Below, piece by piece: positions 1-64,000 of a stretch of 64,000 nt of DNA; within the stretch, counting starts at the first letter, position 1; each line of letters begins with the position of its first letter. Source of the DNA: Streptomyces sp. NBC_00083 (GTDB lineage Bacteria; Actinomycetota; Actinomycetes; Streptomycetales; Streptomycetaceae); NCBI RefSeq assembly GCF_026343295.1, contig NZ_JAPELY010000001.1:806001-870000 (forward strand). The letters run 5' to 3'. The notes beneath the pieces are model-generated. The model had not been told where the DNA came from. It was given only the letters and a program-made list of their open reading frames with translations, and ran no database searches. The position numbers were made by a program, and so were the translations under genes.

Positions 1-609
1 ATCGCCATCACGCTCGGCGCCCCCGACCTCGCGGCCCTCACCAGCGGCAACCTGAGCGACATGGTCAACGCCTGGTCGAACTCGGCGGTCGGCACCTTCG
101 TCAGCCTCTGCGTCGCCCTCGCCATCATCAACGCGGGCATCGTCATGGTCATCCAGAACTCCCGCGTCCTGTTCGCCTCCGCCCGCGACAAGGCATGGCC
201 CGAGCCCGTCAACCGGGGCCTGTCCCGGCTCGGCCGGTTCGGCTCCCCGTGGGTGGCGACCCTCCTCGTCGGCGTCCCCGGCGCAGCCCTGTGCTTCGTC
301 AACCTCGACACCCTCTACGGCGTCACCGGCGTCTCCGTCACCGCCATGTACCTGCTGGTCGCCGTCGCCGCCCTGCTCTGCCGGCGCGGCGCCCACAAGC
401 ACGTCGCCGCCTGGCGGATGCCGCTGTGGCCCGCGGTGCCGGTGCTGCTCATCGCCGTACTCGCCTACATCCTCACCCAGCAGGAGACCCGGTACCTGGT
501 GTGGACGGGCGGCATCGTCGCGGTCGCCACGCTGTACTGGGCGCTGTACCTGCGGCCCCGCCGCGACACCCGCTGGCTGGTCAGTATTCCCGAGGACGCG
601 CAGAGCTGA
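1..609 (+). CDS. APC-family amino acid permease, C-terminal part
   Basis: The reading frame is open from the first base of the window, so only the last 202 codons of a longer gene are present. The segment contains about five hydrophobic membrane-spanning stretches. The loop with NSRVLFASARD followed by a PxxV segment is typical of the cytoplasmic loop after TM8 in amino acid-polyamine-organocation (APC) permeases. The remaining part matches the last third of a roughly 500-residue permease. It ends in a short charged cytoplasmic tail. The substrate cannot be told from this part. Twenty bases separate it from the next gene on the same strand, so they may be cotranscribed. Confidence 0.85.
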   Translation: MAITLGAPDLAALTSGNLSDMVNAWSNSAVGTFVSLCVALAIINAGIVMVIQNSRVLFASARDKAWPEPVNRGLSRLGRFGSPWVATLLVGVPGAALCFVNLDTLYGVTGVSVTAMYLLVAVAALLCRRGAHKHVAAWRMPLWPAVPVLLIAVLAYILTQQETRYLVWTGGIVAVATLYWALYLRPRRDTRWLVSIPEDAQS

Positions 610-628
610 GGCCCCTAGGGTGTCGTCC

Positions 629-1408
629 ATGACACTTGATCATGCGACGTACTGCGACCAAATCCTGCGCCAGAGCGAAGAGTTGAGGTCCCACCTCGCG
701 GGCGCCGACCTGACCGCGGCCGTACCGACCTGTCCCGACTGGACCCTGCGCCAGCTCGCCGTGCACGTGGGCGGCGCCCAGCGGTGGGCCACCGAGATCG
801 TCCGTACCGAGGCGGTCGCCCCCTTCTCGCCGGACAAGGTGCCCGGCGCGGGCGGCCCCGAGGGCGACGACCCGGCCGCCCTGGACGCCTGGCTGGCCGA
901 GGGCGCCGAGAACTGCGCCGCCCTCCTGCGCGAGGTCGGGCCCGACCGTCCGGTGTGGTCCTGGACGGGCCCGGCGACCAGCGCGTTCTGGGCGCGCCGG
1001 ATGACCCACGAGACGCTGGTGCACCGCGCGGACGCGGCCGGGGCGGTCGGCGCCGCCTACACCGTGCCCGCGGAGGTGGGCGCCGACACCCTCGACGAGT
1101 GGCTCGACGTCCTCACCTTCCCCCGTGTGTTCAGGTCCGACGACACCAAGCTCGGTGCGCCCGGCCACTCCCTGCACCTGCACGCCAAGGACACCGGGGC
1201 CCAGTGGTTCATCGAGCTCGACGACACGGCGTTCACCTGGCGCCGGGCCGAAGCCGGGACCCATGAGAAGGCGACCGTCGCACTCCACGGCCCCCTCGCC
1301 GACGTGCTGCGCGTCTTCTACCGCAGGCTGCCCCTCGACACCCCGACGGTCGAGATCCTCGGCGACGGCGCCGTCCTGGACACCTGGCTGACCGCCACCT
1401 CGTTCTGA
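629..1408 (+). CDS. Maleylpyruvate isomerase family, mycothiol-dependent-type protein
   Basis: This 259-residue protein has the DinB-like four-helix N-terminal domain seen in actinobacterial mycothiol-dependent enzymes. The N-terminal CPDWT (C at about residue 35) and the HVGGAQRWA helix are family hallmarks. A C-terminal SCP2-like region begins around residue 170. Characterised members use mycothiol as cofactor, for example in maleylpyruvate isomerisation; most paralogues have unknown substrates. I chose the ATG at 629, which has TAGGG eight bases upstream. An in-frame GTG at 620 would add three residues. Nothing in the neighbourhood identifies the substrate. Confidence 0.75.
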   Translation: MTLDHATYCDQILRQSEELRSHLAGADLTAAVPTCPDWTLRQLAVHVGGAQRWATEIVRTEAVAPFSPDKVPGAGGPEGDDPAALDAWLAEGAENCAALLREVGPDRPVWSWTGPATSAFWARRMTHETLVHRADAAGAVGAAYTVPAEVGADTLDEWLDVLTFPRVFRSDDTKLGAPGHSLHLHAKDTGAQWFIELDDTAFTWRRAEAGTHEKATVALHGPLADVLRVFYRRLPLDTPTVEILGDGAVLDTWLTATSF

Positions 1409-1540
1409 CCCGGCCCCGTTCATCGGCGGGCGCCTACTCCCGACGCGGTACGGGAGCGGGCGTCCGTACTCCCCGGGTACAGCGGCCACCTCCACCCAGC
1501 GGCAGCTTCGCTTGTCCGTGCGGGCGCATACGGTTGGGGG

Positions 1541-4162
1541 ATGGAGATCAGCATGCGCAGACGCCGGTGGCGGGTGGCCGCGGGGGCGGCCGCCCTCGCC
1601 GCGCTGGCCGGCGCCGGGGTCTGGAGCGCCGGCGGCGCTTCGGGGGCCCCCGCCGTGCACCGTGAGGACCGGGTCCTCGACATGTCCGGAGCGAAGATCG
1701 ACACGTCGTTCTTCACCGCGGGCAGCCCCGACGGCAAACGGCCCGCCGTGCTGATCGGGCACGGCTTCGGCGGCAGCAAGGACGAGGTGAAGGGCCAGGC
1801 CGAACAGCTCGCGCGCGACGGGTACGCGGTCATGACCTGGTCCGCGCGCGGCTTCGGCAAGTCCACCGGCCGGATCGGGCTCAACGACCCGGAGTTCGAG
1901 GTCAAGGACGTCTCGCGGCTCATCGACTGGCTCGCGAAGCGGCCCGAGGTACGGCTCGACAAGGCGGGCGACCCGCGCGTCGGTGTGACCGGCGTGTCCT
2001 ACGGCGGGGCGATCTCGCTGCTGGCCGCCGGATACGACCCGAGGGTCGACGCGATCGCCCCGGAGATGACGTACTGGAACCTGTCGGACGTCTTCTTCCC
2101 CGACGGCGTCTACAAGAAGCTCTGGGCCGGGATCTTCGTCTCCACGGCGGGCGGCTGCGAGAAGTTCCAGCCGGAGCTGTGCGCGATGTACAACCGGGTC
2201 GCGACGGCCGGGCAGCCCGATGCCGCGGCCGAGAAGCTCCTGGAGTCCAAGAGCCCCTCCGCCGTGGGCGACCGGATCAAGGTGCCCGCCCTGATCATGC
2301 AGGGCCAGACCGACTCGCTCTTCCCGCTCGACCAGGCCGACGCCATGGCCGGGCGCATCGCCGCCAACGGCGCCCCGGTCTCCGTCGACTGGATCGCGGG
2401 CGGACACGACGGCGGCGACCGCGAGAGCGGACGCACCCAGGCCCGCGTCACCCAGTGGTTCGACCGCTACCTCAGGGGCGACAAGAGCGCCGCCACCGGC
2501 CCCGCCTTCCGCGTCACCCGCACCGGAGGCATCAACTCCACTGATGGATCGGCCCAGTTGAGGGGCGCCTCCACCGGCGGCTACCCGGGCCTGGAGAGCG
2601 GACGCCGGACGATCGCGCTGACCGGCCGCGAGCAGGGCTTCGACAATCCGCCCGGCGGCGCGCCGCCCGCGATCTCCGCGGTCCCCGGCCTCGGCGCGGG
2701 CCTCACGGGCCTCTCCTCGCTCGGCGTCGGCCTCTCCCTCGACTTCCCCGGCCAGTACGCCAAGTTCGACTCGGCGCCGCTGACCACCGGCCTCCATGTC
2801 ACCGGCGCACCGACCGTCAAGCTCAAGGTGGCGTCGAGCACCGACACCGCGGTCCTGTTCGGGAAGGTGTACGACGTCGGCCCCGACGGCAAGCAGCAGG
2901 TGCTGCCGTCCCAACTCGTCGCGCCCGTACGGGTCGACGGCGCGAAGGGCGGCAGGAGCGTCGAGCTGACCCTGCCCGCCGTCGACCACAACGTCGAGGC
3001 CGGCCACCGGCTGCGCCTGGTCGTCGCCGCCACCGACCTCGGCTTCGCCTCCCCGGCCGCGCCCGCCGCGTACACCGTCTCCCTGGACGGCGGCGCCCTG
3101 AGCGTGCCCACCGTGCCGGCCCTGCGCACCGCGTCGGCGGGGCTCGCCTGGTGGGTGTGGGGGCTGCCGCTGATCGGGTTCCTCGTGGGCGGCGCCCTGC
3201 TCGTGACCCGGCGCACGCACACCCCCGCCCCCGATCCCGAGCTCGCCCAAGTGCCGCTCCACATCACTGACTTGACCAAGAAATACGCCAGGTCCAGCGA
3301 CCGGTACGCCGTACGGGAGCTCTCCTTCCGGGTGGAGAAGGGCCAGGTGCTCGGGCTGCTCGGGCCCAACGGCGCCGGCAAGACCACCACCCTGCGCATG
3401 CTCATGGGCCTCATCCGGCCCGACGGCGGCGAGATCCGCGTGTTCGGGCACGCCATCCGGCCGGGCTCGCCGGTGCTGTCCCGGGTCGGCGCGTTCGTCG
3501 AGGGCGCCGGCTTCCTGCCGCACCTGTCGGGCCGCGAGAACCTGGAGCTGTACTGGGCGGCGACCGGCCGCCCCGCCGGGGACTCCCGCATCGAGGAGGC
3601 CCTGGAGATCGCGGGCCTGGGCGACGCCCTCCAGCGCGCGGTACGGACGTACTCGCAGGGCATGCGCCAGCGCCTCGCCATCGCCCAGGCCATGCTCGGC
3701 ATGCCGGACCTGCTGATCCTCGACGAGCCGACCAACGGGCTCGACCCGCCGCAGATCCGCGAGATGCGGGACGTGATGATCCGGTACGCCGAGGGCGGCC
3801 GCACCGTGATCGTCTCCAGCCACCTCCTGTCCGAGGTCGAGCAGTCCTGCACGCATCTGGTCGTCATGGACCGCGGCCGTCTCGTCCAGGCCGGCCCGGT
3901 CGCCGAGATCACCGGCGCGAGCGACACCCTGCTCGTCACCACCGCCGAAGCGGTCCCCGCGGCCGTCGTCGACAAGGTGGGCGCCCTGTCCGGCATCGGC
4001 TCGGCGCTCCGCACCGACGAGGGGCTCCTGGTCCGCCTCGACGGGGCGACCACCACCGAGCTGATCGCCGAACTCCTGCGTCTGGACGTGCAGGTGACCG
4101 GAGTCGGCCCGCACCGCCGCCTGGAGGACGCCTTCCTCACCCTGATCGGAGGGTCCGCGTGA
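1541..4162 (+). CDS. CocE/X-Pro peptidase-like hydrolase fused to an ABC transporter ATPase
   Basis: A single 873-residue protein carries two normally separate activities. Residues 1-36 form an Arg-rich signal anchor. Residues about 45-330 form an alpha/beta hydrolase with nucleophile S153 in GVSYGG and probable triad partners D258 and H289. Residues about 360-520 look like the beta-sandwich of the CocE/PepX family. A transmembrane helix follows (about 530-555). Residues about 570-870 are an ABC ATPase with Walker A GPNGAGKTT (608-616), a YSQGM signature and Walker B LLILDEPTNGLD. This topology puts the hydrolase outside and the ATPase inside the cell. The stop codon overlaps the start of the permease gene (GTGA). 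An exporter coupled to substrate processing or cleavage is an inference; the substrate is unknown. Confidence 0.85.
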   Translation: MEISMRRRRWRVAAGAAALAALAGAGVWSAGGASGAPAVHREDRVLDMSGAKIDTSFFTAGSPDGKRPAVLIGHGFGGSKDEVKGQAEQLARDGYAVMTWSARGFGKSTGRIGLNDPEFEVKDVSRLIDWLAKRPEVRLDKAGDPRVGVTGVSYGGAISLLAAGYDPRVDAIAPEMTYWNLSDVFFPDGVYKKLWAGIFVSTAGGCEKFQPELCAMYNRVATAGQPDAAAEKLLESKSPSAVGDRIKVPALIMQGQTDSLFPLDQADAMAGRIAANGAPVSVDWIAGGHDGGDRESGRTQARVTQWFDRYLRGDKSAATGPAFRVTRTGGINSTDGSAQLRGASTGGYPGLESGRRTIALTGREQGFDNPPGGAPPAISAVPGLGAGLTGLSSLGVGLSLDFPGQYAKFDSAPLTTGLHVTGAPTVKLKVASSTDTAVLFGKVYDVGPDGKQQVLPSQLVAPVRVDGAKGGRSVELTLPAVDHNVEAGHRLRLVVAATDLGFASPAAPAAYTVSLDGGALSVPTVPALRTASAGLAWWVWGLPLIGFLVGGALLVTRRTHTPAPDPELAQVPLHITDLTKKYARSSDRYAVRELSFRVEKGQVLGLLGPNGAGKTTTLRMLMGLIRPDGGEIRVFGHAIRPGSPVLSRVGAFVEGAGFLPHLSGRENLELYWAATGRPAGDSRIEEALEIAGLGDALQRAVRTYSQGMRQRLAIAQAMLGMPDLLILDEPTNGLDPPQIREMRDVMIRYAEGGRTVIVSSHLLSEVEQSCTHLVVMDRGRLVQAGPVAEITGASDTLLVTTAEAVPAAVVDKVGALSGIGSALRTDEGLLVRLDGATTTELIAELLRLDVQVTGVGPHRRLEDAFLTLIGGSA

Positions 4163-5043
4163 GCACCCTGACAGAGCCCCCGGCCACCGGATCCCCGGCC
4201 GCCGAGACCGCACCCGGCTACCGGCCTGGCCGCACGCTGCCGTTGCGCGTCGAGGCGCTGCGGCAGCTCAAGCGCCGGCGCACCCTGGTGATGGGGGCGG
4301 TGCTCGCCGCGCTGCCCTTCGTGCTGATCGTGGCGTTCGCCATCGGCGGCACCCCGAGCAGCCGCAACGGCCGGGTCACCCTGATGGACACGGCGACCGC
4401 GTCCGGCGCCAACTTCGCCGCGACCTGCCTGTTCGTCTCGGCGGGCTTCCTGCTGGTGGTGCCGGTCGCCCTCTTCTGCGGTGACACCGTCGCTTCGGAG
4501 GCAGGCTGGTCCTCACTGCGCTATCTGCTCGCGGCGCCCGTGCCCCGGGCCAGGCTGCTGTGGTCGAAGCTGGTGGTGGCGCTCGGGTTCAGCGCGGCGG
4601 CGATCGTGCTGCTGCCCCTGGTGGCGCTCGCGGCGGGGACCGCGTTCTACGGCTGGGGGCCGCTGGAGATCCCCACCGGCGGCTCGCTCGGCGCGGGCCA
4701 GGCGCTGCCCCGTCTCGCCGCGGCGGTCGCCTTCGTCTTCGTGTCCCAGCTGGTCACCGCGGCGCTCGCGTTCTGGCTCTCCACCCGCACCGACGCGCCG
4801 CTCGGCGCGGTCGGCGGGGCGGTCGGCCTGACCATCGTCGGCAACGTCCTCGACGCGGTGACGGCGCTCGGCGACTGGCGGGACTTCCTGCCCGCGCACT
4901 GGCAGTTCGCCTGGGCCGACGCGCTCCAGCCGCACCTGGAGTGGGGCGGCATGGTGCGGGGCTCGGCGGTCTCCGTCGCGTACGCGCTCGTCCTGTTCGC
5001 GCTGGCCTTCCGGGGGTTCGCCCGCAAGGACATCGTGTCGTAG
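4159..5043 (+). CDS. ABC-2 type transporter permease
   Basis: This 294-residue membrane protein has about six hydrophobic helices. A cytoplasmic N-terminus containing LKRRRT is followed by a first helix, as in ABC-2 permeases. The GTG start lies inside the stop codon region of the hydrolase-ATPase gene, so the two are translationally coupled and probably form one transporter: an ATPase subunit tethered to an external hydrolase plus this channel subunit. The residues RLLWSKL resemble the coupling-helix region of this family. Substrate not predictable. Confidence 0.85.
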   Translation: MSTLTEPPATGSPAAETAPGYRPGRTLPLRVEALRQLKRRRTLVMGAVLAALPFVLIVAFAIGGTPSSRNGRVTLMDTATASGANFAATCLFVSAGFLLVVPVALFCGDTVASEAGWSSLRYLLAAPVPRARLLWSKLVVALGFSAAAIVLLPLVALAAGTAFYGWGPLEIPTGGSLGAGQALPRLAAAVAFVFVSQLVTAALAFWLSTRTDAPLGAVGGAVGLTIVGNVLDAVTALGDWRDFLPAHWQFAWADALQPHLEWGGMVRGSAVSVAYALVLFALAFRGFARKDIVS

Positions 5044-5065
5044 GACCCGGGTCCCGGGGAACACC

Positions 5066-5109
5066 GGCCGCCTTCGCACCACCCGGAGTACGGGGGTGCG
5101 GAGGCGGCC
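5066..5109. terminator. Bidirectional terminator hairpin between convergent genes
   Basis: An imperfect inverted repeat of about 19 bp (5066-5085 paired with 5091-5109, arms beginning GGCCGCC and ending GGCGGCC) with a short loop lies between the convergent permease gene and the aminotransferase gene. The position and GC-rich stem fit a factor-independent terminator used in both directions. There is no long T-run, as is usual in Streptomyces. Confidence 0.6.
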
Positions 5110-5134
5110 GAGGTCTTACGGGGCGAGGCGCTGA

Positions 5135-6406
5135 TCAGGCCGCGAGGAGCTTCTCGTACCCGACGAGCCGCACGCACGCGGTCAGGCCGAGGATCGCCTG
5201 CTCCAGCTCTGCCAGGCCCGGGTAGCTGGGCGCGATGCGGATCGTGGCGTCCCGCGGGTCGTCGCCGTACGGGTGCGTCGCACCGGCCGGGGTCAGCACG
5301 ACGCCCGCCGCGCCGGCCCGCGCCACGACCTCCTTGGCGCAGCCCTCGGGCACTTCGAGGGTGACGAAGTAACCGCCCTTGGGGACGGTCCAGGTCGCGA
5401 GGCCGGTGCCGCCCAGCTCGCTCTCCAGGATGCGCTGCACGGTCTCGAACTTCGGCTGGAGCAGTGCGCGCTGGCGCTCCATGTGGGCGCGCACACCGTC
5501 CGCGTCGCGCAGGAAGAGCACGTGGCGCAGCTGGTTGACCTTGTCGGGGCCGATCGAGCGCTTGGAGTTGTTGGCGAGCAGCCACTGCACGTTGGCGGGC
5601 GAGGAGCCGAAGAAGGCGACGCCCGCGCCCGCGGCCGTGATCTTCGAGGTGGAGCCGAAGACGAAGGCCCGGTCGGCGTGGCCGGCCTCGGCGCAGGCGC
5701 CGAGCAGGTCGGCGATCTCGGTGGGCTCGTCGGTGAGGTGGTGGGCGACGTAGGCGTTGTCCCAGAAGATCCGGAAGTCGGGCGCCGCGGTCTCCATCCG
5801 GGCGAGCCGGGCCACCGTCTCGTCGCTGTAGCTGACACCGCTGGGGTTGCTGTACTTCGGCACGCACCAGATGCCCTTGATGCCCGCGTCCTCGGCGACC
5901 AGGCGCTCGACGACGTCCATGTCCGGACCGGCGTCGGTCATCGGGACCGGGATCATCTCGATGCCGAACCGCTCGCAGAGCGCGAAGTGCCGGTCGTAGC
6001 CGGGGACCGGGCACAGGAACGCGAGGCGCTCCTGGTCGACCCAGTGGGACTCGGCGCCGGGCACGACGCTGAGCATCGCGTGCACCAGACAGTCGTGCAT
6101 CAGCTCCAGGCTGGAGTTGCCCGCGGCGAGCAGCTGCCCCGCCGGCACCTGGAGCACCTCGGCGAAGATCTCGCGGAGCTCCATGAGGCCCTGGAGGCCG
6201 CCGTAATTGCGCACGTCGGTGCCGTCGGCGGAGGTGAAGCGGCCGCCGGGCAGGCTGAGCAGGTCCTCGGAGAGGTCGAGCTGCTCGGGCGCGGGCTTGC
6301 CCCGGGTGAGGTCGAGCTTGAGACCACGGGCGGCCAGGGCCTCGTAGTCCTTCCGGGCCTGGTCGAGCAGCCCGGCCAGGGCGTCGGAGCTCAGCTCGGT
6401 GGTCAT
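5135..6406 (-). CDS. aspT: Aspartate aminotransferase, atypical AspT (MocR-like fold I) family
   Basis: This PLP-dependent enzyme of 423 residues is predicted to exchange aspartate/2-oxoglutarate with oxaloacetate/glutamate. It closely follows the Corynebacterium glutamicum AspT type: LDLTRGKP near residue 31, DVRNYGGL near 64, CPVPGYDRHF near 132, SNPSG at 186-190, WDNAY at 215-219 and the PLP lysine K255 in STSKI. The ATG at 6406 has GAGAGGAA just upstream and matches the family N-terminus; the reading frame is open further upstream but without family similarity. The gene stands alone, divergent from the cytochrome b gene, with about 127 bp between the two starts. Confidence 0.9.
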   Translation of the reverse strand: MTTELSSDALAGLLDQARKDYEALAARGLKLDLTRGKPAPEQLDLSEDLLSLPGGRFTSADGTDVRNYGGLQGLMELREIFAEVLQVPAGQLLAAGNSSLELMHDCLVHAMLSVVPGAESHWVDQERLAFLCPVPGYDRHFALCERFGIEMIPVPMTDAGPDMDVVERLVAEDAGIKGIWCVPKYSNPSGVSYSDETVARLARMETAAPDFRIFWDNAYVAHHLTDEPTEIADLLGACAEAGHADRAFVFGSTSKITAAGAGVAFFGSSPANVQWLLANNSKRSIGPDKVNQLRHVLFLRDADGVRAHMERQRALLQPKFETVQRILESELGGTGLATWTVPKGGYFVTLEVPEGCAKEVVARAGAAGVVLTPAGATHPYGDDPRDATIRIAPSYPGLAELEQAILGLTACVRLVGYEKLLAA

Positions 6407-6533
6407 GGTGTTTCCTCTCGCGGGGCCGCACACGCGCGGAACGGCCAGGGGGTGGGTGCGCCGTGTCGAGCTTACAAACCCTCCCCTGAGCACCGGACGA
6501 CCGGGCCCTTTAAGTGGGGAGTGTTCCCCGGTT

Positions 6534-8228
6534 ATGGTGGGGGAGACGGCGGTGGAGCGGGGCTCCGCTGTCGGTTCGGCATGGGCGCCCGCTGCGGAGG
6601 CGCCCTGGGACCAGGGGGGCGCGGTGGCAGGGCGTGGCGAGCGGATGGCCGACTGGGCGGACGGGCGGGTGGGGCTGCACCGGGCCGCCAGGGGCACCAT
6701 GCGCAAGATCTTTCCGGACCACTGGTCGTTCATGCTCGGCGAGATCTGCCTCTACAGCTTCGTCGTCATCATCCTGACCGGTGTCTGGCTCACCCTGTTC
6801 TTCAAGCCGAGCATGACGGAGGTCGTCTACGACGGCGCGTACGTACCGCTCCACGGGCAGCGCGTGTCCGAGGCGTTCGACTCCACGATGCACATCAGCT
6901 TCGAGGTGCGCGGCGGGCTGCTGATCCGGCAGATCCACCACTGGGCGGCGCTCGTCTTCATCGCGGGGATGTTCACGCACATGATGCGGGTGTTCTTCAC
7001 CGGCGCCTTCCGCAAGCCCCGCGAGGTCAACTGGCTCTTCGGGTTCGGCCTGCTGTTCCTCGGCATGCTGGACGGCTTCTTCGGCTACTCGCTCCCCGAC
7101 GACCTGCTCTCCGGCACCGGCATCCGCTTCATCGAGGGCGTCATCCTGGCGGTGCCGGTGGTCGGGACGTACCTCCAGATGTTCCTGTTCGGCGGCGAGT
7201 TCCCCGGCACCGACATCGTGCCGCGCTTCTACAGCCTGCACGTGCTGCTCATCCCGGGGATCATGCTGGGGCTGCTGGTGGCCCATCTGATCCTGGTCTT
7301 CTTCCACAAGCACACCCAGTTCGCGGGTCCCGGGCGCACCAACGAGAACGTCGTCGGGATGCCGCTCATGCCGGTGTACCTGGCGAAGGCCGGCGGCTTC
7401 TTCTTCCTCGTCTTCGGCGTCATCGCGGCCGTCGCGGCGATCGCCTCGATCAACCCGATCTGGGCGTTCGGCCCGTACCGCCCCGACCAGGTCTCCACGG
7501 GCGCCCAGCCCGACTGGTACATGGGGTTCGCGGAGGGGCTGATCCGGGTGATGCCCGGCTGGGAGGTCACCGTGGGCGGCCACACCCTCGTCCTCGGCGT
7601 CCTCGTCCCCTTCCTCCTCTTCCCGGCCGTCCTCGGCCTGATCGCGGTCTACCCCTTCGTGGAGGCGTGGATCACCCGGGACACGCGCGAGCGCCACCTC
7701 CTGGACCGGCCGCGCAACGCGCCCGTACGCACCGCGCTCGGCGCGGCCTGGATCAGCCTGTACCTCGTCACGCTGGTCGGCGGCGGCAACGACCTGTTCG
7801 CCACGCACCTCCACCTCTCGCTCAACGTGATGACGTGGACGGTGCGGATCGGGTTCTTCGTGGTGCCGGTGCTGGTCTTCGAGGTCGCGCGCCGCTGGTG
7901 CCTGGGCCTCCAGCGGCGCGACCGCGACCTGGTCCTGCACGGCAGGGAGACCGGCCTCGTGAAGAAGCTGCCGCACGGGGAGTACGTCGAGCTGCACGAG
8001 CCCCTGTCGGCGGCGCGGCTGCACACGCTCACCGCGCACGAGCAGCCCCGGCCGGCCGCCGCCGGGCGCGGCTCGCTGCGGGCCAGGCTCTCGCGCGCGT
8101 ACTTCGGCGAGGGCGGACAGGTCGCGAAGGCGACGCCGGGGGAGCGCGAGGGGCTGGCGGGTGCGCACGGCGGGGGCGGCGAACAGGCCGGGGGCGAGCG
8201 TGCCGGGCGTGGAGGCTCGGGGCGGTGA
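6534..8228 (+). CDS. QcrB-like cytochrome b subunit (orphan copy)
   Basis: This 564-residue membrane protein is built like actinobacterial QcrB, the dihaem cytochrome b of the menaquinol:cytochrome c reductase. Visible features are the first haem-ligand helix with RQIHHWAALVF and a second His 14 residues on (FTHMMR), the second pair in RFYSLHVLL...LVFFHKHTQF, and the actinobacterial PDWYMGF variant of the quinol-site PEWY motif. A soluble C-terminal extension follows the last helix. Its qcrC and qcrA partners are not adjacent, so this is probably a second copy outside the main qcrCAB operon. The ATG at 6534 was chosen because upstream codons do not match the family; GGGGAG lies about 12 bases upstream. 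Its stop overlaps the next gene. Confidence 0.85.
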   Translation: MVGETAVERGSAVGSAWAPAAEAPWDQGGAVAGRGERMADWADGRVGLHRAARGTMRKIFPDHWSFMLGEICLYSFVVIILTGVWLTLFFKPSMTEVVYDGAYVPLHGQRVSEAFDSTMHISFEVRGGLLIRQIHHWAALVFIAGMFTHMMRVFFTGAFRKPREVNWLFGFGLLFLGMLDGFFGYSLPDDLLSGTGIRFIEGVILAVPVVGTYLQMFLFGGEFPGTDIVPRFYSLHVLLIPGIMLGLLVAHLILVFFHKHTQFAGPGRTNENVVGMPLMPVYLAKAGGFFFLVFGVIAAVAAIASINPIWAFGPYRPDQVSTGAQPDWYMGFAEGLIRVMPGWEVTVGGHTLVLGVLVPFLLFPAVLGLIAVYPFVEAWITRDTRERHLLDRPRNAPVRTALGAAWISLYLVTLVGGGNDLFATHLHLSLNVMTWTVRIGFFVVPVLVFEVARRWCLGLQRRDRDLVLHGRETGLVKKLPHGEYVELHEPLSAARLHTLTAHEQPRPAAAGRGSLRARLSRAYFGEGGQVAKATPGEREGLAGAHGGGGEQAGGERAGRGGSGR

Positions 8229-8707
8229 GCGGGGTGGGGAGGTCCTCGCTCCCTCGCGCTTCCGCGCGCGGGGCGTCCCGCAGCGCTGTCGAGGTCGGTC
8301 AACTTGCCTCCGCCAAGCGGCTGTTGGTGACCACGCGTGACGGGGGTGCGGCCGGTGCGGCGAGGACCGATGCCGTGTGGGTGATCCGGGACGGCCCGGC
8401 CCTCGGCATCCTCGTACCGACGTCCTCCCCGCTGGCGGGCCGGCTGCGCGCGGGGTCGCGGGTCTTGGTCGGCGCCGGTGCCGGGACGCTGTGGGTGCGT
8501 CCGGTGTTCCTGGACGCCGAGGGGAGCGTGCGCTACCGGGTCGCGCTCATCGACAAGTACGGTCTGGCCGCCGTGGTACGTCTCGCCCACAGCCGACTGC
8601 GCCACGGCCTCGCGGGCACGGTGGGCGTACGCCTGCCGGCCGGCGCGGACGGGCGCCGCCTGATCGGCCCCGACTGGCGGCCGAGCGGGACGTACAGCCT
8701 GAACTGA
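8225..8707 (+). CDS. Small protein with split-barrel (PPOX-like) fold, probable
   Basis: This 160-residue protein starts at a GTG that overlaps the stop of the cytochrome b gene (GTGA), so the two are coupled. The middle of the protein, with ASAKRLLVTTR, VWVIRDG and GILVPTSS followed by alternating strands and LIDKYG, resembles pyridoxamine-phosphate-oxidase-like flavin or F420 split barrels. The N-terminal 25 residues are basic and low in complexity. The link to the cytochrome b gene hints at a redox role, but this is inferred from position and fold resemblance only. Confidence 0.6.
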   Translation: MSGVGRSSLPRASARGASRSAVEVGQLASAKRLLVTTRDGGAAGAARTDAVWVIRDGPALGILVPTSSPLAGRLRAGSRVLVGAGAGTLWVRPVFLDAEGSVRYRVALIDKYGLAAVVRLAHSRLRHGLAGTVGVRLPAGADGRRLIGPDWRPSGTYSLN

Positions 8708-8719
8708 ACGACACGAACC

Positions 8720-8754
8720 ACCGCCCCGGCAGCACGGGGGACTGCCGGGGCGGT
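8720..8754 (+). terminator. Rho-independent-type terminator
   Basis: A perfect 12-bp stem (8720-8731 with 8743-8754, arm ACCGCCCCGGCA) and an 11-base loop lie 12 bases after the stop of the split-barrel gene. It should end the cytochrome b transcript and insulate the downstream TetR gene. No T-run follows. Confidence 0.7.
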
Positions 8755-8896
8755 CCGGGGCGGGGCAGATGCGGCGGGCCGCCGGGGCCGTGCCTGGCGC
8801 GGGAGGCAGGCCCCCCGGGAGGCGCCGCACCCGCCGGGGGCCGGGGCATTCGCTCGGGGAAAGGGGGATCGGCCTGCTGGGATAGGGTCGGGGGCC

Positions 8897-9565
8897 ATGG
8901 TTTCGCAGGAGAGCAAGAAGAACCCGCCGCTGCGGCGCGACGCCCGGCGCAATCGGGACCTCCTGGTCGCGGCGGCCAGGGAACTCTTCGCGGAGCAGGG
9001 GATCAACGTCCCGCTCGACGAGATCGCCAAGCGTGCGGGCGTGGGCAACGCCACCCTCTACCGGCGCTTCCCGACCCGCGGCGACCTGGTCGAAGCGGTC
9101 TTCCACGACGACCTGACCGCGGTGATGGCCGCCGGCGAACGCGCCCGCGCGGCCGACGGCGCGTGGGGCGCGCTGACCGCGTATCTGGAGGGCGTCTGCG
9201 CGCTGCTCGCCCGCGACCGGGGTGTCGGCGACCTGATGACCACCGGCATCGAGGGCGCGCCGACCCTGGACGCGATCCACCTCCACAACCACACGACGGT
9301 GAGCGGGCTGATGCGCCGCGCCGCCGAGGACGGCGAACTGCGCACGGACGTCGTGACGGAGGACCTCCTGTTCGCCCTCAGCGCCCTCGGCAGCTCCCTC
9401 CCCGCGATCGAAGCGGTCCGCCCCGGCTCCTGGCGCCGCCACCTGGCCCTCCTCCTGGACGGCTTCCGCGCCACGGCCCAGCGCCCCCTGCCCGAACCGG
9501 CCCTGACCGCCGAGGAGACGCAGGACGTCTACCGCCACCTGGGCGGCGAACCACCCACGCCGTGA
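8897..9565 (+). CDS. TetR/AcrR family transcriptional regulator
   Basis: This 222-residue protein has a typical TetR N-terminal helix-turn-helix (about residues 15-62; ELFAEQG, LDEIAKRAGVGNATLYRRFPTR) and a helical C-terminal ligand-binding domain of the TetR_C_11 kind. It is probably a repressor of itself or of a neighbouring gene. It lies between the terminator of the cytochrome b unit and the patatin gene; a 58-base gap to the latter would allow cotranscription. The ligand is unknown. Confidence 0.85.
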   Translation: MVSQESKKNPPLRRDARRNRDLLVAAARELFAEQGINVPLDEIAKRAGVGNATLYRRFPTRGDLVEAVFHDDLTAVMAAGERARAADGAWGALTAYLEGVCALLARDRGVGDLMTTGIEGAPTLDAIHLHNHTTVSGLMRRAAEDGELRTDVVTEDLLFALSALGSSLPAIEAVRPGSWRRHLALLLDGFRATAQRPLPEPALTAEETQDVYRHLGGEPPTP

Positions 9566-9623
9566 GGCGGACGCCGCCCCCCGGATCGCGGATGGTCCCG
9601 GCCGGGCGGGGCAGGGGTCCGGT

Positions 9624-10526
9624 ATGGGTGAGGACGTGGTGGTGCAGGGCCGGGGGGCGGGGTATCGGTGTGCGTTCGTGCTGGGGGGTGGCGGGGCGCT
9701 GGGGGCCTATGAGGTGGGGATGCTCAGGGCGCTGGTCGCGGCCGGCGTGCGGCCGGATCTCGTGGTGGGGACGTCGGTGGGGGCGATCAACGGCGCGGCG
9801 TTCGCGGCCGAGCCGACCGCCGGGTCCGTCGAGCGGCTGGGGGAACTGTGGGGCAGCCTCGGGCGTTCCGGGGTGTTCTCGGGGTCGGTGCTGCGGCGGC
9901 TGCGGCTCGCCGCGCGCAACCGCACGCACCTCTACGCGTCCGAGCCGCTGAGCGAGCTCCTGGAGACCCGGCTGCCGGCGAAGAACTTCGAGGACCTCGC
10001 CGTGCCCTTCGAGTGCGTCGCGGCCGGGATCGAGAGCGCGTCCGAGCACTGGTTCACGCGGGGGCCGCTGGTCCCGGCGGTGCTCGCGTCCTGCGCGGTG
10101 CCGGGGCTGCTGCCGCCCGTGGAGATCGACGGGGAGCACTTCCTCGACGGCGGCCTCATCAACAGCATCCCCGTGGGCCGGGCCGTCGCGGCGGGGGCCC
10201 GCACCGTGTACGTCCTGCAAGTCGGGCGCGTGGAGCGGCCGTTGAAGGCACCGCGGGCGCCGTGGGAGGTGGCCTCGGTGGCCTTCGAGATAGCCCGGCG
10301 CCATCGTTTCACCCGCGACATGGCGGACCTGCCGCCCGGGGTCGAGGTGCACGTGCTGCCCACGGGCGCCTCGTCCGACCGGGGCGAGGACATCGCCGGG
10401 CGCAGGTTCCGCCACCGCGACTTCGGGCGCTCCTGGCAGCGGATGGAGTGCGCGTACGAAGCGTCGGCCGCCTATCTGGAGGCGGCGGGCAAGCCCGCGC
10501 CCCGCACGGACGACGGCGCTCCATGA
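9624..10526 (+). CDS. Patatin-like phospholipase (RssA/YlbK-like)
   Basis: This 300-residue serine acyl hydrolase has the complete patatin signature: the glycine-rich oxyanion loop GGGGALGAYE (21-30), the nucleophile S51 in GTSVG, and the catalytic Asp D175 in DGG. It probably hydrolyses membrane phospholipids or lysophospholipids. The gene overlaps the next one by four bases (ATGA), so the lipase and the downstream acyltransferase are made together. This fits a deacylation/reacylation pair for lipid remodelling (inference). Confidence 0.9.
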   Translation: MGEDVVVQGRGAGYRCAFVLGGGGALGAYEVGMLRALVAAGVRPDLVVGTSVGAINGAAFAAEPTAGSVERLGELWGSLGRSGVFSGSVLRRLRLAARNRTHLYASEPLSELLETRLPAKNFEDLAVPFECVAAGIESASEHWFTRGPLVPAVLASCAVPGLLPPVEIDGEHFLDGGLINSIPVGRAVAAGARTVYVLQVGRVERPLKAPRAPWEVASVAFEIARRHRFTRDMADLPPGVEVHVLPTGASSDRGEDIAGRRFRHRDFGRSWQRMECAYEASAAYLEAAGKPAPRTDDGAP

Positions 10527-11599
10527 GCCGCGCGGCCGGCGTGCGCGATGTCGCCAGACGGTGCGTCACCGTGCCCGCGTTCGTCGCCCTGGTCCCGCTC
10601 GCCCTCGCGCTGCTGCTCGTGACGGTGGCGCTCGCCCCGCTGTCGCTGCTCGCCGGCCGGCGCGGACGCGCCTGGCAGCCGCAGCGCCTGGCCCTCTACG
10701 CCGTCGTGTACCTCCTCGCCGACCTCACCGGGGTGGGCGCCGCGCTCGTCGTGCGGCTGCGCTGCCTGGGCGGCGGCGCGGCACGGCGGGAGCGTCTGGT
10801 GACGCTCAACTACCGGCTCCTCGCCCGGCTCCTCGGCTTCCTCGTGGGCTGCTCCCGGCGGATCTTCGCGCTGAGCGTGGAGGTCGACCCGCCGCTCCCG
10901 CGGCCCGGCGCCCGGCCGCCGGACGGCATGGTCGTCCTCGCCCGCCACGCGGGGCCCGGGGACTCCATCCTGCTGGTCCACGGCCTCCTGTGCGGGGCGG
11001 GCCTGCGCCCCCAGGTCGTCCTCAAGGAGTTCCTGCGCTGGGACCCCTGCATGGACCTGGTGCTCAGCTGCCTGCCGCACTGCTTCGTCCCGCGGCATGC
11101 CGACACCGACGGGCGTACGCCGGACGCCATCGGCGCCCTCGCGGCCGGGCTGCGCCCGGGTGACGCGCTCGTGCTGTTCCCCGAGGGCGGCAATTTCACC
11201 GAGCGGCGCCGAAGCCGGTCCATCCGCTGGCTCGTCCGCACCGGCCAGCTGCGGAGGGCGGCCCGCGCGCGGCGCCAGCACCACGTCCTGCCGCCGCGGA
11301 CGGCGGGCCCGCTGGCCGCGCTGAGCGGGGCGCGCGACGCCGGGGCGGCCGTCGTGTTCGTCGCGCACACCGGGCTCGACCACATCGACTCGCCGTCGCG
11401 CCTGTGGAGTTCGATCCCGCTGCGCCGCCCGGTGCGCGCCACGTGGTGGAGCGTGCCCGGCCGGGCGATACCGACCGGGCCGGAGGCCCGCGAGCCGTGG
11501 CTGACCGGCCAGTGGGCGCGCGTGGACGCGTGGATCGGCCGGCAGGGGAGCGAGAGCGCGCCGCCCCGCACCGCGCCGCCCCGCACCGCTCCCTCCTGA
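10523..11599 (+). CDS. PlsC-like lysophospholipid acyltransferase
   Basis: This 358-residue protein has an N-terminal hydrophobic region (about residues 15-45 and 58-78) followed by a PlsC domain. The acyltransferase motif HxxxxD is present as H142-D147 (RHAGPGDS), and motif III as FPEGGNF near residue 220. The enzyme is expected to transfer an acyl group to a lysophospholipid or similar acceptor. I took the ATG at 10523 inside the stop of the patatin gene. The frame is open upstream of it, but the ATGA overlap and the hydrophobic N-terminus support this start. The C-terminus is rich in Pro and Thr repeats. Confidence 0.85.
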   Translation: MSRAAGVRDVARRCVTVPAFVALVPLALALLLVTVALAPLSLLAGRRGRAWQPQRLALYAVVYLLADLTGVGAALVVRLRCLGGGAARRERLVTLNYRLLARLLGFLVGCSRRIFALSVEVDPPLPRPGARPPDGMVVLARHAGPGDSILLVHGLLCGAGLRPQVVLKEFLRWDPCMDLVLSCLPHCFVPRHADTDGRTPDAIGALAAGLRPGDALVLFPEGGNFTERRRSRSIRWLVRTGQLRRAARARRQHHVLPPRTAGPLAALSGARDAGAAVVFVAHTGLDHIDSPSRLWSSIPLRRPVRATWWSVPGRAIPTGPEAREPWLTGQWARVDAWIGRQGSESAPPRTAPPRTAPS

Positions 11600-11722
11600 C
11601 AGGACACCCGGGTCGTACGTCACTGACCTGGCCCGAAATCGACGCGCGAGCCCCACGCCGCCGCGCGCACCGGCCCCCGCACCGGCCGCGCACCGCCTCC
11701 CGCCCGGCCCCCGTCCGGCGAA

Positions 11723-11756
11723 TGGTCCGGAGAGCGGCAGGGAGAGTGGTCTGGAG
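11723..11756 (+). promoter_or_regulatory. Direct repeat TGGTCyGGAG x2, 24-bp spacing; candidate MocR operator A
   Basis: Two copies, TGGTCCGGAG at 11723-11732 and TGGTCTGGAG at 11747-11756, are exactly 24 bp apart and 95-128 bp upstream of the first gene of the biosynthetic cluster. The same core at the same spacing is found upstream of the main operon (19863) and, less perfectly, between the DMT transporter gene and trpF (17551-17581). MocR-family regulators commonly bind direct repeats. Assignment to the MocR protein of this cluster is an inference. Confidence 0.5.
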
Positions 11757-11850
11757 CGCGACCTGACCCGTTCGCAGACTTGGGGCACAGCCGTTCGGAG
11801 TCCGCGCGCAGTCGTGTGCGGACCCAGCGAAAGCCGAGACGGGGGTCACT

Positions 11851-12867
11851 GTGGCGGCGTTGCCCACCACCATGCCCGGCGGACCAGAACGTCCGCCTTC
11901 CGTGATCGTGGGCTACGGTCACGCGGGCAGAGATCTGCACCATGCGGCGCTGCGCACCCTGCACGGGGCGGACCGCACGGTCTTCGTGGTCGACCCCGCG
12001 CTGCGGGAGGCGCCCCCGGGAGTCCGCCTGCTCCCGTCGCTGCGGGCCGTGGCCGAATGCGGTCCGGTGGCGCAGACGGTCTTCCACGTCACCACCCCGC
12101 CCGGCGCCCACGTCGCCTGCGTCGAGCGGCTCGTGGCGCTCGGGGCCCGGCGCGTCATCCTGGAGAAGCCGATCGCCCCGACCGCCGAGGAGAGCGCGCG
12201 GCTGCGCGGACCGGCCGGACTCGCCACGATCCTGCCGGTCAGCGTCTGGCCGAACAGCCGGGTGACCCGCGAGGTGCGGAGCATCATCGCCTCGGGCGAG
12301 ATCGGCGAGCCCGTGGCCCTGTTCATGGAGCAGAGCAAGCCCCGGTTCGGCCGCACCTCCTCGTCCGACGCGCACCACACCGCGTTCGAGGTGGAGCTGC
12401 CCCACCAGGTGCTCCTCGCCCTCCACCTGGCCGGGCCGCGCGCGCGGATGCTGTCCTCGACGACCTGGGCCATGCCGCTGCCGGACCGGGTGATTCCCGG
12501 GATGGGCGGCGCCGTGCTGCGCCTGGAACACGAGAACGGCACCGTCAGCACCCTGCTGAGCGACCTCACCTCCCCGGCCCGGCGCCGGCATCTGCGCGTG
12601 ACCGGCACCCGGGGGGAGATCGCCGCCGACTTCCCGGTCGGCGCCGACGACCCGTTCGGGCAGATACGGATCTCCGGCAGGCCCGGCCGCACCGTGGTCG
12701 AGGACGCGCCGCTGACCCGGTTCGTCGAGGCCGCGTACGCCTGCTTCACCGGCGAAGGGCCGCCGCCCCCGGCCGGGCTCGACCTGCACCAGCGGGCCAT
12801 CGGCCTGCTGGAGCAGGCCCGCGAAAGGGCCGTGCCGGCGGCCTTCGAAGAGGCGGTGGCGGGATGA
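11851..12867 (+). CDS. Gfo/Idh/MocA-family oxidoreductase
   Basis: This 338-residue NAD(P)-dependent dehydrogenase has an N-terminal Rossmann domain (GYGHAG at 21-26) and the family EKP motif at 105-107, followed by the C-terminal alpha/beta domain. Members oxidise or reduce a hydroxyl of sugars, cyclitols or their nucleotide forms. It is the first gene of a four-gene unit with two ATP-grasp ligases and an exporter, and is coupled to the next gene by ATGA. The start is a GTG at 11851 with GGGGG 10 bases upstream; an ATG at 11872 is possible. Substrate unknown; the context suggests a sugar or cyclitol building block. Confidence 0.85.
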   Translation: MAALPTTMPGGPERPPSVIVGYGHAGRDLHHAALRTLHGADRTVFVVDPALREAPPGVRLLPSLRAVAECGPVAQTVFHVTTPPGAHVACVERLVALGARRVILEKPIAPTAEESARLRGPAGLATILPVSVWPNSRVTREVRSIIASGEIGEPVALFMEQSKPRFGRTSSSDAHHTAFEVELPHQVLLALHLAGPRARMLSSTTWAMPLPDRVIPGMGGAVLRLEHENGTVSTLLSDLTSPARRRHLRVTGTRGEIAADFPVGADDPFGQIRISGRPGRTVVEDAPLTRFVEAAYACFTGEGPPPPAGLDLHQRAIGLLEQARERAVPAAFEEAVAG

Positions 12868-14087
12868 GGATCGCGATCGTCGAACCGCGCTCGGCCGGCC
12901 ATCAACTCGTCGACCGGTCAGCCGAGTTGGGGTACGACACCATCGTCCTGACCGCGGGCCACGGGGAGCGCCGGGTGCCGGACGCGCAGCTGGCCCGTGC
13001 GAGCCAGGTGGAGTCCGTCGACACCAACGACGAGGCGGCCACGCTCGCGCGGCTGCGCAAGCTGCACGAGCAGCGGCCCCTCGACGCCGTCGTGCCGGGC
13101 TTCGAGCACTACGTGCCGCTCGCCGCGACCGCCGCCGCCGGCCTGGGGCTGCGGGGTCTCTCCGCCGCCACCGCCCTCGCGCTGCGGCACAAGCACGTGA
13201 TGCGGGACGTCCTCGCGGCCCACGGAATCGACCAGCCCGGCCATGTGCTCGTCACGGACGAGGCGGAGCTCGCCGCGGCGACCGCCGCCGTGGGCCTGCC
13301 CTGCGTGATCAAGCCCGTCGACCAGTCCGGCAGCCTCAACGTCCGCAAGGTCGCGACCCCGGCCGAGGCGCGCGAGGCGTTCCGCAGGATCCACGGGTAC
13401 GGCGTCGGCTATCTCGACCGGGCGGGGCTGCCCCTGGTGCTGGTCGAGGAGTACGTGCCCGGCGCCGAGTTCAGTGTCGAGGGGTACGTCGACGACGGCG
13501 CCGTGGTGGTGCTCGGCATCACCGAGAAGCAACTCGGCCCGGAGCCCTGGTTCGTGGAGGTCGGCCACCTCCTCCCGGCCCGGCTCGACCCCGGCACCGC
13601 CCGTACCGTCGAGCGGTACACCGTCGACGTGGTCCGCGCGCTCGGCCTCGAACTCGGTCCGTTCCACGCCGAACTGAGGCTCTCCGACCGGGGACCGCTC
13701 CTGATGGAGGTCGCGGCCCGGCTGCCCGGCGACCGCATCCCCGACCTGCTCAGGCTGGCCACCGGGGCCGACCTCTACGCGATCACCCTGGCCTCGTACC
13801 TGGGCCTGCCCGGCCCGCCCGAGCCGTCCGGGCCCGGCACCGGGCACGCGGGCATCCGCTTCTTCCTGCGGCCCGGACTCGACAGCTACCGGCGGATGGA
13901 GATCGCCCCCGAGCTGCACGCCGACCCCCGGCTGCGGGAGATCGGCGCGCTCGTCGCGCCGGGACGGGCGGTGCCCGCGCAGGGCAGCTCGGCCAGCCGC
14001 CTCGGCTACGCCCTCGCCGCCACGACGAGCTACCGGGCCACCACCGAAGCGCTCGACGCGGCGGAACTCGGAACGCGCTTCGCGTAG
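12864..14087 (+). CDS. ATP-grasp ligase 1 (L-amino acid ligase type)
   Basis: This 407-residue protein consists of a Rossmann-like pre-ATP-grasp domain (about 1-100), the ATP-grasp fold with the LPCVIKPVDQSGS loop near residue 150 and VEEYVPGAEFSVEG near 195-208, and metal-binding residues in LLMEVAARLPGD near 275. ATP-grasp enzymes activate a carboxylate as acyl phosphate and join it to an amine. Together with the adjacent MFS gene this recalls the BacD/BacE pair of bacilysin biosynthesis. It is coupled to the preceding dehydrogenase gene (ATGA). The two substrates cannot be read from the sequence. Confidence 0.85.
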   Translation: MRIAIVEPRSAGHQLVDRSAELGYDTIVLTAGHGERRVPDAQLARASQVESVDTNDEAATLARLRKLHEQRPLDAVVPGFEHYVPLAATAAAGLGLRGLSAATALALRHKHVMRDVLAAHGIDQPGHVLVTDEAELAAATAAVGLPCVIKPVDQSGSLNVRKVATPAEAREAFRRIHGYGVGYLDRAGLPLVLVEEYVPGAEFSVEGYVDDGAVVVLGITEKQLGPEPWFVEVGHLLPARLDPGTARTVERYTVDVVRALGLELGPFHAELRLSDRGPLLMEVAARLPGDRIPDLLRLATGADLYAITLASYLGLPGPPEPSGPGTGHAGIRFFLRPGLDSYRRMEIAPELHADPRLREIGALVAPGRAVPAQGSSASRLGYALAATTSYRATTEALDAAELGTRFA

Positions 14088-14137
14088 CCGCGTCCCTCGT
14101 TGTCCCTCACTTGTCCCCCACGGAATCGGAGCACGCC

Positions 14138-15364
14138 ATGGGACGCCACGTCCTGATCCTGAACCGCTGGAACAACCGGTTCGCCGAGTACCACCGCTAC
14201 CTCGACCACCGCGTGGACCGGGTGAGCTACGTGACCACGGCGGCCGGCGCCGGCCCCCTCGACGCGGCGCTCGCCGAGGAGATCACGGTGGTGGCCGATC
14301 TCGGCGACCGGGCCGCGGTCGCCGCGGCGGCCGCCGAACTCGCCGACCGGCACGGCCCGTTCACGCACGTCCTGGCGCTCTCGGAGTTCGACCTCGAACT
14401 CGGCGCCGAACTGCGCGAGCGCCTCGGAGTCCCCGGCAAGCGCCCGGAGGAGGTGCGCCTCGTGCGGGACAAGGTCGTCATGAAGGCCGCGGTCGCCGCC
14501 GCGGGACTGCGCGTGCCGGCCAACCGCGCCGTCGAGAACGCCGACGACGTACGGGCGTTCGCCGCCGGGGCCGGCTTCCCCTTCGTCCTGAAGCCGCGCG
14601 GTGGCGCGGACAGCCAGGGCGTGCACGTGCTCCAGACCGTCGAGGCGATGGAACGCGCCCTGGCGGAGGAGGAGTTGACCGGGTTCCAGTGCGAGGAGTT
14701 CATCGACGGAAACCTCTACCAGGTGGACGGCGTGGTCTCCGGCGGCGTCCTGCGGACCCTCCGCAGCTGGCGGTGCATCGGCTCCTGCCTCGACTTCGCC
14801 GAAGGCTCGCCGTTCGGGTCCGTCGCCAACGACGACGCCGCGTTCGAGTCCCGCGTCGTCGAGTTCACCGAAGGTGTACTCGCGGCCCTCGACCTGACCG
14901 ACGAGGTGTTCCACCTGGAGGTCTTCCGTAGCGCCGGCACGGACGAACTGGTCTTCCTGGAGATCGGCGCGCGGGCCGGCGGCGGGCAGGTCAGGTTCGT
15001 CTGGGAGGAGGTGTACGGGCTCGACCTGATCGAGGCGTCCGTCCACGTCCAGCTGGGCATCGAGCGGACGTACCCGAAGGCGGAGATCGGCGGCGAGGTC
15101 GCCGGATACCTGATGATGCCCGAACCGCCGGTCCGCCCCGCCGTGGTGCACCGCGTGGCCCCGCTCACCGGCGCCGTCCCCGAGCTCTACGCCGAGACGC
15201 TGCCCCCGGCCGGCACGGTCCTCGACGGCAACGGCGGCGCCGTGCACACCGCCGGCACCTTCCGCTTCCGGGCGGCGACGGCCGAGCAGGTGCGGGCCGC
15301 CATCGAGACCGCCGTGAAGCTGTACGAGATGGACTGGTCGCCCGCGGAGGGCACCGATGGCTGA
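14138..15364 (+). CDS. ATP-grasp ligase 2
   Basis: This second ATP-grasp ligase has 408 residues and starts at an ATG with GGAG nine bases upstream. Motifs are FPFVLKPRGGADSQG near residue 148, CEEFIDGNLYQVDG near 187, and the metal/ATP site FLEIGARAGGGQV near 272. It differs strongly from ligase 1, so the two probably make different bonds or activate different carboxylates. The gene overlaps the MFS exporter gene by eight bases. Two sequential ATP-grasp ligations would allow a tripeptide-like or bis-amide product without an NRPS (inference). Confidence 0.85.
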   Translation: MGRHVLILNRWNNRFAEYHRYLDHRVDRVSYVTTAAGAGPLDAALAEEITVVADLGDRAAVAAAAAELADRHGPFTHVLALSEFDLELGAELRERLGVPGKRPEEVRLVRDKVVMKAAVAAAGLRVPANRAVENADDVRAFAAGAGFPFVLKPRGGADSQGVHVLQTVEAMERALAEEELTGFQCEEFIDGNLYQVDGVVSGGVLRTLRSWRCIGSCLDFAEGSPFGSVANDDAAFESRVVEFTEGVLAALDLTDEVFHLEVFRSAGTDELVFLEIGARAGGGQVRFVWEEVYGLDLIEASVHVQLGIERTYPKAEIGGEVAGYLMMPEPPVRPAVVHRVAPLTGAVPELYAETLPPAGTVLDGNGGAVHTAGTFRFRAATAEQVRAAIETAVKLYEMDWSPAEGTDG

Positions 15365-16658
15365 GCCCGCCCGCGCCCCCCGGACGCTCTGGGGGCACGC
15401 CGACTTCCTGCGGCTGTGGGGCGGCCAGACCGTCGCCCTGTTCGGCACCCAGATCACCCTGCTCGCACTGCCGTTGACGGCGATGCAGCTCCTCGACGCC
15501 TCCGCGGGACAGCTCGGACTGCTGAACGCCCTCGAATACCTGCCGGTCGCCTGCGTCACCCTCCTCGCGGGCGTGCTCGCCGACCGGGTGCGCCGCCGCC
15601 CGCTGCTGATCGCGGCCAACCTGGGGCGGGCCCTGGTGCTCGCCCTCGTCCCTGTGGTCGCCTGGACGGGCCATCTGTCGATGGTCCTGCTCTACGTGGT
15701 GGCCTTCACGACGGGCCTGTTCACGGCGCAGTTCGACGTGGCGTACCAGGCGTTCCTGCCCACTCTGATCGAGAAGCGGCTGCTGGTCGAGGGCAACAGC
15801 AAGCTCCAGTCGAGCCAGTCCATCGCCCAGACCGCAGGGCAGGGAATGAGCGGCGTGCTGATCCAGCTGCTCACCGCTCCCGTGGCGGTGGTGGTCAACT
15901 CGGTCGGCTATCTGGTCTCGGTCGCCTCGCTGCTGACCATCCGCACCCCCGAGCCGGTGCGGACCGGCCCGCGGCGCAGCATCCGGGCCGAGCTCATGGA
16001 GGGGCTGCGCGTCACGCTCGCCCACCCGGTCCTGCGGGTCGTGATGGTCGAGTCGGCCTGGTTCAACCTGATGTGGGACGTGGTGCTCGTGGTGATGCCG
16101 ATCTACGGCATCCGCTCGCTGCACCTCGGCGCGGCCGGCCTCGGCCTGGTGATAGCGGCGGGCAGCGTCGGCGCCTTCGCCGGCTCACTGGTCGCCGGAC
16201 GGCTCGGCCTGCGCCTCGGGACCGGGCGGGCGATGGCGGTCGGCATGATGATCGCCAGCGTGGCGCTGCTCCTGCTGCCCGCGGCGGCCGGCTCGAAGCC
16301 GCTGGTGGTGACGCTCCTGACGGCGGGATACGTGATCAACGGCTTCGGCATCACCGTCTTCAACGTGCACTCGGTGGCGCTGCGCCAGGCGCTGGTGCCG
16401 ATCGAGCTGACCGGCCGGGTCAGCGCCACCTACCGCTTCGCGGCGTTCGCGGTGATCCCGGTCGGCGGCTTCACGGGCGGTCTGCTCGCCGAATGGCTGG
16501 GCCCGCGCGCCGCGTTGGCGGTCACGGTGGCGGGTCTGGTGATCGGCGCGGTGGCCTTCCTCGGCTCCCGCGTGGTGCGGCAGGCCGACGCGCACACCGT
16601 CGAGCCGATGGAGGAGCGGGCGCTGGTCACCGCGGGCGACCCGGCTCAGGCGCGCTGA
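15357..16658 (+). CDS. MFS exporter (MFS_3/EntS-like)
   Basis: This 433-residue major facilitator has about twelve transmembrane helices and resembles the exporter subgroup that includes EntS. Typical points are the N-terminal FLRLWGGQTVALFGTQ segment and the LADRVRRRP loop between helices 2 and 3. It is translationally coupled to ligase 2 and is the likely efflux and self-protection pump for the cluster product. Its 3' end overlaps the convergent DMT transporter gene by 32 bases. Confidence 0.9.
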   Translation: MAEPARAPRTLWGHADFLRLWGGQTVALFGTQITLLALPLTAMQLLDASAGQLGLLNALEYLPVACVTLLAGVLADRVRRRPLLIAANLGRALVLALVPVVAWTGHLSMVLLYVVAFTTGLFTAQFDVAYQAFLPTLIEKRLLVEGNSKLQSSQSIAQTAGQGMSGVLIQLLTAPVAVVVNSVGYLVSVASLLTIRTPEPVRTGPRRSIRAELMEGLRVTLAHPVLRVVMVESAWFNLMWDVVLVVMPIYGIRSLHLGAAGLGLVIAAGSVGAFAGSLVAGRLGLRLGTGRAMAVGMMIASVALLLLPAAAGSKPLVVTLLTAGYVINGFGITVFNVHSVALRQALVPIELTGRVSATYRFAAFAVIPVGGFTGGLLAEWLGPRAALAVTVAGLVIGAVAFLGSRVVRQADAHTVEPMEERALVTAGDPAQAR

Positions 16659-17514
16659 CCCCGTACAGGACGGCCGCCCCGATCACCAGCGCCCCGATCA
16701 CCGAGGTCGGGGCCAGGTGGCTGGTGCCGAGCAGCGGTCCCAGCAGGACGGCGGTGAGCGGGACGACCCCGGCGAACAGGCCGGCCCGGTCGACACCGAG
16801 CAGTCCGATGCCCGCGTACCAGAGGAAGAAGGCGAGCGCGGTGACGACCAGGGTGAGGTAGCCGAGGGCCAGCCATTCGGCGGCCGTGGGCTGTTGCAGG
16901 GCGCCCGCGCCCTCCGTCACCGCGGCGGCCACCGCGAGCATCGGCGCGGCGGCCAGGCAGGCGAAGGCCGAGAGGCGCCGGGGGCCGAGCGCCGGCAGCA
17001 GGCCGACGGCCAGCAGGGAGAAGCAGCATTCGCAGGCGAGCGCGCCCAGCGCGTACAGCAGGCCGGTGAGCGAGCCGTGGCCGAAGGCCTGGATCACGCA
17101 GACCCCGGCGGTGGTGACGAGCGCGGAGAACGCGATCCGGGCCGAGGGCCGCTGCGCGGAGCCGAGCGGCCCGGCGACGGCGAGGACGACCGGGGCCGCG
17201 CCGACCACCGCCCCCACCGTCGACGGGTCGGCCCGCTGGACCGCTTCGAGGAGGCAGACGTTGAAGCCGGCCATGCCGGTGGCGGCCAGTAACGCGATCC
17301 TGGCCCACTGGCGCGGAGTGAGCCGGACACCGGGGGCCGAAGCGCCGCGGCGGGCGAGCAGCAGAAGGAGCCCGGCGACCACATAGCGCCATGCCTGGCC
17401 GGAAAGCAGCGGATATTCGGTGAGCACCGGACTCACGGCCGCCGAACTGCCGACCGCCACCATGGCGGTGGCGGCGCAGATACTTCCGCGTGCCGTGCTT
17501 GCGTCAAGGGACAT
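16627..17514 (-). CDS. EamA/DMT-family transporter with a TTA codon
   Basis: This 295-residue protein has ten hydrophobic helices in two EamA repeats, as in drug/metabolite exporters of the RhtA/YdcZ kind. It is transcribed divergently from trpF. Leu75 is encoded by TTA (bases 17292-17290 on the minus strand), a codon read in Streptomyces only by the developmental tRNA encoded by bldA; I noticed no other in-frame TTA in the window. This would delay the transporter until the antibiotic-producing phase. Probable role: export of the product, or of an amino acid intermediate. Confidence 0.85.
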   Translation of the reverse strand: MSLDASTARGSICAATAMVAVGSSAAVSPVLTEYPLLSGQAWRYVVAGLLLLLARRGASAPGVRLTPRQWARIALLAATGMAGFNVCLLEAVQRADPSTVGAVVGAAPVVLAVAGPLGSAQRPSARIAFSALVTTAGVCVIQAFGHGSLTGLLYALGALACECCFSLLAVGLLPALGPRRLSAFACLAAAPMLAVAAAVTEGAGALQQPTAAEWLALGYLTLVVTALAFFLWYAGIGLLGVDRAGLFAGVVPLTAVLLGPLLGTSHLAPTSVIGALVIGAAVLYGVSAPEPGRPR

Positions 17515-17550
17515 GGAAGAAAGTTAACGGCGGGTTGCCGAGTTGACGCG

Positions 17551-17581
17551 CAGTCCAATCCGGGTCCGGATCACCGGACCA
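17551..17581. promoter_or_regulatory. Palindrome and minus-strand repeat, candidate MocR operator B
   Basis: The 108-bp divergent region between the DMT transporter gene and trpF contains a perfect 7-bp inverted repeat GGTCCGG-ATCA-CCGGACC (17563-17580). On the minus strand, TGGTCCGG begins at 17581 and TGGACTG at 17557, again 24 bp apart. This is the weaker version of the repeats seen at 11723 and 19863. It could control both divergent genes. Confidence 0.45.
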
Positions 17582-17622
17582 ATTCAATCCAATGGAATGT
17601 TGGAATTCAGAGAGCGGGACAG

Positions 17623-18219
17623 ATGTTCGTCAAGATCTGTGGTTTGAGTACGGCGCCCGATATCGCGGCCGCCGTCGACGCCGGTGCCGACGCGATCGGC
17701 TTCGTATTCACGGAAAGTCCACGCCAGGTCGGTGCCGACGTGGTCCGGCGGCTGGTCGACGAGGTGCCGGACGGCGTGCTGACGGTGGGCGTGTTCCGGG
17801 ACGAGCCGCTCGCACACGTCCGCGAGACGGTGCGCGCCGCCGGGATCGGGGCGGTGCAGCTGCACGGCACGCACCCGCCGGCGGCCTTCGCCGCGCTGCG
17901 GGAGCTGGGTCTCACGCTGGTGCGTGCCACCGCGGCGGCCTCGGCCGCGGGCGCCGCCTGCGGGGAGTTCGGCGAGGACCTCCTGATCCTGGACTCGCCG
18001 AGCCCGGGTTCGGGGGAGCCGTGGGACTGGTCCGCGCTGGGCGCCGCCCCGCCCGCCGGCCGGTGGATGCTGGCCGGCGGCCTCGGCCCCGGCAATGTGC
18101 GCGAGGCGATCGGGGCGGCACGCCCGTGGGGCGTGGACGTGTCGAGCGGGGTCGAGGCGCGCAGAGGCGTCAAGGACCCCGCTCTCATCGAGGAGTTCGT
18201 CCGCCGCGCCAAGGCGTGA
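17623..18219 (+). CDS. trpF: Phosphoribosylanthranilate isomerase TrpF
   Basis: This 198-residue (beta/alpha)8 enzyme converts N-(5-phosphoribosyl)anthranilate to CdRP, the third step from anthranilate to tryptophan. The catalytic cysteine is C6 in KICGL and the general acid/base aspartate is D124 in LILDSP. The phosphate-binding segments LAGGLGPGNV and VDVSSGVEA are intact, so the protein looks functional. It is separated from the other trp genes of the cluster by the MocR gene. A dedicated TrpF is unusual in Streptomyces, where the dual-function PriA normally does this step. The start is an ATG after the weak site GCGGGAC. Confidence 0.93.
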   Translation: MFVKICGLSTAPDIAAAVDAGADAIGFVFTESPRQVGADVVRRLVDEVPDGVLTVGVFRDEPLAHVRETVRAAGIGAVQLHGTHPPAAFAALRELGLTLVRATAAASAAGAACGEFGEDLLILDSPSPGSGEPWDWSALGAAPPAGRWMLAGGLGPGNVREAIGAARPWGVDVSSGVEARRGVKDPALIEEFVRRAKA

Positions 18220-18225
18220 CGGAGG

Positions 18226-19680
18226 TCAGCCGGCGGCGTAGGCGGCGCTCCACCGGGGGTCGAGGGAGCGGTTGCGCGAGGAGCGCTGTTCTTCGATGGC
18301 GTCCCTGATGACGTACATCGACTCGGCGATGCCGGCCAGCGGCAGGGTGGAGTAGCCGATGACCAGGGCGGGCGGGCGGCTGCCGGGGCCGAACTGGTAG
18401 CGCGAGCCGCCGTGGACCAGGACCGAGCGCTCCAGGGCGGCCGCGGTCACCGCCGACTCGTCGATGCCGTCCGGGAGCCGGAGATAGGCGTGGAGTCCGG
18501 CGGACGAGCCGATCACGCGGGCCAGCGGCAGATGGAGTTCGACGGCCTGCGTGAACGCCTCGCGCCGTGAGCGGTACCGGGACCGCACCCGGCGCAGATG
18601 CCGGTCGAGCATGCCGCTGGTGATGAGCTCGGCGAAGGCGCACTGCGTGATGCCGTCGGAGCCGAGGTCGTGCTGGGACCTGACCCGGGTGAGCAGGGTG
18701 GCGAAGTGCTCGGGGATGACCAGCCAGCCGAGCCTGAGGCCCGGCACCAGGATCTTGCTGGCGGTGCCGGCGTAGACGACCCGGCTCGGGGCGAGCCCCT
18801 GGAGTGCGGACGGCCGGTCCCGGGGGTCGAACCAGAACTCGCCGTCGTAGTCGTCCTCGATGATCACGCCGTCGACCTCCTCCGCCCAGCGGACGAGGGC
18901 CGCCCGGCGCGCCGGGCTCATCGAGATGCCGGTCGGGAACTGGTGGGCGGGCGTCACGAGCACCGCGCGGGCGCCGCTCGCGGCCAGCTCCGCGACGTCG
19001 ATGCCCTCCTCGTCGACACGGACCGGCACGGTGCGCATGCCGCTCTCCTCGATGTACCTGCGCTGGCCGTTGTGCCCGGGGTCCTCGACCGCGAGCCGGT
19101 GGATGCCCAGCTTGGGCAGCGACTTGCAGAGCAGGGAGAGCCCCTGGGCGAAGCCGGCGGTCACCATCACCGTCTCCGTGCCGGCCCGCACGCCCCGCAT
19201 CCGGCCGAGGTATCCGGCGAGGGATTCACGCAGCGCGGGCAGCCCGGCCACCGCGGGATAGTCCAGTTCTTCCGGGCCCGCCACGGCAAGGACGGTCTTG
19301 TAACAGGCCAGCCATTCCACGCGGGGAAAATTGGTCACGTTGGCCCGGCCGGTCCTGAGGTCCCAGGTGACGGGGGACACCGGTTCGGGTTCGCGCAGGG
19401 CCTCGCCCAGCATCGGATCGGTCATGACCGTCCTGTCGGCGACCCGCGTCCCCGATCCCTGAAGACACGTCAGGAATCCCTCGGCGGTGAGCTGCTCGTA
19501 CGCCTCGACCGCCACGCTCCGCGAGACGCCGAGGTCACTGGCGAGCTGCCGGGTGGAAGGAAGTCGGGTCCCGGGGTGCAGGACGCGCTCCGTGATGCAG
19601 CCTTTTATCGCGGATTTGATCTGCTTCGTCAAAGACTCGTTTGAATCACGGTCTACCTCGATAGAGATGTGCCAGGTCAC
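18226..19680 (-). CDS. MocR/PdxR-type regulator (GntR helix-turn-helix plus aminotransferase domain)
   Basis: This 484-residue fusion has a GntR winged helix at about residues 15-80 (LPSTRQLASDLGVSRSV) and a fold-type I aminotransferase domain from about 110 with the PLP lysine K309 in AGTASK. Such proteins sense PLP or an amino compound and usually act as activators. It lies inside the biosynthetic cluster, convergent with trpF (six bases apart) and divergent from the main operon, so it is the probable pathway-specific regulator. The start is a GTG at 19680. Candidate operators are the TGGTC-type repeats upstream of all three units. Confidence 0.88.
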   Translation of the reverse strand: MTWHISIEVDRDSNESLTKQIKSAIKGCITERVLHPGTRLPSTRQLASDLGVSRSVAVEAYEQLTAEGFLTCLQGSGTRVADRTVMTDPMLGEALREPEPVSPVTWDLRTGRANVTNFPRVEWLACYKTVLAVAGPEELDYPAVAGLPALRESLAGYLGRMRGVRAGTETVMVTAGFAQGLSLLCKSLPKLGIHRLAVEDPGHNGQRRYIEESGMRTVPVRVDEEGIDVAELAASGARAVLVTPAHQFPTGISMSPARRAALVRWAEEVDGVIIEDDYDGEFWFDPRDRPSALQGLAPSRVVYAGTASKILVPGLRLGWLVIPEHFATLLTRVRSQHDLGSDGITQCAFAELITSGMLDRHLRRVRSRYRSRREAFTQAVELHLPLARVIGSSAGLHAYLRLPDGIDESAVTAAALERSVLVHGGSRYQFGPGSRPPALVIGYSTLPLAGIAESMYVIRDAIEEQRSSRNRSLDPRWSAAYAAG

Positions 19681-19862
19681 GCGTCCAAAACCCCCCCGGA
19701 TAGAGACGCATCGGCGACTGTCGCCGTCGGCACATTAAACACACAATTTGGGATCGAATCCAGTTATGTGAGACCGGAACAAACCGCCCCGTGCGGAGTA
19801 TTCACCTCAATTCGGCATGCTGATCTTCGCCGGCCGGCCCTCCGCGCCGGCCCGGCTCCCTC

Positions 19863-19925
19863 TGGTCTGCTCCGCGACGCCACAAATGGTCTGGGTGCGC
19901 TTCGTAGCCAGCTGGTCGACTGGAG
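19863..19925 (+). promoter_or_regulatory. Direct repeats TGGTCTG x2 (24-bp spacing) plus TGGTCGAC; candidate operator C
   Basis: In the 288-bp divergent region between the MocR gene and the main operon, TGGTCTG occurs at 19863-19869 and 19887-19893, 24 bp apart. A related TGGTCGACTGGAG starts at 19913. The repeats sit 44-106 bp upstream of the start codon of the NDP-sugar dehydrogenase, where an activator would bind. The remainder of the region (19681-19860) shows no clear promoter box; it is less GC-rich near 19730-19780. Confidence 0.5.
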
Positions 19926-19968
19926 TCACCGCACACCGATCCGCTAGCTGGACTGAGGGAACGAAGAC

Positions 19969-21321
19969 ATGACGAGTTTGTCTGCCCCCGCTCTCGCCGT
20001 CGCAAGGACGGGCACGGCCCAGGACGCCGAAGCCCTGGCGTTCGCGTCGAGGGTCGAGGACCGCACCATCAAGGTCGGGATCGTGGGTCTCGGCTACACC
20101 GGTCTCCCCCTGGCACTGGGCTTCGCCGACGCCGGGTTCCACGTGGTCGGCGTCGACATCGACCCCGTCAAGGTGGAGTCCGTCAACCGCTCCGAGTCCT
20201 ACCTGCCCGACCTCACGGACATCGAACTGCAGGACGTGGCCGACCGGTTGACGGCCGTGCCCGACCCGTCGGCGCTGCACGACGCCGATGTGGTGATGAT
20301 CTGCGTACCGACGCCCGTCACCCCCGAGCAGACCGCCGACCTGGCGTACGTGTCGACCGCGGTGGACAGCGTGCTGCCGTACCTGCGGGCCGGGAGCCTC
20401 GTGGTGCTCCAGTCCACCGTGCCGGCCGGCACCACCGCCGAGATCGGCCGGAAGATCACCGAACGCACCGGGCTGATACCCGGCGAGGACCTCTACCTGG
20501 CCATGGCCCCCGAGCGGGTGGACCCGGCCAACACCAACGGCTGGACGCTCCTGAACACCCCGAAACTGGTCGGCGGCGTGGGCGCCGAGTCCACCCGGCG
20601 GGCCCAGCTGCTCCTGGAGCAGGTGTGCCGCACGGTGGTGCCGGTCTCCAGCCCCGATGTCGCGGAGCTGTCGAAGGTGTACGAGAACACCTTCCGGCTC
20701 ATCAACATCGCCCTCTCCCTCGAACTCTCGGACCTCTGCCACAAGTTGGGGCTCCCGGTGCGCGAGGTCATCGACGCCGCCGCGACCAAGCCGTTCGGAT
20801 TCCTCGCGCACTACCCGGGCCCCGGCGTCGGCGGCGAGTGCATCCCCGTCGACCCGCTGTTCCTCAGCGAGCGGGCCCGGCGCGAGGGGCTCACCCTCGG
20901 CCTCGTGGAGACCGCACACCGAAGGATCTCCGACCGGCCCGGTCAAGTCGTCGCCCGAGTAGGTGAGTTGCTCGCCGCACGGGGGCGGGAACTGAAGGGC
21001 GCGCGGGTCCTGCTCGTCGGCGTGAGCTACAAGGCGGGTGTCTCCGACCTCCGCAACGCCCCGGCCGTGGACATCGTGCGCGGACTGCGCGCGCGGGGCG
21101 CCGAGGTCTCGTACGTCGACCCCATGGTCCCCGGCCTCGAAGTGGACGGCCTGCCCGTGGCCGCCGCCACCTGGGGGCGCGAGCAGCTCGCCGCCCAGGA
21201 CTGCGTGGTCCTGGTCACCCCGCACGGCCGGCTCGCCTCCGAACCCGCCTGGTCCGCCGCTCCGCTGGTCCTCGACACCCGGGGCGAGCTGGCGCCCGCC
21301 GCCAACGTCGAGGTGCTCTGA
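19969..21321 (+). CDS. NDP-sugar dehydrogenase (UDP-ManNAc/UDP-GlcNAc dehydrogenase type)
   Basis: This 450-residue enzyme belongs to the UDP-glucose/GDP-mannose dehydrogenase family, which oxidises C6 of an NDP-sugar twice to give an NDP-uronic acid. The NAD site GIVGLGYTGLP is at 37-47; the catalytic cysteine is C291 in GGECIPVDP, and the lysine-bearing segment ELSKVYENTFR is near residue 238. The residue before the cysteine pair is Glu290, where most relatives have His (GGHC). Overall it is closest to the WecC/WbpA group. About 30 extra residues precede the Rossmann domain. It opens the main operon and its stop shares one base with the trpD start (TGATG). Confidence 0.88.
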   Translation: MTSLSAPALAVARTGTAQDAEALAFASRVEDRTIKVGIVGLGYTGLPLALGFADAGFHVVGVDIDPVKVESVNRSESYLPDLTDIELQDVADRLTAVPDPSALHDADVVMICVPTPVTPEQTADLAYVSTAVDSVLPYLRAGSLVVLQSTVPAGTTAEIGRKITERTGLIPGEDLYLAMAPERVDPANTNGWTLLNTPKLVGGVGAESTRRAQLLLEQVCRTVVPVSSPDVAELSKVYENTFRLINIALSLELSDLCHKLGLPVREVIDAAATKPFGFLAHYPGPGVGGECIPVDPLFLSERARREGLTLGLVETAHRRISDRPGQVVARVGELLAARGRELKGARVLLVGVSYKAGVSDLRNAPAVDIVRGLRARGAEVSYVDPMVPGLEVDGLPVAAATWGREQLAAQDCVVLVTPHGRLASEPAWSAAPLVLDTRGELAPAANVEVL

Positions 21322-22349
21322 TGGGCCACGGCTCCCGGACGGTCCTCACGTCCGCGACCAAACAGCTGGTGCTCGGCCGCGACCTGGACGCCGAGGCCGC
21401 CGGTGCCGCCGTGTCCGTCCTGCTCGCCGGGGACACCGACCCGCTGGACGCCGCCGCCTTCCTGACCGCGATGGCCGCCAAGCACCCGTCGGCGACCGAG
21501 GTCGCCGCCACCGTGCGCGTCATCCTGGCGGCGGCCCGGCCGGTGCAGTGGCCGGGGCCCGCCGTCGACGTGGTCGGCAGCGGGGGCGACGGCAGCGACT
21601 CGGTGAACATCTCCACCATCGCGGCCCTGATCGCCGCCGCGGCCGGCGCGACCGTCGCCAAGGCGGGCAACCGCGCCGCCACCAGCAGGTGCGGCAGCGC
21701 CGACGTACTGGAGGCGCTCGGCATCCCGATCGAGCCCCTCGACCAGGTGCCGGCGCTGCTGGCCCGGCACCGGTTCGCCTTCCTGTTCTCGCAGGCCGTC
21801 CACCCGGTGGTCGGCCGACTCGCCCCCGTACGGCGCCGGTTGGGGTTCCGTACGCTCTTCAACCTGGTCGGCCCGCTCGCCAACCCGGTCCCGCTCGGCG
21901 GCCGTCTGATCGGCGCCGCCGACCACCGGGACCAGGAGATCCTGGCGCAGGCCGCCGCCGAACTCGGCATGCGGCGGACCTGGATCGTGCACGGCCACGG
22001 CGGCCTGGACGAGCTGTCCACCTCCGGCCCCAACCGGGTCCTGACGGTGGACGGCGACACGGCCGCCGAGACCAAGCTCGACCCGGCCGACCTCGGGCTG
22101 CGCCCCGCCTCGCGCGAGGACCTCAAGGGCGGCGACACCGCGGCCAACGCGGCGGCGGCGCTGCGGATCCTGGCCGGCGACGCGCCCGCACCCCTCCTCG
22201 ACACCTGCCTGTACAACGCGGCCGTCGTGCTGCACCTGGCGGAGCTCGCCCCCGGCCTCGACGCCGGCCTCGGCCTCGCCCGCTTGGCGACCTCCGACGG
22301 CTCGGCCCTTGCGCTGGTCCGCGCGCTCGCCGCCACCCCCGCCGCCTGA
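21321..22349 (+). CDS. trpD: Anthranilate phosphoribosyltransferase TrpD
   Basis: This 342-residue enzyme transfers phosphoribose from PRPP to anthranilate. It has the PRPP loop as GSGGDGSDSVNIST near residues 92-105 and the helix RRRLGFRTLFNLVGPLANP. The anthranilate-site motif normally written KHGN is KAGN here, and the following SSKSG-type stretch is TSRCG. The loss of that His may alter acceptor binding, for example to admit a substituted anthranilate (inference). The gene is coupled at both ends of its neighbourhood: TGATG with the dehydrogenase gene upstream, and a 61-base gap with a small hairpin before trpC. Confidence 0.9.
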   Translation: MGHGSRTVLTSATKQLVLGRDLDAEAAGAAVSVLLAGDTDPLDAAAFLTAMAAKHPSATEVAATVRVILAAARPVQWPGPAVDVVGSGGDGSDSVNISTIAALIAAAAGATVAKAGNRAATSRCGSADVLEALGIPIEPLDQVPALLARHRFAFLFSQAVHPVVGRLAPVRRRLGFRTLFNLVGPLANPVPLGGRLIGAADHRDQEILAQAAAELGMRRTWIVHGHGGLDELSTSGPNRVLTVDGDTAAETKLDPADLGLRPASREDLKGGDTAANAAAALRILAGDAPAPLLDTCLYNAAVVLHLAELAPGLDAGLGLARLATSDGSALALVRALAATPAA

Positions 22350-22373
22350 ACCCGTACACACCCCGTATGCGAA

Positions 22374-22393
22374 CCGTATGCAGAGCCATACGG
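22374..22393 (+). promoter_or_regulatory. Small hairpin in front of the trpC ribosome binding site
   Basis: In the only sizeable gap of the main operon (22350-22410), CCGTATG (22374-22380) pairs with CATACGG (22387-22393) around a six-base loop, ending three bases before AAGGAG (22397-22402). A second CCGTATGC lies just upstream (22363-22370). The stem could modulate trpC translation or stabilise a processed end; no Trp-codon leader is visible here. Confidence 0.4.
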
Positions 22394-22410
22394 AAGAAGG
22401 AGCAGCTCCC

Positions 22411-23199
22411 GTGCACCTCGATGAGATCGTCGCTCGCAAGCGCGAGGACTGGAGCCGGACCGTCGGCACCCCCGTGCCGGGCGAACGCCCGACGCCCGCC
22501 GTGCCGGGCACCTTCGCCGACGCGCTGCGCGGCCCGGACGTCTCGGTGATCGCGGAGGTCAAGCCCAAGTCGCCGTCCAAGGGCGAACTGCTGCCGCTGG
22601 ACCGCGCCCTCGACACCGCCCGCACCTACGCCGCCGCCGGCGCGTCCGCCGTCTCCGTCCTCGCCGACACCGCGTTCTTCGGCGGCTCGCCGGAGCTCGT
22701 CGCCTCCATCGCGGCCGACCCGAGGGTCACCGTCCCCGTGCTCTACAAGGACTTCCTCGTCGACACGCGGCAGGTCGAACTCGCCCACCGGACGGGCGCG
22801 GACGCCGTCCTGCTGATCGTCCGCGCGGTGGACGACGCCCTCCTGAAGGACCTCCTCCAGACCGCCGCCGGGCTCGGCCTCGACGCCCTGGTGGAGACCT
22901 TCACCGCACCCGAGATCGAGCGGGCCCTCGCGGCCGGCGCACACCTGGTCGGCATCAACAACCGTGACCTGCAGACCTTCTCGGTCGATCTGGAGAACTC
23001 CGCGAAGCTGCGCACCCTGATCCCGGCGGGTGTCCTCACCGTCAGCGAGAGCGGCATCGGCGGCCGGGGCGACATGGAGCGGATCGCCGGGCACGGCTTC
23101 GACGGCGTACTCGTCGGCGAGAACCTGCTCAGCGCCGCCGACACCGGCGCGGCCGTGGGCGAACTGCTCGGCGTCCGCACCGGAGAGGTGACCCGATGA
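22411..23199 (+). CDS. trpC: Indole-3-glycerol phosphate synthase TrpC
   Basis: This 262-residue TIM-barrel enzyme closes the indole ring from CdRP to indole-3-glycerol phosphate. The catalytic set is intact: IAEVKPKSPSKG (E and K), LYKDF (K), LVETF (E), GINNRDL (N), SESGI (E, S), and GVLVGENL for the phosphate site. I chose the GTG at 22411 because AAGGAG lies nine bases upstream; the frame is open further upstream inside trpD without family similarity. It is followed by a four-base overlap with trpB. Confidence 0.93.
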   Translation: MHLDEIVARKREDWSRTVGTPVPGERPTPAVPGTFADALRGPDVSVIAEVKPKSPSKGELLPLDRALDTARTYAAAGASAVSVLADTAFFGGSPELVASIAADPRVTVPVLYKDFLVDTRQVELAHRTGADAVLLIVRAVDDALLKDLLQTAAGLGLDALVETFTAPEIERALAAGAHLVGINNRDLQTFSVDLENSAKLRTLIPAGVLTVSESGIGGRGDMERIAGHGFDGVLVGENLLSAADTGAAVGELLGVRTGEVTR

Positions 23200-24392
23200 C
23201 CGGCCGATTCGGCGACTACGGCGGCCAGTTCGTGGCGGAGACCCTCGTCGGCCCGCTGGAAGAGCTGTGGAACACCTACCTGGAAGCACGCCAGGACTCC
23301 GCCTTCGAAGCGGAGCTGAACGGCCTGCTCGCCACCTTCGTGGGCCGCCCCACGCCCATCACCAGGCTGCGCCGCCTCGGCATCGAGCCGCACGGCGTGA
23401 CGATCTGGCTCAAGCGCGAGGACCTCACCCACACCGGCGCCCACAAGATCAACAACGCCATCGGCCAGGCCCTGCTCGCCTCCCGCCTCGGCAAGCGCCG
23501 CATCATCGCCGAGACCGGCGCCGGACAGCACGGCGTCGCCGTCGCCGCCGCCTGCGCCTACCTCGGCCTGGACGCCACCATCTACATGGGTCGCGTCGAC
23601 GCCGAGCGCCAGCTCCCCAACCTCCAGCGCATGCGTCTGCTCGGCGCGGAGGTCCGCCTCGTCGACCAGGGGACCGCCACCCTCAAGGACGCGGTGAACG
23701 AGGCGATCCGCGAGTGGATCACCCACCCCGACACCACGCACTACCTGCTCGGCTCGGTCGTGGGCCCGCACCCCTTCCCCAGCATCGTCCGCGACTTCCA
23801 GTCGGTGATCGGCCGCGAGGCCCGCGAGCAGTTCCTCGCCGCGTCGGGCCGGCTGCCCGACGCCGTCATCGCCTGCGTCGGCGGCGGCTCCAACTCCATC
23901 GGCGTGTTCAGCGGGTTCCTCGACGACCCCGTACGCCTCATCGGCGTCCAGGCGGCAGGCGACGGCAGCGGCTCGCTCGGACACCACGCCGCGCCGCTGA
24001 TCTACGGCGAGCCCGGCGTGCTCCAGGGCATGCGCACCTATCTGCTCCAGGACGACGACGGACAGGTGCTGCTCACCCACAGCATCGCCCCCGGCCTCGA
24101 CTACCCGGGCGCGGGTCCGGAGCACAGCCACCTCAAGGACAGCGGACGGGTCGAGTACCTGACCGCGTCCGACGACGAAGCCCTCGACGCCTTCCAGGAG
24201 CTGGCGCGTTCCGAGGGGATCGTGCCGGCCCTGGAGTCCTCGCACGCGGTCGCCGCGGCGCTGCGCGTGGCCCCCACCTTCGCCCGCGGCAGCCAGCTGC
24301 TCGTCAACCTGTCGGGGCGCGGCGACAAGGACCTCACCTCCGCCATGGCGGCGATCGGACAGCGAAAGGAGCAGACCGGTGGAGCGGCTTGA
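23196..24392 (+). CDS. trpB: Tryptophan synthase beta chain TrpB
   Basis: This 398-residue PLP enzyme condenses indole with serine to give tryptophan. The PLP lysine is K84 in THTGAHKINNA; the phosphate loop is CVGGGSNSIG near 228-237; and ETGAGQHGVA near 108 is the substrate-carboxylate loop. It is of standard TrpB1 type, which needs the alpha chain, and the alpha chain is encoded immediately downstream. It overlaps trpC by ATGA and trpA by 14 bases, so the two synthase subunits should be made in equal amounts. Confidence 0.95.
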   Translation: MTGRFGDYGGQFVAETLVGPLEELWNTYLEARQDSAFEAELNGLLATFVGRPTPITRLRRLGIEPHGVTIWLKREDLTHTGAHKINNAIGQALLASRLGKRRIIAETGAGQHGVAVAAACAYLGLDATIYMGRVDAERQLPNLQRMRLLGAEVRLVDQGTATLKDAVNEAIREWITHPDTTHYLLGSVVGPHPFPSIVRDFQSVIGREAREQFLAASGRLPDAVIACVGGGSNSIGVFSGFLDDPVRLIGVQAAGDGSGSLGHHAAPLIYGEPGVLQGMRTYLLQDDDGQVLLTHSIAPGLDYPGAGPEHSHLKDSGRVEYLTASDDEALDAFQELARSEGIVPALESSHAVAAALRVAPTFARGSQLLVNLSGRGDKDLTSAMAAIGQRKEQTGGAA

Positions 24393-25182
24393 GAAGACCT
24401 TCGCCCGTGCGTCGGAGCGGGGCGAGACCGTGCTGGTCGCGTACCTCACGGCCGGTTATCCGGCCCTGGCCGAGACGGGGCCGCTGATCGAGGCGGTCTG
24501 TTCGGCGGGCGCCGACATCATCGAACTCGGGGTGCCCTTCTCCGACCCGCTCGGCGACGGCCCGCTGATCCAGCAGACCACCCACGCCGCCCTCGAACGC
24601 GGCGTCACCGCCGCCGCCGTCCTGGAGATCGTGGCCGGCGCCCGCGAGAACGGCGTCGACGTGCCCATCATGCTGATGGGGTACTGCAACCCGTTCCTGC
24701 GCTACGGCCTGGAGCAGCTCTACGCCGACGCCGCGGCGGCCGGCGCGGACGGCTTCATCGTCCCCGACCTGCCCGCCCACGAGGCGGACGACTGGCTCAG
24801 CGCCGCCCGGACCCACGACCTCGGCCAGGTCTTCTTCTCCGCCCCCGGAAGCAGCCCCGAGCGGCTGCGGGCCACCGCCGAGCGCTCGCGCGGCTTCCTG
24901 TACGCCCTCGCCGCCAACGGCGTCACGGGCATCCGCGAGGAGCTTGACCCGGGCATCGACGCCTATCTGAGCCGGGTCGGCGAGGCGACGGGCAGCACCC
25001 TGCCGGTCTGCGTCGGCTTCGGGATCTCCCGGCCCCGGCACATCACCGCCCTGCGCGGCCGGGCCGCGGGCGTCATCGTGGGCAGCGCGCTGCTGCGGGC
25101 GATCGGCGACGAGGCGACCCCCGCCCGGCGCATCCTCGCGGCCAGCGAGCTGATCGGCGAACTCAAGGCGGCCTGCCGATGA
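24379..25182 (+). CDS. trpA: Tryptophan synthase alpha chain TrpA
   Basis: This 267-residue TIM barrel cleaves indole-3-glycerol phosphate to indole, which passes to TrpB. The catalytic residues E49 (IIELGVPF) and D60 (GDGPL) are at exactly the enterobacterial positions, and FGISRP plus GVIVGSALL form the phosphate site. The GTG start overlaps the trpB end and has AAAGGAG seven bases upstream. The stop overlaps the first aminotransferase gene by four bases, which ties tryptophan supply directly to the tailoring genes. Confidence 0.95.
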   Translation: MERLEKTFARASERGETVLVAYLTAGYPALAETGPLIEAVCSAGADIIELGVPFSDPLGDGPLIQQTTHAALERGVTAAAVLEIVAGARENGVDVPIMLMGYCNPFLRYGLEQLYADAAAAGADGFIVPDLPAHEADDWLSAARTHDLGQVFFSAPGSSPERLRATAERSRGFLYALAANGVTGIREELDPGIDAYLSRVGEATGSTLPVCVGFGISRPRHITALRGRAAGVIVGSALLRAIGDEATPARRILAASELIGELKAACR

Positions 25183-26375
25183 GCACCTCGACGCAGGGCG
25201 CGCGCCCGGCGGAGCGGCCGTCCACCGAAGCGCCGTCCGCCGCGGCACCGATCCCCTTCTTCACCGGCGCCGAGTCGATCCGCCGCGGCTGGGCGGGGCT
25301 GGAGGCCCGGCTGCGCGAGGTCGCCGCCGCAGGCCGCTTCACCTTCGGGGCGCTCGGCCGGGAGCTGGAGGAGCGGATCGCGGCCCTGACCGGGGCCAAG
25401 CACGCCATCGCGGTCGGCAACGGCACCGACGCGCTGATCATCCTGCTGCGCGCCGCCGGCGTCGGCCCGGGGGACGAGGTGATCGTCCCGGCGTACACCT
25501 TCTTCGCCTCCGCGTCGGCCGTCCTGCACGTCGGCGCCGAGCCGGTCCTCGTGGACGTGCTGCCCGGCTCGTACGCCATGGACCCGGCGGCGGCCCGCGC
25601 GGCGGTCACCGAGCGCACCAAGGCGATCATGCCGGTGCACCTGTTCTCGCAGATGGCGGACATGCGCACGCTCCGCGACCTGGCCGACGAGCACGGTCTG
25701 CTGCTCCTCGAAGACAGCGCCGAGGGCATCGGCATGGTCATGGGCGGCCGGCACGCGGGCCTCTGGGGCAGCGGCGGGGTGCTCTCCTTCTTCCCCACCA
25801 AGACCCTCGGCGCGCTCGGCGACGCCGGCATGGTCCTCACCGACGACGACGCCGTCGCCGAACGCGCCCGGCGGCTGCGCAGCCACGGCCAGCAGGTGGA
25901 CGGCAGTTACGAGTACCTGGAACTCGGCTACAACAGCCGGCTCGACGAGATCCAGTCGGCGGTCCTGCTCACCCGCCTGGAGACCCTGTCCGCCGACATC
26001 GAGCGCCGGGCCGAACTCGCGGCCCGCTACGACGAGGGCCTCGCCCCGCTGGCCCCGGCCGTCCGGATCCCCTTCATGGCCGAGACGGCCGAGCCCGGCA
26101 ACGCCGTCTGGTACGTCTACCTCATCGAGAGCGACCACCGCGACGAGCTGGTCGACCACCTGGCCGCGCACGGGGTGGGCACCGAGGTCTACTACCCGCG
26201 CCCGCTGACCGAGCAGCCCGCGCTCGCCCATCTGCCCGGCGCCCAGCACCCGGTGCCGGTCGCCACGGCCGCCGCCCGGCGCGCGGTGGGCCTGCCGCTC
26301 TACCCGGACCTGACCGACGACCAGGTCGACCGCGTGTGCGAGCTCGTGCACCGGTTCCACAAGGAGCACGCGTGA
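25179..26375 (+). CDS. DegT/DnrJ/EryC1/StrS aminotransferase 1
   Basis: This 398-residue PLP-dependent sugar or cyclitol aminotransferase has the family motifs VGNGTDAL near residue 80, VIVPAYTFFASAS near 100, LEDSAEGIG near 182, the PLP lysine in SFFPTKTLGALGD near 208, and EVYYPRPL near 350. Members such as WbpE, DesV or StsC install an amino group on a keto-sugar nucleotide or a ketocyclitol. It is the first of two tandem members of the family; in this operon the keto substrate could come from a Gfo/Idh enzyme or from the NDP-sugar dehydrogenase product. Confidence 0.9.
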   Translation: MSTSTQGARPAERPSTEAPSAAAPIPFFTGAESIRRGWAGLEARLREVAAAGRFTFGALGRELEERIAALTGAKHAIAVGNGTDALIILLRAAGVGPGDEVIVPAYTFFASASAVLHVGAEPVLVDVLPGSYAMDPAAARAAVTERTKAIMPVHLFSQMADMRTLRDLADEHGLLLLEDSAEGIGMVMGGRHAGLWGSGGVLSFFPTKTLGALGDAGMVLTDDDAVAERARRLRSHGQQVDGSYEYLELGYNSRLDEIQSAVLLTRLETLSADIERRAELAARYDEGLAPLAPAVRIPFMAETAEPGNAVWYVYLIESDHRDELVDHLAAHGVGTEVYYPRPLTEQPALAHLPGAQHPVPVATAAARRAVGLPLYPDLTDDQVDRVCELVHRFHKEHA

Positions 26376-27514
26376 CGACGACCCTTCCCCCCGCCCCCGG
26401 CGTGCCGTACTTCGACTGGTCGAGCCGCTACGAGGGCTGGACCGACCACGTACTCACCGCCGTCCGCGAGGCCGCGGAATCCGACGAGTTCATCCTCAAG
26501 TCCCGGGTGGCCGCGCTCGAAGCGCGGGTCGCCGAGCGGACCGGCGCCGCCCACGCCGTCGCGGTGGCGAGCGGCACCGGCGCGCTCACCGTGATCCTCG
26601 CCGCCCTCGGCCTCGGCCCCGGCGACGAGGTCGTGACCCCCGCCTTCTCGTTCATCTCGACCGCCAGCACCGTCGCCCTGCGCGGCGCCCGCCCGGTCTT
26701 CGCGGACGTCGACTACGACACCGCCTGCCTCGACCTCGGCGCCGCCGAGGCCGCCGTCACCGGCAACACCCGCGCCCTGCTGCCCGCCTACCTCTTCACC
26801 ACCCACCCCGACATGGCGGGCCTCGCCGAACTCGCCGGGCGCCGCTCGCTCGCCCTGGTGGAGGACAGCGCGGTCGGCCTGGGCGCCACGGTCGACGGCC
26901 TTCCGGCGGGGCGGCACGGCACGGCCGGGGTCTTCTCCTTCTTCCCCGCCAAGCCGATCGGCGGCGCGGGCGACGCGGGCATGGTCGTCACCGACGACGA
27001 CGCCCTGGCCCGTGACGTACGGATGCTGCGCAACCACGGCCAGGACCTGAACGTGCGCTTCCTGCACCACAAGGTCGGCTTCAACGCGCGCATGGACGAG
27101 ATCACCGCCGCGTTCCTGCTGCGACGGCTGCCGCGCCTCGACGAGTTCCTCACCGTTCGCAGGGAACTCGCCCAGGAGTACAACGACCGCCTCGCGCCGC
27201 TCGCGCCGGACCTGCTGACCCCGCCGGGCGGCTACGGCGACCGCGCCGTCTACACCTACGTGGTGCGCGCCCGGCGCCGCGAGGAGCTCAAGGAGTTCCT
27301 CGCGGGGGAGGGCATCGAGACCGTGGTCTATTACCCGAAGCCCCTGCACCTCCAGCCCGCCTTCGCCCATCTCGGCCACCAGGAGGGCGACTTCCCGGTC
27401 GCCGAGCGGCTCGCCCGCGAATGCCTGGCCCTGCCGCTCCACCCCGGCATGCGGCCCGGGGCCGTGGCCCAGGTCGCCGACGCGATCGAGCGCTTCTACC
27501 GGGGTGCCAGGTGA
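26372..27514 (+). CDS. DegT/DnrJ/EryC1/StrS aminotransferase 2
   Basis: This 380-residue paralogue is coupled to aminotransferase 1 by GTGA. Motifs are VASGTGALTVIL near residue 65, VVTPAFSFISTAST near 88, VEDSAVGLG near 165, the PLP lysine in SFFPAKPIGGAGD near 192, and VVYYPKPL. It differs from its neighbour throughout, so it is not a recent duplicate and probably aminates a different position or intermediate. The GTG at 26372 was preferred to codons inside the preceding gene. Confidence 0.9.
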   Translation: MTTTLPPAPGVPYFDWSSRYEGWTDHVLTAVREAAESDEFILKSRVAALEARVAERTGAAHAVAVASGTGALTVILAALGLGPGDEVVTPAFSFISTASTVALRGARPVFADVDYDTACLDLGAAEAAVTGNTRALLPAYLFTTHPDMAGLAELAGRRSLALVEDSAVGLGATVDGLPAGRHGTAGVFSFFPAKPIGGAGDAGMVVTDDDALARDVRMLRNHGQDLNVRFLHHKVGFNARMDEITAAFLLRRLPRLDEFLTVRRELAQEYNDRLAPLAPDLLTPPGGYGDRAVYTYVVRARRREELKEFLAGEGIETVVYYPKPLHLQPAFAHLGHQEGDFPVAERLARECLALPLHPGMRPGAVAQVADAIERFYRGAR

Positions 27515-28359
27515 GCTGGACCGACCGGGCCTGCGGCATCGGCGACGAGGCCGCCCCCGGCCTCACCGAACAGCTGGCCATCCACCGCGAACTGGGCCTC
27601 GGCGCCATCGAGTTGCGTACGGTAGACGGCCGCGGGCTGCACGAGCTGACCGCCGACGCGCTCGCCGAGGTCGCCGAGCGGGTCCGGGCGGCCGGGCTCG
27701 TGGTGCCGGTGGTGGACACCCCGATCGGGAACTGGTCCACCACGGTCGCCACCGGCCTCGACGCGGAGCTGTCGGTCCTCGCCGGCTCCGCCGCGGCCGC
27801 CCACGCCCTGGGCAGCCGGTGGCTGCGGGTGATGTCCTACCCGAACGACGGGCGCCCCGAAGCGGAATGGGCCGCCGAGTCGCTCCGCCGCATGGCCGTC
27901 CTGACGCGCGAGGCCGAGCGGCTCGACGTGCGGCTGCTGCACGAGAACTGCCAGGGCTGGGCCGGCCGGGGCCCCGACGAGACGCTGCGCCTGCTCGACC
28001 ACGTGGCCAGCCCGGCGCTGCGGCTCGTCTTCGACATCGGCAACGGGCTCGCCTACGGGTACGAGGCGACCGAGTTCCTCGGCAAGGTGCTGCCCTGGGT
28101 CGACCACGTCCACATCAAGGACGGGCACCGCACGCCGGACGGCGCGGTCTTCACCCTGCCGGGCCGTGGCGAGGTCGAAGTAGCCGACTGCGTACGCCAG
28201 TTGGAGCAGGCCGGATACCGGGGCCGCTACAGCCTGGAGCCGCACGTCGCGCACATTCCGCACCTGGCGGCCACCGCGGGCGCCGCCGAACTCGCCGCGG
28301 GGTACCGGGCCTGCGCGCTCGCCTTCCGCGAGATCTGGGAGACGATCCCCCATGACTGA
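27511..28359 (+). CDS. Sugar phosphate isomerase/epimerase (xylose isomerase-like TIM barrel)
   Basis: This 282-residue protein belongs to the AP endonuclease 2/IolE-IolI superfamily. The metal-binding pattern is visible in LLHENCQG near 146 (Glu), LVFDIGNG near 175 (Asp), HVHIKDGH near 200 (His, Asp) and YSLEPH near 247 (Glu). Relatives isomerise or epimerise keto-sugars or inososes. It is coupled to aminotransferase 2 (GTGA). With a dehydrogenase and an aminotransferase it would form a dehydrogenase-isomerase-transaminase set as used for aminocyclitols or amino sugars (inference). Confidence 0.8.
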   Translation: MSWTDRACGIGDEAAPGLTEQLAIHRELGLGAIELRTVDGRGLHELTADALAEVAERVRAAGLVVPVVDTPIGNWSTTVATGLDAELSVLAGSAAAAHALGSRWLRVMSYPNDGRPEAEWAAESLRRMAVLTREAERLDVRLLHENCQGWAGRGPDETLRLLDHVASPALRLVFDIGNGLAYGYEATEFLGKVLPWVDHVHIKDGHRTPDGAVFTLPGRGEVEVADCVRQLEQAGYRGRYSLEPHVAHIPHLAATAGAAELAAGYRACALAFREIWETIPHD

Positions 28360-29662
28360 CCCGACCGGAGGGCCGTTCGGGCCGTCCGAGACGGAGTGGC
28401 TCCTCGACCTGATGGCCGTCCCCTCGGTGTCGCCCTTCGAGGGCGGCAAGGCCGAACTGACCCGTGACGCCCAGCGGGTGTTCCTGGACGGCGCGCTCGC
28501 CCGGGGCTTCACCGAGGTCCTGCACGCCGGGCCGCCGGCCGCCTTCCTCACCGGGGCCGACGTTCCCGCGCCGGTCCGCGCGGCCGTCCTGGCCGACCCG
28601 GAGGGCTTCCTCGCCGCCCAGCCGAGCGCCGTGGTGCGGATGGGGCGGCCCGCCGCGCCGGAACACCGGCTGATCGTCAACTTCCACGTCGACACCGTCG
28701 GCCCGCACATCGACCCGCGGATCGCCGACGGCGTCCTGTACGGGCGCGGCGCGGTCGACGACAAGGGGCCCGGCATCGCGGCCGCCGCCGGGATCGCGGC
28801 CGCGTTCGCCGCCGAACCCTGGCTCGCCGGCACGATCGAGGCCCAGCTCGCCTCCGTACCCGGCGAAGAGGGCGGCGCGATGGGCACGTACGGCACCCGC
28901 TGGCTGGTCGACAGCGGGCTGACCGGGCGCCTGATGCTGTTCGCCGAACCCACCGGCGGCCGGGTGATGGACGCCTGCACGGCGGCGATGACCCCCCGCA
29001 TCCGGGTGGCGGGCTCCGACAGCACCGACGACCACCCGGCCGGCGGCCACAACGCCACCGTCGCGCTGGGCTTCCTCGCCGACTTCCTGGTACGCCGACT
29101 CGGGCCGCGCGCACAGGAGTTGGGCGCGAAGCTCTGTGTGGCGGGGCTGCGCACCGGCGACGCGCACAACCGGGTCTACGGCACCGGCGAGCTCCTGATG
29201 AACATCGCCTACCAGGACAGGCGCCAAGCGGTGCTGCTGGAGCGGGAGTTGGAGGACCTGCTCCGGCAGGCGCGCGCGGAGTTCGCGGCGGCCCACGCGG
29301 GCAGCGCGCTCACCGAGCGGCTCGTCGCCGACTGGGACGAGGTGATCCGCTTCGACTGGCTCAAGCGCGGCCTGCCCGTCCTGGACAACCGCGACCAGAA
29401 GATGGAGGCGCTGCTCGGCGCGGCCGGCTTCCCCCGGCACGACGGCCTCGCCGACGGATCGGCCTTCACCTGCGACGCCATCTGGGCCGGCGGACCCGGC
29501 CGCTACGTCGCGGTCTGCGGCCCCGGCGGCCTCGACACCCACGGCGCGCACACCCCCGGCGAGTTCCTTGAACTCGCCGAACTCGCCCGCTACGCACGGC
29601 AGATCAAGGACCTCGTCGTCCGCTTCGGCACCCATATCGCTACTCAGGAGGCAGAGAGATGA
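28352..29662 (+). CDS. M20-family metallohydrolase (ArgE/DapE/carboxypeptidase type)
   Basis: This 436-residue zinc hydrolase has metal ligands in FHVDTVGPH (H112, with D114), GRGAVDDKGPG (D136), SVPGEEGG (general base E172 and ligand E173), LFAEPTGG (Glu) and a C-terminal DTHGAH (His). Family members deacylate N-acyl amino acids or split dipeptides. In this cluster it could remove an N-acyl protecting group from an intermediate or trim a peptide made by the ATP-grasp ligases. It overlaps both neighbours (8 and 4 bases). Confidence 0.85.
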   Translation: MTDPTGGPFGPSETEWLLDLMAVPSVSPFEGGKAELTRDAQRVFLDGALARGFTEVLHAGPPAAFLTGADVPAPVRAAVLADPEGFLAAQPSAVVRMGRPAAPEHRLIVNFHVDTVGPHIDPRIADGVLYGRGAVDDKGPGIAAAAGIAAAFAAEPWLAGTIEAQLASVPGEEGGAMGTYGTRWLVDSGLTGRLMLFAEPTGGRVMDACTAAMTPRIRVAGSDSTDDHPAGGHNATVALGFLADFLVRRLGPRAQELGAKLCVAGLRTGDAHNRVYGTGELLMNIAYQDRRQAVLLERELEDLLRQARAEFAAAHAGSALTERLVADWDEVIRFDWLKRGLPVLDNRDQKMEALLGAAGFPRHDGLADGSAFTCDAIWAGGPGRYVAVCGPGGLDTHGAHTPGEFLELAELARYARQIKDLVVRFGTHIATQEAER

Positions 29663-30768
29663 CCGTCAGGATTCCGCTGGAGACCCTGCGAGGCTTCGCG
29701 CGGGAGGCGCTGCGGCGCTCCGGACTCGACGAGAAGGCGGCGGCGGCCGCCGCGGAGGTCGTGGTCTACGCCGACGAGCACGGCTTCACCACGCACGGCA
29801 GCAACGCCCTCGCCGGCATCTACGCGCCCCGCCTGCTGGACGGCCGGATCAACGCGAACGCCGTCCCCCGTACCGTCACCGAGACCGCGTCGAGCGCCGT
29901 GATCGACGGCGACCGGGGCCTCGGCCTCGTCACCACCACGCTCGCCACCGACCTGGCGGTCGACAAGGCGCGCGGGACCGGCATAGCCATGGTCGCGGTC
30001 CGCAACAGCAGCCACTTCGGCAGCGCCGGGTACTACGCCCACCGCGCCACCCAGGCCGGCCTCATCGCCATCGCGATGACCAACTGCGGCGCCCAGGGCG
30101 TCGCCCCGCCGCTCGGCGGCCTGACCCGGATGCTCGGCACCAACCCCCTCGCGGTGGCCGCCCCCGCGCCCGGCGGAGCGCCCTTCGTGCTCGACATGAG
30201 CGCCACCACGGTCGCCACCGGCAAGATCCGGGCCGCCCAGCGCGAGGGCCGGTCGGTCCCCGAGGGCTGGCTGACGGCCCCCGACGGCACCGCCGTCACC
30301 GACCCCGACGCGTTCTTCGACGGCAAGGCCGACGTCACCTGGCTGGGCGGCTCTGCGGCCACCGGCGGAGCCAAGGGCTACGGCCTCGCGCTCCTGGTCG
30401 ACCTGCTGTGCGGCCCGCTGGCGGGCGCGAGCCACGGTCCGACGCCGGACCTGCTCGTCGACGGCGACGAGCGGCCCGACACCGACATCGGCCACACCGT
30501 GATCGCCATCGACCCGGCCGCCTTCGGCGCGGCCGAGTCGTTCGGCCGGGGTGCCCGTGAGCTGCTCGACACCGTGAGCGCCTGCCCGCCGGCCGTGCCC
30601 GGCGGATCCGTCACCTACCCCGGCGCCCCCGAGGCCGCAAGGGCCGAGGAGTCCCGGCGCGACGGCGTCGCCCTGCCGGACCACGTGGCCGCGGGCCTCG
30701 TCGCCCTCGCCGAGCGGCTCGACCTCGCCACCCCGGCGGAGCTGCGCCCGGAGGTGGCGACCGGATGA
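29659..30768 (+). CDS. Ldh-family (malate/L-lactate/imine) NAD(P)H oxidoreductase
   Basis: This 369-residue protein is of the AllD/YlbC-DpkA family, which is unrelated to the classical Rossmann malate dehydrogenases. Residues DEHGFTTHGS near 39-48 correspond to the conserved THG region and H119 in NSSHFGSAGYY to the catalytic His. Known members reduce 2-keto acids, delta1-piperideine-2-carboxylate or related cyclic imines, or oxidise ureidoglycolate. A role in making a 2-hydroxy acid or a cyclic or N-substituted amino acid is likely here. It follows the M20 gene with a four-base overlap and AGGAGG-like GGAGGCAG upstream. Confidence 0.85.
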   Translation: MTVRIPLETLRGFAREALRRSGLDEKAAAAAAEVVVYADEHGFTTHGSNALAGIYAPRLLDGRINANAVPRTVTETASSAVIDGDRGLGLVTTTLATDLAVDKARGTGIAMVAVRNSSHFGSAGYYAHRATQAGLIAIAMTNCGAQGVAPPLGGLTRMLGTNPLAVAAPAPGGAPFVLDMSATTVATGKIRAAQREGRSVPEGWLTAPDGTAVTDPDAFFDGKADVTWLGGSAATGGAKGYGLALLVDLLCGPLAGASHGPTPDLLVDGDERPDTDIGHTVIAIDPAAFGAAESFGRGARELLDTVSACPPAVPGGSVTYPGAPEAARAEESRRDGVALPDHVAAGLVALAERLDLATPAELRPEVATG

Positions 30769-32075
30769 GGATCGGCATCATCGGCCTGGGCGTCATCTCC
30801 CCGTACTTCCTGCGCGCCGTCGACGAGGACGACCAGCTCGAACTCACCGCGGCGTGCGACCTCGACCGGGCGAAGCTGGACCGACTCCCGGCCGGCGTGG
30901 CCACGTTCACCGACCACCGCGAGCTGATCGCGTCCGGTCTGGTCGACGGCGTGGTCGTGACCCTCCCCAACGACCTGCACGCCCCGGTGGTGGCCGCCGC
31001 GCTCACCGCTGGGATCCACGTCGCCTGCGAGAAGCCGCTGACCGTGGCCGCCGCGGACGCCCGCGAGCTGGCCGCGATCGCCGAGCGCACGGGCAGCACC
31101 CTGTTCACGGCGTTCCACCGCCGCTACAACAGCCATGTCCTCGCTCTGGCCGCGCGGTTGCCGGACCGTACGCGGATCGAGCGGGTCGTCGGCCGCTACC
31201 ACGAGCGGATCGAGGAGCACACCGGAAACGACCGCTGGTACCTCGACCGGGACCGCTGCGGCGGCGGCTGTGTGATCGACAACGGGCCCAACGCGCTCGA
31301 CGCGCTGCGCCAGGTGGTCGGGGAGCTGACGCTCACCGACGCGACCATCGGCGACGTCCGCGGCGGCGTCGAGTTCTGCGCCGAGCTGGAACTGCGCACC
31401 GGGGACGGCATCCCCGTCACCGTCGAGCTGGACTGGGCGCTGCCCACCGGCGAGGTCAAGGACATCACCGTCCACCTCAAGGACGGCAGCACGGTCCACG
31501 CCGACATGCTGGCGGGCTACGAGGGGTTCAAGTCCTCGCTGGACCACGAGTACCGGGGCATCATGGCCGACTTCCGCTCGGCGGTCGCCGCGGGCCCCGC
31601 CCGGATCGACGACGGGCCCGTCGTGGTGGAGCTGGTCGAGCAGGCGTACCGGACGGCGCGGAGCAAGGAGCGCCGGCTGCGGATGCCCGCCAAGGAACCG
31701 GTCGGCGCGCACCTCGTCAAGCTGCTGTTCCACCGCCGCGACGACCGGGGGATGAGCCTGTCGCCCTGGGGCTCGCGCTGTGTGCGCGCGGGCGACGTCC
31801 ACGAACTGGTGACCACCACCGACCACCCGTCGGCGCCCGGGGACCGGATCGACGCGGTGGGATTCCTCGGCTTCGCGGAATTCACCCGCGCCACCGTGCT
31901 GGAGCGGGGCGATCAACTCTGGCTCGGTGAAAGGCTGATAGGCGTCGTCGTCGGCTTCGACGAGTGCCATGCTCCCAATCACTACAACGTCCTGATCCAC
32001 AGCGACCGGCTGCTCACCGCCGAGGACCTCGACCTCTCGGCCGGCGACCTGGTCGTCTTCAAGGAGTCCACATGA
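30765..32075 (+). CDS. Gfo/Idh/MocA oxidoreductase with an extra C-terminal domain
   Basis: This 436-residue protein has a Rossmann domain at the N-terminus (GIIGLGVISPYF near 4-15; EKP at 89-91) and the Gfo/Idh C-terminal domain up to about residue 305. A further domain of about 125 residues follows (starting near KEPVGAHLVKLLF, with GFLGFAEFT, GVVVGFDECH and NHYNVLIHS) that I cannot name. The extension is absent from ordinary family members and from the first Gfo/Idh enzyme of this cluster. The enzyme probably oxidises or reduces a sugar or cyclitol hydroxyl. It is coupled to both neighbours by ATGA. Confidence 0.82.
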   Translation: MRIGIIGLGVISPYFLRAVDEDDQLELTAACDLDRAKLDRLPAGVATFTDHRELIASGLVDGVVVTLPNDLHAPVVAAALTAGIHVACEKPLTVAAADARELAAIAERTGSTLFTAFHRRYNSHVLALAARLPDRTRIERVVGRYHERIEEHTGNDRWYLDRDRCGGGCVIDNGPNALDALRQVVGELTLTDATIGDVRGGVEFCAELELRTGDGIPVTVELDWALPTGEVKDITVHLKDGSTVHADMLAGYEGFKSSLDHEYRGIMADFRSAVAAGPARIDDGPVVVELVEQAYRTARSKERRLRMPAKEPVGAHLVKLLFHRRDDRGMSLSPWGSRCVRAGDVHELVTTTDHPSAPGDRIDAVGFLGFAEFTRATVLERGDQLWLGERLIGVVVGFDECHAPNHYNVLIHSDRLLTAEDLDLSAGDLVVFKEST

Positions 32076-32746
32076 CGGACAGCACCACGTCCCTCGCGCC
32101 CCCGCACCCCATCGCCGTCGACGACGAGGCCGCCGCCGCGTTCCCGGGCGTCGAGGTGCTCGCCACCATCGCGGAGGTGACGGCCGACGGCCTCGACGAA
32201 GCGGCCGACGCGCTCTGGCTCGCCCAGCACGGCGCATGGCACGAGCAGTCCCGTGGCGCCATCCGCAACCACCCGCGCGTGGCGGCCTACCGGCAGCTGT
32301 CGAAGCTGATCGGCCAGGACCCGGACCGTCAGCCGCCGTCCATCCAGGCCCTGATCGACCGGGGCCTGCGCGCCAAGCCGGCCGGCGCGTGGCCCCGGAT
32401 CAACCCGGTGGTCGACGCGGTGAACGCGGTGGCCGTCACCGACCTGGCGGCGCTCGGCGTCTTCGACGCGGACCGGGTGACCGGAGCGGTACGGTTGGCC
32501 GTCAGCCGGGGCGGCGAGGACTTCCTCGCCCTCGGTGCGGACGACTCCGTCGCACTGGAGCCGGGCCGCCTGATCCTGGCCGACGAGGCCCGCGTCCTCT
32601 CCCTGTTCGCCCACCGCGACGGCGTCCACCAGTCGGTGACGGCGGCGACCCGCCGGGTGATCCTGCTGGGCTGCGTCGTCCCCGGCATCGACGCGGAGTC
32701 GGTGTCGGCCGCGCTGACGCGGGCGGCGAGGCTGATCACGGGCTGA
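32072..32746 (+). CDS. Stand-alone B3/4 domain protein (phenylalanyl-tRNA synthetase editing-domain type)
   Basis: This 224-residue protein resembles the B3/4 module of the PheRS beta chain, which hydrolyses mischarged tyrosyl-tRNA(Phe). Visible family features are SIQALIDRG near 89, PRINPVVDAVNAV near 107-119, and the glycine- and acid-rich LALGADDSVALEPGRLIL segment. As the last gene of the biosynthetic operon it could be a trans-editing or resistance factor that clears tRNAs charged with the non-protein amino acid made here, or a binding or deacylating enzyme for an aminoacyl intermediate; both are inferences. The ATG lies in the stop of the preceding gene. Confidence 0.78.
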   Translation: MTDSTTSLAPPHPIAVDDEAAAAFPGVEVLATIAEVTADGLDEAADALWLAQHGAWHEQSRGAIRNHPRVAAYRQLSKLIGQDPDRQPPSIQALIDRGLRAKPAGAWPRINPVVDAVNAVAVTDLAALGVFDADRVTGAVRLAVSRGGEDFLALGADDSVALEPGRLILADEARVLSLFAHRDGVHQSVTAATRRVILLGCVVPGIDAESVSAALTRAARLITG

Positions 32747-32771
32747 ACGCACCGCCCGAATCCGGCCGTCT

Positions 32772-32809
32772 CCGTACCCGCCCCCGGTACCCACCGGGGG
32801 CGGGTACGG
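32772..32809 (+). terminator. Strong hairpin terminating the biosynthetic operon
   Basis: A perfect 17-bp stem (32772-32788 with 32793-32809; arm CCGTACCCGCCCCCGGT) with a four-base loop ACCC lies 25 bases after the stop of the B3/4 gene. It is followed by a short T-containing stretch (GTTTACG). It is well placed to end the long main-operon transcript. Confidence 0.8.
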
Positions 32810-32856
32810 CGTTTACGCGGGTGCTACCACCGGCTCGCTACGGTGCTCCGACCAGC

Positions 32857-32881
32857 AAAAAGGCCCTCCCGAAGGAGGGCC
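32857..32881 (-). terminator. Terminator of tRNA-Arg
   Basis: Read on the minus strand, GGCCCTCC-TTCG-GGAGGGCC followed by TTTTT forms a textbook intrinsic terminator 20 bases after the 3' end of the tRNA-Arg gene. It is one of the few in the window with a true T-run. Confidence 0.9.
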
Positions 32882-32901
32882 GTGACGCTGTGGCGCGGTT
32901 G

Positions 32902-32974
32902 CGCCCCCGGCAGGACTCGAACCTGCGGCCAAGCGCTTAGAAGGCGCCTGCTCTATCCACTGAGCTACGGGGGC
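32902..32974 (-). tRNA. tRNA-Arg (anticodon UCU)
   Basis: The 73-base minus-strand sequence folds into a standard cloverleaf. The acceptor arms are GCCCCCG and CGGGGGC with discriminator G; the D-arm is AGCTCAGTGGATAGAGC; the anticodon loop CTTCTAA gives UCU, reading AGA; and the T-arm is GCAGG-TTCGAGT-CCTGC. No CCA is encoded. The 3' end faces the biosynthetic cluster, the orientation in which islands usually integrate at tRNA genes. Its promoter should lie within 32975-33100 on the minus strand; TATCCT at 33067-33062 is a possible -10 box without a good -35. Confidence 0.93.
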
Positions 32975-33230
32975 CGGGTGGGGCCTCGGCGGCCTGGAGC
33001 CCCGGGCGGGCAGGGGTGCTGGTCCGGGACTGGTCCCGGGCCGGTGACCTTGCCGGGGACAAGGATAGGGCTCCTGTCACCTCGTCCCGGTTGCTTCACC
33101 TGCGTGGCACGATGTGGAGGTTCGGTGAAGCGAACCGATAATCGCAGGCGGGTGCGAATCATGCAGCGCTTTTGACGCTCGCGGCGCAGGGTGTTGTGCA
33201 CTCGTTATGCCTGCGTCCCACTCATCCCAT

Positions 33231-33244
33231 GTGTCCCCTGTGTC
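33231..33244. promoter_or_regulatory. Two GTGTC (GACAC) motifs upstream of dynA, possible WhiA sites
   Basis: The 357-bp region 32975-33331 between tRNA-Arg and dynA holds no gene. It contains two GTGTC motifs at 33231-33235 and 33240-33244, about 90-100 bp before the dynA start. GACAC is the core recognised by the sporulation regulator WhiA in Streptomyces. Since dynamin genes act in sporulation septation this is plausible, but such short motifs also arise by chance. Confidence 0.3.
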
Positions 33245-33331
33245 CGTTCGGCGCGTCCCGGTGGCGTACGGACGCGCGCGGAAAGTAGCCATACGCTTCA
33301 AAAAGCCGCCAAAATTGGGCATTCTTCGCAT

Positions 33332-34945
33332 GTGGTGACCTTGGACGTACGGCCTCAGCTCATCGACGCACTCTCCGCCCTGCGCGACAGTGTCGCCGCC
33401 GTGCGCCTCCCGCTGCCCCTGCCGGGGGCGCCACGCGCCCGGCAGACCCGCAGCGAGCTGCTCGCACAGCTCGACGACTATCTGCTGCCACGGCTCCGCG
33501 ATCCCGAAGCCCCGCTGCTCGCCGTCATCGGCGGCTCCACCGGCGCCGGAAAGTCCACCCTCGTCAACTCCCTTGTGGGCAGGCGGGTCAGCCAGGCGGG
33601 TGTGCTGCGCCCCACCACCCGTACGCCCGTGCTCGTCTGCCACCCCGACGACAAGGAGTGGTTCTCCGGGGTGCGGGTGCTGCCCGGCCTCACCCGCGTA
33701 TGGCTGCCGCAGCAGCACGAGGACGCCGAGGTCGACGACCTGCCCTGCGGGGACGACGACGGATCGGTACGCGTGGAGACCGCCGCCACCCTGCCGCGCG
33801 GGCTCGCCCTGCTCGACGCCCCCGACATCGACTCGCTCGTCGTGGGCAACCGCATCCTGGCCGCCGAACTCATCTGCGCCGCCGACGTCTGGGTCATGGT
33901 CACCACCGCCTCCCGCTACGCCGACGCCGTCCCCTGGCATCTGCTGCGTACCGCGAAGGAGTACGACGCCACCCTCGTCACCGTGCTCGACCGGGTGCCC
34001 CACCAGGTGCTCGCCGAAGTCTCCCGCCAGTACGGCGCCTTGCTCACCCGCGCCGGGCTCGGCGATGTGCCGCGGTTCACCGTGCCCGAACTCCCCGAAT
34101 CCGCGGGCGCCTCGCACGGACTCCTGCCCTCCACCGCCGTCGCCGCGCTGCGCACCTGGCTCACCCACCGCAGCCAGGACCCCGCCGCCCGTCAGCAGGC
34201 CGTCGCCCGCACCGCGTCCGGCGCGATCGAGTCGCTCAACGCCCGCATGCCGGAGCTGGCTTCGGCCGTCGCCGCCCAGTACGCCGCCGCCGTACGCCTC
34301 ACCGGCGCGGTCGAGGACGCGTACGGCAAGGAAGGCGCCCGGGTGCGGCGCCGGCTCCAGGCGGGCGAGGTGCTCGCGGGGGACGCCCTCACCCGCTGGC
34401 GCGCCCACCCCGGCGGCGCGTCCTCCGCCGAACTGCTCGACGCCCTCGTGGACAGCCTCGCCGAACTGCTGCGCTGCGCGGCGGCCGCCGCCGACGAACG
34501 GGTCAGGGAGGCGTGGGCGCGCGAACCGGCGGCGGCCCGCCTCGCCGACGGCGTACGCCACGAGGACCCCGAGGACCGCATCGGGCTCGCCGTGCGGCGC
34601 TGGCGGCGGGTGCTCGAGGAGCTGGCCGAGGACGAAGTGCGGGAAATGGAACGCTCGGTGGCGCCCGACCCCGAGTCCGTCGCGGCGCTGCTCGCCGCCG
34701 CCCTGCTCGGTGGCCGCCGGGCGCGCCGGGCCGGTGAGCGGCTCGCCGAGCGGATCGGCGCGCAGGGCGCGCTGCGCCTGCGCGACAAGGGCAGTGAACT
34801 CGTCGCCACCTACATCGACCAGGTGCTCGGCGCCGAGCGGGAGCGGCGGCTCGCGCCGCTCGACGCCCTCGAGGTGACGCCCGAGCCGCAGGCCGGCCTG
34901 ATCGCCGCCCTGTCCGTAGTGCAGAAGGAGAGGAAGGCCGCATGA
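33332..34945 (+). CDS. dynA: Dynamin-like GTPase DynA (sporulation septation)
   Basis: This 537-residue dynamin-like protein has a G1 loop [10 protein letters not shown] at 67-76, a switch region with RPTTRTP near 92-98, and LLDAPDIDS near 160 as the DxxG-type motif, followed by a long helical stalk. There is no clear membrane helix. The gene is coupled (ATGA) to a second dynamin gene that has two membrane helices, and ssbB follows. This matches the dynA-dynB pair of Streptomyces venezuelae, whose products stabilise FtsZ rings in sporulation septa. The start is GTG 33332 or the adjacent GTG 33335. Confidence 0.82.
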
Positions 34946-36663
34946 CGCAGGAGGCCGAGGACCGCTGGGCCGACGGGCTGATCGCGCGGCGCGCCGCCGA
35001 GCCCGGCGAGATGACGCCCGCCGTCGAGGAGGGCGAGCAGGGCGAGGAGGCGCAGGACGCCGCGTTCGAACCCATCGGCGGCCCCTACGTCGGAGCCGTG
35101 CGCGGACGCCTGGACGCGCTGCGCGAACTGGTCGGCCTCTCCCGTACGCGGCTCGACGCGCAGGCGCTCGCGGAGGCCGGGCGGGTGCTCGACGAGGCGT
35201 CCGCGCGCCAGCGACTGTCCGCGCGGCACACCGTCGTCGCCATCGCGGGCGCCACCGGGAGCGGCAAGTCGACCCTCTTCAACGCCCTTGCCAGAAGCCA
35301 GATCTCGGACACCGGACTGCGCCGCCCGACCACCGGGGCGCCCATCGCGTGCAGCTGGACCGACGGCGCCGCCGGCCTGCTCGACCGGCTCGGCATCCCC
35401 GGCAGGCTGCGCCGCCGGCCGCTCGACGGCGCGGGCGGCGCCCTGGAGGGCCTCGTCCTGGTCGACCTCCCCGACCTGGACTCGGCGGTCGTCTCGCACC
35501 GCCAGGCGGCCGATCGCGTCCTCGCCCTGGTCGACGCGGTCGTATGGGTCGTGGACCCCGAGAAGTACGCCGACGCCGTCCTGCACGAGCGGTACCTGCG
35601 CCCCCTGGCCGGACACGCGGAGGTCAGCTTCGTCGTCCTCAACCAGGTGGACCGGCTGCCCGGCGACGCCGCCGACCTGGTCCTCGACGATCTGCGCCGG
35701 CTGCTCGACGAGGACGGCATGGCGCTCGGCGAACACGGCGAGCCCGGCGCCTCGGTGCTCGCGCTCTCCGCGCTGACCGGCCAGGGCGTCGGCGAACTGC
35801 GCGAACAGCTCGGCCGTTTCGTGCAGGAGCGCGGCGCCGCCGCCCGCAGGCTCGCCGCCGACGTGGACGCCGCCGCCGCCGAACTGCGTCCGCTGTACGT
35901 CGCGGACGGCAGGCCGGGGCTGGGCGAGCGGGCCCGCGACGAGTTCGCGGACCGCCTCGCGGCGGCGGTGGGCGCCACCGCCGCGGGCGAGGCCGCCGAA
36001 CGCGAGTGGCGCCGCAACGCCCAGCGCGCGTGCGGCACGCCCTGGCTGCGGCTGTGGCGCTGGTACGACCAGATCCGGGTCCCGGCCATCCAGCGGCCGC
36101 GCTCGGACGCCCAGATCGAGGAGCAGGTCACCGCACGCCAGCGCGTCGAACAGGCCGTCCGTACCGTCGCCGACCACGCCACGGCGGGGCTTCCCGCCCC
36201 GTGGGCGCAGGCGGTGCGCGAGGCGGCGGTCCGGGGCGCCGACGGGCTGCCGGAGGCGCTCGACGAACTCGCGGTGCGGGAGGAACTGGAGCGCGGGACC
36301 TCGCCGCGTCCGCCCTGGTGGCCGGCGGCCGTGCTGGCCCAGATGGCCATGACGGCCATTCAGATCGTGGGCGGGCTCTGGCTGCTGGGCCAGATCGTCG
36401 GGATCCTTCAGCCCGGCCTCATCGTGCCCGCGCTGATCATGCTGGGCGGCGTCGTCGGCGGCCCGCTGGTGGAGTGGGCGTGCGCGGTGGCGGCGCGCGG
36501 GCCGGGCCGGCGCTACGGGCAGGACGCCGAGCGCAGGCTCCGGGAGGCCGCGGCGGCCTGCGGCCGGGCCAAGGTCCTCGACCCGCTCGCCGCGGAACTG
36601 CTCCGCTACCGCGAGGTGCGGGAGCAGTACGCGGCGGTGGTGGGGGCGGGGGCGCGGCGGTGA
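34942..36663 (+). CDS. dynB: Membrane dynamin-like GTPase DynB
   Basis: This 573-residue GTPase has the P-loop GATGSGKST at 103-111, RPTTGAP near 133 (switch I), VDLPDLDS near 173 and NQVDRLPGD near 234 as the G4 region. Two transmembrane segments lie at about residues 458-485 and 493-518. It is the membrane-bound partner of DynA, recruited to sporulation septa in S. venezuelae. The first 45 residues are acidic and probably disordered. Its stop codon lies inside a 35-bp tandem repeat. Confidence 0.85.
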
Positions 36664-36720
36664 GCGGCCCGCCGGGGTGAGCGGGCTTCACGGGGTGAGC
36701 GGCCCGCCGGGGTGAGCGGG
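36661..36720. repeat. Two-copy tandem repeat, 35-bp period
   Basis: A 25-base sequence beginning TGAGCGGCCCGCCGGGG occurs at 36661-36685 and again at 36696-36720. The first copy contains the dynB stop codon. Each copy itself contains two GGTGAGCGG-type elements. It may help fold the 3' end of the dynAB message. The whole 209-bp gap (36664-36872) also holds the DnaA-box-like sites and no gene. Confidence 0.7.
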
Positions 36721-36747
36721 TTTTCCACAATCCGGCGGTCGTCCACA
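36721..36747 (+). promoter_or_regulatory. Two DnaA-box-like sequences upstream of ssbB
   Basis: TTTTCCACA (36721-36729) and TCGTCCACA (36739-36747) each differ at one position from the Streptomyces DnaA box TTGTCCACA. They lie in the same orientation 18 bp apart, about 126-152 bp upstream of ssbB. They may couple expression of the second SSB to DnaA or replication activity. No other boxes are visible nearby, so this is not an origin. Confidence 0.45.
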
Positions 36748-36872
36748 GGCCGCAGCACGGACTCCCCGTCCGGTCCAGCATGGAGATCGACAGCGCAAGG
36801 GTTCGATCGACGGCCGGACCGGGCGGGGTTCTTCTCTGTCGTGCCGGCGTCGGGGATACGGGGGCAGGGGCA

Positions 36873-37442
36873 GTGAACGAGACGATGGTGACGCTGGTCG
36901 GCAACGCGGCCACACAGGTGGAGTGGCGGGACTCGGCGACGGGCGGCGCGGCGAGGTTCCGCCTCGCGGTGACCGCGCGCCGCTTCGACCGGGAGAAGCA
37001 GGCGTGGGTCGACGGGGCCACCAGCTTCTACACGGTGTGGGCGGCGCGCACCCTCGGGAAGAACCTGACGGGTTCGGTCGCGATCGGCGAACCGTTGCTG
37101 GTGCACGGCCGGTTGAAGGTCCGCGCCGAAGAGCGGCAGGACGGTACGCGCTGGTTCTCGGCGGACGTCGACGCGGTGGCGATCGGGCACGACATGACGC
37201 GGGGGACGACGGCGTTCCGGCGGGTGTTCAAGGGGGAGGCGGTCGCGGTCGGGCGCGACGAACGAGCCGGTTTCCAGGGGGAGGTGGGCGGCTCGGCACC
37301 GGCGGATTCGGCCGGGGGCGGCCCCGGTCCCGGCGCTGCGGGGCCGGTCGACGGGGGTGCGGGGCCGGTCAGTGGGGGTGCGCCGGTGGTATGGGAGTCG
37401 GTTTCGGCCACTGTTTCGGACGCGGCCCCGATGGGCGTCTAG
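36873..37442 (+). CDS. ssbB: Second single-stranded DNA-binding protein SsbB
   Basis: This 189-residue protein has an OB-fold at about residues 5-110 (ETMVTLVGNAATQVEW, RFRLAVTARRFDR, RLKVRAEERQDGTRW). A Gly/Ala/Pro/Ser-rich tail follows that lacks the acidic DDDIPF end of the housekeeping SSB. This is the layout of the Streptomyces SsbB paralogue, which is needed for normal chromosome segregation during sporulation. Its position just after dynAB fits a sporulation neighbourhood. The GTG at 36873 has AGGGG six bases upstream; an ATG five codons on is less well placed. Confidence 0.88.
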   Translation: MNETMVTLVGNAATQVEWRDSATGGAARFRLAVTARRFDREKQAWVDGATSFYTVWAARTLGKNLTGSVAIGEPLLVHGRLKVRAEERQDGTRWFSADVDAVAIGHDMTRGTTAFRRVFKGEAVAVGRDERAGFQGEVGGSAPADSAGGGPGPGAAGPVDGGAGPVSGGAPVVWESVSATVSDAAPMGV

Positions 37443-37607
37443 ACGGCGGGACTTGGGGGATCGGGGGTGCGGAGGAGGGCCGCCGGGGAGAGACGCCGAA
37501 GCGCCGGTGGAGCGGTGCCTGCGGCCCGGTGGAGCGGGGCGTTGCCCCGAAACTCCCCATCTGTGCCGGGGATTTGTCGACACGATGAGCTGGCACACGT
37601 GTTCCGC

Positions 37608-37636
37608 GATAACGATTGCGAATCGGAATGGTTATC
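37608..37636. promoter_or_regulatory. 29-bp imperfect palindrome upstream of the thioester surface protein
   Basis: A 29-bp palindrome around a central A (outer arms GATAAC and GTTATC, inner core CGAATCG) has 12 of 14 positions paired. It is in the least GC-rich part of the 346-bp region 37443-37788, which holds no gene, and 153 bp before the start codon of the surface protein. The hexamer pattern recalls Fur/Zur-type boxes, so a metal-responsive repressor is a reasonable guess; a TetR-type operator is an alternative. Confidence 0.5.
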
Positions 37637-37788
37637 TGATGTCATCACCGCGAAACGTCGGCTTCCGGATCCCTAGGATTCCCGCGTACTCACGGGGCAC
37701 TTGAGTCTGCCGGCGAGGCACTTCCCCCACGCGCACCCCTCGTGCACGCGCACCACATGCGAAAGCGCCTCGCCCGAAGGGGAATTCT

Positions 37789-39213
37789 GTGTTTTCAGCC
37801 GTTCACGGGCCTTCTGCCCGCAAGCGGGGTGCACTGCGCCTCGCCACCGTCACTGCTGTGTCGGGCCTCGTCGCGGTCGGTGCGATAGCCGGTGCGGGCA
37901 CGTCCTTCGCGGACACGCCGGACCAGCAGGGTCAGGGCGGTGCCTCCGCCACCATCCAGGGCCTGGAGCCCGGCTCGTTCGCCGACGCGTTCATCATCGG
38001 TGACCACGGCAAGAGGCAGAAGGTCTCGGCCGGCCTGTTCCGGATGAACGTGGACGGCGGCGGTACGTTGCGCACGTACTGCATCGACATCCACAACCCG
38101 ACGCAGCACGAGGCCAAGTACCGCGAGACGCCGTGGAGCGGCACCTCGCTGGCGAACAACAAGGATGCCGGCAAGATCCGCTGGATCCTCGAGAACTCCT
38201 ACCCGCAGAAGAACGACCTCGGCCAGCTGGCCGCGGCCGCGGGCATCAAGGGGAAGCTGAACAACGCCGAGGCCGCGGCGGCCACCCAGGCAGCCATTTG
38301 GCACTACTCGGACGGCGCCACCGTCGAGGTCAAGAACAAGGTCGGTGAGCAGCTCGCCGAGTGGCTGGTCAGCAGCGCACAGGTCGTTGAGGAGCCCAAG
38401 GCCTCCCTGACCCTCGACAACGCGTCGGTCGCGGGCAAGGCCGGTTCGAAGCTCGGCCCGATCATCGTCCACACCAACGCCGGCAAGGTGACGGTCACCC
38501 CGTCCGAGGAGCTCAAGGGCGCGGGCGTCAAGGTGATCGACAAGGCAGGGAAGAGCCTCTCCGCCGCCACCAACAGCAGCGAGCTGTACTTCGACGTCCC
38601 GGCGGGCGCCCAGCCCGGTGCCGGTACCGTGCGCCTCTCGGCCACCACGCAGGTGCCGGTCGGCCGCGCGTTCGCCAGTGACTCCAAGAGCCAGACGCAG
38701 ATCCTGGCCGGCTCCAGCGACTCGACGGTCAACGCCGAAGCCAAGGTGACCTGGGCCGAGCAGGGTGCGATGCCCGCCGTGACGGTCAAGAAGGACTGCG
38801 CCAAGGGCGGCGTGGACATCACCGTCACCAACAAGGGCGACAAGGCCTACCCGGTGACCGTCGGCGGCAAGACCCTCGGATCCGTCAAGCCCGGTGAGTC
38901 CAAGACCCTCCTGTTCCCCGTCGCCGAGGATCAGAAGTACGACTTCACCCTTGCCGGCCAGCACTTCTCCGGCGTCCTCGACTGCAAGACGGCCGGCACC
39001 GGCACCCCGTCGCCCGCCCCGTCCACCCCGTCCTCCAAGCCCAGCCCGGCCTCGGCCGGCGGCAGCTCCACCGGCACCACCGGCGGCACCAACCTCGCCG
39101 AGACCGGCAGCTCCAGCTCCACCCCGATGATCGCCGGCGCGGCTGTCGCGCTGGTCCTGGTCGGCGGCGGCGCGGTGTTCTTCCTCCGCAAGAAGAAGAC
39201 GGCCGGTCAGTAG
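37789..39213 (+). CDS. Thioester-domain surface protein with LAETG sortase anchor
   Basis: This 474-residue secreted protein has a signal peptide (1-41, cleavage near SFA-D), a thioester domain (about 60-195), Ig-like or DUF-type repeats (200-400), a Pro/Ser/Thr-rich stalk and a class E sortase signal LAETG (436-440) with hydrophobic span and RKKK tail. The internal thioester should form between C98 (RTYCID) and Q167 (TQAAIW). Such domains bind covalently to amines on host or partner surfaces, and in Streptomyces they are displayed on aerial hyphae. The start is a GTG with AAGGGG upstream. Expression may be controlled by the palindrome at 37608. Confidence 0.88.
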   Translation: MFSAVHGPSARKRGALRLATVTAVSGLVAVGAIAGAGTSFADTPDQQGQGGASATIQGLEPGSFADAFIIGDHGKRQKVSAGLFRMNVDGGGTLRTYCIDIHNPTQHEAKYRETPWSGTSLANNKDAGKIRWILENSYPQKNDLGQLAAAAGIKGKLNNAEAAAATQAAIWHYSDGATVEVKNKVGEQLAEWLVSSAQVVEEPKASLTLDNASVAGKAGSKLGPIIVHTNAGKVTVTPSEELKGAGVKVIDKAGKSLSAATNSSELYFDVPAGAQPGAGTVRLSATTQVPVGRAFASDSKSQTQILAGSSDSTVNAEAKVTWAEQGAMPAVTVKKDCAKGGVDITVTNKGDKAYPVTVGGKTLGSVKPGESKTLLFPVAEDQKYDFTLAGQHFSGVLDCKTAGTGTPSPAPSTPSSKPSPASAGGSSTGTTGGTNLAETGSSSSTPMIAGAAVALVLVGGGAVFFLRKKKTAGQ

Positions 39214-39290
39214 GCACCAGCCCGCCCCGTCAGCAGGCAGAAGCCGGCGGCCCACGCAAGTGAGCCCGCGGTGACCACCCGCCGACGACC

Positions 39291-39326
39291 GACGGCCCCG
39301 GTACGCAGCTGCGTACCGGGGCCGTC
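39291..39326 (+). terminator. Perfect 36-bp palindrome, terminator of the surface-protein gene
   Basis: An uninterrupted 36-bp inverted repeat (arm GACGGCCCCGGTACGCAG) lies 78 bases after the stop of the thioester protein gene. It would form a 16-bp or longer hairpin. Position and strength fit a terminator separating it from ettA. The 306-bp gap 39214-39519 otherwise contains only the ettA promoter region, where I see no clear boxes. Confidence 0.75.
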
Positions 39327-39519
39327 GCGGTTGCTCCGGCACGCGGCGGGGACGCTCACCGACCGGCGACCACAGCGCGTCACCACCCGGCTACCCCGGG
39401 GGCCGCTGCGCGGCCGGATAGCGGGGCCGGGGTGGAACCCGTTTCCTCCGAAGGGTGGACCCCTGGCAAGATGGGGTGTATCTGCCCACAGCCCGATTCA
39501 CACTGCCGGACGGTTTCTC

Positions 39520-41184
<1,665 letters not shown>

Positions 41185-41189
41185 GTCCA

Positions 41190-41687
41190 GTGAGCCGTCA
41201 TATCTACCGCTGCCCGATGCGCTGGTCGGACATGGATGCCTTCGGGCACGTCAACAATGTGGTCTTCCTCCGCTACTTGGAGGAAGCCCGCATCGACTTC
41301 ATGTTCCGGCTGGCGCCGGGTGACGGGTCGCCGTCGTTCCAGGGCGGGTCCGTCGTGGCCCGGCATGAGATCGACTACAAGCGGCCCCTGGTGCACCGGC
41401 ACGAGCCGGTGACCATCGAGTCGTGGGTGACGAAGATCGGGGCGGCGTCCCTGACCATCGCGTACGAGATCAAGGACCCGGAGGAGGGTGGGCAGGTGTA
41501 CGTCACCGCGTCGACCGTCGTCGTGCCCTTCGATCTCGCGGCGGGCCGGCCGCGGCGGATCACCGCCGAGGAGAAGGCCTTCCTGAAGGGGTACCTCGAC
41601 GACGGCGCGTCCGCCGGCGGCGCGTCCGAGGGTGCGTCCTCCGTCGACGGCGCGTCCACCGGCGGGCAGGAGCGGGCCGCGGCATGA
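41190..41687 (+). CDS. Acyl-CoA thioesterase (4HBT hotdog fold)
   Basis: This 165-residue protein of the YbgC/FcbC type has the catalytic aspartate region WSDMDAFGHVNNVVFLRYLEEAR near 10-32 and the strand REIDYKRPL-like RHEIDYKRPL near 58. It is expected to hydrolyse short or medium acyl-CoA thioesters. The C-terminal tail has repeats of SxGG/GASxxG of low complexity. The GTG start is five bases after ettA, and the stop overlaps the next gene (ATGA), so ettA and these two genes form one operon, as commonly seen in Streptomyces. Confidence 0.85.
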   Translation: MSRHIYRCPMRWSDMDAFGHVNNVVFLRYLEEARIDFMFRLAPGDGSPSFQGGSVVARHEIDYKRPLVHRHEPVTIESWVTKIGAASLTIAYEIKDPEEGGQVYVTASTVVVPFDLAAGRPRRITAEEKAFLKGYLDDGASAGGASEGASSVDGASTGGQERAAA

Positions 41688-42376
41688 GCGCGGTGCTCCG
41701 GTTCGACGACGCGAGGGAGGTGGCGGATCTCGCCGCCTTCCTGGGACGGCTGATCCACTACGACCGTGCCGCCGCGGTCCGCCTCCAGGCGGGCGGCGGG
41801 GCGCTGGCCGTCTTCGGCCGGCCGCCCTCCTTCGAGGTGCTGGCGATCCGCACGGCCCGCCTCTGCGACGACGCGGTCGCGCTGGACGTGACCGTCTCCG
41901 CGGGTGAACTCCTGGAATCCCTGGACGAGCCGGCGTGCGCGGCGGGTGTTCCCTCGGCCGTCACCGGGCCCCCGTGGGCCGGGGTGCTGCCGCCGCGCGG
42001 TGGCTGGCAGCCGGTGCCGGGGCTGCCGGAGCCGGAACGGATGCGGGGCGCGGTCGCGGCCGCGGTCGCCGAATTCCGGGCCAGGGACGCGGCGTTGCCC
42101 GAGGAGAGGCGTACCAGCGCCGAGCGTGAGCTGATCGGGCGCGAGATCTGGTCCCGCACGCTCGGCTCGACCGACCTGCCGCTGCGGGCCGTCCACGCGG
42201 CGCAGTCCCTCGGCTTCCTGCGCCCGGTCCGCGCGCTCGCCTCGGCGGGCGCCCCGTCCGCCCCCGAGCCGGCCGCCCTCTTCGCCTCCGGCCCCTGGCT
42301 CCGCCTGCGCACCCCGTACGGCTCCATCGCCCTGCGCCGCGCGGGCGTCGTCGGCCTCTCCGTAACCCCGGCGTAG
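41684..42376 (+). CDS. Conserved actinobacterial protein of unknown function
   Basis: This 230-residue soluble protein is coupled by ATGA to the thioesterase gene. I do not recognise a catalytic motif. The N-terminal half (LAAFLGRLIHYDRAAAVRLQ, LAVFGRPPSFEVLAIRTA) looks like an alpha/beta domain. The C-terminal half contains RELIGREIWSRTL and a Pro/Ala-rich segment, and ends in WLRLRTPYGSIALRR. Constant linkage to ettA and the thioesterase suggests a housekeeping role. Protein coding is supported by codon bias and the overlap. Confidence 0.75.
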   Translation: MSAVLRFDDAREVADLAAFLGRLIHYDRAAAVRLQAGGGALAVFGRPPSFEVLAIRTARLCDDAVALDVTVSAGELLESLDEPACAAGVPSAVTGPPWAGVLPPRGGWQPVPGLPEPERMRGAVAAAVAEFRARDAALPEERRTSAERELIGREIWSRTLGSTDLPLRAVHAAQSLGFLRPVRALASAGAPSAPEPAALFASGPWLRLRTPYGSIALRRAGVVGLSVTPA

Positions 42377-42458
42377 CCGGCAGCCAGGGCCGGGGCTCCG
42401 TGCCGCCCCTGAAGGCCCAACGGTGTTGAGCTGGCCCGGCATCGATCCCGCCGCCAAT

Positions 42459-42842
42459 CGCCGGACGGGCTGAGGATGTGCATGCCGCCCGGCGTGGAGT
42501 AGCTTCCTCAAACGCCGGACGGGCTGGGGATGCGCGTGCCGCCCGGCATGGAGTAGTCGGGGGCGCGGGGAACTGCGCGACCAGCCAGGCACGGTCCGCA
42601 CCCGAAGGCGGGGTTGCCTGGGGCTCCGCCCCAGACCCCGTTTCGGGCCTGAACGGCCCTCGTCCTCAATCGCCGGACGGGCTGGGGATGTGCGTGCCGC
42701 CCGGCATGGAGTAGTCGGGGGCGCGGGGAACTGCGCGACCAGCCAGGCACGGTCCGCACTCGGAGGCGGGGTTGCTGGGGCTCCGCCCCAGGCCCCGTTC
42801 GCGCCTTGAGGGCGCTCGTCCTCAATCGCCGGACGGGCTGAG
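42459..42842. repeat. Array of a roughly 157-bp Streptomyces intergenic repeat
   Basis: The core CGCCGGACGGGCTG recurs at 42459, 42513, 42671 and 42827. The spans 42513-42670 and 42671-42826 are near-identical 156-158 bp units containing GCCGCCCGGCATGGAGTAG, GGGAACTGCGCGACCAGCC and a TGGGGC-TCC-GCCCCA hairpin (42619-42633 and 42776-42790). This fills most of the 533-bp noncoding space between the convergent operons (42377-42909). Elements with these words are scattered in Streptomyces chromosomes. Spacing and unit length rule out CRISPR; possible roles are transcription termination or a REP-like selfish repeat. Confidence 0.85.
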
Positions 42843-42909
42843 GTGGTTGCACTGGGCATGCTGCCAAGGCCGGCCCACCTGGGGGCGCGACGCCCCCGCC
42901 CAGCGCGCC

Positions 42910-43878
42910 TCACCGCTCGCCCCCGGAGGGCCACCGCTCGTCCGCCCACACCTGGATGTGGTCCGTCTCCAGTTCCAGGGCCACCCGGTGTTCCATGTTC
43001 AGTGCGCGGGTGTACTCCGCCGGGAGTTGCAGGCGGCCCGCTCGGTCGAGCATCGCGTATTCGCGGGCCACCAGGGACTCCTCGCCCGTCGCCGCGTCGA
43101 TCTGGGTGCGGCGCAGCACCTCCGTCGAGGTGCGGCCGTCGCGGATGGCCACCGTGCGGCGGACCTCGCCCGCCACCGCCTGGTCGTGGGTGACGATCAC
43201 GATCGTCGTGCCCAGCTCCTCGTTGGCCTTGCGGAACGCCCCGAAGATCTGCTCGCCGGTCGCCGAGTCGAGTTCGCCCGTCGGCTCGTCGGCGAGGAGC
43301 ACCGAGGGGCTGTTGGCGAGGGCCACCGCGATCGCGACGCGCTGCTGCTCGCCGCCCGACATCTGGTGGGGCCTGCGGTCGCGGCAGTGCGCGACCTCCA
43401 GCATGGTCAGGAGCGCGTCGGCCCGTTCGGCCTTCTTCCGTTTGGCGAGCCCGCCGTGCAACTGCATGGGCAGGGCCACGTTCTGTACCGCCGTGAGGTA
43501 CGGCAGCAGGTTGCGGGCGGTCTGCTGCCAGACGAAGCCCACCACGTCGCGGCGGTAGCCGAGGCGGGCCCCCGCGTCCATGGCGAGCAGGTCGCGCCCC
43601 GCCACCCGGGCCGCTCCGGCCGTCGGCACGTCGAGGCCCGCCAGGATGTTCATCAGCGTCGACTTGCCGCTGCCCGACGCCCCGACCAGTGCCATCAACT
43701 CGCCCTCGGCGACGAGGAGATCGAGCCCCTGCAGGGCCTGGACCTCCACGCCGTCGGTGGTGAAGACGCGGACCAGCCGGTCGCAGGCGATCAGCGCGTC
43801 GTGGCCGTAGGCCGGCCGGTCGCGGTGGGCGGTCGCCCGGCGCTCCAGGTCGTCGAGCGATGGGGGCGATGTCGTCAT
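42910..43878 (-). CDS. ABC transporter ATP-binding protein (LolD/MacB type)
   Basis: This 322-residue ATPase has Walker A GASGSGKST near 77, the MSGGEQQRVAIA signature near 178 and Walker B VLLADEPTGELD near 200. The FVWQQTARNLLPYLTAVQNV Q-loop region is typical of ATPases that work with FtsX-like permeases. The C-terminal 80 residues are an extension after the ATPase fold. It is the last gene of a three-gene leftward operon, coupled by ATGA to the permease gene upstream, with AGGAGA before its start. Confidence 0.9.
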   Translation of the reverse strand: MTTSPPSLDDLERRATAHRDRPAYGHDALIACDRLVRVFTTDGVEVQALQGLDLLVAEGELMALVGASGSGKSTLMNILAGLDVPTAGAARVAGRDLLAMDAGARLGYRRDVVGFVWQQTARNLLPYLTAVQNVALPMQLHGGLAKRKKAERADALLTMLEVAHCRDRRPHQMSGGEQQRVAIAVALANSPSVLLADEPTGELDSATGEQIFGAFRKANEELGTTIVIVTHDQAVAGEVRRTVAIRDGRTSTEVLRRTQIDAATGEESLVAREYAMLDRAGRLQLPAEYTRALNMEHRVALELETDHIQVWADERWPSGGER

Positions 43879-46583
43879 CGAGCGTCTCCTGCCCTGAGTT
43901 CGGTGATGGATCCACGGCGGCCGCTCCACCACGCCTGCGCCGCCGCCACGCCCGTCGCGAGGAGCAGCACGCACCCGGCGGGCAGTGCGAGCGACACCGG
44001 GTCGGCGCGCAGCCGGGCGCCGACCGGTGCCAGGCCGCTGGTGGTGGCCAGTGCCAGGCCCGTGAGGTCGATGCCGGGCGCGAGCAGGGCGATCGACGCC
44101 CAGCCGGTGAGGGCGCCGCCCGCCGCCGCGAGGAACGCCGACGGCAGCGATTCGAGGACGAGGAGCGTACGGCCCTGGCGCCGGGTGAGGCCCATGGTGC
44201 GCAGCCGTGCGAGCAGCGCGGACCGTTCGGGGGCGCCGCGCAGCAGCGCGAGGAGCAGGGCGAGCGCGGCATAGCCGGCGCCCGCCGCGACGGCCGCGCC
44301 GTAGACGCGCCCCGCGCCGGTCTGGAGCGGGGAGTCGGTGAACTCCTGCCGCGCCTCGGAGCGCAGCCGCACCCCGGCTTGGCTGCCCCGGACGGTCTCG
44401 CGCAGCGCCTTCGCGTCGATGGAGCCACCGCCGACCAGCAGCGATGTGGGGTCCTGGGCGGGGAGGGCGGCCGCGTCGACCAAGAGGTAGTCGACGCCGG
44501 GTGCGGCCGCCGAGCCGTCCTGGGCGGCGCTCACGCGGACGGTCACGTCACGGCCGGCGACCCGCAGTCTGACCGGCTCCTTGCCGAGGTGCCGGGCGAC
44601 GGCCGGCGAGGCGAGGGCGGGCAGGACCGTCGAGCCCGGTACCGCCGTGAGCCGGGCGGCGTCGACACCGAGCGCGGTGCCGGCGGTCAGCCGGGCGTAC
44701 GAGTCGGGCTCCACCCCGGCGACGGCCACCTTGGTGCCCCCGGGCAGGGCGACCTCGTACTCCGTGTGCACCGGCGACACGCCCCGCACGCCCGGCACCC
44801 GCGCCACCCGCCCCGCCAGGTCCTTCGGCAGGGACACGGCGTCGACGCGGGCGTCGGTGCCCGTCCGGTAGAGCGCGGCCAGGTCGCGGGCGTCGGCGGT
44901 GCCGGCGAGGACCGATCCGCCGAACGCGGCCGTCGACAGCGCCGTGAGCAGCGCCAGCAGTGGCAGCGCGCCGCCGCCGGAGGCGCGTCCGGCGCGGGCC
45001 AGCGACAGGAAGCCGACGACGCCGCGCAGCCGGGCCGCGGGACGGGCCGCCCAGCGCAGCGGCAGCGGATGGAGCCGGATGAGGACCAGCGCGGCGATCA
45101 CCCCGACGAGCACCGGCGCCGCGCTGATCAGCCCGTCGGCGGCGTCGCCCGCTGTGCCGCGGCGGCGCAGCGCGAACACCGCGCCCACCGCGAGCACGAG
45201 CAGCGTCAGCTCGGCGACGGTGCGCCGCGCGGAGGGCTTCTCCCGTACGAGGTCGGTGCGTTCGGCGGCGGAGCGGACCGTGCGGTGGGCCGCCACGGCG
45301 CGCAGCGGCAGGGCGAGACAGCCGAGCAGCGCGACCGCGCCCGCCGCGGCGAGCGCGGGGCCGAGCCGGCCGTTGGGTACGACGAGGACGGCGAGGAGCA
45401 GACCGAGGCCGGCGGCGGGGATCACCACGACCGCGTTCTCCGTGAGGAGCCGCCCGGCGATCTGGCGCAGTGAGCCGCCCCGGGCGCGCAGCAGGGCGAG
45501 TTCGGCGGCGCGGCGGGCCGAGGCGAGGCCGCCCGCCATCAGCAGTACCACCGCCGCGACGGTCGCGGTGCCGAACCCGGCGACCGCGACGACCGGGCTG
45601 ATCGAGTCGCGCATCGCGCCGTAGGAGGTGAGCACGGGGGCGAGCTCGGTGTAGAGGTTGAGGGGAAGGCCGCTCCGGGTCCGGATCGACGACAGGGCGG
45701 GCCCGGCCTGCAGGCTCGCGACGGCCGCCTTCAGGCCGTCGAGGCTCCGGGCGCTCAACGCGCCCGAAAGCGGGCCGAGTTGGGCGTAGATCTCGGGCTT
45801 GCTGTTGGTGGCGAGCAGGGCCGGCGCGGCGTCCGGCGCGAGCAGCAGGCCGCCGTGCCAGAACTGCGGGGGGTCGCCGCCGGACGACGGCACGGACTCC
45901 AGTTGGGGGGTGCGCAGGAACGGCTGCACGGACCAGTAGCCGGCGTCCGGCCGCAGCGGTTCCACGATGCCGGTCACCGTCAGGCCGAGGCGCGGCCCGC
46001 TGATCCGGTCCACGTGCAGCACCGAACCCGTCGTGATGTGCAGGGTTTTGGCGGTAGCCGCGGTGACGGCGACCTCGGCCGTGGCCGACCGCTGGTCGGC
46101 GCGCCCGGTCGGCAGCCGGCCCGCCACGAGCCGTGCGTGGGCGGCCAGACCGGACTGGGCGGCCACGGTGAACCGCGGCGCGAGCCCGCTGGGCCGCGGC
46201 AGATACGGCTCGTCGGACTCCAGGTTCTGCCCGGTCCGCAGCCCGTACGCCGCCTGCGCCAGATCGGCCGTGAGCGGGGCCGGCACGTTCGTGGCCGCCG
46301 TGTCGAAGTGCTCCTTCAGCCGGGCGGGCGCGACCATCGCGGCCCGCTGCTCGTCGCTCTCGCCGAGCCCCGGCGCACCCGCAGTGAACTGCAGGGCGGT
46401 GCGGGCGGGCGAAGCCGTCGCCACGGTCCTGCGCAGCCCGTCGTCCTCGTACGTGTCGACGCCGCGCGGGTAGGCGGCGGCCGGCCACGCCGTCATCAGG
46501 ACCAGCAGGGCGAGCGCGGCCGCGGCGCCCGGAGCGGTCCGCAGGCGGGTGCGCACCCAGGGTGTGACTGCCGTGCCGGTCAT
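43875..46583 (-). CDS. FtsX-like ABC permease 2
   Basis: This 902-residue membrane protein has a signal-like first helix (about 18-36) followed by a large extracytoplasmic domain, then two FtsX core blocks of about four helices each with a second external domain between them. The RRAAELALLRARGGS segment near 400 is the usual FtsX cytoplasmic helix. With the ATPase it forms a MacB- or LolCDE-like mechanotransmission transporter rather than a classical channel. Substrate unknown. It begins one base after the stop of the upstream permease gene. Confidence 0.85.
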   Translation of the reverse strand: MTGTAVTPWVRTRLRTAPGAAAALALLVLMTAWPAAAYPRGVDTYEDDGLRRTVATASPARTALQFTAGAPGLGESDEQRAAMVAPARLKEHFDTAATNVPAPLTADLAQAAYGLRTGQNLESDEPYLPRPSGLAPRFTVAAQSGLAAHARLVAGRLPTGRADQRSATAEVAVTAATAKTLHITTGSVLHVDRISGPRLGLTVTGIVEPLRPDAGYWSVQPFLRTPQLESVPSSGGDPPQFWHGGLLLAPDAAPALLATNSKPEIYAQLGPLSGALSARSLDGLKAAVASLQAGPALSSIRTRSGLPLNLYTELAPVLTSYGAMRDSISPVVAVAGFGTATVAAVVLLMAGGLASARRAAELALLRARGGSLRQIAGRLLTENAVVVIPAAGLGLLLAVLVVPNGRLGPALAAAGAVALLGCLALPLRAVAAHRTVRSAAERTDLVREKPSARRTVAELTLLVLAVGAVFALRRRGTAGDAADGLISAAPVLVGVIAALVLIRLHPLPLRWAARPAARLRGVVGFLSLARAGRASGGGALPLLALLTALSTAAFGGSVLAGTADARDLAALYRTGTDARVDAVSLPKDLAGRVARVPGVRGVSPVHTEYEVALPGGTKVAVAGVEPDSYARLTAGTALGVDAARLTAVPGSTVLPALASPAVARHLGKEPVRLRVAGRDVTVRVSAAQDGSAAAPGVDYLLVDAAALPAQDPTSLLVGGGSIDAKALRETVRGSQAGVRLRSEARQEFTDSPLQTGAGRVYGAAVAAGAGYAALALLLALLRGAPERSALLARLRTMGLTRRQGRTLLVLESLPSAFLAAAGGALTGWASIALLAPGIDLTGLALATTSGLAPVGARLRADPVSLALPAGCVLLLATGVAAAQAWWSGRRGSITELRAGDAR

Positions 46584-46584
46584 G

Positions 46585-49500
46585 TCAGTTGCCCCCTTGG
46601 ACGCGGAGTGTGACGGCCGGGTCGGTGCGCCGCAGGGCGATCGCCGCCACGATGAGCAGCGGCACCGCGGCGACCCCGGCGAGCAGCAGCGCCACCCGGC
46701 CCGCGGGCAGCTCGACGACGACACCCGGCACCGGCTGGGCGGCCTGGTCGGTCAGGACGATCAGCGGCACCACCGCCCGGGTGAGGACTTCGCCCAGGAC
46801 GAGCCCGGCGGTCAGCGCGACCGCGACGAGGACGCCCTGCTCGGCGGCGATCAGCCGGGCGAGCTGGCGGCGCGGGGTGCCGAGCGCGCGCAGCACCCCG
46901 AACTCCTGGCCGCGTTCGCGCAGCGACCCGGCCGCGCTCACCGAGAAGCCGACCGCGGCGAGCGCGGCGGCGACGAGCGACACGGCGGCGAGCGCCGACT
47001 GGGGCCCCGCGCCCAGCGGGTCGTCGCTGAGCCGGCGCGCGATGTCCGCGCGGGCCACGATCTGCGCCGGGTCGGTGTCCGGACGGGCCCCGAGCGCCGC
47101 CGCGGCCTCCCCGGCCCGGCCCGGCGCGGTGGTCAGCCACCACTCGGTGGCGGACAGGCCGGAGGCCGGGTCGGTGTGCTGGAGGACCCGGCCGGCGGCC
47201 CGCAGGTCGAGCAGGAGGCCACCGCCGTCGACGGCGGGGGAGGCCTGCGCCGCGCCGGCCGCGCCGCTTCCGGTGGTCGGGAGCTGTCCGACGCGGGCCA
47301 CGAGCTTCACCTTCACGTCCCGGCCCGCCAGCGACACGTCGACGGTCTGGCCCACCTTGCTGCCGCTGGACGCGAGGAACCGGTCGTCGGCGACGGCCGC
47401 CGGCACGGGCGGCGCGGCCTGCGTCGCGGTGAGACGGAGGGTGCGGACGGTGGGCTGCGGGGTCTGTGTCACCCACGACGGCGCGGTGTCCTGGTCCTCC
47501 TTGCCCCCGGTCCACCGGGCGGCGGGCGGCACGGCGACCGTACGGTCGATGCCGTCGGGGCCGGCGGCGTGCAGCCCGTCCAGGGCGATCCCGCCGGGGC
47601 CGACCGCGCCGGGCGGCACCTGGACGACCACGTCGAGCCCGGTCAGGAGCAGGGGGCCCGCGGGGTGTCCGGAGGGCCGTCCCGCGGCGGCGGACACGTC
47701 GAGGTCGAGGCCGTGCGCCCGGCCGTCGGCGGGCAGCGGGCCGAGGCCGAACTGGTAGCGCATCCCGTAGCGGTCCTCCAGGGTCGCCGTCACGGTGCCG
47801 GGCGGCGTGGCCGACGACGTGTCGCCGGTCAGCCGCGCGTCGAGGCGGATCCGTCCGGTGTTCTCGGGGAAGGCGGCGCCGGCCGGGGTCTCCCGCGCCG
47901 GGGCGAGCAGGGCGAGCAGATCGTGGGCCGAGCGGCCCGCGAGGTCCTCGCGCAGCAGGAAGCCGTGGGCGTCCCGGGTGTCGAGGGCGAGCACGGTCGC
48001 CGACCGGCCGCCGCTCAGCGGCACCGACTCGCGTGCCGCGGGGGCCACGGCGGTGACGCCGGGGACCGTGTCGTACGAACCGGCCTGGCCGAAGGGGGTG
48101 ATGGCCGAGCCGAACACCCGGATGTCGGTACCCGCGCGGAAGTCGGCCTGGTCGCTCTGCGAGCGGTTCCAGGTGGCGGACTGCCCGAGGGTGAGCAGGC
48201 CCATCGCGACCGCGAGGATCAGGAGCAGTACGGGGCCCGCGCCGCGCAGCGGGCGGCGGCTGAACTGCCAGCCCGCGAGCGCCATCGGCAGCCCGCGCCC
48301 GCCCGCGGCCCGCCGTTCGGCGAGCCGGGCGGCCGGCGGCAGCAGCCGCAGGACCAGGACGGTCCCGGCGAGCAGGGCGAGCGCGGGCGCCGCCACCAGG
48401 AGCGGATCGATGCCGAGGCTGCCCGACGCGTCGGTGTTGAGCGCGCCGGAACCCGATGCGGAGGTCTGCCGGTCGAGTTGCCAGTAGGCGACGCCCGCGA
48501 TCACCAGGAGCCCGATGTCGGCGCCCGCGCGGACCGGAGCGGGCAGCGCGCCGGCCCGGCCGCCGCGGCGCAGCGGGCCCGCCGGGAGCGCGGGGGCCAC
48601 CACCGCGACGGCGCAGCCGAGCGCCACGAGCACGGCGACCAGCCACACCGTGCCGGTGAGCGAGGTGTCCAGCGGGAGGCCGGCCCGCGCGAGCGCGCCC
48701 CGAGCGGCGAGCAGCCGGGTCAGCGGGCCCGCGAGGAGCGGGGCGATCAGCGCGGCCGGCACCGCGAGCATGAGGGCCTCGGCGGCGGCGAGCCCGATGA
48801 TCTGGCGCCGCGATCCGCCGCGGGCGCGCAGGAGTTCGGTCTCACCCGCCCGCTCGCTGCTCAGCAGCCGGGCCACCAGGAGCAGCGCGTACCCGGCGAG
48901 CAGGACGAGCTGGAGCGCCACGATCAGCAGGGTGGAGCGGGAGACCAGCAGGGAGCGCTCGGCCTGGTCGAGCAGCGCGGGCAGCGACGTCTCCGCGGTG
49001 GCGCCGCCCGCGAACACGGGTTGCTTCACCAGGGACTTGGGGCCCTCGGTGGCGGCCGTGCGGAGCTGCGCGATCCGGCCGACGGTGATCCGCGAGAAGT
49101 CGGCCGAGGCCAGCCAGGCGCTGGTCCCCGCGCTGACCCGCCCGCCGTCGAGCACCGAGGTGTCGGCGAGCAGCGGGCCGTACGTGGTGAAGTCGAGCTT
49201 GCGCACACCGCGACCGCCCAGCTCGTCGAGGCGCCAGTACGCGTCCGAGACGTCCTGCGCCCGGTAGACGCCGGTGATCCGCACGGTGACGCCGGGGCCG
49301 CCGAGCCGGTCGGTGAGGGCGAGCGTGGCGCCGGGGCGCAGGCCGAGCCGGCCCGCCGCGGACTCGGGCAGCGCCACCGGGAGTTCGGCGCCGCGTCCCG
49401 CGGCGGGCGCGGTGGGCCAGCTGCCCGCGGTGAGCCGGACCCGCGAGCGGTCGATCGCGGCGAACAGCGTGAGGTCGGGGTTGCCCGCGCGGGCGTACGC

Positions 49501-49854
49501 GGACTGCACGGAGCGCGGCAGGGCGTAGGGCCCGGACTGGGTGAACTCCCGTGTGGTGACGGGCAGTCGGTCGAAGACGGCGCCGGCGCCGGTGCGTACC
49601 GCCTCGGCGGCCGCCGGGCGCTGCTCCGGCCGCACATCGGACCGGACGGCGAGCGCGGCCGGTGCGGCGGAGCGGGTGGCGAGGGTGTGGCGCAGCGCCG
49701 CGTCCGACACCGACCCGGAGAACGAGGTCAGCGCCGCCAGGACCGAGGTCGTGAGCAGCACGGCGAGCAGCGCCGCCATGAGCAGCAGACGATGTGCGCG
49801 GACGCGCAGAAAGACAAACCCCGGCACACGGCCCCCCTCGGGCTTTTCGGCCAT
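46585..49854 (-). CDS. FtsX-like ABC permease 1
   Basis: This 1089-residue protein of similar architecture is the first gene of the operon: an N-terminal TM helix (about 15-40; LLLMAALLAVLLTTSVLAA), a large external domain, FtsX helices near 330-480, an internal external domain and a C-terminal FtsX block with RERGQEFGVLRALGTPRRQL. The ATG at 49854 has a run of GGGGGG five bases upstream; the frame is open further upstream but the N-terminal helix argues for this start. The two permeases probably form a heterodimer. The 226-bp upstream gap (49855-50080) shows no clear promoter elements. Confidence 0.85.
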   Translation of the reverse strand: MAEKPEGGRVPGFVFLRVRAHRLLLMAALLAVLLTTSVLAALTSFSGSVSDAALRHTLATRSAAPAALAVRSDVRPEQRPAAAEAVRTGAGAVFDRLPVTTREFTQSGPYALPRSVQSAYARAGNPDLTLFAAIDRSRVRLTAGSWPTAPAAGRGAELPVALPESAAGRLGLRPGATLALTDRLGGPGVTVRITGVYRAQDVSDAYWRLDELGGRGVRKLDFTTYGPLLADTSVLDGGRVSAGTSAWLASADFSRITVGRIAQLRTAATEGPKSLVKQPVFAGGATAETSLPALLDQAERSLLVSRSTLLIVALQLVLLAGYALLLVARLLSSERAGETELLRARGGSRRQIIGLAAAEALMLAVPAALIAPLLAGPLTRLLAARGALARAGLPLDTSLTGTVWLVAVLVALGCAVAVVAPALPAGPLRRGGRAGALPAPVRAGADIGLLVIAGVAYWQLDRQTSASGSGALNTDASGSLGIDPLLVAAPALALLAGTVLVLRLLPPAARLAERRAAGGRGLPMALAGWQFSRRPLRGAGPVLLLILAVAMGLLTLGQSATWNRSQSDQADFRAGTDIRVFGSAITPFGQAGSYDTVPGVTAVAPAARESVPLSGGRSATVLALDTRDAHGFLLREDLAGRSAHDLLALLAPARETPAGAAFPENTGRIRLDARLTGDTSSATPPGTVTATLEDRYGMRYQFGLGPLPADGRAHGLDLDVSAAAGRPSGHPAGPLLLTGLDVVVQVPPGAVGPGGIALDGLHAAGPDGIDRTVAVPPAARWTGGKEDQDTAPSWVTQTPQPTVRTLRLTATQAAPPVPAAVADDRFLASSGSKVGQTVDVSLAGRDVKVKLVARVGQLPTTGSGAAGAAQASPAVDGGGLLLDLRAAGRVLQHTDPASGLSATEWWLTTAPGRAGEAAAALGARPDTDPAQIVARADIARRLSDDPLGAGPQSALAAVSLVAAALAAVGFSVSAAGSLRERGQEFGVLRALGTPRRQLARLIAAEQGVLVAVALTAGLVLGEVLTRAVVPLIVLTDQAAQPVPGVVVELPAGRVALLLAGVAAVPLLIVAAIALRRTDPAVTLRVQGGN

Positions 49855-50080
49855 CCCCCCGACATAGGTCGGGATGCTGTCAGGGGGCGCGGGGTCGGGG
49901 AAACCGCTTACGGAGCGATCTTGCCCTTTCGTGATCGGAATGCGACCACAGATGACCGAGTTCCGGTCGGGAGGGCACGCTTCGCGGGTGTATTCGGGCA
50001 ACCGGGCAGCGGGGGACCCCGATTGGCGTGCCCGGCCCCGGCCGGGCTCCGGCCGAGGCCCGCGTTCGGCCGCGGTGGGC

Positions 50081-50485
50081 TCAGCCCTCGGAGTTGACCA
50101 TCGACGCGGCTGCGTACGTCAGGTAGTTCCAGAGGGTCTGCTCGTGCTCGGGGGAGAGGCCCAGCTCGTCGACGGCCGTACGCATGTGACGCAGCCAGGC
50201 GTCGTGCGCGGCCCGGTCCACCGTGAACGGAGCGTGCCGCATCCGCAGGCGCGGGTGGCCCCGGCCGTCGCTGTAGGTGCGGGGGCCGCCCCAGTACTGC
50301 ATCAGGAACAGGGCGAGCCGCTCCTCGGCGGGGCCCAGGTCCTCCTCCGGGTACATCGGGCGCAGCAGCGGGTCGTCGGCGACGCCCCGGTAGAAGAGGT
50401 GGACGAGCCGGCGGAAGGTCGCCTCGCCGCCGACCTGCTCGTAGAACGTCTGCTCCTGGAGCGTGCCGCGCGGAATCTCGGTCAC
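50081..50485 (-). CDS. glbO: Group II truncated haemoglobin (GlbO type)
   Basis: This 134-residue 2-on-2 globin has the family pattern FYEQVGGEATFRRLV near 11-25, YWGGPRTYS near 69-77 and HPRLRMRHAPF with the proximal histidine near 86-93. The Tyr in LFYRG (B10 region) and the Trp at G8 (WLRHM region) are present. It probably binds O2 or handles NO/peroxide. The GTG at 50485 gives the conserved VTEIPRGTLQEQ N-terminus and has GAGGGTG upstream. It stands alone, divergent from the methyltransferase gene. Confidence 0.92.
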   Translation of the reverse strand: MTEIPRGTLQEQTFYEQVGGEATFRRLVHLFYRGVADDPLLRPMYPEEDLGPAEERLALFLMQYWGGPRTYSDGRGHPRLRMRHAPFTVDRAAHDAWLRHMRTAVDELGLSPEHEQTLWNYLTYAAASMVNSEG

Positions 50486-50625
50486 GTTGAACACCCTCGC
50501 AATGTCATTCGGGCCTGCCCCGGGACGCGACCCGGGGTCCAGGGGCCGTCCCCCGGTGAATGCAGCACCCTTCCATGGTCTCAGACCCGGTGGCCGAGGA
50601 CCGGGGACGTAGGCACAGTGGAGCC

Positions 50626-51600
50626 ATGAGCACGGACCTGGCGTTGCGGCGGGCCCTGGTGCGGGAGATCGCGGCCGGCGGCGCACTCGGCGACCCGGCG
50701 CTGCGGGCCGCCTTCGAGGACGTGCCGCGCCATCTGTTCGTGCCGTACTACTACGAGGGCGCGCCCGGCGGCCACGTACGGCTGTGGGGCGAGGACCCCG
50801 ACCCCGGGCGGCGGGCCCGCTGGCTGACCGGGGCCTACGCGGACGCACCGCTGGGCACCCGGATGCGCGACGGCGACCTCGTCTCCTCCAGCAGCCAGCC
50901 CTCCCTGATGGCCCGCATGCTTCAGGCCCTGGAGCTCGACGACGGCGACCGGGTCCTGGAGATCGGCGCGGGCACCGGGTACAACGCCGCGCTCCTGTGC
51001 CACCGGCTCGGCGAGGACCGGGTGACCACCGTCGACCTGGAGCCCGAGATCACCGAGGCCGCGCGCGCCCATCTGGCGACCGCCGGATACCGGCCGGCCG
51101 TGATCACCGGGGACGGGGCGCGCGGCGCCCCCGCGCGGGCGCCCTTCGACAAGATCGTGGCGACCTGCACGGTGGGCTCGGTGCCCCACGACTGGCTCGC
51201 GCAGTGCCGGCCCGCCGCGCTGGTCCTGACCCCGCTCGCCACCGGCCTCATCCGGCTGCGGGTGACACGGCCGGGCCGCGCCGAGGGTCGCTTCCTGCAC
51301 ACCCCGGCCTACTTCGTGCCGCTGCGCGGGTCCGCCCCGGGCGCCCTGCCGGGACCGCCCGTGGAGGGTCCGGCCCGCGACGCCGCCTCGAACGAGCTGT
51401 TCCGCTTCCTGCTGCAGCTCACGGCGGGCAGCCTCGACCCGTACGCGGCGTACGAGCTGTGGCGCCGCGAGGAGCGTCCGCGGCGGGAGCGGTTCGGGGT
51501 GACGGTCGAGGACGGCGCGCAGTGGGCGTGGCTCGACGATCCGCAGGGGCCGCACACCTGGCCCCTGCGGGGTGCGCCGTTCAGCCCCGGCGCACGGTGA
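50626..51600 (+). CDS. PCMT-like SAM-dependent methyltransferase
   Basis: This 324-residue protein resembles protein-L-isoaspartate O-methyltransferase over its first 210 residues: PRHLFVPYYY near 35, SSSSQPSLMARMLQAL near 87-102, and the SAM motif VLEIGAGTGYNAA near 110-122, followed by a DLEPE acidic loop. The C-terminal 110 residues are not part of the core enzyme. Such extended actinobacterial proteins may methylate isoaspartyl sites or be specialised methyltransferases. The ATG at 50626 follows AGTGGAG. The 3' end overlaps the convergent FHA gene by 20 bases. Confidence 0.8.
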   Translation: MSTDLALRRALVREIAAGGALGDPALRAAFEDVPRHLFVPYYYEGAPGGHVRLWGEDPDPGRRARWLTGAYADAPLGTRMRDGDLVSSSSQPSLMARMLQALELDDGDRVLEIGAGTGYNAALLCHRLGEDRVTTVDLEPEITEAARAHLATAGYRPAVITGDGARGAPARAPFDKIVATCTVGSVPHDWLAQCRPAALVLTPLATGLIRLRVTRPGRAEGRFLHTPAYFVPLRGSAPGALPGPPVEGPARDAASNELFRFLLQLTAGSLDPYAAYELWRREERPRRERFGVTVEDGAQWAWLDDPQGPHTWPLRGAPFSPGAR

Positions 51601-52999
51601 TCGTCGTCCAGGCGCCCACGTGCACCCGGTCGCCGTCCTGGAGCGGCACCGGCACATAGGGCTGGATCGGCTCGCTCGCGCCGTTGACCGTGGTGCCGTT
51701 GGTCGAGTTCTGGTCGACCACCGCCCACGTGCCGTCCGGCTGCTGCACGAGCACCGCGTGCTGGTGCGAGACGCCCGGGTCCTCCGGCGGCACCGACAGA
51801 TCGATGTCGGGCGCCTCACCGGTGGAGTGCCGGCGACGGCCGATGGTGATCTGGTTGCCGGACAGCGGACGCTGCTGCTCGGGCGAGTACGCGGGCAGAT
51901 TGAGCCCGGACGCCTCGGGGCCGCTGCGCTGCATCATCGCCAGGAAGTACTCCCGGTCCGGGCCGATCGTGATCGACCAGCCGGCCGGTGCGGGCGGCGG
52001 CACGGCCTGCGGCCAGTCGTCCCCTGCCCGCTCGGGAGCACCTCGCTCGGGAGCACCCTGCGGGGCCCCCTGGGGCGCGGCCTGCGGCCAGTCGTCGCCC
52101 GCCCGCTCGGCACCCCGTTCGGGGGCACTCTGCGGCGCGGCCTGCGGAGCCGCCTGCTGTGCGGCGTGCGGCCAGTCGTCGGCGCCCCGTTCGGGCGCGG
52201 CGGGCGGCGTGGCCCGGGGCCAGTCGTCGGCGCCGCGCTCGGGCGTGGGCTGCGGCCAGTCGTCGCCGCGGTCGGAGCCGGGCTGCTGACGCGATCCCGG
52301 CACGGCCGACGACGGGGGAGGCAGCATCCAGTCGTCGTCGCCCTGCGGCTGCTGCGCCTGCGGCGGCGCGGGCGGCCCCTGCTGCTGGAAGGACGGCGGC
52401 GGCGGAGGCCCGCCCTGCGGACCGCCGAAGGGCTGCTGCTGGGGCCCGCCCTGCGGGCCGCCGAACGGCTGCGGCGGCGCGGGCGGTCCCTGCTGGAACG
52501 CGTTGGGCGGCAGCTGCTGCCCGGGGTGCTGCGGGGGCTCGGCGGCCAGCGGCTCGGCCGGCCGGTTCACCTGCGAGGGCCGCGAGCGCTGGTACTCGTA
52601 CGGGTCGCGCGGCGCGGGCGGCGGACCCTGCTGGAAGGCGGGCGGCAGGTTCAGACCCGGGCCGGGGCCGGGCGCCGCACCGGGGCCGGGACCATGGCCG
52701 GGGCCGGCGGAGGGGCCGGGCGCGGGCACGGGGTGCTGCGGGGCGAGCGGGGTGTACGAGGTCGCCGTGTTGGTGAGGAAGTTCCAGCGGCACTCCTCGC
52801 AGAAGGGCGCACCGGCCTCGCGCGGCGTGCGGCACTGCGGGCAGAGCTCGGCCTGCGCGGTGGCGTTCGGGTCGCCGGGACCCGGGTAGCCGTACGCGGG
52901 CGGCGGCGGGGGAGGCGGCGGCACGGCGCCCATGCGATGGCCGCAGATCTCGCACCAGTCGTCGGAACCCGACTGATGTCCGTTCGGGCAGGTCGGCAT
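51581..52999 (-). CDS. Zinc-ribbon/FHA-domain protein with Pro/Gln-rich linker
   Basis: This 472-residue protein has an N-terminal zinc ribbon (C4-x11-C16-x2-C19), a second CxxC pair (CPQCR, CEEC) at about 53-72, a 270-residue Pro/Gln/Gly-rich linker with several DDWPQ/DDWPxA repeats (about 240-340), and a C-terminal FHA domain (about 385-470; GRRRHST, SHQHAVL, NSTNGT). FHA domains bind phosphothreonine. It is the distal gene of the operon that encodes the PknG-like kinase and the PP2C phosphatase, so it is a likely readout of that kinase, analogous to GarA in mycobacteria. The start has AGGGGGAAG upstream. Confidence 0.88.
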   Translation of the reverse strand: MPTCPNGHQSGSDDWCEICGHRMGAVPPPPPPPPAYGYPGPGDPNATAQAELCPQCRTPREAGAPFCEECRWNFLTNTATSYTPLAPQHPVPAPGPSAGPGHGPGPGAAPGPGPGLNLPPAFQQGPPPAPRDPYEYQRSRPSQVNRPAEPLAAEPPQHPGQQLPPNAFQQGPPAPPQPFGGPQGGPQQQPFGGPQGGPPPPPSFQQQGPPAPPQAQQPQGDDDWMLPPPSSAVPGSRQQPGSDRGDDWPQPTPERGADDWPRATPPAAPERGADDWPHAAQQAAPQAAPQSAPERGAERAGDDWPQAAPQGAPQGAPERGAPERAGDDWPQAVPPPAPAGWSITIGPDREYFLAMMQRSGPEASGLNLPAYSPEQQRPLSGNQITIGRRRHSTGEAPDIDLSVPPEDPGVSHQHAVLVQQPDGTWAVVDQNSTNGTTVNGASEPIQPYVPVPLQDGDRVHVGAWTTITVRRG

Positions 53000-53124
53000 G
53001 GAGTCGCTTCCCCCTCTCCTCGTCCGGCCCGGTGGGCCGCTGCATCACGGTGGTTCTCGGTACCGGCCACGCCGTTGACTCGCACGTGACCGACTACTTC
53101 GTGTTCACTTCTGATTACGTCGTG

Positions 53125-54483
53125 CTACTTCTTGACGCGAACGGTCTTGGTGGAGCGCGTTTCGAGGGTCATCTCGTCCGCTTCCGCGACCTTCGCCTTC
53201 AGTCGCACAGTACCGTTCGCTTCGTCGACGACGTCCACCACCTTCGCGAGCAGTTTGGCGGTATCGGAGTTCCCCGACGCCGCGGCCAGCTGCACCGCGC
53301 GGCCGAGCTTCGCCGTCGCGCCGTCCACATCGCCCGACTTGCGCGCATCCAGCCCCTGCTGGATGACTTGGGCCAGTTCGGCCTGACCTGTGTAGTGGGC
53401 GACCTGGGGGTTGATCGACGTGGAGGCCGCCATGTCGTCGGTCCACACCGCACGCACCAGACCCTGCGACAGGACCTGCGGCGCACCGCCCTCGCGGTCG
53501 GGCACGATGAGCGAGACGCGGGCGGCGAGCATCTCCTGGCCCACATTGGCCTGCGGCACCTGCACGCACACGTGGTAGTCGCGGGACTCGTCGCCCCAGG
53601 AGCCCGTCGGATAGTCCCCGGCGCGCGGTCCCGCCTCGGTGCGCCGGCCCGTCAACTCGGCGACGGTGGGCGCCACTTGCTTGACGAACTTGATCTCCAC
53701 GCCGACCGGGGTCCACAGCCGCAGCGCCACGTCCGCGACCTCCTTGCCCATCGCGTTCTCCATCATCTGCGTGAAGTCCGCGGCCAGATGGGACGGATCG
53801 GCCACGATGTCCGCGGTGCCGAGCAGCGCGGAGGAGATCGAGGTGACCTCCTTGACCTCCCAGTCGGTCCCCACGCCGCGGGCGTCGCACGTGAACCGCC
53901 CTGCGCACGCCGTGAGGGCCGAGCGCAGGTCCTCCGGCGACTCGTGCTCGTTGCGCCCGTCGGTCAGCAGGATGCCGTGCCGGATCGGCACGTCCGCGGC
54001 CCCGAGCAGCCGGTCGGCCAGGCGCAGCCAGGTGCCGATCGCGGTGCCGCCGCCCGCGCTCAGCTTGCGCAGCGCCTCCTTGGCCTGCGTACGGGTCTGG
54101 CGGTCGGCGGTGGCGAGCCGGCCGTTGCCCGGGTAGACCTCGCGGGCGATGTGCGTGCCGGCGACCACCGCGAAGGCCACGCCGTCGCGCAGGGTGTCGA
54201 TGGCGGCGGCCGTCGCGTCACGGGCGTTGCGCATCTTGGTCGGCGGATAGTCCATGGAGCCCGAACAGTCCACCATGATCACCACGGCGGCGGAGGGCGC
54301 CTGCCCGGGTATGTGCGAGGGCGCCGCGGTGGCCGTCGTGAAGGGAGCCCCGCCCAGGGTGCCGCCGCCCGTGGAGGCCACCGTGACGATCGCGTTGACC
54401 TCCCGGCCGCCCTCCGGAAGGAACTCGTTCTGGTACACCTCGACGGAGAACTGCGGCACGTTGGACTTCGAGAAGTTGGCCAT
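53125..54483 (-). CDS. von Willebrand factor A (vWA) domain protein
   Basis: This 452-residue protein has a vWA domain (about 62-240) with an intact MIDAS motif DCSGS (72-76), a threonine in GGGTAIGTWL, and LTDGRNEHE. It is followed by a beta-rich region and a helical tail ending in basic residues. No signal peptide is seen, so it is probably cytoplasmic. It lies between the PP2C and FHA genes and may serve as a metal-dependent protein interaction platform of the kinase module. The start at ATG 54483 is preceded by AAGGAG. Confidence 0.85.
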   Translation of the reverse strand: MANFSKSNVPQFSVEVYQNEFLPEGGREVNAIVTVASTGGGTLGGAPFTTATAAPSHIPGQAPSAAVVIMVDCSGSMDYPPTKMRNARDATAAAIDTLRDGVAFAVVAGTHIAREVYPGNGRLATADRQTRTQAKEALRKLSAGGGTAIGTWLRLADRLLGAADVPIRHGILLTDGRNEHESPEDLRSALTACAGRFTCDARGVGTDWEVKEVTSISSALLGTADIVADPSHLAADFTQMMENAMGKEVADVALRLWTPVGVEIKFVKQVAPTVAELTGRRTEAGPRAGDYPTGSWGDESRDYHVCVQVPQANVGQEMLAARVSLIVPDREGGAPQVLSQGLVRAVWTDDMAASTSINPQVAHYTGQAELAQVIQQGLDARKSGDVDGATAKLGRAVQLAAASGNSDTAKLLAKVVDVVDEANGTVRLKAKVAEADEMTLETRSTKTVRVKK

Positions 54484-54581
54484 CGACAAGGCTCCTTGAG
54501 GCTCCATGGACCTGAAGTGAAAAGGTGGGGACGAGGGGCGGGGGCGACGGCGGCGCCGAAGCGGCGCGCCGCGGGCGGGGC

Positions 54582-55841
54582 CTACGGGTAGGCGGATCCT
54601 GCCCCCTGCTGCGCCACCGCGAACGGCAGCACGGCCACTGTTACGTTGTCGTGCCCCCCGCCGTCCAGGGCGTGCCCGACCAGCACCTGCGCGCTCTGCA
54701 ACGGCCGCTGCGCCGCGTCCGCGGGGATGACGCGGGCCATCTCCTGCGCGCCCTCCGCGTAGTTCCACAGGCCGTCCGTGCAGACCACCACCACGCCGGA
54801 GCGGTCCGGCTTGAACGACGCGGTGTGCGGGTCGAGTTCGTACGCGTCCGCGCCCAGCCACCCCGTGATGGCGTGGGCCCGCTCGTCGGCGTAGGCGTCG
54901 GCCTCGCTCATCAGGCGGGCCGCCACCATCTGCGCGGCCCACGAGTCGTCCTCGGTGAGCCGGGCCGGGGCGGCCGTACGGTCGTCGGGCACCCAGTACG
55001 CGCGGCTGTCGCCGACCCAGCCGACCACGAGGAGCCCGGACGCCGAGACGGCGCCCACCAGCGTGCAGGCCGGCGCGTTCTGGTGCCGGTGCGCCTCCTG
55101 CGGCGGCACCTGAGCGGGCTCCGCGGCAAGGGAGTTGACCGCTTCGGCGGCGGCCAGGATCGCGTCGTGCATCGCCTGCTGCGGGTGGGTGCCCTGCGGC
55201 AGGGCCACGAGCAGCGACTCGTTGGCGGCGGCGGCCGCGGCGGCGGACGCCTCGTCGGGGCGGGTCGCCGACGACACCCCGTCGCAGACGATCGCCACGA
55301 CCGCGGGCGAGCCGTCGGGCAGCGCGGTCGAGGACAGCGCGAAGGAATCCTCGTTGCGGTGGTGGCGCAGCCCGCGGTCGCTCACCGCGCAGACCCCGCC
55401 GAGCTCCTGCTCCATGTGGTCGCGTTCGCGCGGCTGGGCGTGCCCGCAGTTCTCGCAGTACCCGTCGCCGTCGACCCGGCCGGCCCGGCAGGCCACACAC
55501 ACCGCGGCGCCGGGCGCGGGCGGTCGCGCCACATGGGTGTCGGGATCGGGCTCGGCGGCCCGCGGGTCGGGCGCGGCCAGCGCGTACTCCGCCGGCTCCG
55601 CGACCGCGTCCGGCGCGGGCGGCGGCGCCGCGGCCGGCTCGTCCGTCCGTACGGGGTACGGGAGTTGGGGATCCTGCGCCGCGGCGGCCGGGGAGGCCAT
55701 CTCGATCGTCGGATGGTCGAGCGGCGGCTCGGGCACGGCCGACAGGTCGTACCCGCAGGCCCCGCAGAACAGGTCGCCCGTCTCCAGCGGCTCTTCGCAG
55801 CCGGGGCAGGCGGCGAGCTGATGCGTCTGCGACATCGTCAC
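54582..55841 (-). CDS. PP2C-type Ser/Thr protein phosphatase with zinc ribbons
   Basis: This 419-residue protein has two N-terminal zinc ribbons (CPGCEEP...CGACG near 12-30; CVACRAG...CENCG near 115-133) and a C-terminal PP2C domain (about 147-410). Metal ligands are visible in HHRNEDSF, VCDGVSS, CTDGLWN and GGHDNVTVAV. It should dephosphorylate targets of the PknG-like kinase encoded just upstream. The GTG at 55841 overlaps the kinase stop (GTGA); an ATG two codons later is equally possible. Membrane helices are absent. Confidence 0.9.
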   Translation of the reverse strand: MTMSQTHQLAACPGCEEPLETGDLFCGACGYDLSAVPEPPLDHPTIEMASPAAAAQDPQLPYPVRTDEPAAAPPPAPDAVAEPAEYALAAPDPRAAEPDPDTHVARPPAPGAAVCVACRAGRVDGDGYCENCGHAQPRERDHMEQELGGVCAVSDRGLRHHRNEDSFALSSTALPDGSPAVVAIVCDGVSSATRPDEASAAAAAAANESLLVALPQGTHPQQAMHDAILAAAEAVNSLAAEPAQVPPQEAHRHQNAPACTLVGAVSASGLLVVGWVGDSRAYWVPDDRTAAPARLTEDDSWAAQMVAARLMSEADAYADERAHAITGWLGADAYELDPHTASFKPDRSGVVVVCTDGLWNYAEGAQEMARVIPADAAQRPLQSAQVLVGHALDGGGHDNVTVAVLPFAVAQQGAGSAYP

Positions 55842-58456
55842 ACCCAGGTCCGGGGGCGGAATCGGTTGGCCCGTTCCACCAGGTCGATCCTTTCCTCGCC
55901 GCGCTGTGCCAGCCGGGCGAGCATCCGGTACGAACGTTCCAGACCGAAGCGCAGGCCCCGCTCATCGACGTCGTTGCCGAGCAGAACGGTTTTTCCTCGC
56001 TGCCCGGCGCCGGTGCTCCCCGACAGTACCCAGTCCAGGGCGGTGCCCAGGACCTCGGTCGCCAGCTGTTCACGTCGCACCGCGTCGAGACCGAACGCGT
56101 CGAGCGCCTCGACCTGGGCCGAGGCCGCCACCAGGTCGTCGAGCAGCGGGTCGTGCGGGGACCGGCTGCGCAGCCGCGCCCGGACCGCCGCGACCCGCGC
56201 CGCCGTGTAGTGGATGGAGGCCTCGGGCACGGACTCCAGGCTCCGTACGGCGCCGGTGCGGTCGCCCGCGGCCAGCTGCACCCGGGCCAGCCCGAACGCG
56301 GCACTGACGTAACTCGGGTCGGTCGTCCACACCAGCCGGTAGTACTCCGCGGCGTTGTCGAGCTGGCCGAGCACCTCGGCGCACACGCCGAGCGCCAGCT
56401 TGGGGGCGGGCTCGCCCGGGAACGCGTCGTAGATCGCGTCGAAGGACAGCGCCGCGTTCTCGTTGTCGCCGGCGGCGAGCGAGGCGAGCCCCCGGTACCA
56501 GACCACCCGCCAGTCGTCCGGGTAGTCGGCCTCCAGGGAGTCGAGCGCCTTGCCGGCGGAGACCCGCTCGTCCATGTCGAGCCGGGCCCGCAGCTCGCGC
56601 AGCCTGCGCTCGATGGAGTGGGCCGGGGCCGAGCGCAGCGCCGTGATCAGCTCGGCGGGAGCGGCGGCCATCAGACCGGCGAGGAAACCCGCGTTGGGGT
56701 CGCCCGGGTCCACGTGCGGCACCGGCAGCGCGAGGGTGGTGCCCCGCGGGTCGAGCGCCTTGAGCAGCGGGGCGGCGTACGGGCCGCCACCCGTGGCGCC
56801 CTCGGCGCGCGGCGCCGGGACGGCGCCCGCGGGCACCGGCTGCGGCAGGCCCGGGGTGTTCGGCGCGAGCGCCGGCACCGGCGGGGCGCCCGCCGGGACG
56901 GCGGCGAGGGCCGCGGCCGGAACCGCCGCCTGCGCGAGCGCCTTGCGGGCGCGCCTGCCCACCGGCGCCACCCGCGCTCCGAGGCGCGAGACGTCACCGT
57001 CGGTCTCGGCGAACAACGTGGCGTCCGTGACCCGCAGTTCGGCCCCGAACAATGTCGAGAGGGCGGGCCTCGGCCGCCCCGTCTGGAGCGCCACGACCTC
57101 GCGCAGCACACCCGTCAGCTGCTCCGCCATCTCCTGCGCGGAGGCGAACCGGCGCGCCGGATCGGGGTCGGTGGCGCGCACCAGGAACCGGTAGAACGAC
57201 TCGTACGCACGGAAGACGTCGATGGTGTCCGGGTCCGGAAGGCTGTCCGCGTAGACGTTGGTGTAGCCCTGGAAGTCGAAGGTCAGCACCGCCAGGGTGC
57301 GCGCCACCGTGTACAGGTCGGAGGCGACCGAGGGGCCGGCCTCGGCGACCTCGGGCGCCTGGTAGCCGACCGTGCCGTAGATCGCCGACTCGTCGTCGTC
57401 CATGCGGCGCACCGCGCCCATGTCGATCAGCTTCAGCTGGTCCTCGGTCTGGATCGCGTTGTCGACCTTGAAGTCGCAGTACAGCAGGTTGCGGCTGTGC
57501 AGATGGCCGAGCGCCTCCAGGGCCTCGATGCCGAACGCGCAGGCCTGCTCCACGGGGAGCGGGTCGCGCCTGCCGTCCACCGTGCGCCGCTCGTTGGCGA
57601 TCTCCTTCAGGGACTTGCCGCCGACGTACTCCATCACGATGTAGCCGTCGAGCGACCCGGTGCGCTGGTCGAGGTGCTCCACGAAGTTGTAGATCCGCAC
57701 GATGTTGGAGTGCTCGATCTCCGCGAGGAAGCGCCGCTCGGAGATGGCCGCCGCCATCGCGTCCTGGTCGCCGGTGTCGAGCAGGCCCTTGAGGACGACC
57801 CAGCGGTCGGAGACCGCGCGGTCCACGGCGAGGTAGACCCAGCCGAGCCCGCCGTGCGCCAGACAGCCCACGACCTCGTACTGGCCGTGCACGATGTCAC
57901 CGGTGTGCAGCTTCGGCACGAAGGAGTACGGGTGGCCGCACTTGGTGCAGAAGCCCTCGGTGCGCCCGGCCCGCTCCCCGCGCGAACGGCCCACCTGCGC
58001 CCCGCAGTCCGAACGCGAACAGAACCGCTTCCGCTCGGGGACCTCCGGGTGCTCCATCACCGCGGAGCGCGGGTCCGGACGCGGCACCCCGGGCACCGAC
58101 ACCAGGCCCGCGCCGAGCCGGCTGCGCGCCGACGAACTCGCCGCGGCGCCCGAACTGCGCACCGACACCGAACGCGCGGTGGTGGTGCCGGTCAGCGACG
58201 ACAGGCGCCCCGAGACCGAGCGCCGGGAGGTCGAGGACCGGGCCGACGAGCGGGCGGAGGCGCGCGAGGAGGACCGCGACGACTGGGAGGCCGAGCGGTG
58301 GCCGCCGCCGGTGATCCCGGTCGGCGGTGACGACACCATGCCCGTGGGCGACACGACGGGCGCGAGCCCGCAGGTGTCGCAGTACAGCTCGCCGCCGCCC
58401 ATGTCCTCGTACGTACCGGCGCAACCGGGGCGCTGGCACTGGGTGTTCTCGCTCAC
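55838..58456 (-). CDS. pknG: Ser/Thr protein kinase PknG homologue (rubredoxin-kinase-TPR)
   Basis: This 872-residue kinase closely follows mycobacterial PknG: a rubredoxin-like zinc module (CSRSDCG...CTKCGHPYSF), the kinase P-loop CLAHGGLGWVYLA with Lys in VVLKGL, the catalytic YCDFKVDN loop, LIDMGA in place of DFG, and a C-terminal TPR region containing FPGEPAPKLALGV. It is longer than PknG because of an N-terminal zinc ribbon and a Ser/Arg-rich linker (about 55-105). In mycobacteria PknG responds to amino acid levels through GlnH and GlnX and phosphorylates the FHA protein GarA. Both glnX and glnH homologues lie upstream in this operon. The GTG at 58456 has GAGGGGGG upstream. Confidence 0.92.
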   Translation of the reverse strand: MSENTQCQRPGCAGTYEDMGGGELYCDTCGLAPVVSPTGMVSSPPTGITGGGHRSASQSSRSSSRASARSSARSSTSRRSVSGRLSSLTGTTTARSVSVRSSGAAASSSARSRLGAGLVSVPGVPRPDPRSAVMEHPEVPERKRFCSRSDCGAQVGRSRGERAGRTEGFCTKCGHPYSFVPKLHTGDIVHGQYEVVGCLAHGGLGWVYLAVDRAVSDRWVVLKGLLDTGDQDAMAAAISERRFLAEIEHSNIVRIYNFVEHLDQRTGSLDGYIVMEYVGGKSLKEIANERRTVDGRRDPLPVEQACAFGIEALEALGHLHSRNLLYCDFKVDNAIQTEDQLKLIDMGAVRRMDDDESAIYGTVGYQAPEVAEAGPSVASDLYTVARTLAVLTFDFQGYTNVYADSLPDPDTIDVFRAYESFYRFLVRATDPDPARRFASAQEMAEQLTGVLREVVALQTGRPRPALSTLFGAELRVTDATLFAETDGDVSRLGARVAPVGRRARKALAQAAVPAAALAAVPAGAPPVPALAPNTPGLPQPVPAGAVPAPRAEGATGGGPYAAPLLKALDPRGTTLALPVPHVDPGDPNAGFLAGLMAAAPAELITALRSAPAHSIERRLRELRARLDMDERVSAGKALDSLEADYPDDWRVVWYRGLASLAAGDNENAALSFDAIYDAFPGEPAPKLALGVCAEVLGQLDNAAEYYRLVWTTDPSYVSAAFGLARVQLAAGDRTGAVRSLESVPEASIHYTAARVAAVRARLRSRSPHDPLLDDLVAASAQVEALDAFGLDAVRREQLATEVLGTALDWVLSGSTGAGQRGKTVLLGNDVDERGLRFGLERSYRMLARLAQRGEERIDLVERANRFRPRTWV

Positions 58457-59784
58457 GAATCCCCCCTCACGTCTTCGGGCCCGGACTGTCTCGGGACCAG
58501 TACCTCCGCCGCCGCCCGCTGGTAGCGCAGCACCGCCTCCTCGGCGACGCGCAGGTCGCAGGGCGCGGACCACAGCATGCGGCGGGCCGCGTCGTACCGC
58601 TCGATCAGGAGCGGGTCCTCGGCCATGCCGTGCCGGGCGACCTTCGCCTTGTACGCGTCGAGCCGCCCGCGCAGCTCGGCGCGGACCGCGAGCGGCGCGG
58701 TGACCGCCGTCAACGACTCGCGGGCGCGCAGCAGTTCGTCCTCGGCCTCGCGTTCGAGGGACTCCAGGAGCGGCGAGAGCCGGTGCCACTGCGCGTGTCT
58801 GCGGTACTCCGCGGCGGCGGCCAGCTGTTCCTGGAGCACGATGGAAGGGCCGCTCACCGCGGGCACCTCGCTCGCGGCGATCTTCGCGAGCACCTCGCCG
58901 CGCGCCGAGCGGGCCTCGGCCAGGGTGCGGTCGGCCCGCGACAGCACGTCCCGCAGGCGCGCGAGGCGCTGCTCGGCATCCTGACGCACCGTCAGAACGG
59001 CGTCGATCTCACGGCGTACGTCTTCGAGGGCGCGCGCCGCCCGGTCGTAGCGCCCGGTGTCGGGGCGCCCGCCGCCCGGCGCCGAGCTGCCCTGCGTGGG
59101 CACCCAGAACGCGAGCGGGTCGGAGATCACCTGGGTGCGCAGCTCGGCCAGCTCCGCCGTGATCTCCTCCAGGTCGTCGCCCGAGGGGTGCTCCCCGGGG
59201 CGCACGCCCACCGAGTGGGCGAGGCTCCGGGTGCGGTGCAGCTCGGCGGCGAGCAGGTCTATCCGGGCCGGCAGCGCCGACCACACCGCGTCGGCGGCCA
59301 CGACCACGTCGAGCGAGCGCGCGTACAGCTCGTTCATCCGGTGCACGAGGTCGGCGAGCGAGAAGCGCTCGGTGAGCCGGGCCGGACCGCCGGCCAGGGT
59401 CGGCGCGCCGTGCAGGGCGGCCCCGGACAGCGTCACGGACGCGCCGCGCAGCCGGTCGGTCAGCTCCACCAGGTCGTCCCGGTTGGGCCAGCGCCGCCGG
59501 GCGCGCAGCTCACGCGCGGACTCCAGGGCCGCCGAGTAGGCGTCGAAGTACGACCACAGCAGGGAGATCGACTGCTCGGTGGCGGCCCAGCGCTCCTTGG
59601 TGACACCGGTGAGCCCGGCCCCTTCGAGGAGCCGGCGCCCGGCATGGTCCTGGAGGGCGAGCAGCGAGGTCTCGACGGCCTCGTGCTCGGCGTCGAGGCG
59701 TGCCAGCGCACGGTCCGCCTCGTCCCGGTCCATGACCGGCCCCGGGGGTCCCCCGGTGGAGCTGGGGGAGGATCCCGCGCCCAT
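58453..59784 (-). CDS. Coiled-coil protein of the pknG operon, unknown function
   Basis: This 443-residue, almost entirely helical, charged protein has several coiled-coil stretches (RALARLDAEHEAVE, ARALEDVRREIDA, ESLEREAEDEL). There are no membrane helices or catalytic motifs. It lies between glnH and pknG and overlaps the kinase start by four bases, so it is probably a scaffold or adaptor linking the membrane sensor to the kinase (inference). I chose ATG 59784, which has GGAGAGGTGATC upstream; the first 17 residues are then Gly/Pro/Ser-rich and encoded by a hairpin-forming repeat. An ATG at 59733 would skip them. Confidence 0.75.
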   Translation of the reverse strand: MGAGSSPSSTGGPPGPVMDRDEADRALARLDAEHEAVETSLLALQDHAGRRLLEGAGLTGVTKERWAATEQSISLLWSYFDAYSAALESARELRARRRWPNRDDLVELTDRLRGASVTLSGAALHGAPTLAGGPARLTERFSLADLVHRMNELYARSLDVVVAADAVWSALPARIDLLAAELHRTRSLAHSVGVRPGEHPSGDDLEEITAELAELRTQVISDPLAFWVPTQGSSAPGGGRPDTGRYDRAARALEDVRREIDAVLTVRQDAEQRLARLRDVLSRADRTLAEARSARGEVLAKIAASEVPAVSGPSIVLQEQLAAAAEYRRHAQWHRLSPLLESLEREAEDELLRARESLTAVTAPLAVRAELRGRLDAYKAKVARHGMAEDPLLIERYDAARRMLWSAPCDLRVAEEAVLRYQRAAAEVLVPRQSGPEDVRGDS

Positions 59785-59828
59785 CGATCACCTCTCCGCT
59801 CTGTGGTACGAAGCCGCCGTCAACGCGC

Positions 59829-60959
59829 TCAACCCGCCCGGTACTTGGGTGCCGGGGGGCTCTTTATGCCGGGCAGGTCGGCGGCCAGCCACTGCCGGTA
59901 CGCCCTCATCCAGGGGCTGTTGTCCCCGCCGCTGCGGTAGTCCACGAGGACCTGGTTGATCCGCCGCACCAGGTCGGTGTTGCCGAGCTTGACGGCGACA
60001 CCGTAGTACTCGGTGGTGAACGGGCTGCCCTTCAGCTGGACCGCCGGGTCCTGGGCGGCCTGGCCCGCGGCGAGCGCGTTGTCGGTGACGACCGCGTCCA
60101 CCAGGTTCTGCTGGAGGCGCACCAGGCAGTCCAGCTGGTTGGGGACCGTGAAGTCCTGGTAGTCCGCGCCGTGCGGATCGGTCTTGAGCGCGTCGAACGC
60201 GGTGGAGCCCGCCGCCACGCAGACCCGCTTGCCCTTCAGCGAGTCGTCGAAGCCGGTGATGGCGGAGGACTTGGGGGCGAGCACCTGCTGGCCCGCCTCG
60301 AAGTAGGCGGTCGAGAAGGAGGCCTGCTTGATGCGGCCGCAGTTGACGGTCATGGTCCGCACGACCACGTCGACCGTCCCGTTCTGCAGGGCGGGGATGC
60401 GCTGGCTGGTCGGGATGGCGCGGTAGATCACGGCGTTCTCGTCGCCCAGGATGTTCTTCGCGATCGCCTTCACCAGGTCGATGTCGAAGCCTTCGAGGGT
60501 GCGCGTCGCCGGATTGCGGTAGCCCCAGCGGAAGCTGTTCTGGTCGACTCCCGCGATCAGTTTGCCGCGCCGCTTGATGGCGTCGATGGTCGGCCCGTCC
60601 GCCGACGACGGGGACAGGCTCGCCTCGGGGTCCGTGCAGTCGTCGGCCTTGGCCTGCACGCCGTGCGCGGTGCCGGGGCCCGCGACGCCCACCGCGGCGG
60701 CGCTCTCACCGCCGTGCCGGGTCAGCGGGATCAGGGTGCCCGCCGCGACCGCGAGCGCGAGGGCCATCCCGGCCACCCCGCCCCAGCCGCGCAGCCGCCC
60801 GGCCCGGCGCCGCTCGGTGCGCCGGGCGCGGCCCGGCGTGTCGGTGCCCGGGGCGGCCGGGTGGACCGGATCCGCCGAACCGTTCGCGCCGCTCATCGCG
60901 ACCCCTCTCGCCCATCCGCCGCTGCTCGCACGGCCGTTGCCGCTGTCCATGGCGCTCAC
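59829..60959 (-). CDS. glnH: Membrane-anchored amino acid-binding protein GlnH
   Basis: This 376-residue protein has a basic cytoplasmic N-terminus, one transmembrane helix (about 57-80) and a periplasmic-binding-protein type 2 domain (about 110-370). The latter shows RRGKLIAGVDQNSFRWGY, LEGFDIDLVKAIA, VDVVVRTMTVNC and an AVVTDNALA segment. Mycobacterial GlnH binds aspartate and controls PknG through the membrane protein GlnX. Here the lipobox cysteine is missing, so the domain is held by the uncleaved helix. The GTG at 60959 overlaps glnX (GTGA); an ATG at 60950 is possible. Confidence 0.85.
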   Translation of the reverse strand: MSAMDSGNGRASSGGWARGVAMSGANGSADPVHPAAPGTDTPGRARRTERRRAGRLRGWGGVAGMALALAVAAGTLIPLTRHGGESAAAVGVAGPGTAHGVQAKADDCTDPEASLSPSSADGPTIDAIKRRGKLIAGVDQNSFRWGYRNPATRTLEGFDIDLVKAIAKNILGDENAVIYRAIPTSQRIPALQNGTVDVVVRTMTVNCGRIKQASFSTAYFEAGQQVLAPKSSAITGFDDSLKGKRVCVAAGSTAFDALKTDPHGADYQDFTVPNQLDCLVRLQQNLVDAVVTDNALAAGQAAQDPAVQLKGSPFTTEYYGVAVKLGNTDLVRRINQVLVDYRSGGDNSPWMRAYRQWLAADLPGIKSPPAPKYRAG

Positions 60960-62332
60960 CTGTACTCCGCGAGCCGGCGGCTGACGCCGACGCCCGCACC
61001 GGCCGCCGCGAGCACCGCGAGGACCGCCGCGCCCACCGGGAGGCCCGTCAGGGCGCCCCGGCCGTCGGACGCGGCGCTCGTGAACTGGCGCTGCTCATGG
61101 GCGATGGCCGCGTCGAGCTGCTCGTCCACCTTGTCGAAGCACTCGCCCGTGGAGCCCTTCGCGGCGAGGACCTGGGTCAGCGCGCCGTCGTAGTCACCGC
61201 TGTCGTCCGTCTTGCGGGCCGCCGTGTGGCGCTGCTGCCAGGCGTCCATGTCGGCCTTGGCCTGCGTCACCGGGGTCCTGCCCGCGGCGTCGTCGGCGAG
61301 GTTCCTCGCGGTGCCCAGCTTGTCGTTGAGCGTCGTCATGTCCTGGGCGAACTGCGCCTCGTACTGGTCCTTGCCGTCCGATGTGAGCACCGCGCCCCGG
61401 GCGACCAGGGTGAGGTTCTCGTTGGCGCGGGCCTGGAGCGAGCTGATCCGGGCGTCGTTGAGGACCTTCAGGGACTCCTGGCCGTGGGCGCGCGAGGCCG
61501 ACAGGTCGGACGAGGCCACCGCGTGGCCCACCACCAGCCACAGCATCACCACCGTGGAGGCGGCCGTCGCGGCGAGGAGACCGTGGTTGAACACCCGGTT
61601 GGTGCGCAGGTAGTTGCGGCGCTGCACCCACACCAGGCCGCCGAGCGCCACCAGGCCGAGCACGGTCGCCGCGTACGGCCAGGTGTCCGCCTGGTCGTAG
61701 TCGTCGTAGAGCCGCCCCGTCTCCGCCTCGTACAGCTTCTGCGCGGCGGGCAGCAGGCTGGCGCTCATCTTCTGGTTGGCGAAGCGCAGATAGGCGCCGC
61801 CGACGGGGAAGCCCTGCCGGTTGTTGGCCCGCGCCTGCTCGATCAGACCGTTGTAGAGCGGGAGCTGCTCGTTGAGCGTGGCTATCTGCTGGGCCGACTC
61901 CGCCGAACCCGTCGTGTTGGCGGCGGCCTTCACCAGCAGCCGGGACGCCGTCGTGATGTCCGTGTCGTACCGCTTGCGCACGTCGAGCGGCTCCTGGCCG
62001 CCGGCGAGGAACCCGCTCGCCGCCGCCGTGTCGGCGTCGGCGAGCGAACGGTAGATGGACGCGGCGTCGGCGCTCAGCGGCTGGCTGCGGTTGACGACGT
62101 CGTCGGCGGCGGCGGCGCGGTCCGAGACCTCCCAGGCGGTGACGGCGCCGAACGCCACCACGAGCACCGCCACGACCGTACCGATGATCCACAGACGGCC
62201 GGGCTCGGTGGTCGCCGCGGCGCGCAGCCGCTCGCGGGCCCCTGCCCAGCCCCGGTGCGCGCCCGGTCGCGGCTGCGCCGCGGACCCGGCCGCGGACTCC
62301 CGCGTCTCCGGTTCGCGCACGTTCGGCGACAT
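60956..62332 (-). CDS. glnX: Transmembrane sensor GlnX
   Basis: This 458-residue membrane protein has four predicted helices: about 48-70, 223-242, 252-273 and 425-445. Two helical external domains lie between helices 1 and 2 and between 3 and 4, each resembling a four-helix sensor bundle. It matches mycobacterial GlnX, which relays GlnH-bound aspartate to cytoplasmic PknG. It is the first gene of the seven-gene leftward operon. I used ATG 62332, with GGAGG ten bases upstream; a GTG two codons earlier is possible. Confidence 0.85.
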   Translation of the reverse strand: MSPNVREPETRESAAGSAAQPRPGAHRGWAGARERLRAAATTEPGRLWIIGTVVAVLVVAFGAVTAWEVSDRAAAADDVVNRSQPLSADAASIYRSLADADTAAASGFLAGGQEPLDVRKRYDTDITTASRLLVKAAANTTGSAESAQQIATLNEQLPLYNGLIEQARANNRQGFPVGGAYLRFANQKMSASLLPAAQKLYEAETGRLYDDYDQADTWPYAATVLGLVALGGLVWVQRRNYLRTNRVFNHGLLAATAASTVVMLWLVVGHAVASSDLSASRAHGQESLKVLNDARISSLQARANENLTLVARGAVLTSDGKDQYEAQFAQDMTTLNDKLGTARNLADDAAGRTPVTQAKADMDAWQQRHTAARKTDDSGDYDGALTQVLAAKGSTGECFDKVDEQLDAAIAHEQRQFTSAASDGRGALTGLPVGAAVLAVLAAAGAGVGVSRRLAEYR

Positions 62333-62357
62333 CGCCACCTGACCTCCCCCTCGGTCG

Positions 62358-62410
62358 CTGCCTAGGCAGTATGGCCGCAGGGACCGACAACCATCCAGGG
62401 TTGTCTGGAT
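62358..62410. promoter_or_regulatory. Two palindromes in the glnX promoter region
   Basis: Upstream of glnX lie a perfect 12-bp palindrome CTGCCTAGGCAG (62358-62369) and an interrupted one, ATCCAG-GGTTGT-CTGGAT (62393-62410). They are about 26 and 61 bp from the start codon, where a repressor and an activator would bind. No standard promoter boxes are clear. The gap runs 62333-62515. Confidence 0.4.
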
Positions 62411-62515
62411 CTTGTTACCTGCCGCTTCACGCCCGCGCCCCCGCGCCCCCTGCCTCACGTTCCCCTCATGTATACGCGGAGGCGGTCCGTTCGGTTCCCC
62501 GGGGGCCCGGTCCGG

Positions 62516-63490
62516 CTACACGTACTGGGCGCGCAGCCGCGCGTACGCCGCATCGGGCGCCGCCACCCGGTCGAGGCCGAGCAGCCCCGCGCCGAGCACG
62601 GGCGACGCCGTGACCACCAGCGGCACCGCCTTCGGCGCCCTGGCCGCGAGCAGTTCGCGTACGGCGTCGTCCAGTTGGGGATGGCGGGCCGCGAGCACAC
62701 TCCCGCCGAGCAGCACCGGCGTCGGCGTTCCCAGCAGCCCGAGCCGGCCGAGGGCGACCGCCGCGAGCGCCACGATCTCCTCGGCCTGGCGCCGCACGAG
62801 GGCGCCCGCGACCGCGTCCCCGGCCGCCGCGACCTCGAAGAGCACCGGGCTCAGCTCGTGCCGGCGCACCACCGGGATCTTCTCCAGGTGCAGCGCCTCG
62901 ATCAGCTCGTACATCGAGGAGAGCCCGAAGTGGGCGGGGAGCGCGCCCGCGAGCGCGGTCGCCTCGCCCCGGCCGTCCTCGGCGCGCGCCGCGAAGAACA
63001 GGGCCTCCTCGGCCAGGCCCCCGCCGCCGCCCCAGTCGCCGGAGATCTTCCCGATGGCGGGGAAGCGGGCGGTCCGCCCGTCCGGGGTCATGCCCACGCA
63101 GTTGATGCCCGCGCCGCACACCACGGCGACGCCGCACGGCTCGGCGCCGCTGGGGAGCCCGGCGCGCAGGATCGCGAAGGTGTCGTTGTGGACCCGGACC
63201 GAATCCCCCCAGCCGCGGGCTTCTAGCGCCGCCGTCAACTCCCGCTCCTCGACGGGCAGATCGGCGTTGGCCAGGCACGCCGAGACGTGTGCGACCCGCA
63301 GCGGCCCGGGGCTGCGGGAGGCGAGGTGGGCCTCCTCGACCGTGGTGGCCAGCATGTGCATGGCCACCTCGACCCCCACCGACGGCGGCCGGAAGCCGCC
63401 GCCCCGCGCGGTGCCGAGCACCGTGCCGTCCGCGCCGATCAGCGCCACATCGGTCTTGCTGTTGCCGGCGTCGATCGCCAGCACACTCAT
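62516..63490 (-). CDS. csnK: BadF/BadG-type sugar kinase (N-acetylglucosamine kinase-like, CsnK type)
   Basis: This 324-residue ASKHA-fold kinase has the phosphate-1 loop AIDAGNSKTDVALIG at the N-terminus, VCGAGINCVG near 125 and GDWGGGGGLAEEA near 151, as in eukaryotic-type GlcNAc kinases. It should phosphorylate glucosamine, GlcNAc or an oligosaccharide using ATP. ATG 63490 overlaps the stop of the GH4 gene (ATGA). The GH4-kinase order equals csnH-csnK at the end of the chitosan-oligosaccharide uptake operon csnRK of Streptomyces, the likely identity. Confidence 0.82.
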   Translation of the reverse strand: MSVLAIDAGNSKTDVALIGADGTVLGTARGGGFRPPSVGVEVAMHMLATTVEEAHLASRSPGPLRVAHVSACLANADLPVEERELTAALEARGWGDSVRVHNDTFAILRAGLPSGAEPCGVAVVCGAGINCVGMTPDGRTARFPAIGKISGDWGGGGGLAEEALFFAARAEDGRGEATALAGALPAHFGLSSMYELIEALHLEKIPVVRRHELSPVLFEVAAAGDAVAGALVRRQAEEIVALAAVALGRLGLLGTPTPVLLGGSVLAARHPQLDDAVRELLAARAPKAVPLVVTASPVLGAGLLGLDRVAAPDAAYARLRAQYV

Positions 63491-64000
63491 GCCCACGAAA
63501 GGTGCTCCCGGTTGTGCGCGATCAGCCGGTCGGTGAGCCCGTCGGCGTGGTCGTACTGCCCGACCAGCGGGTGGGCGAGCAGCGCCCGGAACACCCGGTC
63601 GCGCCCGCCGCGCAGGGCGGCTTCCAGCGCGAGGTCCTCGTACGCGGTGACGTGGGCGATCAACCCGGCGTACAGCGGGTCGAGTTCGGGCACCGCGAGC
63701 GGCACCGCGCCGCCGTGGCCGACGCGGGCCGGCACCTCGATGACGGCGTCGTCGGCGAGGAAGGGCAGCGTGCCGTTGTTGTACGTGTTGACGACCTGCA
63801 CGGGGCTTCCCCCGTTGCCGAGCAGGGAGGCGGCGAGGTCGACCGCGGCCTCCGAGTAGAAGGCGCCGCCGCGCTTGGCGAGCAGTTCGGGCTTCTCGTC
63901 CAGCGCCGGATCGCCGTACATGGCCAGCAACTCGCGCTCCATCCCCGCGACTTCGGCCGCCCGCGACGGCTTGGTGCCGAGCTCGCGCACCACCTCGTCG
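63487..64000 (-). CDS. csnH: Family 4 glycoside hydrolase, C-terminal part (CsnH-like)
   Basis: The frame is open to the end of the window, so only the last 170 codons are seen. ELLAMYGDP, KRGGAFYSEAAVDLAASL and VNTYNNGTLPFL are characteristic of the C-terminal half of GH4 6-phospho-beta-glucosidases, which use NAD and a metal and cleave by an oxidation-elimination mechanism. The following sugar kinase gene and the gene order suggest CsnH of the chitosan-oligosaccharide operon. The NAD site lies outside the window. Confidence 0.82.
   Translation of the reverse strand, partial: DEVVRELGTKPSRAAEVAGMERELLAMYGDPALDEKPELLAKRGGAFYSEAAVDLAASLLGNGGSPVQVVNTYNNGTLPFLADDAVIEVPARVGHGGAVPLAVPELDPLYAGLIAHVTAYEDLALEAALRGGRDRVFRALLAHPLVGQYDHADGLTDRLIAHNREHLSWA

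Follow-up and report, generated by a model that had tools for sequence, protein, structure and literature searches.

Introduction

Members of the MocR/GabR subfamily of GntR regulators (GabR, TauR, PdxR and EnuR/EutR) fuse a GntR winged helix to an aminotransferase domain and, in the excerpts of the literature on which this comparison draws, bind direct-repeat operators with a TGG core that often lie in the divergent gap at the regulator gene. Direct-repeat operators of MocR proteins are already known. The TauR box CTGGACYTAA and the PdxR box AAAGTGGW(-/T)CTA resemble the AAnTGGWCYG found here (excerpts of PMC5320631 and PMC4494728), but the repeats in the relevant sections of PMC5320631 are spaced by whole helical turns, whereas the 24 bp found here is not a whole number of turns. 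Accessory trp genes inside a biosynthetic cluster also have a precedent, trpC2D2GE2 in the CDA cluster of S. coelicolor, an organism in which, according to the excerpts of PMC5036795, Trp exerts no negative control over the trp genes. What differs here is that a mocR gene and candidate operators lie inside the module, the S. coelicolor side of this comparison being taken from description only.

In the locus studied here, within a window of 64,000 nt (the whole stretch of DNA that was analysed), the targets would be accessory tryptophan genes together with whole biosynthetic clusters, unlike those of the known MocR/GabR systems. We put the probability at about 0.88 that three direct repeats with a 24-bp period serve as operators for the MocR/GabR-type protein whose gene occupies 18226-19680, a reading that draws on sequence comparison. 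In the literature consulted, which included parts of PMC5320631, we met no tryptophan-gene MocR regulon. A MocR subfamily that has a defined candidate operator and sits beside accessory trp genes provides a regulator open to testing and a key for searches; it may also help to switch on silent clusters, and may point to aromatic amino acids as a new ligand class of PLP-type transcription factors.

Results and discussion

Three 24-bp repeats in a cluster with accessory tryptophan genes

The initial annotation had reported TGGTCyG-type direct repeats with a 24-bp period, and both direct reading and a pattern search bear this out: TGGWCYG-N17-TGGWCYG occurs three times in the window, each time between genes, against 0.01 expected from 100 dinucleotide shuffles, none of which reached three. 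That the repeats precede "all three transcription units" needs rewording, since they are intergenic and have the 24-bp period, but are better described as marking three intergenic regions with potentially five promoters. The repeats and the genes around them are:

11723-11753, plus strand: candidate operator 1, TGGTCCG-N17-TGGTCTGG, boxes TGGTCCG (11723-11729) and TGGTCTG (11747-11753), in the gap 5' of 11851 (plus) and of the Gfo/Idh-ATP-grasp-ATP-grasp-MFS genes
11851-12867, plus strand: Gfo/Idh/MocA-type oxidoreductase (PF01408), first gene after operator 1
12843-14087, plus strand: ATP-grasp ligase 1 (PF13535), start not settled, with homologues in related clusters
14138-15364, plus strand: ATP-grasp-like ligase 2, weak ATP-grasp matches, longer frame 14111-15364
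15357-16658, plus strand: MFS exporter (PF07690)
16627-17514, minus strand: EamA/DMT transporter (PF00892), after operator 2
17551-17581, minus strand: candidate operator 2, TGGTCCG (17575-17581)-N17-TGGACTG (17551-17557), in the EamA/trpF divergent promoter region, a 108-bp gap from 17514 (minus) to 17623 (plus)
17623-18219, plus strand: trpF, phosphoribosylanthranilate isomerase (PF00697)
18226-19680, minus strand: MocR-type regulator, GntR winged helix-turn-helix plus class I aminotransferase domain (PF00392, PF00155)
19863-19893, plus strand: candidate operator 3, TGGTCTG-N17-TGGTCTGG, boxes TGGTCTG at 19863-19869 and 19887-19893, in the gap between mocR (19680, minus) and the NDP-sugar dehydrogenase-trpDCBA operon (19969, plus)
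19969-21321, plus strand: nucleotide-sugar dehydrogenase (TIGR03026), first gene after operator 3
21321-25182, plus strand: trpD, trpC, trpB and trpA (TIGR01245, PF00218, TIGR00263, TIGR00262)
25179-32746, plus strand: remainder of the operon, namely two DegT aminotransferases, AP_endonuc_2/isomerase, M20, Ldh_2, Gfo/Idh-DUF6917 and B3/4

The cluster has neither trpE nor trpG. Operator 2 also contains GGTCCGG-4-CCGGACC. Control of the trp genes by a T-box or riboswitch was rejected, as a search of 9000-34000 at Rfam gathering thresholds returned a single tRNA and no leader RNA.

The regulator and its proposed mode of action

Both domains of the cluster MocR score above their curated cut-offs, giving the fusion that defines MocR/GabR proteins, and a phmmer alignment to GabR (4n0b) extends across residues 5-456. 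In this alignment K309 corresponds to K312, the PLP lysine of GabR, and R427 to R430, its carboxylate-binding arginine, whereas the GABA-contacting R207 of GabR is not conserved (roles as described in excerpts of PMC6917764). The SK motif was present in all 21 aligned MocR proteins examined. Because the lysine and the carboxylate arginine are kept but R207 is not, the signal would probably consist of PLP together with an amino acid that is not GABA, possibly tryptophan or an intermediate of the pathway. Most likely the protein is a PLP-type regulator whose task is the accessory supply of tryptophan in biosynthetic clusters.

We suggest that a head-to-tail MocR dimer would place one winged helix on each box, with box 2 (AnTGGTCTGG) where the -35 hexamer would be. 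Given this position, the regulator would most likely act on the biosynthetic side as an activator that recruits polymerase, and binding in the divergent gap would repress mocR itself. The outcome would be a private tryptophan supply switched on together with the cluster that consumes the tryptophan. One element that may belong to such a promoter is:

11775-11780, plus strand: CAGACT, a candidate -10 element lying 22 nt past box 2 of operator 1

In an alignment of 58 sites, which mocR-side loci entered only at one mismatch or fewer, the word A[GC]A[AC]T stands at this distance in operator 1 and in 23 of the 25 clade B and clade C sites in the mocR gap, but in only 1 of the 32 others; sliding the window gives 0-4 of 25. 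The word was picked after viewing the alignment and then counted, and the 25 "trpD-side" rows include the clade C locus L088 and L027 (no trpD neighbour). Neither operator 2 nor operator 3 contains it, 29 of the 30 sites on the NDP-sugar dehydrogenase, GfoIdh1 or trpE side in other loci lack it as well, and a scan of 11500-20100 for sigma-70 consensus promoters found none.

The same geometry could instead mean that MocR mainly represses the biosynthetic units, if box 2 lay over the -35 hexamer and blocked polymerase until an amino-acid-PLP adduct freed the site. Box 2 would indeed overlap that hexamer if A[GC]A[AC]T is the -10 element, and the MocR-type EnuR is termed a repressor in the part of PMC8739950 drawn on here. 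However, MocR proteins often activate the divergent target and repress themselves (PMC5320631, in part), and operators 2 and 3, like most of the relatives' sites, lie in divergent gaps, so we regard a mainly repressing role as rather unlikely and prefer activation of the biosynthetic side.

The repeat in related clusters

Conservation in related clusters, proposed earlier as a check, is borne out, the repeat preceding the corresponding operons in eight of them with zero to two mismatches. Specifically, it stands before GfoIdh1, the first gene of the GfoIdh-ATP-grasp operon, in 8/8 related clusters (three exact, four with one mismatch and one with two), and before trpE in 8/8 (six exact and two with one mismatch), and operator 3 has an exact counterpart in all eight distinct related clusters that have the NDP-sugar dehydrogenase-trpDCBA operon. 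The gene order in the first part of the operon remainder is kept as well. Note that these clusters are relatives of one another and their sites are not independent. When periods of 12-40 were profiled on the plus strand, exact matches appeared at 24 only; when two mismatches were allowed on that strand, minus-strand two-mismatch matches being left out, other periods appeared too, 13 in 10 of 16 regions and 29 in nine.

Operator 2 is the least supported of the three sites, because its EamA/trpF region has no counterpart in either of the two related clusters inspected in their entirety, where trpF follows an MFS gene and EamA was not found. Its second box also differs from TGGTCTGG, and it alone might have arisen by chance or have decayed, operators 1 and 3 being real. 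We consider this improbable, since operator 2 is an exact strict match in a gap of 108 bp, the site alignment places GAAT, the preferred word, before its box 1, and its second box, TGGACTG, is used upstream of trpE in five of the eight relatives.

The repeat follows one MocR subfamily

The strict pair lies within 400 bp upstream of mocR at 33 of 45 relative loci, i.e., for 31 of 43 distinct proteins (L020 and L031 encode identical proteins, as do L021 and L034), which is the direct repeat near its own gene that is expected of a MocR/GabR regulator. A second MocR of genome G330 (C1:1727659), one of 31 matches, was left out of this locus comparison. Among the other periods tested at the 45 loci (8 to 79), 42 occurred in one, 48 in six (three-box sites) and 62 in one, and in all the mocR-side sites listed the pair is oriented away from mocR. 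The strict pair was absent from all 22 control loci of more distant homologues (4-21 kb each, scanned whole). For the comparison of mocR promoters 20 of the 22 controls were used, as L015 and L016 gave no usable alignment; one of them, L011, shows an exact pair with a period of 64, and another control, L009, aligned from residue 121 on only and may be a plain aminotransferase.

No 24-bp site was found at mocR in L037, L038, L041-L045 and L047, whose regulators have 33-37% identity and lie near TrpE/TrpG homologues, so trp genes nearby are not enough for the motif to occur. At L054 (same protein as L027) the site is present, although its 20 kb yielded no trp gene. In clade C (47-50% identity, beside a TrpE homologue) weaker boxes keep the 24-bp distance in 6/6, and in clade B a site precedes trpE in all seven trpE-bearing loci read beyond a short flank. 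The clade B regulators L066, L079 and L084, together with L036, lack a mocR-side site at one mismatch or fewer; in L084 there is a pair with two mismatches, and in L066 two boxes stand 23 bp from each other.

The recognition-helix segment SRSVxVEAY is common to the site-bearing regulators and differs in the six more distant ones compared. L036, which has no site, reads SRRVVVEAY, and SRSVVVEAY is kept in L079 and L066, both of which lack a mocR-side site with at most one mismatch.

The closest paralogue of the cluster MocR (C2:606064, 58% identity) lies in the same genome within a trpC/trpD/mocR/trpG/trpE module that carries strict 24-bp repeats before trpD/mocR and before trpE. A BTAD (SARP-type) gene is also found in this locus (L017:7849-8910). 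The window cluster and the paralogous locus may be co-regulated, because the former is without trpE and trpG while the latter has both, plus the same candidate operators. The earlier assignment of the repeats to the cluster MocR is well supported by the relatives, the controls, the related clusters, the paralogous locus and the shared recognition segment; at the level of sequence they show that the repeat is tied to one MocR subfamily, with an unvarying 24-bp period, the same orientation at each regulator gene and gene partners that recur, namely accessory trp genes and the surrounding operons. A bolder and quite tentative version would be that tryptophan biosynthesis has its own sensor-activator in this Streptomyces subfamily, which would read tryptophan or an intermediate of the pathway as a PLP external aldimine. 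Through repeated recruitment it would have come to link a private supply of tryptophan, reaching in some loci apparently as far back as DAHP synthase, with the antibiotic-type clusters that use it; here one operator code would yoke two unlinked clusters, the anthranilate synthase of one feeding the trpDFCBA of the other.

It is very unlikely that the repeats bind another regulator (a SARP, the nearby TetR-type protein or a PdxR encoded elsewhere) and that the mocR gene is a mere neighbour. Such candidates would be the BTAD gene mentioned above and a TetR-type gene of the window (8897-9565), the TGGWC core is like the PdxR box as given in the consulted part of PMC4494728, and the NCBIfam model that best fits the cluster MocR is itself PdxR-type (NF052282, 384 bits against a cut-off of 320). 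However, the repeat tracks the MocR subfamily across different clusters and is missing from the 22 control loci, and the window proteins scanned around the cluster include no SARP/BTAD match. The sole pdxS of the genome (C3:2191558) has no strict site nearby, and its nearest MocR relative is at least about 57 kb away. A vitamin B6 role was rejected on these two findings about pdxS. The regulator scores above the PdxR cut-off and the boxes are similar; unlike in PdxR regulons with their pdxST genes, no pdx gene was recognised among the proteins scanned at the MocR loci.

Frequency of the motif in the genome

That the spaced pair might be common genome-wide had been named as one finding that would refute the proposal, and the answer depends on how strictly it is defined. 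The exact pair TGGTCYG-N17-TGGTCYG is rare, with four copies in the 7.8-Mb genome (reversed control 0), two of them in the window cluster, while loose pairs are no more frequent than in the control: at one mismatch there are 41 against 46, which makes loose versions background. TGGWCYG-N17-TGGWCYG occurs 10 times against seven for the reversed control, and in the genomes of 20 relatives strict matches sum to 192 against 228. Defining the regulon by the pattern alone was rejected for lack of any excess of one-mismatch pairs or of strict pairs in the 20 genomes. Each Streptomyces genome has 4-19 copies of the bare pattern, a number at the level of the control, but with three copies in one window against 0.01 expected and a period of 24 conserved in many other loci, the comparative counts already refute a chance origin of three spaced pairs in GC-rich intergenic DNA, which we regard as negligible.

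The 10 strict sites of the genome comprise three in the window cluster, two at the paralogous MocR-trp locus and five elsewhere, four of which overlap reading frames of 152-583 aa with a GC3 of 0.87-0.96; the fifth is a TTGGTCCG tandem. We also note, post hoc, that a second box reading TGGWCTG is found among the 10 in exactly the five sites of the cluster and its paralogue.

Predicted operators of the cluster MocR

The cluster at about 11.8-32.7 kb of the window carries three TGGWCYG direct repeats with a period of 24 bp, each in a different intergenic region, as against 0.01 such pairs in shuffled windows. From sequence comparison we put the probability that they are operators of the MocR/GabR-type regulator encoded in the cluster (mocR) at about 0.88.

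Predicted operators and neighbouring genes
Operator 1: 11723-11753, plus strand; ends 97 bp 5' of a Gfo/Idh-type gene (GfoIdh1), followed by two ATP-grasp-type genes and then an MFS exporter
Operator 2: 17551-17581, minus strand; in the 108-bp gap between EamA (minus strand) and trpF (plus strand)
Operator 3: 19863-19893, plus strand; in the 288-bp gap between mocR (minus strand) and an operon of nucleotide-sugar dehydrogenase, trpD, trpC, trpB, trpA, two DegT aminotransferases and further genes

For MocR proteins, operators built of direct repeats are well documented, with the boxes CTGGACYTAA for TauR and AAAGTGGW(-/T)CTA for PdxR (PMC5320631, PMC4494728). Operator 2 also contains a perfect inverted repeat, GGTCCGG-TGAT-CCGGACC (17563-17580), which overlaps its first half, box 1; mixed direct and inverted boxes have been described for MocR operators (PMC5320631). 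The cluster (11851-32746) combines two ATP-grasp-type genes, a nucleotide-sugar dehydrogenase and two DegT aminotransferases with a private tryptophan pathway; clusters of this type are common to at least nine Streptomyces. Directly past its last gene lies a minus-strand tRNA gene (32902-32974), possibly a cluster boundary or an insertion point.

The initial annotation, which proposed MocR binding at all three repeats, depended on the spaced pair not being common in the genome, and exact TGGTCYG-N17-TGGTCYG indeed occurs four times in 7.8 Mb, twice in the window. TGGWCYG-N17-TGGWCYG, a form that also takes in the third site, is found 10 times against 7 for the reversed motif: three pairs are in the window, two at another mocR locus and five elsewhere, four of these five inside probable reading frames. 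The second box reads TGGWCTG at all five MocR-linked sites and ends in CCG at the other five, a difference noticed post hoc. Allowing one mismatch to TGGTCYG gives 41 pairs against 46 in the control, and strict totals over 20 related genomes show no excess (192 vs 228). Since bare counts are at control level, the motif is meaningful by place, not by count. One related genome (G036) has a 24-bp tandem repeat with nine overlapping motif matches (C1:3176199-3176421), unrelated to its mocR.

Within its own genome, the cluster MocR has its closest relative (58%, C2:606064-607467) in a trpC / trpD / mocR / trpG-trpE module, as assigned by Pfam, beside adenylation-domain, TauD-type and SARP-type genes. 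One strict site lies in its trpD/mocR gap and one before trpE, a first sign that the operator would belong to this type of regulator and to tryptophan genes.

Conservation in related clusters

An NDP-sugar dehydrogenase-trpDCBA-DegT-DegT-AP_endonuc-M20 operon is divergent from mocR in eight other Streptomyces, and a search of each of these genomes returned a single GfoIdh1 and a single TrpE match at the set cut-offs. The 300 bp upstream of GfoIdh1 contain a 24-bp pair in 8/8 (three exact, four with one mismatch, one with two), as do those upstream of trpE (six exact, two with one mismatch), the eight clusters being relatives of each other and their sites not independent. Among periods 12-40, exact pairs occur at 24 only, in 9 of the 16 regions; with one mismatch 15 regions have a pair at 24 and at most 3 at any other period; with two mismatches all 16 do, but so do 10 at period 13 and 9 at 29. 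The operator is thus common to three promoters of the related cluster, much as the initial annotation proposed for the window cluster. Operator 2 lacks a counterpart in the two related clusters that were read completely; both have trpF after the MFS gene, and EamA was found in neither.

These two clusters also contain trpE/trpG, and for the other six a comparison of coordinates, though not of contig names, places a trpE next to the cluster. The window cluster has trpD, F, C, B and A, but the same search finds neither trpE nor trpG in it, so anthranilate must come from elsewhere. There are four TrpE-like genes in the genome, and one possible source is the paralogue's locus on C2, which has trpE/trpG.

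Distribution among MocR relatives

Relatives were drawn from a genus sample (295 genomes, 9 of them matching at E ≤ 1e-150), an order sample (391 genomes, 28 at E ≤ 1e-130, all of the same genus), a GTDB contig set of 21 loci (9 at 60-62%, taken as relatives; 12 at 31-37%, taken as controls) and two added plasmids. An exact 24-bp pair lies within 400 bp upstream of mocR in 33 of 45 loci (31/43 distinct proteins), and three further loci (L076, L081, L088) have one with a single mismatch. Over periods 8-79, 24 is seen in 33 loci, 48 in 6 (three-box sites), 42 and 62 in 1 each, and no other period in any. The strict pair is absent from all available sequence of the 22 control loci (10 own genome, 12 elsewhere); the 20 that could be aligned also have no pair with up to one mismatch between -900 and +30.

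On the MocR tree, exact mocR-side sites are found in 9/10 proteins of clade A, which includes the window MocR (support 83/85, not strong), in 22/27 of clade B (100/98) and in 0/6 of clade C (100/100), where a weaker pair at the same distance is present in 6/6. At the clade C loci (L085-L090, 47-50% identity) a degenerate 24-bp repeat, AAGTGGTCTC / AGTGGTATGG, lies near the mocR start. Relatives of trpD, trpG and trpE adjoin mocR in 24/27 clade B loci, and a TrpE homologue in 6/6 clade C loci; a second site precedes trpE in all seven trpE-bearing clade B loci read past a short flank (L017, L049-L053, L065).

All listed clade A-C proteins other than L036 share the recognition segment SRSV(V/A)VEAY; six more distantly related homologues have a different one. 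L036 (S. filamentosus, 10001-11260; clade A) has SRRVVVEAY and no site, and is away from the trp operon, with no trp genes found within 10 kb of its mocR. L079 and L066 have the segment intact, yet no mocR-side site.

More distant MocR loci of Streptomyces and Micromonosporaceae (L037, L038, L041-L045, L047; 33-37% identity) lie near a TrpE homologue, and all but one also near a TrpG homologue; the operator is absent from them. This is a further MocR group associated with chorismate enzymes.

Operator shape, signal and reach

The consensus over 58 aligned sites is AAnTGGWCYG ... AnTGGTCTGG, and every mocR-side site faces the divergent gene rather than mocR. In clades B and C, 23/25 of the sites in the mocR gap have the word A[GC]A[AC]T about 22 nt past box 2, the second half (slid controls 0-4/25). 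It is present at window operator 1, absent at operators 2 and 3, and found at 0/8 NDP-sugar dehydrogenase, 1/8 GfoIdh1, 0/8 clade A trpE and 0/6 clade B trpE sites. Were it a -10 element, box 2 would cover the -35 position, and because of this placement we lean towards the biosynthetic units being activated rather than repressed by MocR.

In the alignment of the window MocR with B. subtilis GabR, which spans residues 5-456, K309 and R427 match GabR K312 (PLP) and R430 (carboxylate), whereas G205 stands opposite R207, which in GabR binds the GABA carboxylate (PMC6917764). Membership of the MocR family points to a PLP-plus-amino-acid signal; that the amino acid is tryptophan is a guess from gene context, and a tryptophan-related effector is a tentative proposal, at somewhat under even odds.

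The words 'tryptophan', 'trp' and 'anthranilate' are absent from the main text of the comparative survey PMC5320631, and the titles and abstract openings returned by literature searches on MocR and tryptophan report no such regulon. For this reason we class the regulator as a new branch within a known type, with the same working principle and a new target pathway.

On two Streptomyces plasmids exact operators precede class II DAHP-synthase genes, at 18624-18654 between trpE and that gene (L065) and at 16489-16519 in the gap before it (L066, where the mocR side has, in place of a 24-bp site, two boxes 23 bp apart), and because of these sites the regulon may extend as far back as the first step of aromatic biosynthesis.
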